DNA from: Styela clava
Taxonomy: Eukaryota; Chordata; Ascidiacea; Stolidobranchia; Styelidae
Reading direction: 5' to 3'
Assembly: GCF_964204865.1 (NCBI RefSeq)
Contig: NC_135255.1
Location: 10,693,135 to 10,757,134, forward strand
DNA length: 64,000 nt
This document shows positions 1 through 64,000 of this stretch, piece after piece (the first letter of the stretch is position 1; every line of letters starts with the position of its first letter). A program made the position numbers and the translations under genes. The notes below the pieces were generated by a model. It worked only from the letters and a program-made list of their open reading frames with translations, did not search any database and was not told the origin of the DNA.

Positions 1-1
1 T

Positions 2-1368
2 AAAATATGGCTGATGGTTCGAGGCAAAAGAGTTGACAAGCAGAAAACAGCAATTATAAAGAATAATTTGAATCCTAATTTCAATGAAAAATTTGTGTTT
101 GCGTCGCCAATGGATCGACTTCGTGAGATACAACTGGAAATCAGTGTTATGGATCGTGATAAAATCGGCCGGAATGAGACGATAGGAAAGGTTTGTATTA
201 TTTTACCTTCTTCCAATAAGGCTGGTCATTTTCGAATTTCCGATGATTTCAGAATCGAATCGCATATTTGTTTTTTCGAATCGAATATTGGATGGAATGG
301 GAGATATGTAATTGTATGTGATTTTTTACTTTAATAGATCCTACAACACACATAAATTGCTGTAAAAACGTAACTTAACACTCAGACAGTTTGCTGAGTG
401 TTCACCCACAATAAAGAACATGTTTCATCAATAATTAACTCGGAACAATAGAGTCTTATGTCAGAATTGCATTTCAAAACATGGCTTGAATAACAAAAAT
501 GAAGAATTCACCTCGATCTTTGTGCCAACAATAAAACAAGCTAGCGACGATTCAAAATTCTAGTCTTAGTCGATTCGAATAAATTATTATTCGATTCCAT
601 ATGCCCAGGCCTATCTCGGAGCTCTAAGGCTAAGAGGGTTGTAAAGGCGATGTGTGAAACGTCAGACATTTCTCAGCTCATATTTTAACGTGGATAAAGC
701 GAATGACCAAACTGTAAATAAGAGAATAAAGTACATTTAGTTTTGATCTGAATTTTTATCTAAAGCTGGTAAATGCCATTTGGATGACAAACGATCCGAA
801 ATATAAATTTCTCGTAAATGCGTGATTCGACAATCGAGCCAAATATAATTTTGTTTGGCTCAAATAGGTCTTCTAGTGCTGCGTGTGCAATGAAGAAAAA
901 ATGACAATTTGACCTGGGACCGAGATATTCTTTCTTATCATATTCTTTTCCAACTTACTTCCAGTGCCAAATCATATCCCAATTCATAAGATTTGTTTGA
1001 TTGAAATAAAGAATGAATAAAAGGTTGTAGGATGTATTCAGTTGGTCAATACCACTTATTTGTTTAACCGATTATAATGGTGTAGTCCGGTAACTTTCGA
1101 GTACCTTATTGCTATTTTGTGTTATATCACAAGAATATTAAACTCATAAAACTGGTTTCACCGAAGAACATATTTGAATCGACTTCGGATCATCGCCGAT
1201 ACGGGTACTAGACTTATCTTTATGGAGAACCGTGTATTATTTTGAGTATTTTATTGATTTTAGATATATTTGGGGACAAAAAGCAACGCTCTGGAGAAAC
1301 GACATTGGAAGGAGATGCTGACAAAAATTCGACAGCCTGTTGAACAATGGCATATTCTAAAAGTTTGA
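2..1368 (+). CDS. Synaptotagmin, 3' part (C-terminal half of C2B domain)
   Basis: Last two coding exons of a synaptotagmin, a vesicle membrane protein that couples calcium to exocytosis; the gene enters from the left edge. Exon 2..190 encodes C2B strands with the polybasic stretch GKRVDKQKTAIIK, then NLNPNFNE and SVMDRDKIGRNETIGK. It ends at a phase-0 donor (AAG|GTTTGT). The intron (191..1263) holds a MITE. Exon 1264..1368 follows an ATTTTAG acceptor and encodes the C2B end, with RHWKEML and the family-typical terminal WHIL, then KV and TGA. The DRDK stretch supplies calcium-loop aspartates. An AATAAA about 130 bases after the stop is a plausible poly(A) signal. By recalled sequence it resembles Syt7/Syt3-like C2B more than Syt4, but paralogue assignment is not secure from half a domain. 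Confidence 0.9.
213..612. repeat. MITE copy 1 (TAAGG-family, hAT-like) in synaptotagmin intron
   Basis: About 390-400 bases, alignable along most of its length with the copy at 43613..44012. Shared landmarks in order are CATTTTCGAAT near the left end, ACACACATAAATTGCTG, a TGCTGAGTGTTCAC-like block, ATGTCAGAA, and ATTCGATTC near the right end. The ends are imperfect inverted repeats (TAAGGCTGGTCATTTTCGAA against the complement of the right end). No clean target duplication remains here, so this copy looks older than the 43.6-kb one. No coding capacity is seen. Confidence 0.7.
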
Positions 1369-2832
1369 TGACCAAGCAAATACAAATAACTGAATTCTAC
1401 ACAGATGTATACGCACAGTAGATAACAAAGCAGTCTTTCTTCAAGACAGTCAAACAACTAACTGTGAAAACGTATTGTACATCACGAAATAGTAGATCTG
1501 AATAAAGCACTGTGTTCTGCATATCTTACTACAAGTTATAAAAGTGCGTTGTCCATATTGATGATATAGCGTCGTAGTATGTCCCCAAAAACTACCGAAG
1601 GTAGTGACAAACTGCGAATAAATCTATCCATACCTGGTTGCGGAAAATACAAAAGTGTCATCTTCTGGTCCATACCAATCTGAGGTAACAATCAATAGCA
1701 TATCTAATTTTGATTATGTTCATTCTACAATGATTAGCCGATATTTATGGCAGTCAAATTAGAAATTGGAATTATCGTGTATCTTTTGCGTCGTATTTTT
1801 TGCATTCACAAATTAATAATTTGCAGTATATCACTGTCACGGCAGAATAATGAGTAGTGTGGGAAATGCCATGAGGTTTTAAAAAGATATTTGCATTTTT
1901 TTCCAATTATTTGAATAATAGTAACAACTGTTAACATTTATAACTAATTTGAATATGCTGAGCAATACTGTTCAACTCATTCGCGTGCCATACTCGAACG
2001 TATACGATCCACAGATTCTGTTTTTTTTTTTCGTTGAATTAACCAGCGGAAGGTAATTCGGTTATATTTTTTCTATCGATTCATTTAAAGTTGTAACGTA
2101 TTGATGCGCCCCGGAAATTTTATTGAATTTTCAATTTGGACTACTTAAATCTATTCTAAACGAAAAAAAACCTACAAAAATCTCAGTTTCGAAATTTAAA
2201 AATTCAAATTGTGTACTGGAAACGGGAAAATGTTTTAGAAAGTCTAATTGGTTTTAGGTTGCCCGAGGTAGACTGATTTAATAAATATTCAAATTGTAAA
2301 GAGTGTGTCATCCACCACTGATCAATATTATTTAAATTTAGTCATGGATTCAAATTGATCAACTGTTTTTTTTTTTAATTTAATAGTTTGGTACGTCGAG
2401 GTTTTTGCTTCCTTATATATATATATGATTACATATTTACTTTACTGTTATCTAAGTTAACTCTTTAAGATTTGCAATTACATTTGTTAGACGTTTTTAT
2501 AATCGCGGTTCATCATTTGCAGAACTTTAGCAACCCCAGGTCAACGTGAAAATGTATTGCTTAGTAGTATTTTATTGATGCTATGTTATACAATAGTATC
2601 CGTTCGGGTTTGCGTACTTTTGCTAATGAAATTTAATTTTGTTGCACATTATTATTATTTTTTATTCAATTTGAGAACTTAGTTACCACTTACTTCACGT
2701 CGCTTCAACATGTCGTGCAATACACAAAGCAAACATATATTACGAATGATTTTGGAATGGTATGATAGTATATAGAAACTAGAATGTTTCAGGATCAGTA
2801 TCACTATATTTTGAACTCAAGCATATACAGCA

Positions 2833-3050
2833 GTGGTTGGCAACCTTTTGTTGTTCGTGGGTCAAAAATAAATCTTAAATAAGCCTTTCTTGAAGCAAGG
2901 TCGCGCGTACTCACTCAGACATATAAGTGATTTGTGCCTGAGCAAAGTTACGGGTAATACGCAGGGTAAGCAATGCCTCGAGCATTTTATACTGGTTGGA
3001 AGGGGTACTGCAATGGCACAAACAGCTTTTGGGAGATGTGACACCTTGTG
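2833..3050. repeat. hAT-type MITE remnant, left end
   Basis: Begins with CAGTGGTTGGCAACCTTTT, a terminal sequence typical of hAT-derived non-autonomous elements. No matching right terminal repeat was found within the next few hundred bases, so this is a truncated copy and its right limit is approximate. No protein is encoded. Confidence 0.45.
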
Positions 3051-3350
3051 TAAGAGAGGTCCACCAATTTATTTATTGATACTTTATTGAGTTCCAGGAA
3101 ATTCTCTTTCGCAACATCTGTTTTCAATAGGTATGCCAGTTTTGCAATATTCATACGATAATACAAACACGATAATTCACGATGGTTTTTAGAGCAGCGG
3201 TATAGACTAATGTTGTCTTGTTACATTCTCGTCTTCTTGTGGAAAAATCGCTACTCTGTTCAACTACAGGATCAAATGCTTCGAAACATTTAGTGGTTAA
3301 AGATTGTTGTTGTCGCTAGTAGGCTATTACTTTTCTTATTTTAAAAAGTT

Positions 3351-3442
3351 CTGTGTACCAAGATGGCGCACAACCTGAACTCAGTTTGTGTTCCAGGTTA
3401 GGGTTCGGGTTGTGCGACATCTTGGTGCGCATACTTCGGGAG
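3351..3442. repeat. Short fold-back element, copy 1
   Basis: Roughly 90 bases able to fold into a hairpin: ACCAAGATGGCGCACAACC on the left pairs imperfectly with GGTTGTGCGACATCTTGGT on the right. A second, better-preserved copy lies at 62917..63018, about 60 kb away, sharing the loop text GGTTAGGGTTCGGGTTGTG with few changes. It is a non-coding fold-back MITE. Confidence 0.7.
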
Positions 3443-4107
3443 TACCAAAAAATGTTAATATTTTTTCCCTTACATTTGCACTTTTATCAGTAGAGTGCAA
3501 AACAAAAATCCAGTTTTGATATCATATCATGAGTATATCGCACAAAAACAAGTAGTTGTGAGCATAACGCCACTGCACTTCAAAGAATTATACCCTTCGC
3601 CTCAACTTACTTATTTGCACACGGGTACACTTGTTCAAATCAAGACGCATGGAACAGATTTGATGTGCAAGATCGCATGAGATAAATCAGTGAACTATTT
3701 GTTATTTGTGTTACGTACGTGAGAAGTAGCAGCTAATTTGCATGTTGTCCGAATAACTCTATGCTAGGTTCTTTCATTGTGCTTTGGCTTTGAAAATTGC
3801 GGGGGTTCTCGGTAACTTGCCCATTGGCGTTTGCATAATATTTCACCCATTTAGAATTGTATTAGGTATAAGCTTATAATCTACAACTTTTATTTCATTT
3901 TTAGATAATAATTTGATTGTTATCTAGTGTATTTTCTTAACTAACTCTTTGTGCAAATTATGGCAACCTGTTGTTGGGACAGTCTCGTGTTTGCCAGTAT
4001 TTGGTGGAAGAGCCGTAGTTTTTCTGTTCTAGATTTAGTGTTAACTTGTAGGGAACATAGGATTGTATCTTATGCAGAGATAGTTAGGATTCGAAGTCAT
4101 TAGGTTT

Positions 4108-4407
4108 GCACTTAATACAAACCAGCATACAAAAATTCAAATATATTTGGGTTCGGTCTTTCCAGAAGTTTATATATATATCGGCATCCTTAAACGCGCA
4201 CTTCCTCTGCCGGCTACAGCAAATAAAGATTGTTTACTATGATGTTCTAGTTCTTTTCATATATATTCAAAACTATATAAATCATTTTAAACAAAGAAAC
4301 TTGAAAAGCGGGGCTAATGATCCAAAATAAAGAATTAAGTGCGGTCCGAATCCAATACTCGAAAGGTTCGGATTCGGACCGCGGTCCGTCAGTTGACTAA
4401 CCGGGGT
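4108..4407. repeat. hAT MITE, diverged copy of the 35.0-kb element
   Basis: About 300 bases matching 35049..35340: shared blocks are CAGCATACAAAA, GGTCTTTCCAGAA, TTAAACGCGCACTTCC, CATATATATTCAAAACTATA and GCTAATGATCCAAAAT. Near the right end GCGGTCCGAATCC and GGATTCGGACCGC form a perfect 13-base inverted repeat. The terminal repeats are eroded (CAGTTGACTAACC against CAGTTGAGTAGCCCTG in the intact copy). Confidence 0.75.
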
Positions 4408-5806
4408 CTATAGGTTTTCAAGTTTCCTGGGAGCTGCGTTCTTACTTATATAATATTTTAATTTGGTTCTTTCGCATTATACGGTGTAGCTGCTATATCT
4501 GCAATGATTTGATTAATGATGGGGCATATCAATGTTGCAAACAATTTTGGCAACTACGGATGCATAGGAAATTAGTCCTATATACTTTTCCGAGTATTTT
4601 ATGAAAAAACTTTTGACGTACGTGCGCCATTGAAATCTTTGTATTTAGCATAAACTTCTCTGCACTCCCTCGACTTTCGTCCAATTCTGCGAAGATTTGA
4701 AACTAATTGCATTTTCACAGTATTTGGTAATCACATTCAAATACTATTTTTGATTCAGGATTTTAAAACTCTCCGAATGTGTGTAAGATCGTTGCAATCT
4801 AACGTTAGTCTGGTGAAGCTAGCCTGCATGAGAAAGAAATTTTCGCGAGGCGTCTAACGTGAGCACATCATATGTCTGTGTTCACATCTTTAATAGCGCC
4901 TGATAGCCTCACCTACAAACAGGTGGTTCAGTGCGACCACTCTGCATGGTGCGGTCTGGCACTTGGCCTGAAGGGTCTGTCGACCCATAATTATGGGGAG
5001 GCTCCATATTGTTACGTCATAATATAGATCAAAACACAGGTGTATAATCGTGAAGTGTTTTCTTAAATTTAACCGGCTTCTCGAGCCTTCTGTTCATCGT
5101 TAAAATGCAAATCAGGCATTTAATCCTTAAAACTCGGTGAAACGTCGCGAATCGGATCAGTTGGCATTGTTGACGAGCCCTGTTATATAGCCAGGTAGAA
5201 TTTTTCTTTCTCATGAATTTAAATTACAAGCTTGTATAAAACAAATGAAAGTTTTATTATTATTATCAAATTCATCTTATTCTGAGGGCTGAAGTGTCCA
5301 CATATCCTGTATCACATCGTTTAGTTGACAGGTGTAACAGGTAGGTTAACTAGGAAGTAAAACTCACAATTTTGGCATATAAATAAAATAAAGTCAAAAC
5401 TGTAATACAGACATTTGTCAAAAAAAAATAACATCAGTATAACCATAAGAAAACGTTCACAAGTAATTGACAATAAAGTAGATATATATATACCGGTATA
5501 TTCACAATAAAGAAAATAAATAAACATTAAAAAATCAATTTTTTATTATCACGGAACACGAGTATTCAACCTGTAGTGTAAAACATCCACATACCATGCA
5601 GTACAGTTTGCCACAATTTACACACCAACAAGTTTGAGGTCAAAAGAAAAACCACTTTATCCGAGTAGCAAAGAAACGAAAGTTTTATCACACCACTACG
5701 CAATCTCTGCTATTTTTCTTCAGTTGCAGCAAACATCGTTCTACCCAACACGACAATTCATCATGTCATTCCGCTCCTTAGTTTTTCCTTCAAATCGAAA
5801 TTCTTT

Positions 5807-8800
5807 TCATTTATTAAAATTAGGCTTTGTCATGTTCTTTCTGCAGTTAGGACAAGCTCTTGTGTTGACAAGACCCATTTCTGAAACACATCTAAAAAAG
5901 GAGCAAAAAGTCATCGTAAACACAAAAAATAAGACTGTAATATTAGTTGTATATATAAAGGGTGGTGCCATTTCCATAGATCGGTGAATAGCTTATATTG
6001 TTTAAGTTGCTGAGAAAAAAATGAATTCAAATTGAATTCAAGCCATAATTTGCTTACTCACTGAAGTGAAGCGTACTCACTTTAGGTGAAAAATATGTGA
6101 ACAAGGCAACGCCTCCAGTTGTTCGTGTTTTTCTGCAATCGGCTTATCACAAGCTCCGCAATATAACTCCATTTCTTCGAGTAACTTATGGTATTTTATT
6201 GTGCAGTCACGTGCTTCTTGTAAATTGTTTAGACGTTGTTGCGCCACGGCCAGCTCTCCGTAAATGCTCATGCTTTCCATCTAGCGGAAGATAACATAAA
6301 TAATAAAAATCATCATATATATCAATGTATCTTGAAAGTAAAGCATCTTAATTAACCTTTGTCGTTAGTATAAAAAACAGATAAAAATAAAATAAATGAG
6401 TTTTTGCTGAAGTGTAGATCAATATTTAGTGCTGATGTAATGATCACCATTTAATGAATTTAAAAAGGTGCCAACGTTCATCAATTTGAATACTGTTATA
6501 TATAGATTAAACATTATTCCGAGCTTTAACGCAGTATATACTATATATAAAATTCGTTACGCCAAGAGAAACGTTGCACTTACGTTTGCCTTAATTTCTT
6601 GTGATAGTTTAAGAGCATCGTCATATAGTTGGATCGCCTGTAATGATATAGTATTGAAGTGAGAATTGATTGGACCTCTAGTTTCCATAGTATCAGATAT
6701 TGCCTGGGAAACTCTATATGAGATTAATTCATTGAAGTTGGAAGACCTAAAGATTGTACATGGCATGGCTATCCAGGCTAACCTAACACAAACGATTCAT
6801 AACCATATCTGTACTATTTTGTATACTTGAGGTAAAACTATCACGCTGGAATCAAAACTATATATATATATATATATATATATAGAAAAATTGGGGTGTG
6901 CTGAACGCATGAGATCATAAAACCATACGAAAGTAATAAATTATATCATTGTTACAAAACCAATTACCTGCTAAAAAACTGTAAATATCAGAATTATATA
7001 GCATCTAAGAACTTACTGTTCCATAATTTTTAGTCTTTATATGCACTTTGGCTTTGCCAACCAGAACCTTCACTTCACCATAACGATCACCAATTTCTCG
7101 CATCATTGAGCCAGCGGATTCATACCTAGGTAATGCGCGTTCTGGATCTTTCCTTGTTCGATGAATGTCAGCAAAACACAACAAACAATAAGCTTGCGAA
7201 CCTCTGTCACCGCTTTCAATTGCAAACTTCAGAGCTTCCTGACAATAAAATAAAATATTTGAAAAAAATACGTATTAAATTGAAATTGTAGCTTCAACAT
7301 CATGCGATAAAATTCTTATAATCAGATGTCCACCTCACCAGTGTCATACAGAAAACCCTATAAACATTTAAAAATATTATATTCATCATTCATATATTCA
7401 TCATTCTAATTGTGGAAGATTGTACTGCAATATATTTTGTTACTTGACCCATATACAAATATCCTATTCTGACAACTGCGATTTTCCTTGTTTGGAGCGC
7501 TTGTCTGTTTTTTGAAGTCGATTGTGTGAATTCTGTTGCAATTGATTTGGTACCTCACTACAGGACATCGCTTCTTCCAATTTTCCGACTTTTCTGTAAG
7601 CTTCTCCCAAATGTAGTTGAATGAACGTTCTGTTTCGTGGGCTGTCTTTTTCATCCAAAATTTCTGCCGCCTTCAGAGGAAAAAATGTGGCCTGTAAAAA
7701 AATAATTTTGTTGTCATGCTTTGTAAAACTCTAAATCAGTACTACCTAAAGCAAATGAAACATAAACATCAATCGGTATAATGAAAAATACATATTTTTC
7801 TGTTTATTCCAATATTTTATACATAAAAACTTGATAGACTGTGTTCATTGAAAATCGTAGAAAAAATAGTGATCCAATTTAATAATGTTCACAACGAAGC
7901 AATTCATTGATAGAAAAATCTACGTTGAATTATCTTCCATTTCACTTTATATTTGTTTTATCCGCATTTCAAAATGCATGTATTATATTTAATTTCCCAC
8001 CTTTTCATAATCTTTCAGGTTAACATAAAAACGCCCAAGAGCACAACATGACATGCATTCCAAATCGGTGTTTTGTTGAGAACTTGCCAAACTCAAAGAT
8101 CTTTCTAGATCTTCTAAAGCTTTTCTGTGGTTTCCTAAACGAAGTTGTGCACTTCCTCTGCATAGATGGATTTCTCCTGTTATTCGTAACGTTACTTCGC
8201 TGTTGGCTCCTCTACATTTGGCAATGAATGTCAGACTTTTCAAGCAATAATCGACGCTTTTTGAAAATTCTGACAGCCACAAGTTAGCCCTGGAAAATTA
8301 AATGATTGTTTACTACTCTTTTAGGTCTGAAAAGCAAAATACGATACCTAAATTCAGAGAAAAAAATACAAATTCAACAACATATCTTATACTAATTCTG
8401 CCTTTGATAAATTAGAGAAAAATGCAACCTATTTCTCCAATTGAAAACTAGATGAAAAACCGGTCCCCAAATTCTATATGATTATATACTCTCAACATCG
8501 TTTTAAATAAATGAATTTATAGGAAAAATACACGACTATGATGTCAGATTATTGAGTAGATTCTATTGGTGATTCTATAATTAATGATTATATTCATTCG
8601 TTATATTGAAGTAATTATTCATCCAAAGCAAATTGGTCTAATAACCGAAATCCGAAAATCCGGTAAACATCTAACATTGCTAGCAAAAGATTTTCTTTAA
8701 AATCAATCCTAGTTTATCTTTTATCAAAGAAGTAGTTTCGTTCATTCGAGTCGATGCCAGTTTTGTTTTGTCTTACGTGGCGACAAAATGTTCGTTATAT

Positions 8801-9193
8801 AGGCATAGGCTAATGAAAATGAATACGTACTACTTACCTTGCTAAATTTAAATACGAGTCAGCAAGAGTTGTATTGATGCTTACGAGTGATTCTCCACCC
8901 ATAAAGTCCGACTGAATACATTTTGTTTTAATAGCTTGAGCTATTTCGATTTGTTTGACTGATATTTCCAACATTATTCTGTATCTACCCCATCCTTCTA
9001 CAGTTCTGATTGCATATCCAAGCACGTTCCATCTTTCTTTTGGATTGCGAACTTTTCTGCAAATGTCTTTCAGCCAATGTTTTGCTGCTGTCCCATCTCC
9101 ATCATCGATCAGATTTTTCAATTCTTCTTTGTACTGTTTTTCTAATTTTGCATCATTCGGACTTCGACTCTGATGACCGTTATTCTGCCCCAT
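5807..9193 (-). CDS. RAPSN: Rapsyn, complete, seven coding exons
   Basis: Predicted 447-residue rapsyn, the myristoylated scaffold that clusters nicotinic acetylcholine receptors at postsynaptic membranes (vertebrate form 412 residues). Exons (5' to 3'): 9193..8838, 8289..8001, 7691..7554, 7238..7017, 6637..6584, 6280..6081, 5891..5807; all phases agree and total 448 codons. The start at 9193 gives MGQ with Gly2 available for myristoylation, as in known rapsyns. Tetratricopeptide-like helices follow ([56 protein letters not shown]). The C-terminal RING-H2 ligands are C394, C397, C413, H415, H418, C421, C433 and C436 ([29 protein letters not shown]). It lies downstream of a nicotinic receptor subunit on the same strand. 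The N-terminal ~40 residues are longer and more divergent than in vertebrates. Confidence 0.95.
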
Positions 9194-9858
9194 ATCTATA
9201 TTGGAATCTATTTTTATTTTTGCTAGAATTGAATTAAATGAATTTGTTTTATAAAGACCGAAATTCCGGTAAATTGTGAATATAAAAGCTGCATCGAATG
9301 TGCTATTTGAAATTTGAACGGAATTTTCATTGGAAAGCTGTACATACTGTAGCTGCACTATACTGTACACGCAAATCACAAATCTCGTTATTATGAGCTA
9401 CAAACACCCTTTTCCATAACATTTTATCTATTGTAGATTTCTTAAGCATTGTTCGATTTTACTCGTATTTTAGAAATCCATATACGATTTGCTAATAATT
9501 TCATCTGTTTGTCAAATGTTTTATACAGCTGTCATTGTACTAGCCGTAAATAAAAAATATTTACCGGTAACTGGTGCTTACCAACAGCGGTTTAACTCCA
9601 ACTATGACTAATAAACGCACACGTACTTCAGTCAAACGGAATTTCTACTTGAAGGTATCCTATATAAATTGTCGTCACTCTGAGTTTATTCCGCAACCAT
9701 ACTCCCGAGAGATTTAGCCAGTATAGCGGTAGCTCAAAGACAGACAAGAAATATTGTTCGACACTGTTCGTGTTTCTGCTTCGAAGTGAAATGCGGCCGT
9801 GACCCATTATTAATAATGTTAATACCAAAACGATTTCAGATCCATTAACACCTTGGTA
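9194..9858. promoter_or_regulatory. Presumed rapsyn upstream region
   Basis: About 660 bases between the rapsyn start codon (minus strand) and a small plus-strand ORF. In-frame ATG codons upstream of 9193 (the most distal at 9379) would extend the protein, but the Gly2 context argues for 9193. No recognisable core promoter was identified. If the 9859 ORF is real, this would be a divergent promoter region. Confidence 0.25.
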
Positions 9859-10101
9859 ATGACATTCCATGGCGTCAGTAGATTGCATAAGGCGTCATGT
9901 AGGAAGGAAATGTTTCAAAGAAATGTTGTGAACTGTTTCGTTTCATGTAAGAAAGCAAGTATATATGAGAAATTGAGAGTATTCGAACTTTTCAACTTGA
10001 AGGATAAAAGCTCCAAGAAAGTATCCTTTGTTGACACCAACCTTATTGAAGATAAATTTGAAGCTAATATTGATATTGATATCACCGACTCGGAGTCGTG
10101 A
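9859..10101 (+). CDS. Possible small single-exon protein, 80 residues, unknown
   Basis: Not a family I recognise. From ATG at 9859 the frame stays open for 80 codons with protein-like composition: a basic, cysteine-containing N-terminal half (SRLHKASCRKEM, NCFVSCKK), then KLRVFELFNLKDKSSKKVSF, and an acidic tail (EANIDIDITDSES). AATAAA follows within about 90 bases of the stop (GAAATAAATC). It lies in the interval between rapsyn and the nicotinic receptor gene, on the opposite strand. It could be a real small gene, the last exon of an unseen gene, or a chance ORF. Confidence 0.35.
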   Translation: MTFHGVSRLHKASCRKEMFQRNVVNCFVSCKKASIYEKLRVFELFNLKDKSSKKVSFVDTNLIEDKFEANIDIDITDSES

Positions 10102-11407
10102 AAAACCTAATATCTATTCACTGTTTCTGCAATTCCTTGTTCATCTGTAACGAGTATCTTTCGTTAGATATAATTCAATGGTGAAATAAATCAATATTTA
10201 AATAATATAAACATAAAAATCAAAAACTAAATAAGGAATACTATCAGCATGGCTGCTATTCGCATTATATTATTATGCCGTCCATTGCGCCCATCGAATA
10301 TTAAACAACCAAACTAACTATTTATCACTATTTGCAAAGGCTTGTTCCTTGACTGATTTTCAACTTGCCTGTGTCCGATATTCTGCAGCTAACTCTTGCT
10401 TTCCTCTCAACGTTAATCCCTCGTAGGTTGTATCCCTAAGCGGAGAATGTCTTAATTTACCAATTACATCATATACATTCTTACTATCCAAATATTTTCA
10501 TGACGTCATACTAAATTGTTCGATCGCCAGGGGTATTGAAGTTCATAAATGATGAAACATTATTGAACATGTTTTCAGTTTCTAATGGTTTAATGGGGTT
10601 TAGATAAGTGTCAAACACTTTTGAAGGATGAAGAGCTCTATCGCCGAAAACAAATCTGTTTTATGTCAAAGTATATTAAGTAATATTTAACGCATCCCAC
10701 GTTTGTTTATGAAGATTCAAGTTATCAAGTGTGCTATTAAAAAATGTTATCAAGTGATGATTGTAAGATATTCTGGTTTGTGGTATTCTGGTTCTTCCAT
10801 CATTATGAACACTTATGTAAGTCACTTAATTTTCAAGATTGAATAACGAGATTTTGAAATTTCAAATGGAATATTTTTAATAGGTTTATTCACAAACAAT
10901 TGTTAATTTGATAAATATTATATTTTTGATTATCCTGGGTATTCATTAAACACGACTCCAAATTAGTTCAAAATATTACAAAGAAAAATGCTTATTCATT
11001 CAATATTTTTACAGACTCCCCGGGTAAATATAATATATATACAACTTCAAATGCAACCGTATATAAGGCCATTTTCATTTCATATATAAAGCCTAAAGTC
11101 CAAACTACACAGAAACACAATATTTTGCAGTGACCTTGCAAATGTCGAACTTGGCACACGACAGAAAAATGCAAGCAATGCAAGAAAAAACTAAAAATAG
11201 TTAGGTATTTTAGAAGGCACTAGAAGGTCAAGCAAAAAAACCACAGATGTTGCAAAATACTACATAAACATATCACTAACAATCATATAAATTACACTCA
11301 GAATCAAAGTTTCAATTGGATCAAAAGTGCTTAGAGTCAGTGTTTTCAATTGAAAAAGTTTTGAAATATTTTTCCGAGCTTCTCATTCACTTGTAATTAT
11401 TCAATAT
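10102..11407. other. Non-coding interval downstream of the nicotinic receptor gene
   Basis: AT-rich DNA with no exon recognised. TTTATT near 10881 is a minus-strand AATAAA and could end the receptor transcript, whose stop codon is at 11408. Confidence 0.4.
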
Positions 11408-14400
11408 TTAGGTTGTGTGCGCTGGAGGCATTCCGACAGTAAAGAGAGTTGACAATAGGAAGAACAGTATAAAGAAGACGAGACAAAATCTGAAAATATA
11501 TTTCAAGAAGTTTGAATCATTTGTCAGAACCAATGATTTTTTCCATCTGCATAATCCTCTTCAATTTAATAAGTAGACATGATTTATCCTATAAAAGATT
11601 TTTGTAATTTACCTGTCCATAACACGGGCTGCGAATCTCCATTTTACAGCGACAACATCATCTTCTTCCTCGTCTTTCATGCTTTGTACAATGTCATGCA
11701 AGTCTCCACACATTTTGGTTATTTGCCTGAATGAAAAAAATAATCAAGGAATTTGTCATTGTAAACGTTTCACTGATTCCATAACCGTACAATGGTTAAG
11801 TTTCACATACCGTCATCCTATGCCATATGGATAGCTACGTGGTGCTAACTAGCAGTAGTATTGAATTTGAATGTCGACACCGTAAATCTACCAAACGTAG
11901 TTAATTGATTATATTCACATAGTAAATTAAGATCTGTAATTTTTCTAGGTAATACCCAAACTTAAATTGAACAGAAGAAAACAATAGAGCAATGCTTAAA
12001 TACATAGGCACCGAAGCCGAAACGAAGTAGTATCAAATCATTTACAGTACCGGTAGTCTAACCACTAGATTGTTGAATGCGATCACCGAACCACGACTAG
12101 GTGTGTAATTTTTAATTTTGATGAGGTCATCACACAAAACTTGAAAGTGAATAACAAATCACATAGTGCCACAAAATCTTGAAATATATATATATAAATG
12201 TAATACGATTTTAAACCACGGTATATTTCAAAGCAATCGGACCAGTAGTTAACGAGAGAGGCAATTTAAAAAAAAAGAATACTAACAACAGGTCAACAGC
12301 ACAGATAATATAACGACTCATAGGTTCAATTCGTATTCAAAAATGCATAAACAATGTTGGATTCATTTCTTGAGACGATGTCTATTTACAAGCTCAATCG
12401 ACCGATAGGTATGATTATTATAATCTATAAAACATTTTCAGCGATTTCGCAGTAAATACCGACGTCTCAACTAATGCTCTTTTTCATTTAACTAAATGTA
12501 GATTATTCAAAGATTCAATTTTGTTAACTTCTATTTTATTGAGAGTGTCGAATGTCTGTCAACGATTTCGAAATTGAACGTCACAACAAAACAGATTTTG
12601 AGATTCATAATATTTTGAAAATGAATCTGTTGATTAACAGGCCACCATGAAATTGAAAGAGATGTTATCACTTACTTTTCCGAATGCCTCAGCTGCATCG
12701 CCAGCACTGTGTTCGGATCCTTGTTTTGCTGAAAATCATTTTGAAAACTACCAAGCCTTTCGCCCACCTGCGATTTTACATATAAACAAATACTGTAAGA
12801 CATATTCACCAACCTCAATGAGTGAACAGAACTTTTTGTGACCTGATTTGTCCTTTTATGTTTGACTTATGTTGTAGAAAGGTTATCAAAAATATATCGA
12901 AGTATGAATATGCATGAACATAACACAGGTTTATTACGCTTACGAAAATTATCATTAAATGTCACTTTAGAAATGAAATATTTCTACACTATTCTTTTCA
13001 TTGTAATGCACTATCACCACTAGATTTCCTGAATTCCTAGAATTTCATGTTTCAAGACACCTGGAATTAATTAAACCGTGACTAATGTGACTCATTATGT
13101 GTAGAGATTACATTTGAGGTTAGGCCGATGTAATAGGCATGAAAATGATGCATAATCAGCTACCGGAATTATGTAAACATGATCACTGATATGGTGAAAA
13201 ACACAAAAAATAAACCAAAATATTAAGGGAAAATTTCATTAAAAAGTTAATTACGAACGATATTTCCGTGTTCTATGTTTACCTCCCACCCATCGTTGAG
13301 TCGTATACTTTATAAAATTTTATACACAACTCTTGGCTTAGCAGGGCAGTCCTTTTTCCAGTTATATTAAATGAGAAGTTAAAAATATGATAACACACGC
13401 CCTGCCATATAAATATAATAGTTTTATTTTTCTAACCTTCATCAATGGGAGTTCATCAGTCCCGTTCCCCACTTTTTCCATTGTGTCATTTTGCGTTTTT
13501 GTTTTAGGTGGAATTCTCATCAGTAAAATTTTTGGTAAAAATTCTAAGAACACGAGTTCGATCTGAATAACAAAAGAAATATTCATCATTACCTTTATTT
13601 TATCTTGTAATATTTACACTGAAATAGTAAGCTATTGAAATCTTTTCGTTTCAGCAAAGCGTGTATTATATATATACACACTTATGGCTATGGATGCAAA
13701 TTTATACTATTAATTCAGCTAATTCATTGCAACAAGTAAAGTGGCTATACTGTATAATACAGCCGCATAAAAACCCAACATCCTCTGAAGAAAATATCAA
13801 AAAAAAAGTTTAAACACAAAGACAGCTATTAAATAGTTTAATAACTTTTTGTTTTACAACCTACCCAAACTGGCATTCCCTCGCTTGTAGCTGGACTCGT
13901 ATGGTGTAAGTTCATGGATAAAACACTCGTGACAACTGACAGTGTTACCATTATAACACTGAAGAGAAAATATCTTCCTGTGGAAAAATAAGAAGTGAGA
14001 ATGTTAGATGAGTAGTATATAACAAAGACTATTTTTAAAGATTTTTTTATTCAATTAGAGAAGAAGGGAAAGCAGTTTATTCCCGGAACACCTTATTGAA
14101 ACACCTCAATTAATTCAGTAATCTAACTATTTGTTCTTCCGCAGTGAAGCAAAATAATTTATTTTCACTCCGCAGAATATAATGTCATATATATAAATAA
14201 GCAGCAGTAACTGACCCAAATACCAGCAGAATAGTAAACTCATACCCAGTAAAGGAATTTCTCCGGTAGGTGGCATGTTATCCGCTACGATTTGTAAAAA
14301 CACGACCATTGCTAGTAATACGGTGATACCTGTTATAAGTGTTATATAATTGATTAATTATCATTAGTAACATTGCGATCGTAGAAAATATTAATTAAAT

Positions 14401-17400
14401 TAGTTCTGTACACTGAAAAAGACATGATAAGCAACATTCAATGAGATCATTGCGTCTTCATTTAGTTCAGTAACATCGGTTGTAGAATCGCTCTTAAATA
14501 ACTGAATTTACAAAAAAATTTGTATAACGTAGTTTTAAAGTATTATCAACAATATATCACGTGTTTCTTTAATACTAACCCAAAGTCATTCTTTCACCAG
14601 AGTCTGCCGGTAATATAAATATGAGAATTGTCAGAGAGCACACAAGCACACAGGGGAGAATAAGGTTTATTATGTAAAACATAGATCTTCGGCGCATTCT
14701 GACGGTAAATGTTGCATCAACAAATGGATCTGGACAGCACTCGTATTTGACTTTGCTGCGGACGCCTGTCATATCTAAAATAAAAATGCTTCATGAAACT
14801 GAAGCGAATCAACCGGTAGCGCACACCACTTCCTCGTGTATAGTTATTGTACGTACACGATTACTTATTAGGAATATTTCCTCTGACAATAAAATGATAT
14901 TTTCTATTTTGATTTAGCTGTTTTGATCGTAAGATTAAGAATGGACTTATCCAGCAAGTGAATTTTTTTACAACTCAGTCTTTAATATATTGTGTATAAC
15001 AAGAAGACAATATTGGCCTATACGCTTGGCAGACAGATGTGGATTCGTTTCTCACTTTGAAGATTTGTGGGATGAAGTCATCAAAATTAAAATTTGCGCA
15101 CCGTGTGACGGTAGCGAAGATGACTTGTTGTGGTCGGAAGACAACGGCGTACTAACCCAATTAACAACACAAAAAGTGACAAATGCGGGCATGGAGAGTA
15201 TCGGTTTAGCAATATCAAACCAGGATCTTCACACTGAAACCGGTCTGAATTACTTATAAATTAACTTACTAACAAAATCCCATTCACTGCTGTTGTAATA
15301 CGACGAATTATCTGCTAATCCATCGTAGAGGAGATTCAAGTCAATCTAAAGTAAACAACACAATACTGTACATTTTAGAGTTGTAATTTTCTAGAAAATT
15401 GAAGAACAAAAAAAATTATTGTTTATTTAAAAAAGTACACAGGAAGAGCGCTGAATGACATCAGTTAGATCATGACATCACTCAGTAAAAATTTTGGTAG
15501 TTATGTTTGTTTCTCAAATTAATATTCACAGGTTCTAGAACTGCCTTTATAAAGATTTGTTTTTATACAGATTACTTTTGAAATTACTTTAAGCAATGCA
15601 AATATATATACAGCATATGAGTTGCATGATACATATAATCACTGACAGGAAAAGTTGAAAAATCGGAAAAAAAAACGTGAAAACATAAAGAAGCGAAATT
15701 ATTTGAATACAGGAACAACTGAAATAATAAAATTCTAATTAATGGAATATAAAAGAAAACAATACCAACCAAATTTCCATGATGAGTCCATGCTCCAAAC
15801 TTGATATCACAACTTTGCTCATCAAAAGGGAAATTTTGTATGTCAACATCACATGTTGTCTTGAATATTCCTGGTGGTAACCATTCAACAACACCATTTT
15901 CGTATATGATGACGTTGGTGTGCTTCAATTGATCAAATGAATCTGCAGCACTGAAATTTTTATTTTTGCGAACATTTTATTATGCCTATTCATCAAATTC
16001 ATATGGTGCAATCACAGCAACTTTGAAATACGTAAAAATGAAAATTTTAGCGTAGTAATTATATTATTCAATTTGTACCTGTTGTAAACTAATATATCTG
16101 GCTTCCAAACCAGTTTGGAAGGCAATCTAATAGATGTAATGTTCGCATGTTCTTTCGAATCCCATTTTAGTTGTACATCATTCCATGCCTGAAAATAAAA
16201 AAAACTAAACTTTTTTGTTTGCGTAATGTGCTGTTTAATGAGATGTCTAGATTCAATATCGCTGAACAGACTCAAAATTGTGACGTCAACAATAGATTGT
16301 GATTTAATCTTGTTGACAAAAACAATACTTACACATGTCATGTAAATGCTCGTAGTCAGCAGTTGATTTTTTTCATCCTGCAAAATTATAACATTCGGTA
16401 TCATACAGTTTTTACTAACGGGAGAAACGCATGCACAAACTCTGTTTCATTAAAGATAGGCATACTATACCAGGTCAATGATTTGTTGTATAGCCAAAGA
16501 AAAGTTGACCATTACGACATCGTCGTAATTTTCAACAGGTCGAACGGTCGGGTTATAATTCTTCATGAGGTGTGCTACCAATTTCGTTTCTGGAAGAGTT
16601 ACTAATGGATTTGCTGAACATCCAGGAACTGAAAAATATATTTTGGAGTTATTGCCCTGTTTTCCGCCGTATTAAATAATTTAGCAACGTTGCCACTCAA
16701 CATTCAGAAATTCTCGTTAAACATAAAATCACCACGCACTTATTGGTTATTTCGTCGACTGAAAATGGAAGAGAAAAATATTGGAAAGAGATATTACCAA
16801 ATTATCATATGTCTATACACAATCACTATGTAATAAAATATTGTCCAATAAGTACTTTATTGACTGTTTTTTTTTTACGCTTCATTTCGATTTTAGCTTC
16901 ACATTAATTCTTCCTTCAATGTAGTCTGATTATGATTGTCCAGTGTTCATCGAGTCCCCTCCCTATCTATCTGATATGGTACAATCGCGTTAATTGTGAA
17001 TGTTGGCACCTCCCGCATAGCTATAATGACTGGAAAAAATTAGCATTGCAATATTTCGAGGAAAGCATCTAATCCTAAAGAAACACCATTTATCACACCT
17101 TGCTGAAATAAGTCTTGTCACACTAAGGATTTGTGTGTAAACTAAACAATAACTCAACTTGTTATTATCTAACAAGAACAGTGATGCTTTTCGAATAAAG
17201 TGATTTGATTTAAGAAAAGTATTCATCGCATGGCACAACTAGCGCCGTTATATTGTCATAGACTAATTTAGGTTAAGAATAATACTGGGAATATTTAAAA
17301 TGATAAAATATTAACGTTATTTGTGAACGACGTCCGGTCAAAACAAGTTGTCACTAATCGTAGGGCCAGGGTCGTCCAACCTTTTTGGCCGAAGGGCCAC

Positions 17401-20400
17401 ATGTAGTTTACTAATAATTGCGCGGGCCACTTAATATGGTAGTTAAGTTCTAGATTTACTACACTGTCTTCACATTATCCTCACACTCAACAGCGCCATA
17501 GCATTCCCGAGCTCTTCAACGCGACGATAATGGTCTGTCTTGACAGGCTTATTTTTGCAAACACCTCTTGGCACACATTGGCAACCCGAACAACACATTC
17601 CATAACGAATTCTCAATCAGAGAATGTCTTCGATTTCTTCGCGAATAATTCTGCCACCAGGTAGCTCTCTTCCACAACTGACTCCTGGTGCATGAAAGTT
17701 TTTAGAAGACATTATGATAATTTTTTCACCTTATCTTGTCTTATCGCCGAAACATCAAGGATTTTCTGTATGTACGTACCACGCCTAAACACACAGCGTT
17801 GGCAATTAGGCCCCCCCACCAGGTTTGATCAAGGTTGACCAGGTTGGTTAGTGATATATTTGAATGAGAGACCAGGTGATAAATTAGAAGACTATTGTCT
17901 CACAAATCAGATAACGTCATATAGAGCAGTAAAACACTAAGTGTGTAAGCGACTATGGCACCTTTACGTGTCCTTCCAGTTGGTTTCGATTTTCGACTGG
18001 TTTCTGCGCTGGCAGAGCGTATTTCAGGAAAATAAACAAATCGTTTGTATCAAATTTTTGTATACCACATCACTCGAAAAATAGTTTTACTCATTTTTTT
18101 TATTCAATTCCGAAAAACAGAGCGCGGGCCACTCGAAATGCTTCCGCGGGCCATATGCCATATGTGGCCACGGGTTGGACGACCCTGGTTTAGACGGAAC
18201 ACAATAACGAGGTTTTTGGATATTTGGTGTTTCAATAACTAAAAATAAGAAGATTATATGCATTCAATTTTTTTAAATTAGGCATCCCTGCAGTATTTGC
18301 AATAGGGAGGCTATGTTGGGCAGTTGATAAAAACTTTGCGCACCATTTACATGCTTTAGTTGCTCCAAAAACTTTTTATATAGAATTTACAAATAACACA
18401 AAAAATATTCAACTCTACAAGACTAACAAAGTAGACGTACTCAAATTTACAATCTGCATGTGTATAAAAATTTATCTATGAATGGCTAATATTTCAATCA
18501 AACAACGAAATTCAAAACAAAGTTCGAAATTCAGGTTTCAGAATGAATCTTGGGGCAATTATCGTCATCTCACTGTAAAATTTATCCAACTTTCAAATTC
18601 CATGGGTGGTAATGGAGGTTTTGTCAGACATATATTTTTCAACCTATTTAAATAGTGACAGTAATTTTGAATCTTCAATTTTCGTTTATCAGAAATTCCT
18701 TACATATTTTTATTGCGTCATCAACGCATCATGTTATTATCTTGACCACCAGCTGACCATCTATAAAACAACTTCACGTTTTGATTGTCTGCTAATGAAT
18801 ATAGCTTTTACAAACAATTTACCTTTTGTCAATTGTTAGGATATTTCAACAAAGTATCACAAAATCATTTGAAAGTGCTCTGGCATAAACAGAATTGAAA
18901 ACATCAAAGACACTAAAAAATCTCTAAAAATCGTAATTATAACATGGTATGTCTTGAATAGGTGAATTTTATTTTCAAATTATGATTTATTGATCCTGTT
19001 ATATATAATATACGACATTAGAAACGTTAACGATTAGCCTAAAGCTCATATTTCAGTATCAGGTTGTCATGAATTCTACTACTCGAAATAATTTTTTATA
19101 GTTGTGTTACTTATCCTTCTTGAGTCTGTAATTAAGCGCAGAGAAAAAATCACCTGCTCTATGCACTTCTGTTAGTAAATTTGGAGAAATGTTTTCGATC
19201 ATAAGATCTCTAGCGTACATAGAAACTAACGAAGAATTACTGGTCAAAGGTTCAAAGTTCATATAAAAATCTGACCCCACAATCTAGACGAGGCATAATT
19301 CCAAGAAATATGGCTTTCCTCAACAATATCGAAAGTAAACAAAAGGTACATGCGAGATATATGAAGTCATAAATTGCCTAATTAACATTTTCCGCTTGTA
19401 ATAAAAGACGAGCTGCGTAATATCCATTTCCCCTGAAGCATCTTCTACTGTTCGGAATCGTAGATCTTCGAAAAGGCATTGTTTTATTATTGGCCATACA
19501 TGAATCATAAATAAATATAGTTCAACTATGTATGTGGTGAATTAAAAGTGATCTCACTGTTATCGTTTTTTAATCATCAAAATTTGTGTGATCCATACAT
19601 TTTTTTATTAGATTTGGTTTTAAGTTAAAAACTTTTTACATACAAGTTTTAATATTAGATTCTCATCATTTTGTATTCATAAAGTTTTGACTAAATTAGG
19701 GCTGAAAAAACTCGAGATTTTTTCTAATAAGCGAAGATCCATATATTCATAAACTGAAACAGAATCAAAACCGCAAACTCTGACGGCAATAAACATTTTT
19801 TAATGTTATTGAATATCAAGAATTTTAAGGTTTTCATGAGCGGTGATATCCTTTATCTATTGAACCTATTGACAAACTAGACCCAATTAACAAAGCTTGT
19901 CATTGAAACGATATAGTCCCACCCTTTTTGTGTTGTAGTGATTAAAGTATTGTAACAATGAAATAAACTACAATGTATGCTCACAGGTCAGAAACAATAA
20001 AGAACACAATAGCAATTATCGTCAAATATCGAATATACTCAGTATGAATATGTAACTCTGATGTAGTATATTTGAAAGTTTGGTGAAAGTCTTTTCACAA
20101 TTCAGTTCCACATTTACCAAACTCTGGCGCGGTGCAGATAAATTAATAATTTTACTCCAGCCAAAGTTGCGAGAATCGGCATGTTTGTTCACTTCTCTTC
20201 AGATAAGCACAGTCACATCTGGGTTATTTTTTCTACATTCAAGGTATATCTTATCACAAAATGGATTAAAATCCGGAGATTTATTTAGCTCAAATCTGAC
20301 TCATTCAATTTTAACAGATTCTGTAATTTTATGTAAACAACAATGCGTAACACAGGTGCTGGCGGTTAATTTATCTTTTTCATCGCGATATGCTAATTTT

Positions 20401-21151
20401 CGTTCTTGCTTAACAATAAATGGGTTGTCAAAAACAATATCCAGCCTGACACAGGGTAATTGATTTTAGACATTTCGAACTTGTGAACCACTCTCTGAGT
20501 ACATAATAATATGAAATGTAGTAAATTTACTAAAATATGGGCGTAATATTACAAGTGATACTAAGCTAGTACTACTGTAGGATTCATCACCCATAACTGC
20601 TTACTTTAACAAAGTTATCAAAACACAATCACAGGAAAATAGATAAAATGATAATATTTCATATCGTTCATTTTGGGCATCAGACAACACTGAATATCAC
20701 GCATGAATGTACTTACTCCACTGTAATTATCAAGATTTCGAATAAAGGTCTACTAAGTTAGTAAATGTAAATATGCAGAGTAAAATTTTAAACTGTGATG
20801 AAAATTTAAACCCACAACAATATGGCAGCAATTAATTTTGTCAATTTGGAAAGTATCAAACTGACCTATTATTACGCTTATTACGTATTTTCTTTCATAT
20901 TTTCAAACAAATACATGAGGTATCTTACTTGATAATTCTATTTTGTGTTATTAGGAAGTTATAGGTATCATTAGTGAATCTTCACCTGTTACAAAGTTTG
21001 AAATATTTGACGATTGAAATGCACAAGAAAAATAACATAAGTTCTAATTTTCAATGCGATAAAAATGAATTTGAAAAATAGGCTAGGTTTTACTGAACTC
21101 ACCACTGCTAAATACAAATAGAACAAACGCAATTGCCGGAACCATCTTCAT
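11408..21151 (-). CDS. Nicotinic acetylcholine receptor, alpha-type subunit, complete, 13 exons
   Basis: Predicted 474-residue Cys-loop channel subunit. Exons: 21151..21103, 16628..16471, 16377..16333, 16188..16079, 15950..15770, 15345..15270, 14774..14580, 14329..14246, 13977..13865, 13562..13437, 12767..12676, 11726..11613, 11489..11408; phases agree throughout. Signal peptide MKMVPAIAFVLFVFSS. Ligand loop A WKPDILVYN (Y119); Cys-loop C154 and C168 with 13 residues between; loop B FGAW (W175); loop C YECC with the vicinal pair C219-C220 that defines alpha subunits. M1 about 238-260. M2 has E267 (-1', cation selectivity) and L277 (9'). M3 about 301-322. The M3-M4 loop is short, and M4 is encoded by the last exon, ending MPPAHTT. 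Loop D has Tyr81 where many subunits have Trp, and the loop C position after CCPDP is Phe224, not Tyr. Closest by eye to alpha7-like or muscle alpha-like chains. An upstream stop in frame with no earlier ATG supports the start. Confidence 0.95.
14979..15259 (+). pseudogene. Antisense coding-like segment in nicotinic receptor intron 6
   Basis: On the strand opposite the receptor gene, inside its sixth intron, a 90-codon frame opens just after an acceptor-like tract (TTTTTTTACAACTCAG) and ends in TAA. It reads like protein: RRQYWPIRLADRCGF, SHFEDLWDEVIKIKI, CAPCDGSEDDLLWSEDN. Its first ATG falls late (NAGMESIGL), so it cannot be a simple intact gene. It is richer in G+C than the surrounding intron. 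It may be an exon of a nested gene, a transposon-protein remnant, or chance. No family recognised. Confidence 0.3.
17367..18187. mobile_element. 821-bp MITE with 15-base perfect terminal inverted repeats
   Basis: Begins CAGGGTCGTCCAACC and ends with its exact complement GGTTGGACGACCCTG, inside intron 1 of the nicotinic receptor gene. Subterminal text is also mirrored (TTGGCCGAAGGGCCACAT against ATATGTGGCC, with GCGGGCCACT at both ends). CAGGG termini fit the hAT superfamily. I could not find a matching 8-base target duplication, so the flanks have diverged or rearranged. No transposase reading frame seen. The left end of a second copy lies at 63171. Confidence 0.8.
19107..20480 (-). pseudogene. 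Decayed coding sequence in nicotinic receptor intron 1
   Basis: Two stretches on the minus strand read like protein but are interrupted. Segment A (about 20461..20040) stays in one frame except for two TGA codons, with text such as DIVFDNPFIVKQERKLAYRD, FELNKSPDFNPFCDKIYLEC and SRNFGWSKIINLSAPRQSL. Segment B (about 19530..19107) is one frame broken by TGA at 19322 and TAG at 19286, with KQCLFEDLRFRTVEDASGEM, SSLVSMYARDLMIENISPNL and FFSALNYRLKKDK before the TAA. I do not recognise the family. This is most simply one or two pseudogenes or a transposase relic. The TAG at 19286 could instead be a splice acceptor, which would make the tail a real nested exon. Confidence 0.4.
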
Positions 21152-24100
21152 GATCTTTTTGTTTATCTCCTTGTTCTTTAAACCAGACCTCAAACTCTGT
21201 CTTCTCTTTAACGGGTTAGCTTCACGAATATGTCCCCCGGAGAAGTATTGAATGATTTATAGACTTGATAAACCGCAATACGTTGATCATACGGAATGAT
21301 CTACTTGCGACACCTAACGACAGACATAAAATAAATAAATTTACAATTTCGGAAATTATGTTCTTAAAAAAAATATACTCAAGTATTTTGGCAATTAAAT
21401 CATGCATTATCAATTATCGCAATAACCTACGAATGAAAATTTAAATTCACCTCTATCTATATATTTTACAATCGCTTAAAAAAGGCTACTTCGCGTCTGG
21501 ATCTATTCATTATTTTCTTTCAATGATAATCCGTATAAGTTGACAACTCAATATTGTTCACGTGAATTATCACCAGACAACTGACTAATCCATTGATTAA
21601 AACATGGTGAACGAATAATCAGACGACAAAAAATGACAAGATTGACAAATAAATATTACCAATATTATATGTTTGACCTTGCATCACTAACAACAAGTTT
21701 TTTTTTAGCCGAGACTGTCCAGATTTAGGTGTATCTTCCTAGTGTGTGGTCTCATTAGATTGTGCCTCACAATGGCTTTTTAGTTTTTCAATAGGCGAGT
21801 TGTGTATGAGTGAACTAGCTCTCTTGGAATTTTCGACAAAGAGAATATCGATTAAATTCAACATGACATTTGTCACATATGGTGGATGTTTTTGTGGGCC
21901 ACCAGAGTTCATGATGTACTGTTTCGTAATGTTTTATTCACTTTTCCGTTTACCTCGAAAACTTTAGTATATGTTATACTCTGACAACTTAATGCTTGTA
22001 TTTGTAACAGGGCGTATGAACGATACTTCATGGAGATGCTGCAACAAATTTTGAAAACAACTTGCGTGTGAATGGAGATATCAGGTTTGGGAGACAGCGA
22101 GAACAAAGAACAGGAAGACAAAGCCTTTTTTTGAAAATGTATTGTTTTAATGTTTTCTTATGTGTCAAATTTTCTCCTTTTTAAAAAAATTATTATAAGG
22201 GAGAAAAGGATGAAAAATTTTGTACTTTTTTTCAATAAATTCTGATTAAAACTAGCTATTCCTAAATTTTCAATAAGGAAGTAGCCTAGTTACCCGGTTT
22301 TGTGGTGGTGATATGGTATGGGGGTGTTAATATAAACTTGAATGGAACCCCTGTTATACTTGGTTTCCATGATGGGTATATTATGTCGAGATGAACTACA
22401 AAATTCGATCAAGGAGTTAACTTTTCTCGTATACATAAACTAAGTCGCCAATAAATTTGAACGTAGGAGATCCAAACCTTAGAAAACTACATTGTCGTAG
22501 TGTGCAAGGTTTCTTATAATTCGATTGAGGTGGTAATCTATACCTGCCAATACCCCAAACCAGATATTTGTAATACTCCTCTGTTTTTTTACAGGCGATA
22601 TAAGATTTACCAATGTTGTATTGACAATTTGAATCATTTTTTCAAATTTCAATCTCACCATTTACGCATTACTTGTAGTGAACAATGTAAAATGATAGTC
22701 GTGGAATTTTGAAGATCTTACTTAGCAGCGACGCCCAAATTTGAGAATAACAAGCCTATAACAGTTCCAAAATATTAAAATGATATATATCTCTGCATAA
22801 TTGCACATGTATATATTGCTAGCTATTTTTCATTTTTTTTTGCTTAGGTTTTTGAAATTTCACAAATTAAGTTTTTGAAGACACAAATCAAATAACTGAA
22901 TCGTATTTTTGTATTCCTGGAAATTGTAATTTAGATGCAATAATCGAAAATTAGTCCCGATAAAGCTGTCATAGACTAGACTTAACTACTTTTCTTTCTG
23001 AATAGCGGAGGGTCAAATATTTTGAATCAAAATGATGGTTATGAAATAAGTAAACCAGTTTGTGAGCACCAAATTTCAAAAAAAAAAATTGAAATAAGCA
23101 TCAAAAATTTTGCAACAGTAAAGTTTCGGAAGTCAGGGGTCTGGTAAAGATTTATATATTTATAAACTAAAACACGATCAAAACCGCAAGATGGCGTGAT
23201 GACGGTGTTTCAAATTGTTGCCTGGGCTACCACGTACCTGTTGGGGTTTTCGAAATACCCGTTGTTGGTGTCATAATCGAATGAGACATATAATTCAACC
23301 AGAAAATTAGGTATTGGAAATCACCTACGATATGAGGAATATCTAAAGTTGAGAAGAACAATTGATAAAGTTGACTAGGAAAGGTATTGCTGTTAAGAGA
23401 AAACCAGCACATCCCCACAAACAATTGTTATTTGGACATTTACAAATAACTAAATTTAATCAGGCTACGTTTTGAAAACAACTAAAAGATTGAAAATGAA
23501 TATCTTGAGCAGCACCTATATAACAATGCCAACGCTTTCCATGCTAACTTGCTAACAGAAAACTTGTTCTCCACACTACAAATATGGCGAGCATAATAAG
23601 ACTGATACAAAGACGTTATATCTTCCTATCAGATGAAAATATGTATGTATTGATACGAAATTATAATTTAAATTAATTATAATTATAATTTACAAATTTA
23701 AACTTAGACAAAAATAACTTAGGTACATACATGCACAATGTGAGCAATGAATTGACTTAATAGATCAGTATAAAGTGGATCGAACAAACGAGAATGCAAA
23801 TTCCATAAACAGTGGTAGTGTCTAGTTGGTCCTCAGACAAATTGAATTGTTCGAGTGAACTTACAACAACAAAATTTGTCCCACTTGAAGACCTCTCAGC
23901 GTCATTCAAAATTGGCGGTCGTTTTGATTTGAAGCCACGGGTAATGACAATAGTGTATACAGATACGGTGAATTTATTTTTTAGTGTATGTTTTAGAATA
24001 GAGCAACAAACATTGGTACATTATTCGTGGTATTGAGAATGGTTGAAAAAAGGAAATCTATTTACTCGTACAGGCAAGCGTGAGGTTGGATAATGAGATA

Positions 24101-27100
24101 ATATATAGTATCAATGTAATTACTAATGCAGAAAGACAGATACACGAAATCGCAATCAATTTCTTGCGTAATAGATACAAACCAAAATTTTAGATTTGTG
24201 CTTAGAAATATTTTGTGCGTTTAAGAGATAACCCAATTATTTCTAGAATTTGCACAAAATCGCCAAACAAAAGCATTCAAGAAACTTGAATTATTACTGG
24301 GAAAGTGAAACTTCGTTTACCAACTGTTATTAAACTTTAGCAGTTTTTGATTTCATTAATGCTTCATCCAAGTTATTCAATTTTCGCAGGTTAAATTGCT
24401 ATGTCAAAAATGTAGCTTATTGTTGAGTATGAACTTGGAAATCCATATCTTGAGATCTTAGATAATGAGTATCGCAAACGTTTAACTCTTATTAACTTCA
24501 TGCACGCTTAATGAGACGAATGCAATATTTGTGGTATAAAAGTGGCCACTGCTCCATATGATATTGGTCTAATGTGAATTCCGTATTCTTGTTTTAATTT
24601 GAAGATAAGTTATCATATTTCTATTTGTTGCACAAAATAGAAAACTGAATATTAAGAAAAATGCTGCTTTCTATGGCCATTCTGAGTGAAAATGTGTGTT
24701 GAGATGAAGAAAAAAAATGACGTATCAAAATACAAAATAACTCATGTATATATATAAAATATATAACAAAAAAACGAACTCATGAGTTTATTCTACATAA
24801 AACGTCAAAATATCCATACTTTCAGATTAGGTAAAAGCATTAGTAATTTCTTACCGCTGCCGCAAAATCAATATCAATGGGATTACATAAAAATATTTTC
24901 AGTTTTTGTCGCCACTTTTTCAAAAGTCTAAAGTAATTTAAATAAACCATCTTTTACTTAAAGTTTATGACATAAATCAACGAAAATAATGGTTAAATTT
25001 TAAAATAATGAAAAAATTACGTATGCGTTGTTAAAAACAGTTAAGATTAATAAGGAAAACTGTATCGGGAAAGCAACTTCAACTAGTGAAAAAATATGGC
25101 ATTTAGTAGCCTACTTAGCTGCCATAAATTTCAGGTCCGTCATGTATGCCGTTAAAAAGATAAACTGAATATTATTAAATATTCAATAAGTTGTAAGAGG
25201 AGATGCTCAGGTTTCAGCCTTTAACAAAGACAAGAATATCATTAAATGTATTCTTGAAACCGTATATCATATGAATGGTAGTAAAATGAACAACAGATAA
25301 AAGAAACACAATACCTGAAATTAAACTGTCAAATACTGTAAAATTCCAGGTAACTTTCCTTTCACGAATGATGCTAGTCAGACATTAATTTTTATGGGCC
25401 GTTCGCCAGTCAATTGCTCAAATAGATATTTTTATTCACTCGAATTGTTTTCATTATGAGTTTCAAAAAATTGATATTGTATGTTCATTTTCAATACGAT
25501 TCTAACGTATATATGGGAACTAACGAAAACTTGGTATGAACTAACAATGATTAAATTCTACCTAATATACCAGTTTTTGAACAGTGTATACAAAAAACGA
25601 GCGGCACTTCATGAAACAATGAATATGGCGCTTCTTGAAGCGTGCCCGACTGTTTACATTGGGCATGTGTTGGGCTATTGCCTTTGAAAAGATGTGGAAG
25701 ACATACGGCAAAGCACTATTTATTTTATACGATTACAATTTCTTAGTATGAGGCTAGAATACAGTAATTTAGCCAGGAAATTTGTAATTGTATTTCTAGT
25801 GAAACGTTAGCTGTGAACGGCACAGATTTAGAATATATTGTCAAGTTGCAAAACAGTGCTAGAGCTCATTTATTTCCATTAGCAACGTTCATCTTTGTTG
25901 TGCTGTCAAAATTTTATGCATTTTGAGTTTTGATTTGATGAAATATTGGAATTTATCAGAAAATAATTCATTTTCTTGATTGAAATTTCGTGGTTTTATG
26001 TGAAGAATTCCTAGTTCAAAAGGGTAATGGTAAGTAATTCGCGAATCCAATATATATTCAAGGTCGTTTTGTCTCGTCTTCTGTCAGCAATTTTGAGAAA
26101 TATTAAATCTATGTCATATAAATTATGTTAAAAATTTGGATGAATAGTGAATACAAATTGTTATGTTTGTGTTATAACTTATAAAAGAAAATCATAGCCT
26201 TTTGAAATAATTAGAGGGAGGATTGTTGTATCAAATGTTGAAAACAATTTTTCAAATTCATTTTTATTTATTTTGCAAACGATGCTGAATAGAAACATTG
26301 CTCCAAAATGGCGATATGATCTTGCAGGACGAAACATGTTTCGTAACATCTCTTGTCATTGCTTTGCTAAAAATCATCTTCCTTTTGTTAGAAAATTATC
26401 AGCCATGTAATTGCATTTATTCGCCCTCCCTAAATCTAATTACCGGATCAATCCGTCCTGACCAGAAAAGTAAGAAGAATACGGAATTGGTAATGCGCGT
26501 GAATTTGTCAACAGAAATACTTTTAAGATTAGGACAATGCATTCTGAGAATGGAAATACCAATACGGTTTCATTGTTCGGCAAATAGCTTTACAGTATGA
26601 GCTTGACAATTGTGAAAATTTGAGAATGATTTTTACGTAAAAAAACTTTAGAAAAAATTTAATGCGCCAAATAAAACTTAAATTATATATGAAAAAGTTT
26701 TGTTTGAAGGTGATTATTGAATATGGGAACTTAATATGACCCTTTACCTCTTGTATAAATGAATATTGTCTTCGCATCTATTTTATCTCAAGGCATAAAA
26801 ATGCATTAACATTGGAATCAGACAGCGATACAAACATTGTGTGGTACAAACGAGAAATTTCAGAAGATTTCGTAATCATTATTATGAATATAGGTGTTAT
26901 ACCAATTTAGACTTCATCAATAGGTACTTTCAGTAGGCAGATTATTTGCACAGATGCATGATTTTGGTATAACGTAAAGATATTGTGATATATATTACTT
27001 TTAATGAGAAAACAAAAAAAATCCGATATCTGGCTCAATCATCGTTAAAATTACAAATTAGTAAGTATTGATTGACCCTTCCGGGTCTACCTAAGTGATT

Positions 27101-29024
27101 AAAATCAAGCCGGTGCGCCATATTGAAAATTTAATAAAAGTCATCTTGGCATCGGTTTCTATTTGTTACTTAACCAGATTGATTTTCCGTAGCCTTAGGG
27201 AGAAAGGAGGCAATTCATTTATGCTCGGTCCAACAGATGCCAAAAGTACTATTGATACTGAGGTTTTAACTTATCTTTGGGATCTGTGTGGTCGAGTGAT
27301 TGTCAAAAGTGAACTACAGTCAAACAAACTTTAGGAATGGTTTTTATCGAAACGTTGGCTACGGTAAGGATGTTCATTTTCGTTTACACTGCATTTAGAA
27401 CGGTTTAGAATAGAAATTTGGTATACTAAAACGAGAAAAAATTTTCTATTGCACAAAGCAGTTCCATTCAAAACAATGGTGCCATGCGAAAGAAACAATC
27501 ATCGCTCGATACCTTTTTCTGAAATTGTCTTACATGATTTCGACAGTTAGCATAAAAAAATATCATTGCATTTTTGCATTTTTATTAAGTATGCATGAGA
27601 ATTAGCAGAATCAGAGTATAGCGTAACCACAATATAATACTTTTCGTTTAGAATGTGACATATTTGATTTGTACCTGACGTTTTCTGACCAGATATTCGT
27701 AACATTGGGAAAAATAAGTCAGCGTTTAGAATGTAGATTTATTCAAGCTGATTGCTGTAAAATATTTTGGCATAAAAGTCCTTCGTTTGAGTTGGCGATT
27801 AGCACAAATATACAAAAGCACCAGGCATTAGCATTCGAATTGTTTATGTAAAATTATTGACAACCTCTTAGAGTTTTTTATTTTATTTCCGGCGAGTGCT
27901 TTCGGCGCTTTCTTCTTACGGTCGATTAGGGAATTTTTTCAAGCCTTTCGCCTTTTACATTTCTTGTGAAATCGTGGTAATCTCAAATAAATTTATCATG
28001 ATTGAAAAATGAGATAGCAAAATAAATACATGATGTAGTAAAAATATAAACATAATCAGTATGCGTCTATTGCCGAATGTGAATATTTCATAGTTAATTA
28101 GGGTCCTACCTCACATGGTAGCCAGATCAGTACATTTAAATATTTGCTTATTGACGTGTTACCGGGAATAGAACAATCATGATATATTACAAATTATTTA
28201 TTCCTAAATAATATGTCTATCTCTCCTTTTTTAATAGCAAGATTTTATATATATCTCAGGTAGTATAGGGTCGACAAATTTGCGAATAAATTATTGACTA
28301 CCCGTCTTACACAGAGGTCACAAGGGATTTTAAGCCTATGACATTTTAACCGCGAGTATTCTGCAAGGAATTTTTAGGCGTAGGCATGCAGGGTAAAAGA
28401 GAACAATTTTATTTAAATAAAGATAATGTTCCATTCCGTTCGCCGAAGAAAAAATATAGATACCTGTAGGCAGATGCTACGTCAGACTGGAAAAAGCCGT
28501 ACTAGGTTGTAAAATTTGTGGGAGTCGGCAAGCATAGTCGATTGGGCTTAAGTAAATTGAGCTTGAACCTTATAAAATGATAAATATTCTGAGAAGTGAT
28601 AGCATGTTAAACCACGAAAGATAAACCACGAGGAGAGTTTTATAATACGGCTACGTTAACTAAAAATATACTTAATGTTCCCGAGTTCAGAACAATGTTG
28701 TATGAGTCTAAAACAGCTCGACAGAATGGGATAACGATAAGCGAAATTCGTAGTTTGTCTTACTATAGTAAAAAAGGGGGAAAACATATTTCCACTGTTT
28801 GCAAGCATCACTAATTGAAACTTATGTGCTTGTGTATGGGTGGTATTCCGTCCAGCATGTTCAATAAAGTTTAATTTTCAGAATTTGGGCAATTAATTTA
28901 ATCGACTAGTCTATATTTTGCACTTAAAATTGAATTATCTTTACAGTGTCCGCCCTCTATATATTTTATATATATTCATAGTTAATTAAAACTTCAATGC
29001 AATTCATAGAAGACATCCCAAAAA
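21152..29024. other. Long stretch with no recognised gene
   Basis: About 7.9 kb between the divergent starts of the nicotinic receptor subunit and the first GPCR. I found no exon with family resemblance on either strand. It presumably contains the promoters of both genes. A roughly 55-base repeat at 23150-23205 resembles 19738-19795 (both contain ATAAACT.AAAC followed by ATCAAAACCGCAA). Confidence 0.4.
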
Positions 29025-32000
29025 ATGTTGAGTTTATCGTTCGAGATAAATACTGCATTGCTCGTGTTGATGTGCCTCGGTCTCTTCATTGCTCTATTCT
29101 TCAATCTACTTTCGGTTTTCACTATACTTAGAAACAAGAGGTTCTGCACCGTGACAAATTTTTATCAAGTCGTAAGTTTTAAATATTTTTCATGTATTTA
29201 TACCAATTTGGTTGTACGTACGATGTTAATGTAGTCTATATTTCAAAAAAGAAATATCGCTGTTCCCATAGTGTGAAATCAACTGCCATACGTCTTAGAA
29301 TGTTCGAATGTGATTTCAGTGCAATCTTGCGATCGCTAAAATGCATTATATATCTAAAATGTGTTTAATTAATGGGATTAATTCGTTTTTCCATTTATTT
29401 GTAAACTAAACTTCGGGTTAATCTAAATGAGAAATATTCAACAGACCAATGACCATCAACTGTTAATAACTAGAATTGTCTAATTACATCTCGTGTTCAC
29501 TAATTAACAAACAAAATCGATTCCAAGGCATTGTTGATTAAAAATGGAGAAGGGTCCGTGCACGTGCATAAATTCCAAAGGGAAAGTCAGAATAATTGTG
29601 TGCAACCTTGTTGCACATGCCATATATTACGCATGAAATATAAAAAAGAAATAAATACAATAAAAATAATAAAACAATTTTATGGTATATGTATAGAAAA
29701 ACATACTTTGCCAAGAACATGTATTAAAAGCATTTGACCAAAACACAGGAGAGCAAGCCACAAATACATGGATACGAAGATCATATGTCTCATGTGGTCA
29801 TCGATATGTCAGATAAATTTTTAAAGAATTGTACTGAATGCTAAAATGCTTCTATGGAATTGTAACATTGTTAAATTTTTTGAATCGATTCACAAAAAAT
29901 AGTCATTCTTAAACTCATTTTATTCACTAGGAATTGCGCGATAAATTTTGACCATTTTTTTTTATTTTCTTTGCCTTTTAAATATAAAAAAAACACTCAA
30001 TTGTATAGAAAATCAAATTAAAAATTTGTCAGAAATATCTATAAATGAGTTGTATTTATTTCCTTCGTTTCCCCGTCGGTGAATATGGCGGTATACCAAT
30101 AAAGTTGCCGTTCTATGGCATAGATTCGCTTGTAATTAATTTAATTGCATTTTCAGTAAAATTGATCAAATCTTTTTGTTGAATATTACTTTTTCAGAGC
30201 AACTGTTTGTTAATATCAGCCATCATTTGCATATCCGGATGGATGTTTCCTCTTTACGTTATTTCAAGTAATCACGTGACATATTCAATGCGACTTTTTA
30301 TGAACAAAGTTATCATATCAACAAACGCTTCCGTAACAGGACATGATGTTATGAACGCAATCGACAGGTAATAATTATATTTTGATAATATTCATATTTT
30401 GGACAACAAATAACTTCGAATTTTCTTGAAATTAAAGATCAAATGAATGAAATAAATTAAGTTTCAGATAGTTCTCGAATTGAATTGCAAATATAAAGTT
30501 GTTGAATTCGACTTAATAATATAAATATATATCGAAACTAGGATTTTTAGAAGGGAAGATCTCTATTTAAACTTTGTTTTAATGTCTGTTGTACTTTTCA
30601 GTCATCGGCCCTATTTCCTATTTTTTTAATCTAATTTAAATACTATAGTGTGATCTATTTATATAATATTTAGACAATAAATAAGGAAAGAGATTTGTTA
30701 TTGCCCTGTGGAGATTATTGTTGGTTCTCGAATCAATTGTCTTGAACTATGGTAAATAGCGTTTTCAATCAAAGTTATTGGTAATACAGAAAAAACATTG
30801 AACTGGATGAACTGTCGCATTATTTTCAACTTTCTCCAGGGAATTTCAAGAGCGAAGGTTGTTATTGGAGCTTAATGTCGCAGTTGTTTATTCATATTTT
30901 CCGGTTTATTTTTGACTGACATTCTTCCAATTTATTTATTTAAGTACCTTGAAAACAACAAGATACTTTAAATTCAAAACCGTCATTTATTTTTAGAGGC
31001 TTGTTAACATTCGTTACATAATATGTTGATGATTTTAAATAATATCTAAAAAACTCTTTTCCAAACTCGCTTTCAAAAGCCAGAACCTAATAATAATTTT
31101 GTCGCTCAGTGTGTTACACTCGATATATAAATATCTGTAATAGTTTAGTATATTTCATTATGATTTAGAACGTTATACTAACTGTCTCTAAACAATATAG
31201 GCACGTGAAATTGCAGCACACGAATCGCTGTGGGCAATATCAACTGGGCGGATAATTCCAGATGGCAAATGTACTTGATTGGCAAAACATGTTTTGAGTG
31301 ATACGACTTTCATGCTGAAGATGTTTTGTCTTGCCGAAATCAGATTTTTTTGAAAAATAAAAAACAGACTAGATTTTGTCTCTCATAAAAAATAAAATAT
31401 GTACACAATTTTTTTGATTTCACCAGATATAATGCACTTTCAAGGCCATTGAAGATGAGAGCAATAGCTGGAAAGAAAAGATGCATCGTAGTTATAGGAC
31501 TTATATGGATATTCAGTTCAGCCCTTTGTGTTCCAAACGCAATGCGATTATTCGGAGAAATTAAAAACAACAATTCTACCAGGTGAGAATATTAATAAAA
31601 AACACTCTTTGTAATAATTTATGTGATTCTTAATCGGATAAAGACGTTTAGTCATAAAGAGATATGTATATCATTTAATCATTGTGAATGATACGCAAAC
31701 ATGAAAAAAAAACGTTCACGTAGATGTTATCTTGTTAGCCACCTGAAGTGCTTTTTCAAGCGTTAGTATATCATATACATATTGCCATTAATTTATGGCA
31801 ATATTCAAATTCAGCTTTGGAATTACATGTAAAGTTAGGATTGATTTATGATTTAAATGTCGCTTTTAATATATTCAGATTGGAATATGGGGGGAGCAAT
31901 TTGTCAACAATACCATTTGAATCGATAACAACGTCAACAATTAACGGTGAGAGAAAATAAAGTATTGGCATATCATAATCGTACTGTTGGTTACTGTTCA

Positions 32001-34036
32001 CGGTGACAAATGTGTGCAAAAGATTTGAAGGATTCTTCGCAGACACAGACTGGGTCAAGTTTAAACTGTTTAGTGCAGGCTTACTCCACCACGAAGTCCA
32101 AGTCGCCAGCTCCTTTCCCGTAATATACTAGTAATTCCCTATGACAATGTCGTCAAATTGACTTTATTTTTTCCCGCGATAAAAGCAATTCATTTTTACT
32201 AAAATATACCTTAGTTGTAGAAATGAGAGTGAAGTTGAGAATTTAAGCAACATGTGAAGAACTGGAAATATAACACATGACCCATGAACTTGAGAATATG
32301 CTAAGGCCATGTCCTCGTAGTCACAAAATTGCAACTTGACTTTTAATTTATGCTAGAATTCATTTTATTCTTATATTTCATGCAGATTCAATGATGAAAA
32401 CCAATTTGATCACACAACGTCTTGTTTCGGAACCATTTGAATGGTGGCCTATAATTATATTCGTAACACTTTTCTTAACTCCCTTTACAATTAATCTTAC
32501 GTTGTTTATATTAACGGTAAAGCGTCTTCGGCACTCAGTGAAAGATATTTATAAACTACCAGATGGTAATGGAATACATTGTAAAGAGATAACTTCAAAA
32601 ATCACAAGACAAACGAATAAGTTAAGAAGGTATAGTCAAAGAGCACCACTGAATCGACAAAGAACTCTTCGTTTCTCTGCTCCTCCTAATTGTGTTAAAT
32701 CTCCAGCGGATGATCAAACCATACCTACAAAAAAATCTACGTATAGGGAACGTGCACTTAGCGAACCTAACGGCCGAGCCACACTTCAACACAGATTATA
32801 TTCTATGGTGTTTCCGTCCATTTCATTTGTTGCCGCGGTTCCCTTAAATCAGGGTGAGCGTCGAAGTTCCGCACCAGGAATCATTTCTATGAGAGTTACT
32901 CAAGACAGAGTGAAACCGGTTGTAGAGTCAAAATTATCCGTCGATAGCGGAGTATCAACGATATCCGGAACAGCAACAACCGCCAGTGATGACGAAAGTC
33001 AACAAATACAAGCAGCGAAGCATCCTAGAAACAGAAATGGCGTTGTTCCTACTTGGCTATGGAGAAATAGAATAAAAGCAGTTCAGAATCTTGGTGAGTG
33101 TGTATTTTTACGTACTGCTGTCGTCATTATATCGTTCTAAGCCAAATTATGAAGCTCAAAATTGCTCATAAAAATGAACAAATGTTTATGCGAATGATCC
33201 ATGTACATATCACTAATAATGTGCTAAAAATATCATTGGATTGAAGATATATTCAATTATTTTGGCTAATTTTGTTACAGCGTTTGCATTGGCGATGTTC
33301 TGCGTTGAATGGTTACCATATCATATTCTGCTACTGCTTCAAGGATGTTGTGAGGATGAAAATAAGTAAGCCTTTAAAACTTTATTTGGAATATCGTTTT
33401 CAAATCATAGACTCATTTTTAAATAAACTCTTAAAGGACAGCAACCGGTAAGCGCTCAGTTGATATCATGTTATTGACAACACAAGATTGTTATCATACC
33501 TTTACTTCGAATAAGACTAGACAATCAGTCACTGATTTTATTGTTGCAAACATCTGCGTTTAATCGATACAATTTCGATTGAATTCGTTTTGAGTATTGA
33601 TTAAAGTTTGTCACTGAATTTGTTTCGTAAATTTGCACAATTTTTTAAAGTGCGTTAAGCGTGTTTGTATATAATATGCATCAAACTAAATAAATGAATG
33701 GAAAATGTATCTATAATATATATTTTCAGAAGCTTCAGAACAGAAAACGACTGGATTTCGCTTTCACAATATATCAACGGATTCTTCCTTGCATTAGTTG
33801 CGTTTACAAATCCAGTTTTACACTGTGTCTGTTCTGCATCATTCAGGGAGAGTTTTATGGCAAACATGAGACGGTTGCTCAGTTGTGGGCTTCTCAAATA
33901 TCCGGAAGATTTACAGAATAGTAGACGTCGCAGAAATTCTACATTACCATATTCTACTTCTAGATTTACATCCATGCATAGTCAAACTTTTACAACAAAA
34001 AATATAATATACGATTTATCTAAAACCGCAAGGTAA
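29025..34036 (+). CDS. Atypical rhodopsin-class (class A) GPCR, seven exons
   Basis: Predicted 546-residue seven-helix receptor. Exons: 29025..29171, 30198..30367, 31427..31582, 31879..31946, 32386..33093, 33281..33365, 33730..34036; phases agree. The N-terminus is very short: TM1 starts near residue 9. TM3 ends in a proper DRY (105-107) split across exons 2 and 3, followed by NALSRPLK. TM4 has IGLIWIF, TM5 FLTPFTINLTLF, TM6 FCVEWLPYH, TM7 NPVLH. The third intracellular loop is about 190 residues, rich in Ser, Thr and basic residues. Several class A hallmarks are missing: no Asp2.50 in TM2 (LLISAIICISGWMFP), no Cys3.25, and His for the NPxxY Tyr. An in-frame TAG just upstream supports the start. 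An alternative 3' exon may exist (37082..37181). Ligand unknown; peptide-type is a weak guess. Confidence 0.85.
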
Positions 34037-35048
34037 TGATATCGCGGAGAAACCTACTAATTAATTTATACTGCCATGATTGACGCCTGACTACACATCA
34101 CTATCTGGTCAGTTAAAGCATGTTTGCAATAACATGAAATTTTAATTAAGCCCTTTGCAAGTCATTAATTTTGCTGAATTTCCAAATTTATGATTTTTGA
34201 TTCTTCTACAACTCTTCATATTTCCTCTCAGTCTTTTATTCTTCATTCCGAATAAATATATTCATTCTTCTTGGTTTTGGAGGTGCGTATCATGCAAGCA
34301 CTCAAAATTCTAAGCGATAACAAATAACCTGTACAACCCTTATTTTTGAGACTGGGAGGCGTGGATACATCTCAAATTAGATTATATATAAACATCTCAA
34401 TTCTGGGGAGGCTCGAGTAATCTAAATGAAATGACTCAGACTCGTCACCAACTGCTTCATTCAGTTCATTCATTCAGTGATTGACCAGACTTTGTGCTTA
34501 GGGGATTAGGGACCAAACACTGATGGATAAATACATGCAGTCAAGTTTCTCTAAAATATATTTAGAGTAGAAATCAAACATTACACAAATCTAAATCTAT
34601 TTATGCCATGTGATGCGAAAGACATTGTTGAAAAATTAATTCTTCGATAATAGTAGCACAAAAAATGAAAATCAAGGTAAAAATTAATACAAAAATACCC
34701 ACGTACATTTACTTACTTATCGAAATAAAATATTATTTTTAAAGCGCCGTCAGTGTCCATCATGGTCACTTCAAATATAACGCTCAGCAGACTAGTGCCC
34801 TGGTCCATATGACCGATGCCTGTACGTTCGTCAACCATGTCCATATTACAACCTACTCTCATAATTTTTGAATTTCATTTTTAATCTCTCGCTTACCGGA
34901 TAATGAACAAAATATTTTCCTACCAATTATATCAGTGGCCCTTTTTGACTTTTATGTCAGCAATCTGCCAGTTTTACCTGACAGCTGAGAATGTAGTCCA
35001 ATTGCGTCTGTTTTTAAAAATATATGGCGCAAAATCAGTACTATACAT

Positions 35049-35340
35049 CAGGGCCACTCAACTATTTTTACCAAAGATCAGCATACAAAACTTCAAAATT
35101 ATTTGGGTCCGGTCTTTCCAGAAATTATATTTCGGCATGCTTAAACGCGCACTTCCCCATCAAGACTGTTTATTATAGTATTATAGTTTTTTCATATATA
35201 TTCAAAACTATAGATGTCATTTTATAAACGGAAACTTCAGAAGTGGAGCTAATGATCCAAAATGAAGAATTAGGTGCGGCTCGATTCGAATACTCGAAAA
35301 GTGCGGATTCGGACCGCGGTCCGCCAGTTGAGTAGCCCTG
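35049..35340. mobile_element. hAT MITE, 292 bp, perfect 8-base target duplication
   Basis: Starts CAGGGCCACTCAACT and ends AGTTGAGTAGCCCTG, so the termini are inverted repeats with one mismatch. It is flanked on both sides by CTATACAT (35041..35048 and 35341..35348), the 8-base duplication expected of hAT insertion. A diverged relative lies at 4108..4407. No coding capacity. Confidence 0.92.
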
Positions 35341-35870
35341 CTATACATCATTCATCTTATACCCCAGGAATGAACATTGTTTGTATAAGAAAATGTATTG
35401 CTAGGCACGAGAATGATAAACAGCAGCGGGTCGTTGAGGAATATTCGTAGTTTTTCAATAGATGCTGCAAACGATGTGACCCTACAATTGATTCCGGAGA
35501 GACTTCATTGTTATCATATTCAAGAGTTAAAACCAGGAAGTCTTCAAGACGTGACAGTTTCGCACCATTATAAATAGTTCATTGATAATATCTTACCATA
35601 CACGTCAATGTGTTAAACAATCTCAATGATTATAAGAATGCCCGTGTACTAAAATCGTCACAAGGTCCTCATTATCGGGATTGCAGGTGACCCAGACACT
35701 AAACACGTAGTACGGGGATTTGTCATTTGTCGTTGTCTTCGACTTACACATTTTAAAGTCTCGTACCCTGATGCCCGTAGCTAAAAAAAATTCTCTTTGT
35801 TAATGCGACGTTTGCGATTATTATCCAAGGGAAACGAGAATCACACTGTAAAGGCTGTCACACTTTAAAC

Positions 35871-36282
35871 CAGGGGTTCCCAAACCAGGGGTCGCGACCC
35901 CAAATTGGGTCGGAGTGATAAATAGGTAGGGTCGCAACCAGGTCATGGGGTCGGTGGGGTCGCTGAGGTATGGTAGAGGATGGATGTACAACTCATCTAA
36001 GATTTGACAATCATGTTAAATTTAGCAGTTTTAACATGGCTTAATGTAAAACAGGCCCATAGGCATCACTCTATACTTTTGTTATTGAAAATGTAGGTGT
36101 TTATTGTGACATCACCGTTGGGTTTTAGCTTAGTTTACTTAATACCACCACATGACCAAACTCAAAAGTCCAGTGAAAGAAGCTCTAAAGTTTCATGAAA
36201 AATATATATATTGACCTGGGGGCGCACTGGACACTTGAAAGTTGTCTTCTGTGTCGTCCTGAAAAAAGTTTGGGAACACCTG
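35871..36282. mobile_element. hAT MITE, 412 bp, target duplication CTTTAAAC split by a later insertion
   Basis: Termini CAGGGGTTCCCAAAC and GTTTGGGAACACCTG are inverted repeats with one mismatch. The left 8-base flank is CTTTAAAC (35863..35870). The right flank reads CTTTAA and then continues into a separate TTAA-flanked element; removing that element restores CTTTAAAC exactly. Internal text includes GGGTCGCGACCCC near the left end. Non-coding. Confidence 0.9.
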
Positions 36283-36288
36283 CTTTAA

Positions 36289-36961
36289 CCCTTTCCGTGC
36301 GGTGGGCACGTATACGTACCCACGACAAAACTCGCTAGATTGCGGCGGGTACGTTGATGTACTCCACTGTTTTATTTAGCAATCGGTCGCAAACTGTTGG
36401 TCTAGTTTTTCCGGGTTTTAGTTTATTGATAAAAAGTCTTCTTCGAGATTAACATAAGCGACGATAAATCTCGCTTTCGTTTACCATGGGAGTTTTATTT
36501 GCGGAGGAACGATGGAGTGTTTTTGAAATTTATGCAAATTTCGGTGTTTTTTGGGTAGTGATAGAAGACAAATTATCCCTTCCATCTACCAAAGTATTTT
36601 GAGTTAGATAACGAAATTGCTACAGCAATATTATGCATTGTTTGCCAACCAAGAAGCGGTAACAGTAAAGGATTTAGCAAATATTTCTATTTTTTATCAC
36701 GGTTTGAAGTTTCAACACCCAAGAAAAAAAAATGCCTTTTTTCTATCCGGTTTGTGACTCAGACCACCCCTTTTAAAAAAAAAATTTTTTTTAATCGCCA
36801 ATTGCAAGCTCTTTAAATAAGCTTTCCAACAAGCCGTCAGTGGGCAGCAGAGGATCATTACTTTTTCGTTAGTCGATCGATTAGTTGTGGGGGTACAAAT
36901 GCATAAAGTCGGCGTAGCAAATACGATTATTTAATAAAAAATAAAAATCGCATGGAAAGGG
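36289..36961. mobile_element. piggyBac-type MITE, 673 bp, TTAA target duplication
   Basis: Flanked by TTAA on each side (36285..36288, 36962..36965). Termini CCCTTTCCGTGCGG and the complement CCCTTTCCATGCGA agree at 12 of 14 positions. The TTAA target together with CCCTTT ends is the signature of piggyBac-family elements. Near the left end is the imperfect palindrome GGGCACGTATACGTACCCAC. No transposase frame seen. It is inserted inside the target duplication of the preceding hAT MITE. Confidence 0.9.
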
Positions 36962-37081
36962 TTAAACACTGTCAAAAACAAAGCATGGGGGAGGGAGATT
37001 GTTGATTTATCTTATTCTACGCACTTGTGTTATAAAACTACTATTAAATTTTAAATTAATTTAAACATTCTTTTATTTCAG

Positions 37082-37181
37082 TAAGGAACTTCTTGAAGAA
37101 TTACAAGAACTGAATTTACCTTATTATTTTTATGACTTTTCACTTCTATTTGTTTGGGAACACAAGGTGATGACATCTTGA
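37082..37181 (+). CDS. Possible alternative or final exon of the upstream GPCR
   Basis: After a good acceptor (TTTTATTTCAG) an exon opens, encoding KELLEELQELNLPYY then FYDFSLLFVWEHKVMTS and TGA. It enters in the phase that needs two bases from the preceding exon. The last GPCR exon has a usable donor (GCAAG|GTAATG, ending 34032) leaving exactly two bases, giving Thr-Ala-Ser-Lys-Glu-Leu across the join. Spliced this way the receptor would be 578 residues, with a leucine-rich plus aromatic tail in place of its terminal Arg. The intron would be 3.05 kb and contain three MITEs. It does not match the phase of the following MRPL28 exon. Confidence 0.45.
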
Positions 37182-37391
37182 GTCTGAAAATGCATATCGC
37201 CGGGTATACCTTTTTCTGCGGATAGAGAGCATTGAGGTCTCAATGATAGAGAGCCACTCACGACTCACAAGCAATCGTTTATCAACGGTACCTGTAGGCT
37301 ATATACTGATATACGCTTGCTGGTAGTGCATTAAAGGTCATCTTGGGAATTTGAAATCGGTGTTTCTAATTCCACCTTTTGAGAAATAATC

Positions 37392-40300
37392 ATGCCCAGG
37401 TAATGAATGTACTGTTGCTATTAAAACTTACGGTACTATATTCAGATGACAGAAATATAACAATATCTAAACGTTTGCTTTTCATTTATTTTAGGCCATC
37501 GACTTATAAAGTTCCTCTACCTGCATTCAAAGGCAGGGTAGGATTTCAGATTCACAAAGTTCCAAGAGATGATTTTTTTGATAATCCAGCCGTGAAATTC
37601 CCAATTTATAATCGGTAAGTTCCTCTTTAAAACAAATCATTAAAAAACTTGTTGGCATAACCACTGGTCTGCTGGTCGATTACAGTTTCATCCACTATCA
37701 AGTCCGTGCATCCGAAACAAAAGAAACGCCCCATACTTGACATGGAATATTGTCAGGATGAGAAGCCGTGGTTCACCATACTGCCATACGATTAAGTTGT
37801 CTTATCGGCTTGCCTCTCCTCCGGGATAAATATGTAAATCCTAGAACTAGGCTCTATGAAAGTTAACATTCAAAAGGATGACACTGGATTTTGGGATATG
37901 CAGATATGAATCTAGAATCTTGAGGTCGATATTCAACAATAAATCGCCCAATTTTTTAATGAAATGTGAATTAAAAATGTGGATTTATGAGGTAACTTAA
38001 AATTTTAGATACTACAGAATGCAGGAATGGGTTTTGTTTATAACAATATTTTTTTTCATTCGAATAGGGATATAATGCAGTTGTTTCTCCTATTTCATGT
38101 TTGAACTCATTTCCATTTTTATTTTATTTTTATATTAACTCATTTCCATTTTTGATATGTCTGCATGTGGTTATTATTCTTTGTGGAATTGCACTGATAA
38201 TTTCACTTCTGTCTGAAGATTTTATCTTTTGATTATCTGCTTGAACTCTGTTCAAGTTCAATATTTTCTTTAAGATTGCCAGAAACCTGGAGAAAAGAGT
38301 TTGAGAAGAAACCACCGCTTATTAACCAGAAGCTTCCTGAAGCCACAAAAAGACCTCATCATAAAGGTAATTAAAATTTCTGATTGGATAATTTTATATC
38401 AATTTTAACATATTGAATATACTGAAGCTCCATTCATTTCGGACATCTCTGTTTGTATTGAAAGTTGATATTGGCAATAGCAAAAGTGGCTTTTCAGTTG
38501 GATTGAGATGAGCTCCATTTTCAAACCATTTCAGGACTTTGGTTCAGGAATCAGAGCGGACAACCTGAAATTCAAAGCGCTGCGAGGGTCGAGGCAAGGT
38601 ACACAAAAGAAGTTTTGGAAGGGCTGTGGGGAGGAGAGGGAATCGTGGAAGGGCGCAAATATCCACCAAAAATGAGATATTGGACACGGGTAGGCCATGA
38701 CAATTTTCATTCAATTAAGTTTTGGTCAATTGCGCTCACACAACTTCACTAAATCAATCTCTAATTTGTATAGGTGTACTGCCTTTTCTTTTGATAGTGA
38801 AGTGAAATGAATTTTCCTCGTTTCGTATCGGCCAGTGCTATTCAACCCAAGTGTATAGTATACCAGATCAGAACTAGGGTATTCAAGTGACAGGGCATAC
38901 AGCTAAGGTGTCATTTTCATTGCAAATCACAACTTTTTCAGCAATTGGCTCTTAGTGTACATTATCTATTTCATCCCCTTAATTTATAATTTTGGGCCAA
39001 TCTAAAATTTGGTGATCAGTAGTGCTTTAGCTCGCATCTGGGTGCTTGTAGGCCACATTCGATTCTCTGGTTGCTTTCCACTGATGTGTAAGTACGAGTG
39101 AGTGTCTGCGGCCCATTTACATTATCTTTATTTTCAATATATCAAAGAGTTTGGTTGTGGTGTTGAGGATGTTTCTACTGAAACTGTAAAAACCGAAATT
39201 TTTACATAACTTAAACGTCAACTTCTGTTTTTTTTCCTCACTTTTTCATGCATAATATCTTGAGATCATGACTTCACCAAACAACTAGTTATTTTTTTTA
39301 ATCCCGCATTCGATGCTTGGGTTGATATATCAGTCAACTCGTCTACATTTTCATATATAGGCTCTAAACAGATTTTTGCTTTTCATTGAACCTTGATTGG
39401 ATTTTCAGCTTGCGCTTGGATCTAAAAGAGAATGGCGACCTCATACATTTGAGAAATCATTTCACAGTCAAATACTCAATAAAAAAATCAAAACAACTGT
39501 TACTCCAAGGACACTGGATCTAATTGATGCTGCATATGGGTTTGACCATTATATTCTGAAGGTACGAAATTTTGTACGAGTTATTAAAAATAGGGCCTCA
39601 CTCAATATTGCAGAAATCACATCTGATATTGTCAAATGCAATGAATATTTATCTTCTTTTGGAGAAAGTGTCAGCTTTTTATTACAAAATTATGGTTGTA
39701 TTCTGTATTCTTTTTTCAAGGCATGTTATGTTTTTTGACCACAGCCAACCTGATCTGCTGCTTATTTTCTTGTATTGTATCGGTGATGTGACAAATCACT
39801 TCTGCAACATAGATCAAAACAACTGCTGTTGAATTTGGATTATAACGACTTTTTTATATTGTGGGCTTATTAGCACAATTTTATGTGATATTCGAAAATG
39901 AAGTATCGGTGAAATTAATCAAAAATAATTTACCTAATACAGCAATAGGATTATATTGAATCTGAAACCATAGGTTAAATTAGTTTTTATATACCTGGCC
40001 ACTTTTGTACATATATCCTATCAACTAAGTAAACAGTTATTCATTAATTATAATTACTGCTTTCTTGACCAAGCAAGATTTTAAGAAGTTATTGAACTTC
40101 AACACTTTCCTAGCCATCAGACTTTTTGTTAGTTGGTGGCAAATATCATGTTTTAGTAGTGAAATCTATAACAAGAAATTTTAATGTGTATGAAATCTTA
40201 CATTTAGATCATTTTCCTTTTCAGACCCCAATAAATGAACTATGTTCAAATTTGGGTGGACAACTGAAACGGGATATGCTGCTTCAATTATGCAATAAAG

Positions 40301-40605
40301 ACCAGATGTATCCTTATGACGCAGATGAACGAGAAAAAATTTATAACGAATTTAAAAAATATATTATCCCGGCAGATGAAGCAGAATGGGTGGGACTTAC
40401 TCTTGAACAAGCAATGTGGAAACAATGGTACGAAGAAAAACAATCTGGAGCTCATGATTCTGTTCCATTATTAGATATTTATACACAAGAACTGAAAGAA
40501 AAATTAAAAATCGAGGGCTCTGACGTTGATGGAGGTAAAGGAGAGCCAGAGACACCAAGTGACAGTGTCGTTATTTTTAATGCTCCTCAAAAGGCTAAAA
40601 TTTAG
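37392..40605 (+). CDS. MRPL28: Mitochondrial large-subunit ribosomal protein L28 (bL28m), complete, six exons
   Basis: Predicted 302-residue protein of the mitochondrial 39S ribosomal subunit. Exons: 37392..37399, 37495..37614, 38275..38366, 38535..38689, 39409..39561, 40225..40605; phases agree. The first coding exon is just ATG CCC AG. Family landmarks recalled from the human protein are LWGGEG, then RTLDLIDAAYGFDHYILKTP, LCSNLGGQLKRDMLL, and AEWVGLTLEQA near the C-terminus. Relative to vertebrates (about 256 residues) it has an extra segment of about 45 residues before LWGGEG (EIQSAARVEARYTKEVLEG). The tail is acidic then Ser/Pro-rich. The tiny first exon is inferred from phase and from the human start Met-Pro, so the exact start is less certain than the rest. 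Confidence 0.93.
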
Positions 40606-40852
40606 ATGACGTAATTTATTTTTTGCCCTGCTATGGTACAAAAAATAATAACACGCAAAGACGAACACGTGAGGGAGACATTTTGAAAAGTTGCCAAAAT
40701 TTTGGATGAGGTTCGAAGGTAAACGTGCGACATAAAATTCCTCATTGGTAACTGGGCTGGTAAGTATTGTTACCTCCCGCGCTAACTAAGCCGTTCAGTA
40801 ATTTATTTTTCCACCGATACTGAAAAAACCATGGACATTGAAAATACATTTT

Positions 40853-41367
40853 TCACAAAACCCAAACAGACCAACAGAAATTTGTACCGAATTCAAAACC
40901 TACTGTAACAGCGGCGGCTGCAAACGTACACGCCCACAGAATTCTAATCATGTGACCAACTCTTATTTCTTCAACTTCGATAGCTGATATTTCTTTTTCC
41001 AATATGCTAAAATTCGAAAGAAACTGTTAACAGTTGACAACGATGCAAAGAAAAGTCTGTATTATTTAAATCCCGATCTTTCATTGTCCATATCCCTAAA
41101 TAGCATGTTTTCTCTCATTCTGAAGTTTGTTGAATGTTTAGCAGTATTTGAACTGTCTTCTTATAAACTTTTCCTAACATTTGAATTAACTGGATTAAGC
41201 TTTTAACTGTGAGTTTGTTGGGGGAAACATGTGCTATGGATTTTTTAAACCGGTTTGCTAGGTTGCGCTTTTCACGCTCTTGTGGAGTACCTCATCGGTT
41301 CAATCCTATTGATAGCAAACGTGTAAATGTAGCGGATCTTCGTGACTCACATCTTGAGGATTCGCAT
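40853..41367 (-). CDS. Possible two-exon transmembrane microprotein, 56 residues
   Basis: Unknown product. Exon 2 (41006..40853) follows an acceptor (CGAATTTTAG) and encodes ILEKEISAIEVEEIRVGHMI, then RILWACTFAAAAVTVGFEFG as one hydrophobic helix, then TNFCWSVWVL and TGA. It needs two bases from an upstream exon. At 41367..41351, ATG CGA ATC CTC AAG AT precedes a strong donor (GTGAGT), supplies exactly two bases, and is the first ATG after an in-frame TAA. Joined they give MRILKI followed by an amphipathic acidic helix and a single membrane segment. The gene would converge on MRPL28 with about 250 bases between stops. The first exon is the weaker part; other upstream exons are possible. Confidence 0.4.
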
Positions 41368-41556
41368 GATTCTGATCCAAATATTAGTCCTCGAAAGCGG
41401 GACTTATTTTGTAGGCTAGCCGAATGGTTGTCAAGCGGAAGACAAGTCGATGCTATAATATACGGGTACGAATTGGATATGTATAAGTGGCCTTTTTCGA
41501 CGAGTGCTCGTCCGCGACATCCTTCGGCTGAAATTTTATATGGTCTGGTAATTTGA

Positions 41557-43612
41557 AAAACTACAAAGGAGGAAACAAAGTAGTCTCCTGGACAACTCGC
41601 CTTCGAGAACGATAGTTTGAGTACGAAAGGAAGATGTCTATTCGCATACCCGTTGAGCACTCGCCACAGGGTCATCGTTGACGTAATTATAGGCATGTTG
41701 TGAACCATTCACCCCTCTTGGTAAGATTCGTCGGCCTTCAGAGTTTCGGCAACACGACTGGGCTATAATTTAGTCCGCCTTTCCTGTAACATTTAGAGTC
41801 ATTCCTATCTAAATTCTGAACTGGCCCAAATTGACTGAGAGTACAGCTTCAAAATGGGTGGTTGCTAAATTTGGAAATAAAGTGCTGTTTTTTTGTGCGG
41901 CTTTTTGTTAGGTATAGTTGATATAAAGCTCTTTTTATTAGGTATAGTTGATACTGGAACTCAAACTAACTAGTGAGCACAATTTTATAGCCAGCCATTT
42001 TCCATAGACTTCAGAGTTTTGTATAACACCGTTGATAAAGGAATTGCGTAACTTTTCTAAAAACCAAGGTAACTTGATGCACAACAATGCGGCCGGGTAG
42101 TATAGATGGAAAATTAGCAGAATTCACCTGCTGAGAATATAAAAGGTTGAAAGGCTATAGTTGAAGGCAGAAACGACAACAACGGCCTCGCATCGCAACA
42201 ACAATTCGGTAAAACAATCCTTAAGTTTACTTCATGAACTGAAATCCGGAACGTTTCAAAACAGTTTAATATTCAAGTGACGTCATTCGAATTAACCGTC
42301 AGTGAATTTGAAATAACCCTTGTGTGTAATTGTCGCCATATCTGATTTATTTATATATTCTACACAATAATAAATTTTTAATTCATGTTTTCGACTCTAT
42401 TATACACAACGAAAAACAATTTGCGACCTAAAATTACATGGTTGTAGCAAACGCAAGCTTGTTATCAGGCAGCTGTTGCCTCGTTAACCTACAACAGTTT
42501 GCACGCAATCTATTTAAAATCCTGCATGAAGCAATTGGCGCTTTCATGATTTTATACTGGAGTTACTTATTGAGTTTGTATAGTTGTCTTTGACTAATGT
42601 TAAAATCGGACGTGAATGGTAATTTGTACAAATGGGGGGCTAGAAAAAAGCACTCTATATCCTATTTCTTCTATATAGGCTTTTAAGATAACAACGCGCA
42701 GTAAGGTTTTCAACACATATAGAAGCCATTAACAATTGACATTATCGTCTAAACTTTACTCTTTGAACGTTTGCTTGTATTAAATTAAAATTTCATAACA
42801 CCATTGGAAGAAAACTATAACACAAAGTTTTGGAAATGCATTAGACTTAAAAGGCATGACTATGAGAGTCCCCAAAGTTATCTTTAATCAGCTTCGTGCA
42901 CTCTGTGAGAACCAAAGAAAAAAATTATTGAATCGAAAATTTTCCGTTTTGTCGTCTATTGTAACTGGAGGACATTAGCTCAAATCTAGACGAAAGATCA
43001 AATCTAAGACGAAAATGTCAACTTTTAAGCTAATTACTATCTGCCATGAAACAATTTCAGATACTGGCCAATTGGCTTCAGTGTTGATTACTAATCAATT
43101 TTTGATATTTGTAACAAATGTGAACATGACGGAATTTTTATAACATTAGAACTATTATTAAACTTTAATTCTATTCTTGATACACTTTGTCAAAAATAAA
43201 ACTTTCAAATGCGATATAAACTAATTGCAGAATATTATGATAAATATATACGAGAGTTTCTCAAATGCTGCGGAAATGATTGTCCTATGCACACATAATG
43301 TTGAAATGAGATGTAATCACATACTCGGAGCTGCCATTTTTTTAATATAATTTCATAATGGATATATATATATATATGTGTGTGTGTGTAAGGAAAGATC
43401 GACCATAAAACAAATTTGTTGTACTTATTTGATTGTAATCATAAAGTGGCGACTTCAAGTCTAATCAATACATATGATAATATTAGCCATTCTGGTATAA
43501 TAGCAAGGTTTTCGGAATAATCGCCAAACATAAAATGAGAAATGTTTTCAAAAGAACTTGAAGAATATTCCGAATAAAATCGTGTCATCAGGAAGATACG
43601 TGGAAATTATAC
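41557..43612. other. Non-coding stretch
   Basis: No gene recognised. A 16-base phrase (TTAGGTATAGTTGATA) is duplicated in tandem around 41912-41955 within a 31-base unit. A (TA)n(TG)n microsatellite lies at about 43362-43390. Confidence 0.4.
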
Positions 43613-44012
43613 TACTAAGGCTGCGCATTTTCGAATGCCCGATGATTCCAGAATTGAATATTTTTTTCGAATCGAATCTCGAGTACTTTGAAGATATGCA
43701 ATTGTTTGTGACTTTTTTTATTGTATTAGGTCCTCAATACACACATAAATTGCTGAAAACATAGAATCCATCGTTCAGGCCATTCGCTGAGCGTTCACAC
43801 ACAATAAGAAACATTTTTCACCAGAACCTCACTATAGGAAGAAAAGGATCATATGTCAGAACTGCACTGTAAAAATATGGCTTCAATAAAAAAAAATTGA
43901 GGAATTCAACTCGACTCTTGGCGAACAAATAAAAACAAGATGGTGGTGATTCGAAATCTCTGTCTGAACCGATTCGGATAACTTACTATTCGATTCGAAA
44001 TGCCTAACCTTA
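43613..44012. mobile_element. hAT-like MITE copy 2, exactly flanked by AATTATAC
   Basis: 400 bases bounded on both sides by the perfect 8-base duplication AATTATAC (43605..43612 and 44013..44020). The left end reads TACTAAGGCTGCGCATTTTC; the right end complement reads TAAGGTTAGGCATTTCGAAT. It aligns over its length with the older copy at 213..612. Non-coding. Confidence 0.85.
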
Positions 44013-44926
44013 AATTATACATAGCTTGTCGAATGCTTGTCTGAACATCGACCAACAACGCATAGTTGGTGACCAAAGTATATGAGTTTGTCGTTGCTTG
44101 ATATCACGCCCAGTAGCAGGAAATAATATTCATTATATTTATGAATGAGCTCACATCTGACCAAAGATTCATTTTGTTGTAGTTGATTCAATGAAATAAA
44201 ATAGTTGTTTTTCTTCGGCAGTGTAAAATTTGATATGACTTGGAATTTGTAAAAAATGGAGAGTCTTTTTCCGGGTGGTGGTGTATAACAACGAAATATA
44301 TCTGTAATATTCCCAGCTGAAGTTGTTCGTGATCATTTGGCCATGTGAATGTAACTCAACACTTTCAATTAAGGTTTTATTTTATTAATAGAACTGTTTG
44401 TCATCACCTTATTATTTGCGGTGAGTATGTCATTGCAATATAAATATGCTTAACTTCTATTTGATACTGCATCAAACGTACTTATCTGCCTTTATAAATT
44501 AGTTACATAGCTTTAATGCTTCTGGCAACAGCAATAATTCATTTATTATACGTACAAACTGAGATCCAAAATTCTAATTCTATAGGTTAAAAATTTTATT
44601 GGTAGCAATATTTTATTGCAGTACATTATTTTCCGTATTATTGATTACAGCAAAGTAATACAGATATGTGATATATATAATATTACCTTTCAATTGATTA
44701 TTTTTAACTGAACTTGTAGTAATATTTAAATTTGAAAAGAAAATTGAGTATTAAAAGTGTGAATAATTTAGTAGTCTGAGTTGACGATCAAATCTTGCTT
44801 CATTTCTAACTTCATTGTAATTTCATATAGGCATGATTTGATACTTATACACACCACCTGAAGCACACGTTAGAATGACATTTTATTGGTCGTTAATCAA
44901 ACGAGTGAAAAACGTATTTTAAAACA

Positions 44927-45175
44927 GGAAAGTTGAATGCAGTTCACATTAGTTCACCAGTGCATTCAATTAGTAATAATCCCAGTGGATTTCCGTTCAT
45001 GGGGACTAATACTCTTTTACATATTCGACTTGTTCTCAGAACTAATAAGGATATCATTAGGAACACTGCAAAGTTCCTTCATATAACTTTACAACATGCT
45101 TTACAAAATACTATCACACTTTCAAGAACCTTACCCGCAACTGTAGCAGTCGGATTTGTGAGCTTGTGTGCATAA
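44927..45175 (+). CDS. Possible terminal exon of an unidentified gene
   Basis: An acceptor-like AAAACAG precedes an 82-codon frame (KLNAVHISSPVHSISNNPSG, LLHIRLVLRTNKDIIRNTAK, LPATVAVGFVSLCA) ending in TAA that overlaps AATAAA (GCATAAATAAAG), as if stop and poly(A) signal abut. It needs one base from an upstream exon. I could not find that exon; the candidate donor near 41551 has the wrong phase. No family recognised, and chance cannot be excluded. Confidence 0.25.
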   Translation, partial: GKLNAVHISSPVHSISNNPSGFPFMGTNTLLHIRLVLRTNKDIIRNTAKFLHITLQHALQNTITLSRTLPATVAVGFVSLCA

Positions 45176-46240
45176 ATAAAGCTTTAAGGAATGTGTATAC
45201 CGGTATTAGCAGATTCCTGTTGAGAGATTATTTGCTTACAATATATATTAAAAACATAGATACATAACTTTGAAATTGAATTGGGAGAGATAGCTTTGAA
45301 CGAGTATTTTAGTTTGCGCCACGTAACCACATTCTCCATATATATTCCCGAATTTTGAGTTCGAATTTTCTTTAAAATTCCAATAACCAACTGCAGTTAG
45401 AAAGAATATTAGTTTAAATTCATTCTCAAAAGACTTGGTACATCATACATGAGAGCAATACTAAATGTATATAACAGCAGCTACACGCGATTATTCAGTG
45501 ATATACGAGATAACTTCGACGACGAAATAAATATTTATTATTTAGCTTATGCATACAGAATCATTTGCCAGACTCTATACCTGTTTTTTTCAATTTCTTT
45601 CTTTCAACATTAATCCAAGGTATGATTTTGAAGAATAAGATTCAGTTTTTATTGCATAAAGTTAGATTCGTTGTTATATATTTCAGTTTTCGTAAAACAG
45701 AATGCTGCTAAATTTCTATTTTTCCGAAATATTTCCAGATTTGAAAATTGCAGTGTTGATATTCTTGCATTTTCAATATGATACCATGCATCCCGCTGCC
45801 TTTATATAATCTGTGTTTATGCCGATATTCTGTAAATATTGATTATTAAAATTTGTATAAATCGCGTGCTTCACTGGCGAATGAATGTTACAGAAGGACC
45901 AGCTATTTGAACAATAAAATAAATATAGGACTCCCGCTATTTCAAATTCCAATGTTTGAATTCTAAACAATTTAATTATACAATAAAACAATTACACTTA
46001 ATGCATTACAGTGCTTTAATTGCTTACTTAGAACAATCATAATAGATTTCTGCTTAATTAGAAGTCGTTTGCTAAAATATTTGTACGTTTATGGCTAAAT
46101 ATATTCTAATTTGAGATTAAAGTTGCTCTAATGACATCTTTGTTGCATTCATAATTATACCATGAAGTCTTGAGGCGGTCACAGAATCGGACAGATTTTT
46201 CGTATTGGATTTTTTGTATTGGAATTACGTTGAAATTTAC

Positions 46241-46450
46241 TTAGCGCTGTTTACTGCGTGACATCCGAAACGCTTGTTGTATTGCAATAAAAAGGGTCCA
46301 GAAGGCGAGAAAATTCAGAATATATGAAAGTATGATGAGTGTGTGTGTTTGCATTCGTTCTTCCATTCGAGTAATGGTAATATTATATATAGTGATTGAA
46401 CGGCCGTTTAGAATGAACGAATTTATTAACCTTATATCGATAATATTCAT
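46241..46450 (-). CDS. Possible small membrane-protein ORF or terminal exon
   Basis: From ATG at 46450, about 69 codons with one hydrophobic stretch (THTLIILSYILNFLAFWTLF) followed by a basic tail RMSRSKQR. It lies about 700 bases beyond the stop of the lysine-rich gene on the same strand. No acceptor or poly(A) signal is convincing, so it may be chance. Confidence 0.2.
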   Translation of the reverse strand: MNIIDIRLINSFILNGRSITIYNITITRMEERMQTHTLIILSYILNFLAFWTLFIAIQQAFRMSRSKQR

Positions 46451-47162
46451 GATTGAGTAATCCGACAAGTTGCTTTTGAATTTTAATAAAACTAAAATAA
46501 GAGTCTGAAAAATATTTAGTCAACTACGACCAAAACTCAAAATGTATATTACCTATGTAATAAACTCATGTCATATTGCCATTAGGCAGGTGTAGCTCAT
46601 TTTCTCCTCAATGTGGGTGAAACCTAGTCAAACCACAGAAATATGTGCGTCATTTGTTATCTGTCGTTTATGGAATCGAATTCCGCTATAATTATCTTAA
46701 GATACCACAAAGTTTCATGAATATGATGTTATCGACCGACATGGAAAACCGTTTTCAGACTCCGACATAAATGGGATTACCAAATTTCATGGAATTATTT
46801 CTGCATCTTTCTTGTTTGGTTCGTTCTCAAGACATCTTATCATAAAAGCTTTTCGTAAGGTTGTTTGTACGTCCAAATTCATTAACTTTTGGCTAGGCAT
46901 ATCGCACCGATCGGGTGCGGGAGGATGCCAACTCTCGGATTCGCATTGTATTTCAAATCGAAGTCACTAATCGGCTATTTTACGTATCTTGGTAAAATAA
47001 ACCATTTTCATCGATGATTTATCATGAAACTTGAGACAGTGGGTGATATTAAAATTTCATCGATATGGTTGAAATTCTCACAAACAAAATAAGATATGTC
47101 TGAGGTAATAAGATATGTAATACAATAATAATCATATGCGGTAGATATAGCAAATAAAAATT

Positions 47163-50100
47163 CTATTTCTTCTTCCCTTTCTTCCCCTTTTTTCCTTTAC
47201 CTCCGCCACCTTCTTCTTTGGGACCGATTGGAATTCCATAAACAAGTCGAGGAATAACTTGAAAGTAAGATTCAATCCACGGTCTAAAATATGAATTTGT
47301 TCAATGGAATAAAAGTATACAATTTTATTTATATATAAAATTAGATATTCTTATTTGTATTTAATTTATATTTCCTACCCATGCAATATTTGTACAAATA
47401 TGATCATATTATTTTGTGGATATATTTGGCAATTAACGACAAGAAACATAGGAAAGCTAAAATTTGGCGTCGAAAGACTTAAAAGCTAGGAAAACTCCCA
47501 GCTTATTTTTTCGTTTACCTTGACAGTTTCTTGAAGATATTATAATTTCGAATTTGATTCTCAATGATTATGTGTGTGCTAGCTTTGAACTGTGACTCGT
47601 GTTTGACGACAAGCGATTTGAGTTTCGATCTCGTGATTTTGGATATTTTCCATCATCTTATATATATATACCGTCATCTTCAATGCATTACAATTTATCT
47701 TAAACTCAAATTTCCACAATTTTTTGAGATTCTAGAATATGCTAACAATGAAACACTAATTTAACTTGGATTTTACGACCTACATAAACTTTGTTTGCAA
47801 TTAAGGAAGGATTTTTTTATCAACGCAATAAATTCAATGTTGAATTGACCGCATTTCTTGTTTTTGAGCTCGGTGTCTCTTTCCCACTTTTCCCAATACT
47901 CATGTTGCATTAACAACATTTCAATCAATTACATTTTTAATATTTTAAAAGTTGTTTACCATCAACATGACTGCGTACATTTTTGTTTTTGATATGATAT
48001 AAGATAAGATTTACAGCATCTGCGTCACGGTATTTTACACTGATTTTAATTTTAAATAAATTTATTCTTTTTGTATTTAGAAATTTATTTTTCAGTCGTC
48101 TGATCTATAAATTTTTAAGCATCTTCGCGCACTATATCTTTGAAATCATCCCAATCGTACGTCCGGGAATAATGCTTTCACGGCGCCTGAGGGCCAAAAA
48201 CAACCATATTTACCGAGGCATGTATACATGTGACGTCATGATACGTGACGCAACACTTTTGTATTTTAATTGCAAGGTGTACGTGTTGAAACTTCAAAAC
48301 ATGAAATGTACTGTACATTCTATCGCGAAAAAATAAAAGCCTGTAGGCATGGAGTATATACCGATGATAAAAACGCCGGTATCTTTTTTTTATATAAAGT
48401 GCGCTTACCTCGACATGTTGTGTGACATATCCAAAAATACTGCTTGTCGATGCATTTCCTGCCAGTATAATTTCTTTAATTCCAAAAGTTTAGCTAGTTC
48501 CTCGTCCGACATACCATTGTTTCCATCTAAATAGGAAGGCTGCCAGATTCAAATATTAGTATCTAGAAATGGTGTCTAATACGTATGTAAATATTATAGA
48601 ATTTTAAGAACGGATCAACAGCTGAGCGACACAAGACTATATCTTAGACAAGATATACCTTTTTTATATTTAAAAATTAGTCATAGTGTGTATCTTCGTG
48701 TCGTAACGTCTAATGAATTTAGGCACCTTCTAAATAATCAATAAATGAGTACATTTTAAACAAATTAATATTTAGTATGATTAGGAAACGAAAAGGATGT
48801 GATGTATGTTTTGCGTATTTATACGTGATATTCATATTTCTTGAAACAAGAATTCCATTTGAATATGAACTTGAATAGACTGCACGTTTTTAATCTTGAA
48901 TTTGATCAATAGATTTATGAGGATAAATTAGCCTACTAAAAAGTAAAACAAGCAAAGTCGGGGGTAGTAGGAATTACATGATTTTTTTACAATATATATT
49001 AATGCTATGTTTAAATATGGAACAATCTGTACCCTCTTATGTTTATTAATTTATTGGATTGACTTCGTTACGTTTATTTTAAGTTTAAAGGGTATGGTTT
49101 ATATTAATAAAGTGACAACAACTCGTGGCAAAATATTTTTGGCATTGCTAAAAACGATTCAGTGTATTTGACGTAATCTCGTAACTAGAATCCATATTAG
49201 TAATGTTCAATTATAAATTATTTCATAGTTTTCATTTTTTACTGTCAAATATTATTAACGTATTTGTAACATAACGTGTAATGCATTTGCCTTTAGTGAA
49301 AAAAAACGTCATCTTCTAAATTGTATTGCTGTTGTGATTATTTAAAAACTTAAATCTGGTCTCGAGGGATGGAATTGAATGCCTATTCGAGGTTGTAACT
49401 TGTGCAAGCGAGTATCAACGTAGCTATCGAGGCAGAGAATTGAGATTTATGAATGCGTTTATGGAATTTAATATGTTAATTCAGTAACTAAGGCGTGTAT
49501 ATAAAGCAGTTCTAATATAGTTTTTAATTCAAATTAAATAGGCTACTTATAGTCATTTTCTCACGGATCTCGGATGAGTCTCATAAATCATAGGTTTGCA
49601 TTTAGAAAAGTTGACATATCATGATTTGGTGTAATTATAAATATAGCCTGTAATATCTATGTAACATTTAACGTAATAGGTTCTCTCTCAAACAATCTTA
49701 TCCTTTTAAAAATAGGGTGAAGACCCGTGGTTATGAATTGAGAAATCCTTCACTAATGCAATGAGAATAAAATCTTTCAACAGCGCCCATTAGGTATGTG
49801 TATTACAAGCCAGTCGCTATTAGCACACCGGTAAATGTATAATAATCGACTCCAATTATTACATACAAATTACATATCAGACTTTACAATGATTATATCA
49901 TTCACCGTAATACTAAATGGTGAATGATTTGGCATCGTAAGTTTGTTTCATTAGATTGCTGTTTATTGTACGATCCAACCACAGTAGTTGGTAACTCTTC
50001 TATGAGATATGTTGAATATTAGTCAATGGCGTGACCATAATTATTCATACCTTTTCATATTCAGAGTTTAGGATTCTAATTATTACCTCCCAAACGAGCA

Positions 50101-51720
50101 AATCGGGTGAGCGGAACGCAAATTTTAGAAATAGGTAGGAAAATCTATCAATCTCGTTAGCATTTTTAGTTTAGCGGATTAGTCTAATTTGATTTTTACC
50201 AAAAGATAACCAACACTTTTCCCTAACAACGAGAGCAATCAATATTGACCCAAATTAGAGACGATGGGGAAACACCGAACCGCGGTATATGAGTCAAAGA
50301 ACAAAGATCGAATAACAAAATTTAGCTGGAATAAGAATTTAACGATCTATTTGACTTTTCAAAAATATACCTTGCATTCATCAGTCAGGATAATTGTAGT
50401 AAACGAGTTTCACTGTCTGTCTGCCTGTAACCGAAACCGACTATTTTTAAATCCATCATTGTGTCATTATGCTGCCAAATAACGGTCTGTCACGCTGTAT
50501 TTACTAATGTAATGTTCGGTTAATTTTAATGTCACTTATTCACGGTTAACTGTAAATGATTTAAAGTATATATCGATCAACTTCTTTTATTGTTGGATCA
50601 TATAATGTAATTGAAATGAACTCATTACCAAAAGTGTTAAAGCATCTTTTGCCAAACAAAGTAATACATTGGTGTTACGATCTTTTGTGAGGATTTGCAT
50701 TGGTTGGACAAAATACGCCAAAATCATAAAGGGCTAAGTGAACGTTGTTTGAACACATTATCTGGATATCGCTTCCGCTTTAAAACCATTAGCGATATGG
50801 CTCACCCTCCAAATAGTTTGCATGTCCCGAGTGGATATCGGTAGCTAAATACTAAATCTAGTTATACATTTACAATATTAAATGGACTCCGACTTATTAA
50901 TACAAGTCGTATATTTGAATGATTGACAACGTGCATCGTGCGTCATAAATTCAGACGAGACGTAGCAAAGCGATGAATGAAAAACTTTAACAAATTAAGA
51001 ATGGTAAAGTGTCTGTTTGTGTTTGTTACTTATGCTGCGTTTTATCTCCAGACAAATTTATTACATTTTTGTCAATGCAAAATATCCTGGGCATTTCAAC
51101 ATATTAGGTATTAAAGGTATTAGTTAAGGTGGGATATGGCGACTGTAGCTACTACGCTTTTTCCAATATTATGTTTTTAATATATCATTTTATTAAAGCA
51201 CGAATATATCGATGCTATAGAAAGTCATGGTTACTGTGCATGTGCAGTCATCAAATTACAGAATTAACATTAATGAACGTATAGTGTTTAATTAAACAAA
51301 GTATACGGCGATGATCTAAGTCTGAAATCAGTTTGAACTTACCAGCGAAACTGCCTGTGGCTAGTAAATTTGTGACTTAAGTTTTCAAATGCTTTCGTAT
51401 CGTTTTATTTTATATCTCATCATACTGGCATCGACTGATATCGGTCATCATAAATATATTAAATCGGGTAATATAGTATCTATGGAATACTTGATAGTGA
51501 CAAATGAAGTTCTATTTTCCGCAAATTTTGATGGGATTCGAGTACTTTAAAGGCTTACAACACCGATAACAGCCAAAGTCTAATGAATTAGGTATTCAAT
51601 ATTTATTTGTGCTATGATATAATGCGTACCTGCTTGCTGTGTTGACTGGTTGGACTGCTTTTTCGCCACTTTACCACCCCCTTTCTTTTTTTTCTTATCG
51701 CCTTTTCCTTTCTTCGCCAT
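47163..51720 (-). CDS. Small lysine-rich protein, 109 residues, three exons
   Basis: Exons: 51720..51630, 48526..48409, 47283..47163; phases agree and splice sites are standard. The protein has basic ends around a folded-looking core: MAKKGKGDKKKKKGGGK at the start, MSDEELAKLLELKKLYWQEM as a central amphipathic helix, then VFLDMSHNMSRPWIESYFQV, PRLVYGIPIGPKEE, and a closing GGGGKGKKGKKGKKK. The glycine-lysine tails recall the vertebrate small lysine-rich protein SMKR1 in composition only; the cores are not convincingly alike. Two introns of 3.1 and 1.1 kb for a 330-base coding region make the gene easy to miss. The clean three-exon phase match and uneven composition argue for a real gene of unknown function. 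Confidence 0.75.
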
Positions 51721-54700
51721 GCCGTGTCAAGTTAAGGCGCAACTTAGCAAGAAAATGAATTATCCCTGCAACATGTTTGTACGAAAAACATGTAACTAAG
51801 CATCTAATACAACGCCCTATTGAAGATCCAGTGTATCTTAGCGTCTATCATCAAATATTTATTATCCAAAAGTTAAATTGAACTATAACAGGGAATATCT
51901 TAACACTAAAGTGTCTATTGTTACATCATAATCGAATTGAATTATTCATGATTTCTCTAAGGAAAAGATGAATGAAGCACTTTATGAATGATTGGCTCTT
52001 CATCAAAATTTTCTATTTTTTCACAGAGTCAATCTGTTATTTGGTTATTAAAGACTTGGAATTTTGATTGAATATTGTGTGTATCGAATCAGTTTATAAA
52101 TACAAATCACGCGCTATTTTTAATCGTACATTAACCCTAACAAGAGGTTAGATAGGTTTATGTTGTAAGATTTAATATTGAAACATAATACTTTCCCATT
52201 GAAACAGATATATTATATATACTATGCGGATTGAAACACGATTAGGTAAGAAGAATGATTAAGTACACTTTTCTCGTCTACCAACTTCCAACCCACAACC
52301 TTTCACAAAAATAACTTATCAAAAATTGTAGTTCCAAAAATAATATCTCTGGAATAGCTAGGATAATTGACAAAGCAAAAAAAATGATTAACTACACTCT
52401 TCTCGTCTTACAACTTGAAATATTTTTGTCAAATATTTTGTGCATTTTGAATACTTCAAAGCCAATATTGCATGACAACATTTGGCTTTCATCCATTCTG
52501 ATATTATAATTGACAGACTGCCATCCATTTAATTTCGTTTGTCGCCTCCTTTTTAGGAAGTTGCATTCAGCAATGCATCATATTGACTGCCAAGTAAAAA
52601 TGTTAAAATAAATTGCGAGTCGGTGAACTAATTAGATAAGCATGTTTAAAGCATTTTTACTGCTAAGATGGTAGATTGGAATTGATTTAAAAAAATAAAT
52701 TAGAGATGTCTGAAAAATAAGTTCTGCTCATAAGAAATGTAACCTTGATCGATAGTGTTTGAGGCGTTGAATTTAATTATTTTTTATTAAAATAATTTCA
52801 AATTTGTTCGAAGGAACGTTCGAGACAAAGATTTGTTGTTAGTAACTCTATAATTTAGTCTATCTCATTCTTCATGCCAAAATCATCATAAAATGTGCTT
52901 AGTAAAACGTTTGTAAAGCGCAACTTCATCTTGTGATTCCGTGTTTTTCAAGCTACATTCTTGTCAAAATGCATACATATTGCATAATGTGGCATATTTT
53001 CAGGTAGCAGAAAGCCTGGGAAATCGTGAAATATTCATTATATGCTTTTACAATAAAAGGTCTGTCAATAATTTGGAAAAAAAAATTGCGTTCAACAAAG
53101 CTCTTTTATTAAATTTGAAAATCCGCGTTTGACGTTTGATTTTTTTTGTTAACTTGGACTTATACGCTTGGCATATGAGGTAGAAATGCCAACCGGAAGA
53201 TCTGCATACTTGGAACGCACGTTTATTTAATGTATGGGATTTTTAAACGAAGGTCGTTTGTATATAAAAAAAGAAAAAAAATCTATGGATGGATAAAATT
53301 ATATTGTTTTATTTATTCGTATAGGCGGATAGTATTTATTTTTGGTGCCACACGATAAAGTTGTAAGAGTTACAAGAATGTTTTTGTAAAATAATGTGTT
53401 TATCACTTGTATATATTGCAGAGATGTTATTGTAAAAAAAAATTATTAGAAAAATAAATGAGTTACATCAATTTTGTGACGTTATTATATCACGAGATAA
53501 TGAAGTATTTGTCTGTAGAATCTGATATGACTTGACAGTAGTTGCCGACTACGTTGGGTTTCATCTAGAGACCACCGGTTCACAACCAGTGGACCATGGC
53601 TCAATTCTGAACCACGGAAACATTCCCAGGCGGGCCACAGACCTATTAAAATTGCTGAATTAATTGACAAATTGGTTTAAACTTTGATTGTATTAGCTAT
53701 AAATGATGATACTGTTTATGCTACTGAGTGGTTATTCCCATTTTAATTATTGAACTGAAAGTGTTATCTTTGTAAAAAAAAAAGTTTTTTTTGTAGTTTT
53801 TCTCTTAGAATTTTTTGTGCAACTAAAGTGGACCACTGAAGAACAAAGGTTGAGAACCACTAATCTAGGCGGTGAACTGCCATGGTATTATATTTGATTT
53901 AATAGCATATAATGATCGATATTACAATACCAAAGTATTTGATTACATTTTATACATCGTTTATATAACTATCTTCTACACAGCGACTGTTTTGCAAATG
54001 TATTTCTGCTTGTGATTTGTTTGCAATTAATTGGTCCGTTATATTTATTTGCGGGCCATACAATGATGCATTTGGCACGAACGTCATTACTTATGCAAAA
54101 ACGGAGTCAAACTCTAATGGATAATATTGGTAATTGGACATGCATAATTGCCACCAATTGCACTTAGGAGCTGTCACCTTGATTAACAATGCACTGCGCT
54201 AGTAAAGCATTTCAGAATTCCTAGATCAAGTAACTCAGTTACAAACTACAAGTAGAAACAGAATTAAAATACTTTTTTATCTTATGTGTACGTGGTGATA
54301 TTTCTGCGGAATATATAATGTTTAATGGAATATTTCTCATATAGTAGGTGTGTATACAAAGCTGACATGTTATATGCATTAGTTTTCCTGAACTTGTAAT
54401 TTAAAGGAAATTTACCTTACAAATCTAGAGTACTATTCATTTATCATTTGATTCAAGATTTTTGTCGTGTAGACCAAATAGAATGATTTGGTTGGTATAG
54501 CATGTACGCAGGCTCGAGTTATTATACTGTATTAGTATAAGTCCGTATTACCGCATCAACATCGGTGTAAGTTGTGTAGTAACTCAGCAAGCAACTCCGC
54601 ATACCAAAAGCCAGATTTGTGGTAAATTTTATATATATAAACTTGAAAATATGTACTTTTAAGTATGTTCAGTATTATCGCCGCACTACATAAAAATCTC

Positions 54701-57700
54701 AGATAATTTTTGGATTTTTGAATATACATTAGGCTGTGTATGATTGTTCTGTTCCTAAAATTAGAATTTGATTCTTTATCAATTTGTATGATTTTTATTT
54801 TAAATCGATATCTTTGTGTTGCTGTCTGAACATGATTTTATTAATTTCAACTGTTGTTTTCTATTCCTATCAATTAAACTTCCATCATGAAATAACCACA
54901 TGACTACTTGTCATATCCGCTTCTCATTGCCTAATACACACAGAAGTTTCACTTGCATACGTCATGGTAATGTCATACTTCAATCTACTTTTTCTTGATA
55001 CTTCAATGAGACTTCAATGAGATTCTTCTTATTTAGCCATAGGCTTTTTTTGGATGATGATTTATATCAAAACGTTTTCTCGTCTTGGGCACACTTTTTA
55101 TGTGCATTTGTAGGTTTAGGAGCTTCGTTGTAAATTAGATCATTAACCTGATATTTTATAGTGTGGAACTTAGAAAACTATGAACTTTCCTAGACATATT
55201 AAAATTTATTTTAGTTAGAATTAGCTCATGAACGTAGTTGTATAAACTTTTAAATTTGACATTCTTCTTACCAATCTGAATGTTATTGGAAAGTTTTCAC
55301 CGCCGTTGCAGATCTATTTTTAGATATATTTTTGATATATGCAAAAATTAGACGTATGTAATGCCAAAATACTTGATGTTAAATAAAGTTGGCAAGTACG
55401 GAGACAACAAAACTTTCATTAACTCACAACCAAATTTAGATTCCTCATTATCAAATGACGTCAAACTAGTTTAGAAGCTTTCAAAGCTGTAAATGGAGAA
55501 AGTATAGACAATTAGCAGAAAATTATTGTTGCATGCGTATTTTAATAGTTTTAGATATGACATATAAGAAGTTCTTAGTCGGGATTGTTTGAATGAATAG
55601 TGTGCATCGGGGAGATTTGGTATATATTTGGTTTCTTCTGCATGATGGTGTAGCTGTTTTTTGATAAATATACCTACAATTCTTTTGCCCCCGAGTTTGG
55701 TGTTTGAAGCTCTAAATGTTTACTTTGTATAATATTTATTTGTAATATTTTTGAATTGGAGTTTCTAAACGGGCAAAAGGCTAGGTATCGGTCGGAACTT
55801 TGTTTTTGCTTCGTCATTCCCCATAACAAATGGATTAGGTTATGTGGAAAATAGAGTATACGATTCGATAGTCCAACAGGTATAATAATATACATCCAAA
55901 ATTAAATTTATATCTTTGAAACCAAAATGCGACAAATGATTCATTCATTTAGAGCTGGAAATCTGCGTGAGAAATCTCACAAAATTATTAGTTTGAAAAT
56001 GCGTTTTTTATGCAAATTTCCAGCAAATTAATTATTGAAATCCTTCCAGATGAAATTAGGATTCGAAAAATAGATTTATTTTTTATCTGATTTAGATGCG
56101 TCAGTATATAAGAGCGTAAGTGTTGAGCTTGGCAGTCAAATGAAGATGTCTCCGTAAGATAGACGTAATGAAATGTTGGAATAGGGGTGGGAAAAGTCAG
56201 GAAAGGGAACAATCTGTTACAATATGAAGATTTGTATTTGTCATTATAAAATTAAGAAAAAATATAAAGTATGATTTCTAATAGGAATCAATACGCGTTT
56301 GAAAATATGCCAAAATTATAATTATCAAAGCTTTAAGCTATATTGTCGAAGGCTTTAAGCATTAATTGAGCAATTAGGGACAAAACAATTGATTTTAAGT
56401 CTAGTCACTGATAAAATACCTTCAATGATTTCGACTTTCAGAATCGTAATACAGTGCTTTCAAGACGTGACTCACAATAAGAATATTTCTCATAAGTAAT
56501 CGTTTTCTTCTTCTGCACATTGAAAATGAGCTGGGAGATTAACCGTGTTAATATTTTTAGAATAAACATTGATTGATTAAAAAAGAATGCGAAATAAAGT
56601 AACCCTCGTAGGTACTGTACCAAAAACAACACAATAAATTTCGGTTAAGATTGTTAGTTACTTTTCTTTAAAGTATTATCTTTAGAAGTATTACATTATA
56701 CAAGATCGAGAGCACGGATTTTGGCCGCCTCTTGCAAGCAAACGATACATTCTTCGTTTGATACATGCGTATCAGTTAAGTCGAATAATGCATTCAATTC
56801 ATACGCGAATATTTATTTTCAATTTAGTATTTCAAATAAACGTAAAATATAATTGAATGTTGTTTGGAATATAATTATTTTTATTCCATAACATATGTAA
56901 TTCAATTTATAATTAGTTTTTGAGAGTGTATAAAATATATCAGTATGTGGTTACATTATTCTCCTTAGGATTAAAATATGAAATCAATGAAAAAAAAAAA
57001 ATTTAATATAGTCAATTCTATTGCACAAAAATGTGCAACTGGGAGAAAATGCTTTCAGTCTTCCCAAGTTGAATCGTGCAATATTTTTTCACGTGTTTTC
57101 GATCTTACGTGATGCGTAGGAACACCAAAAATCTGACCGAAACTGCCAACAAACGAAACGAAAAATAAATAAATACTGACTCGAGGTATTTTGAAGCATT
57201 ATTTATATACTTTTAGATGTGGTGTATCAGTACATTTTTGTCTCGTGTGGACAGAACCATGTATTTTCAATCGTCATGAATATGTATCATTATAGTTTAT
57301 GCCAATTGAAAAGAGACAGGTGGAGTGATATCATTTGAATATGAAAATATTTTGAGACCATTATTAAAAGTTAACAAAATTTAGTAAGGTTTATTGTAAA
57401 GCTGTGCAACGGAAAGAATTAAACTAACGGTATTCGTTGCAGTGGAATTCCGGGTGTATAATCTCTTTTTTACATAAATTGATACATGGAATTATTTGCC
57501 TTCCTCCATATATGTAACATGTACGTGCTGTGTGTGCTACGACCGTAAACGTTCATAAAGAAGCAGCAGGCATTGCAAGGTGTTTTGACGATGCCAATAT
57601 GATATACCAAGAATAATTTGTGCTGATTTTTCATCTGGTAATATTATCACATCAGTGGTTAGATAAGCGTTTTTGGAAAGCGCGGAAGGTAGAAGTTAGA

Positions 57701-58725
57701 AATTAAAGTACAACTTAAATTAAAAATTTTATAGAATTTAGAAAATTAATTAATTATGAGCCGAAAATAGTAAAACACAAAACATGAGTTATTAATAAAA
57801 CAAGCAAAAAAGTGTTACGTGCAAACTTATAATTAATCATTGAAACAGATTGAGATTTCCTGTTATTTGACCTAAAAATAAACGCTAATATGATCTTAAA
57901 TTTAGGGCCAGTCCATTAGCAATATTTTTCTTCAAACTTCAATTCATCATAAGCATTATGGCATTCAATGAATTGAAACCCAATTTCAAATTCTATTTTC
58001 CACAGCACGAGCCTATCAAATTTATTAAATTGCGCCAGTAAGACTGGACTAAATTACTGAGCAATGGCTATAGTATTATGTATAAAGATTGAACATTTGA
58101 ACTTCGGAAACACTGTAAAGACTTTCTTTAGGGAATAGCTATTTGTAGTGCATATGAATTCTAAACCAAGAACTAGGTTACGCTTGCCAGAATAAGTGAT
58201 ATAATCTGTTTAAGAACTGAAAACCCAATTTATATACTTAATATAACGATTTAATAATACCTTAATAGAAATTTCAGTATTAATCATTTTGACTGTCAAA
58301 ATATTTGAAAATTTCATGTTGAGTATTTGATTTTTGTTTTTTTGTGATTAACTATCATTCGAAGTAATCATTCGAAAAGTGTTACTTCTCTGCCTCAAAA
58401 GTATTTATGTTTAGCAAATGTTAAGCAAATAATCGCCGGTGACGCAAATAAAAACGACCCTTATGATACATTCAGAATTAATTTAATTGCCGCAAATCCT
58501 ATGTTTAGCGGAAATCATAATTTGTTCTCATACGTATTCATGTACAATGGTATATTAATTAACGCCCTGGACTCGCTGTGCTGGTAATGATGTTTCTATA
58601 TCTCATGTTAGCCTCGTGAAATTTAAAACTCATTGTTTCCTTTTGTTTGCTTATATTAAATATTATTAACATGTTTTTACAGTAATATTGTATGCACTCT
58701 TAGTTTTTAATGCTTAAAAGTAACG
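51721..58725. other. Long stretch with no recognised gene
   Basis: 7 kb of AT-rich DNA without recognisable exons on either strand. It contains one MITE (53571..53862) and otherwise only short low-complexity runs. Confidence 0.4.
53571..53862. mobile_element. hAT-type MITE, 292 bp
   Basis: Left end ACCACCGGTTCACAACC and right end GGTTGAGAACCACTA are imperfect inverted repeats of the common hAT terminus CAGTGGTTCTCAACC. Flanks ATCTAGAG and ATCTAGGC share six of eight bases, consistent with an aged 8-base duplication. GTGGACCA occurs near both ends. Non-coding. Confidence 0.7.
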
Positions 58726-61188
58726 ATGAGACCAGTTTTTGGAATAATATTCACGTTACTCGTACTTTACGGAACAAACGCTCAGACTGAAGAACAAATA
58801 AGACAGCTTCGAATCGTCTGTTCTCGAGGTTTGCCACTTGTTTCGAGGGAGATTGAGATGTATTGTTGTGACCTACAAGTGCCGACATTCAAAGAATATT
58901 GGTATTATGCGGGATACTACCTTACGCGCCACATGGAACTTTTGAAAACATGGAAATGTCCTCAGTTGGAAGAAGAGTGTCAGACCCGTCCGTACGCTTT
59001 TAATGAATTTTTGGAACTAACCTACGATCAATTTTGCAATAAAACTGCATTGGAGAAGAAATGTACACCCGTGGTTCAGAAGGTGGTGAAGTCGACATTA
59101 ACAACAAGTTATTCAATGACGTCTATGACGCCAGAAAACGAGACAACCACAAGCGGGGATGTAAGCACGGATTGGGATAATCTCGTTGCCCAACTTGACC
59201 CGGCAACTATCGATATAGACGATCTAGTCAAACCATGCATACAAGCCGCTCAGATTGAACCACCACATGGTGGATTTGGAGATTTTTTGGAAATGATGAC
59301 ACCGAATATTCCGTTTTGCACAATGGTTTGGTGTGGATTTTCTCAATCTGCTGTTGAAAGAGAAGGTGGACTTCGAATTTACGACTGTATGCCATCATGG
59401 TGAGTAAAAAAATTATCAAAATACCTAGTAATAGTATTGTAAAGGTAGAATTAGCAAAACCGAATACTTGAAAAGTTACTTTTGACGAAGTACTCTATAA
59501 ATAGTAATTCTGGTGCTATACTACGCACAATGATAATAATTTATTTTAAACTATTCAGAAAATATAGATCTTTTGTTATAGTTTTCCATCATAAAGAGAT
59601 AATAATAGATTAAAAAGGAATTCACAATGTCAAATATTAAATTTCACTTATTTATTCAATTAGGTGTAAAGCGAATCTCGTGATCATGATGTTGGTAGTA
59701 ATTTTACTTGGAATTGCTGTCGTCGTGGCCAACATCGTCGTTATTGTTGTATTTAGCACTACACCAAAGTTGCAAAACAGTCAGGCTGTGTTCAAGATAT
59801 CGTTGGCAACGGCGGATTTATTGATTGGAGTTTTTGTTCTTCCAACATGTGCGGTTAGTTTGTCCAAAATAACGCTCGGTACAGCGAAGATGGGAGAAGT
59901 CTATCATCTAAAATTGCCGGAAATTTCAGATCCTTTGATCGACTGGACGAAAGTACCTATGCACGGTCGCGATGGAATAACGGTGAACAAAACGACTGGC
60001 TTTTTTGAGCTAGTCTTTGACACACCGTACCTGTATGCAGTTGGTTGCGTTACAACTATTTCTTTCCTCGTGTCAATTTACACTCTTATGCTAGCAGGAT
60101 TTGACAGACTGCTGGCTGTTCACAGACCTTTGCAGTACCGCCGGCATCGTGCAAAGAAAATTGCTATTCGCTTGTCCCTGGCAATGTGGGCAATAGCTAT
60201 AATTTTTTCGTTACTACCTCTGATGTCCAATCTTCGATATGGGTTGGTTTCCACCATGTTACTGGCTATGAGTGGCGAATACGTGCTAATATTATACATT
60301 GTAGTATTTTTGATTCCTCTTTTACTTGTATGGATCACAAATATCATGGTATATGTAACTGTGAAAAAGCAAGCGAAGAAACGACGAAATATAGCAATGC
60401 ATGGAGTCAGCCAAGAGAACGAAAGCGATGCAGAAAATCGACTAACCGTAACGTTATCCATTATTGTTGGAGTTTTTACTGCATGCGCTCTACCCGCAAC
60501 TATAACATCTATAACTGCATCGTCTATTGAAAAGATAGATCCAGTTCACCCTCTCACGTTTAGTAAATGGGCAGACACAGCTATGAATTCAGCCGATTTC
60601 ATAGCGGTTTTAATTCTTATGTCAAACAGTTTATGGAATTGTTTTATTTATAGTGCACGAAATCGCGATTTCAAAAAGGCAACAGCTGAACTATATCGTA
60701 AAATCAAAAGTTCCGTCAGTTTAGCGAAGGAAAAGAGAGCCAGTGATAAAACGCGCAAGATTCGAAGCACAAAAACCTCATGCGCAACGAATACAAAATT
60801 CGGTAACACCACGACAAAGGGAACTATTCTAACACAAGAATCGCCAAATGTTTCCTCTACAAAGACGACGCCGAGTTTACAAGAAAAGCAACCAAAAGAC
60901 GTCGACATGGAAGCGAAAGATGAAAAGGAAAGCAGAAACAATAATCGTGATTCTGTATTTCAGTCATTCCACATTAACGTGAACTCGGATCGCTTCTTCA
61001 ATTCAGTGATGAGAAAAGTGGATTCTCCAAACAAAAATGGTGTCGCAAAAAAACAAGATGACGGCACGATAACTTCATCACAAAGTACGTTAGGCGGAGA
61101 TGCTCACTTGGACACTAGATCCGACAAGTTGAAAGACATCGACGAATCCTCGCAAAGCAGTGCCGACGAACAAGACGATGCTCTTTGA
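58726..61188 (+). CDS. Class A GPCR with cysteine-rich ectodomain, two exons
   Basis: Predicted 732-residue receptor; exons 58726..59399 and 59664..61188 join as TG|G TGT. Signal peptide MRPVFGIIFTLLVLYGTNA is followed by an ectodomain with twelve cysteines (32, 47, 48, 78, 85, 104, 113, 171, 198, 203, 221, 226), sites N105 and N138 for glycosylation, and a Ser/Thr-rich linker at about 122-148. The seven-helix part starts near 229: N248 in TM1, D276 in TM2 (LATADLLIG), an unusually long first extracellular loop (about 50 residues), DRL (372-374) in place of DRY, W400 in TM4, TM6 FTACALP without the usual Trp, and TM7 NCFIY in place of NPxxY. Cys3.25 is absent. The 170-residue tail is Lys/Ser/Thr-rich. 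I do not recognise the subfamily; no close vertebrate match comes to mind. Confidence 0.9.
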
Positions 61189-61555
61189 ACTTTATGATAA
61201 AAAATTAGCCACCACAACATATTGGCTCTCACATGTTAAAAGATGAGACACGAACTGAGCGGCGTTCGTGGAGCAAAGAGATCTAAGGACCAAAACTTAA
61301 ATATTCTTCACGTCTTGATTGATTCCGAAAATACTAAGTGTATTTAATACAAATGGTGTAGTACACGACATAGTTATTTTAAAATAGTATTAGGATTAAT
61401 TGAGAATTATCTTATATATATATTGTTTACAATGGTTTTGCCTAATGAGGATCAATCAAGATAAGCTCGAAAGGCACTTTTATTGCATGTTTGGTAAAGC
61501 GTTATTATGTGTTTTATATGATTTGTACTGAAGCCAATGTAATAGCAAGATGTGT

Positions 61556-61798
61556 TTCTGCATGTTTTCTTTTACCCTATTTCCTCGGTATATCTGTGTG
61601 TTGCTTTCTTCTGTTAAAATACATTATTCCTAATGTTATAACATCTAATGACAGGCAAAAACCTTATAATTCTGATTTCTGCATGTTTTATTTTACCCTA
61701 TTTCCTCAATATATCTGTGTGTTGCTTTCTTCTATTAAAATACATTGTTCCTAATGTTATAACATCTAATGACAGGCAGAAACCTCATAGTACTGATT
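61556..61798. repeat. Two tandem copies of a 121-base unit
   Basis: TTCTGCATGTTTT begins copies at 61556 and 61677. Both continue through TACCCTATTTCCTC, ATATCTGTGTGTTGCTTTC and TAACATCTAATGACAGGCA with only scattered substitutions. It lies a few hundred bases beyond the GPCR stop and may be in its 3' untranslated region. Confidence 0.85.
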
Positions 61799-61839
61799 TC
61801 TGCCAAAAAGCATATAAGCAGTTTCAGCCAAGATATCAA

Positions 61840-62820
61840 ACTTTGTAATCTGCTAGGCTACCAGTTTTGAACAGATGAACCTGCAGGTTCGATAGTGGTT
61901 CCGTAAAAACGAAATTTTGCGGTTGTAGCAACGATTGGTGCCAAATGGGTTGGGTAATAGCCCCCGTGACAGGAAAACTGCCAAAAAGTAATATTATGGT
62001 GTAAAGATTGATACACGCAAATCAATGTCAGGTCATGTTACTTTTTTTGCTATTCACGGTAGCGGATATCCAACTTTGTAGTCAGTCTAGGCCTAGGCCA
62101 TAGGTTCTCAAAGTGCTCGGTACGGAGCCCCAGGGCTCCGCGAGAGAAACCCAGGGGCTCCGCGAGCTATTCGAATACTTTTCAAAATACTGACATTTCG
62201 TCGCCGATGACCATAATATGTTTTTCACATTGAACACATAATTTCCCACGAGAACAAAAAAGCAATTATTGTCCTCATTGTGGAACAATACATGTATATG
62301 CCAAAGGAAATTTCGATTTAGGGAGAATAAACACCGGCGTAAAGATGTTTAAGGTTTAAAAACACGCCATGCTGACGAAAACAATCGGCAATTGTAACAA
62401 AATGCAATCGCGAACGTTATGAGCGCCCATTAAATCTTCCAAAAATGTCAAAAGGGAAAAGATTCGACCCTTTATTATTAATATGTTTGCCAAGTGTCAA
62501 ATTTACAGTTTAAATTAGGTAAAGTTCTTTTAACTTACTCAGGAATATTAATCGGAAAGTAACAATTTTAACATTCATTTTTGGGCTCCGTGAATAATAG
62601 TCAACCTTTTCAAAGGCTCCGCAACACAAAAAGGTTGAGAACCCCTGCTCTAGGCTACCAGTTTTGGAATGATGAGCCTGTGGGTTGGGCGGTGGTCGCC
62701 GTAACAATAGAATATCTACCAAAAACACCCGTTGACAAGTCGTTTGTCCCTCCGCCGCGGATGATATCAAATTTTTAGTATGCTAGTCTAACAGCTTCGG
62801 ATGAATGTGCCTAAAGGCTA
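61840..62820. repeat. Diverged tandem repeat units interrupted by a MITE
   Basis: A unit beginning ATATC.AAACTTTGTA.TC and continuing CTAGGCTACCAGTTTTG and GATGARCCTG occurs at about 61832, at about 62070 (resuming at about 62650 after the MITE), and again, more diverged, at about 62763. The second unit is cut by the MITE at 62090..62650. Confidence 0.55.
62090..62650. mobile_element. hAT-type MITE inserted in the tandem repeat
   Basis: Left end is near CATAGGTTCTCAAAG, right end AAAGGTTGAGAACCCCTG; these are imperfect inverted repeats with GGCTCCGCG motifs just inside both ends. The flanks GTCTAGGC and CTCTAGGC match at seven of eight bases. Joining the flanks recreates the neighbouring uninterrupted unit (CTAGGCTACCAGTTTTG). 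The left boundary is uncertain by about ten bases. Confidence 0.7.
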
Positions 62821-62916
62821 TGCAGTGATCTGCGTACCAAATAAAAATCTGCTTTCATGTCCTGACTTAAATATCTGCTTTGAGAATGTCCGCGGACTGA
62901 TAAAGAATTTTGGGAC

Positions 62917-63018
62917 CTCCTGAAGTATGCGCACCAAGATGGCGCACAACCTTAACCCAGGTTGTGTACCAGGTCAGGGTTCAGGTTGTGCGACATTTTG
63001 GTACGCATACTTCGGGAG
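62917..63018. repeat. Short fold-back element, copy 2
   Basis: 102 bases; GAAGTATGCGCACCAAGATG on the left pairs with CATTTTGGTACGCATACTTC on the right, and the arms extend inward through GCGCACAACC and GGTTGTGCG. The 30-base arms carry only three mismatches, with a short loop between. Same family as 3351..3442. Confidence 0.85.
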
Positions 63019-63170
63019 CACCGAATTTTGATTCCTTGAGTCATTTTGACTGCTGAACAGACTGGTGCTCTAGACTCAATCCAATGAACGAATCTTGATT
63101 CCACTGTTTTGTTATCGTCATTTGCGATCGATGGAAATTTGCCGACAATCCGACAAGGTTCATCTAAAGC

Positions 63171-63265
63171 AGGGTTGTCCAATTTTTTTGGCCATAGGGC
63201 CACATTTTATTTACGAATGATTGCGCGGGCCCCTTGACATGGTTGTTATGTTCTAGTTTTCACTA
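63171..63265. repeat. Truncated left end of the 17.4-kb MITE family
   Basis: CAGGGTTGTCCAA, TTTTTGGCC, AGGGCCACAT, ATTGCGCGGGCC and GTTATGTTCTAG occur in the same order and spacing as at 17367-17455. No right end was found before the window edge. Confidence 0.7.
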
Positions 63266-64000
63266 CAACGTCTACAATTGATGAAAAAAAAACTCACAAC
63301 AAAATTATAAAAATAATGAAAATACAAAGATACAGTAAAGTCAAAATTTTTATCACACACATATATGTCACCAGCACCCCGTACATTGCAGTCTCTTGAA
63401 AAATGTAATGAGATGTTCCCAAATTATTCTTTGTACACTGCAGTTTGGATTCTGTAACGTACCGGCAGTCAATGTATGAATTTTCCAAGTTCGAAATATC
63501 TCTTAATATGGTTTTATCTCAATCTTCTTTTCAATACTCACTTCAACTAATGTTATTTAGTATTATTTATTAACTAACAGTCTTAATACAACCAAACATT
63601 CAAATTGTATTATTGTATTGTACTATTTCGTCCGGTACTAAGCTTTTTGGATCTAATTCAAACGAGAATATCAAATATGATTGGCGTCCGAACTGCAAAC
63701 TCGTTCCCATCGACGAAATGTTGCGTCGCTGCGCTTGTTTTACAAATTTTATATCACATTGCTTTATACTGAATTTTCGCAACTGTCCATCTAGAAAAGA
63801 TTTCCAGTCGTAATACTCGTTTGACTGTAAGCTCTCATACGTTTACCGTCAGTGTACCTACCGGAAATTTTTTTTTTATGTCAAACGGTCAAAAATTTTT
63901 TCTAAGAACTCCATATGTCTGTGATTCATTGCTTCTTAGCTGTTTCCTAGTGCTTCAATTCCCAGTCAATCGGTATTTACTATAAAAAAAAACAATTTGT
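63266..64000. other. Non-coding right edge
   Basis: No exon or repeat boundary recognised. Short open frames on both strands near 63600-63810 overlap each other and show no family resemblance. Confidence 0.35.

Follow-up and report, generated by a model that had tools for sequence, protein, structure and literature searches.

Rapsyn is the receptor organiser of the muscle synapse. It is described as not localised at vertebrate ganglionic synapses (PMC8196675), and for Ciona it is reported that Rapsyn is expressed in the larval tail muscle (PMC12445529), that the larval AChRs are alpha-1, B2/4 and BGDE3 (PMC12646802) and that a neuron-like cluster shows enrichment of a CHRNA7 ortholog (PMC13078634). 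This limited published expression appears to point to different tissues for rapsyn and this CHRNA7 ortholog in Ciona. With regard to gene order, human RAPSN lies on chromosome 11, at 11p13-q1 (PMC6390566), and human SYT7 at 11q12.2 (PMC9393329). CHRNA7/8/11 belong to a paralogon with human 15 and a split 9/8/5/18 member among its parts; chromosome 11 is not among the members named, not every member being named there, and CELF genes lie near CHRNA7 in paralogon 1 (PMC6354393). No mention of a RAPSN-nAChR adjacency was found in the open-licence literature on rapsyn in tunicates, Ciona, ascidians, amphioxus, sea urchin and synteny, as far as that literature was covered.

We analysed a window of 64,000 nt of the Styela clava genome (the whole stretch of DNA, containing 0 N). 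In this window the rapsyn gene (5807..9193) adjoins an alpha-type nicotinic acetylcholine receptor subunit gene (11408..21151), both on the (-) strand, with the receptor upstream. The initial annotation had described this arrangement, and its gene identities, coordinates and order hold to the base, its overall interpretation being supported in part. Precisely, the exon models with GT-AG introns predict 474 codons for the receptor (ATG at 21151, end of the stop at 11408) and 447 for rapsyn (ATG at 9193, end of the stop at 5807), and the spacing that had been given as 2.2 kb is 2214 bp from the receptor stop to the rapsyn ATG (9194..11407, (-) strand). A motif scan of this spacer found AATAAA at 10890 and ATTAAA at 10881 on the transcribed strand, which could be a polyadenylation signal of the receptor gene; we considered such signals as weak evidence, since these hexamers, five of which occur in the spacer, are common in DNA this A+T-rich.

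The receptor gene has 13 coding exons with an open spliced frame of 474 aa. Exons 1-7 are at 21151-21103, 16628-16471, 16377-16333, 16188-16079, 15950-15770, 15345-15270 and 14774-14580, and exons 8-13 at 14329-14246, 13977-13865, 13562-13437, 12767-12676, 11726-11613 and 11489-11408, all on the (-) strand with GT-AG introns. With an alternative donor at exon 8 the frame would be 10 codons longer; the count given previously corresponds to the 474-codon form. In the exon model, intron 1 (16629..21102, (-) strand) is 4474 bp long and the remaining 11 introns are 93-949 bp long. Intron 1 holds an 821-bp element with perfect 15-bp inverted ends (17367..18187, no strand assigned), which we take to resemble a decayed hAT-type transposon. 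The protein matches Neur_chan_LBD (PF02931, 214.7 bits) and Neur_chan_memb (PF02932, 159.7 bits), and its Cys-loop runs from C154 to C168 with 13 residues between the cysteines. The CC pair expected of an alpha-type subunit is present as YECC in loop C (217-220), in keeping with the alpha type given in the initial annotation.

The rapsyn (RAPSN) ortholog has 7 coding exons on the (-) strand (9193-8838, 8289-8001, 7691-7554, 7238-7017, 6637-6584, 6280-6081 and 5891-5807), with an open spliced frame of 447 aa. Rapsyn_N (PF10579) is matched with 36 bits against a cut-off of 23, several TPR families are above their cut-offs, and zf-RING_2 scores 29.1 bits (cut-off 27.3), with a RING-H2 pattern fitting the C-terminal residues 394-436. 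The N-terminus, MGQNNGHQ, has the glycine and N-myristoylation motif, fitting PS00008. From residue 36 onwards, identity to human RAPSN is 41% (171/414 aligned columns). A genome search with Rapsyn_N matched one place only, namely the rapsyn of the window, so rapsyn paralogs were discarded; among 32 PDB matches at E 0.001 there were no rapsyn chains.

The next gene past rapsyn, convergent with it, is synaptotagmin-7, whose 3′ end lies in 1..1368 on the (+) strand, the body of the gene being upstream in L026/L027. The C2 domain of this gene end scores 56 bits, and the last exon (last piece 1276-1368) reads ...TKSNALEKRHWKEMLTKIRQPVEQWHILKV and then stops. The C2A-C2B region, pieced together with no splice-site model, scores 336 bits with SYT7 against 251 with SYT1. 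Beyond the receptor, the next gene recognised by eye is a rhodopsin-type GPCR in pieces (28982..34033, (+) strand). Its piece 31389-31583 resembles 7tm_1 (E 1.3e-6) with 28.5 bits, slightly below the cut-off of 30.5; three further pieces (29010-29231, 32340-33137 and 33220-33366) gave no Pfam match, and the rest was recognised by eye from frames of at least 48 codons.

The receptor is a member of the alpha-7 branch, which is of neuron type. In the tree it forms a three-row group with human alpha-7 and another S. clava locus (L020) with support 96/93; inside this group the pairing of the window receptor with L020 has support 80/68. Neither the topology joining the window receptor with alpha-7 alone (p 0.134) nor the one joining it to the heteromeric branch (p 0.083) was rejected. 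The top PDB match is alpha-7 with 364 bits, alpha-6 being only 14 bits behind. We rejected the muscle alpha-1 (CHRNA1) assignment, as forcing a group with human alpha-1 and the alpha-1-like L018 gave a lnL worse by 36.3 (AU p 0.0017).

We recognised at least 10 nAChR-type genes in the genome (9 other loci and the window gene), a lower bound because only the best candidates were scored. Loci L017, L023, L024 and L025 were left out before the tree, as they had <150 summed bits against every nAChR/5HT3 reference. A genome search with the transmembrane domain gave at least 31 exon matches, which we compared by position with the nAChR loci; all the listed matches were within, or a few kb from, the recognised loci or the window, except C16:20114976, where a further nAChR gene is possible. 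By the tree, L018 is alpha-1-like, L010 beta-2-like and L014-L016 beta-1/delta-like. The joined pieces of L018 score 330 bits with alpha-1, 293 with alpha-3 and 195 with alpha-7. This gene is at C3:10.24 Mb, the beta-1/delta-branch genes are on C8 and C9 and the beta-2-like gene on C16, whereas rapsyn is on C6. Taken together, these loci give an initial map of the receptor subunit genes that we recognised in the S. clava genome. The initial annotation had regarded the neighbouring receptor as the known client of rapsyn, a view not supported for a receptor of the alpha-7 branch in a genome where the muscle alpha-1 ortholog is on a different contig.

We consider it probable that two ordinary, intact and separately transcribed genes became neighbours by rearrangement in this lineage. 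Since those muscle-type receptor genes that were found are elsewhere and this receptor is on the alpha-7 branch, we take a chance event in local gene order as the most likely origin of the pairing. Rapsyn is predicted to be a membrane-anchored TPR/RING-H2 scaffold, most likely clustering muscle nicotinic receptors encoded elsewhere, while the alpha-7-branch subunit could most likely assemble into homopentamers that act as ligand-gated cation channels of neurons; the two genes, presumably with separate promoters, would have been brought side by side through the rearrangement. We counted in favour of this explanation the 2214-bp spacer, the position of human RAPSN on 11 against a CHRNA7/8/11 paralogon with human 15, the Ciona expression in tail muscle and in a neuron-like cluster, respectively, and the vertebrate rapsyn not localised at ganglionic synapses. 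Against it we counted the heteromeric-branch grouping that was not rejected together with the closeness of alpha-6, and a faint hint of older linkage, as CELF genes lie near CHRNA7 and human RAPSN adjoins CELF1. The low prior chance of the exact pair was also counted against it: with an assumed total of 12,000-20,000 genes, at least 10 of them of nAChR type, and a single rapsyn, the arithmetic chance of any nAChR gene directly adjoining rapsyn is about 0.10-0.17%, which is small for a pair named in advance, this one having been chosen afterwards among many possible "related neighbours".

The same-strand adjacency with its 2.2-kb spacer, and a third gene in the row, SYT7, that is synaptic too, would also suit a lineage-specific functional pair, in which common muscle or neuron enhancers would serve both genes and rapsyn would scaffold an alpha-7-type receptor, e.g. 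in motor neurons or in siphon/body-wall muscle. We regard such a pair as unlikely, given that the muscle-type subunit genes found are unlinked to rapsyn and that the two Ciona genes are reported from tail muscle (PMC12445529) and a neuron-like cluster (PMC13078634). A co-regulated synaptic module beside synaptotagmin-7, with rapsyn anchoring a fast homomeric alpha-7-type receptor in this tunicate lineage, is more doubtful still, and would give rapsyn a role that is not established for the neuronal synapses of vertebrates.

The initial annotation had offered an ancestral cluster or a lineage-specific pairing, and the latter fits better. We judge it quite unlikely that RAPSN and a CHRNA7-type gene were already linked in ancestral deuterostomes or chordates and that this linkage was retained in S. 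clava but lost in vertebrates. Human chromosome 11 carries both SYT7 and RAPSN, and some of an old neighbourhood may therefore persist around the pair, but a random neighbour would be on that chromosome perhaps 6% of the time, by gene share, and this match is therefore weak; the CELF genes near both receptor and scaffold in human lean the same way. The paralogon of CHRNA7/8/11, including human 15 and the split 9/8/5/18 member (PMC6354393), speaks against such a linkage and leaves the ancestral cluster little supported. A single polycistronic transcript resolved by trans-splicing would agree with two genes head to tail on the same strand. In tunicate operons, however, the spacing between genes is very short, and a spacer of 2214 bp, measured against this yardstick, is too long, as had been pointed out previously; candidate polyadenylation signals in the spacer also oppose an operon, which we rejected as extremely improbable.

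With rearrangement as the favoured explanation, the pair is at present a clearly delimited case of local gene order. If it were conserved and the genes co-expressed, it would suggest an alpha-7-type receptor as an early rapsyn partner in chordates and would offer a ready system for testing rapsyn outside muscle. Compared with vertebrate RAPSN and its receptor (CHRNA1, B1, D, E/G), the S. clava scaffold has an identical rapsyn domain layout and the 41% identity given above, but its neighbour is of the alpha-7 branch and not a muscle subunit; human RAPSN and CHRNA7 are on chromosomes 11 and 15 (PMC6390566, PMC6354393), whereas the two genes adjoin in Styela. For the Ciona set of Rapsyn with AChRA1/B2-4/BGDE3, Styela has the matching branches in L018, L010 and L014-L016 (PMC12445529, PMC12646802). 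As in the vertebrate CHRNA5-CHRNA3-CHRNB4 cluster (PMC6354393), genes of one signalling system are here physically grouped, but that cluster is made of receptor subunits, whereas the receptor gene of the Styela pair adjoins a scaffold gene to which it is unrelated.

Two predicted genes on the minus strand of the window were resolved into exons with GT-AG introns: an alpha-type nicotinic receptor subunit gene (21151-11408, 13 coding exons, 474 aa) and, 2214 bp downstream, the rapsyn gene (9193-5807, 7 coding exons, 447 aa). These exon models confirm the adjacency of the two genes within the window, which contains no N bases and spans 10693135-10757134 on contig C6 of an assembly of 376.6 Mb and 379 contigs. 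The spliced lengths equal the codon counts (474 and 447) of the initial annotation, whose limits correspond to the stop codon of rapsyn (5807) and the start codon of the receptor gene (21151). Receptor intron 1 also holds an 821-bp element (17367-18187) with perfect 15-bp inverted ends, which we take to resemble a decayed hAT-type transposon.

Pfam recognises Rapsyn_N in the rapsyn product at 36 bits, above its cut-off of 23, together with matches to several TPR families and to RING. The product also has an N-myristoylation motif at its N-terminus (MGQNNGH), a RING-H2 pattern at residues 394-436 and, counted from residue 36 on, 41% identity to a provisional human RAPSN sequence. Across the genome, Rapsyn_N matched one place, inside the window (C6:10.70 Mb).

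The receptor product matched Neur_chan_LBD (214.7 bits) and Neur_chan_memb (159.7 bits), with a Cys-loop of 13 residues and YECC at residues 217-220; among solved structures (PDB) it scored highest with alpha-7 (364 bits), followed by alpha-6 (350), alpha-4 (343) and alpha-1 (319). For its placement, we considered the at least 36 exon matches of a ligand-binding-domain genome search, three of them in the window gene and the other 33 covered by 16 stretches of the same genome (L010-L025), of which L017 and L023-L025 were left out of the tree as too weakly matched. The paralog rows were joined exon pieces rather than full gene models, the root was 5-HT3A, and six of the human rows were provisional sequences; of the others, alpha-1 was verified as exact and alpha-7 came from the PDB match. 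Ten rows of this genome fell inside the nicotinic branch (window gene, L010-L016, L018, L020), a lower bound on its nicotinic receptor genes, and L019, L021 and L022 fell outside it. The window gene grouped with L020 and human alpha-7 (support 96/93); L018 paired with human alpha-1 (100/100), L010 with beta-2 (99/96), L014-L016 with beta-1 and delta (100/99), L012 and L013 with alpha-4 (96/94), and L011 with alpha-9 (97/97). The placements of L018 and L020 are supported by the agreeing PDB scores of their joined pieces (L018: alpha-1 330 bits, alpha-3 293, alpha-7 195; L020: alpha-7 294, alpha-4 269, alpha-1 264). Constraining the window gene to group with alpha-1 was rejected (p 0.0017), and constraining it into the whole heteromeric branch was not (p 0.083). 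Judged by its sequence, the receptor beside rapsyn is assigned to the alpha-7 branch.

By search and tree, an alpha-1-like gene was located at C3:10.24 Mb, beta-1/delta-like genes at C8:9.38, C9:12.17 and C9:15.13 Mb, and a beta-2-like gene at C16:10.06 Mb. A transmembrane-domain genome search (at least 31 matches) added one place, a ligand-gated channel match at C16:20114976-20115134, and no further receptor place on C6 among the matches listed. Larval Ciona AChRs consist of alpha-1, B2/4 and BGDE3, according to an excerpt of PMC12646802, and by that guide the receptor adjoining rapsyn would not be its muscle client. The pairing of rapsyn with a client receptor, as initially proposed, is therefore not upheld, since the neighbour belongs to the alpha-7 branch and those muscle-type subunit genes that were found lie on C3, C8, C9 and C16.

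Past the 3' end of rapsyn, a convergent synaptotagmin-7 gene lies on the plus strand; its C2A and C2B pieces score 336 bits with SYT7 vs 251 with SYT1, its body lies in the stretches before the window (L026/L027) and its 3' end occupies window 1-1368. On the upstream side of the receptor gene, rhodopsin-type GPCR pieces (28982-34033, plus strand) represent the next gene recognised by eye; of four pieces searched, a single one matched a Pfam family, slightly below cut-off, and the open stretch 32340-33137 (plus strand) among them matched none. Further long open frames on the plus strand include 40114-40602 and 41185-41553, which resemble exons of one gene, and a rhodopsin-type GPCR match (59641-61185, 7tm_1 104 bits); before the latter, at 58711-59400, is an open frame of 230 residues whose start is signal-like and which matches nothing in Pfam; the minus-strand frame 41295-41708 also lacks a Pfam match. 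A 98-nt dispersed repeat occurs at 3352-3449 and 62928-63025 (copies 88% identical), with similar stretches, by eye, in flanking loci. Several short-chain dehydrogenase-like stretches, seen by eye in L028 some 1-10 kb past the right edge of the window, may form a small tandem array or be pseudogenes.

That the pair is an ancestral RAPSN-CHRNA7 linkage kept here seems to us quite unlikely. Human RAPSN adjoins CELF1. CELF genes also belong to the CHRNA7/8/11 paralogon (section of PMC6354393), which faintly favours such a linkage; against it, this paralogon includes human chromosome 15, chromosome 11 being unnamed in the partial chromosome list of that section, whereas RAPSN is listed at 11p13-q1 (excerpt of PMC6390566). 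The paralogon location leans towards the receptor, rather than rapsyn, as the newcomer of the pair, a lean that the CELF genes weaken. Since human SYT7 (11q12.2; excerpt of PMC9393329) and RAPSN share a chromosome and the two genes adjoin here, SYT7 may be an old neighbour retained by rapsyn, although this is a single, weak match.

The pair would arise by chance in 0.10-0.17% of cases under assumed gene numbers if named beforehand, but it was chosen after the fact among many possible related neighbours. A co-regulated receptor-rapsyn module is also unlikely, and the location elsewhere of the muscle-type genes found argues against it. In Ciona, rather than Styela clava, Rapsyn is expressed in developing tail muscle (stated with citation to other work) and AChRA1 clusters there require Agrin and Lrp4 (both from an excerpt of PMC12445529), and a CHRNA7 ortholog is enriched in a neuron-like cluster (excerpt of PMC13078634). 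Given that the receptor groups with alpha-7 and that the genes for muscle-type subunits were found elsewhere, the adjacency is probably coincidental and lineage-specific; of the two origins initially offered, the lineage-specific one is retained, as coincidence, and the ancestral cluster is disfavoured by the paralogon location.

The single rapsyn, the single alpha-1-like and beta-2-like genes and the beta-1/delta-type branch, as read from the tree, fit a tunicate, in which a gene nearest the vertebrate beta-1/delta/epsilon/gamma genes is described, amphioxus being without close relatives of these (section of PMC6354393).
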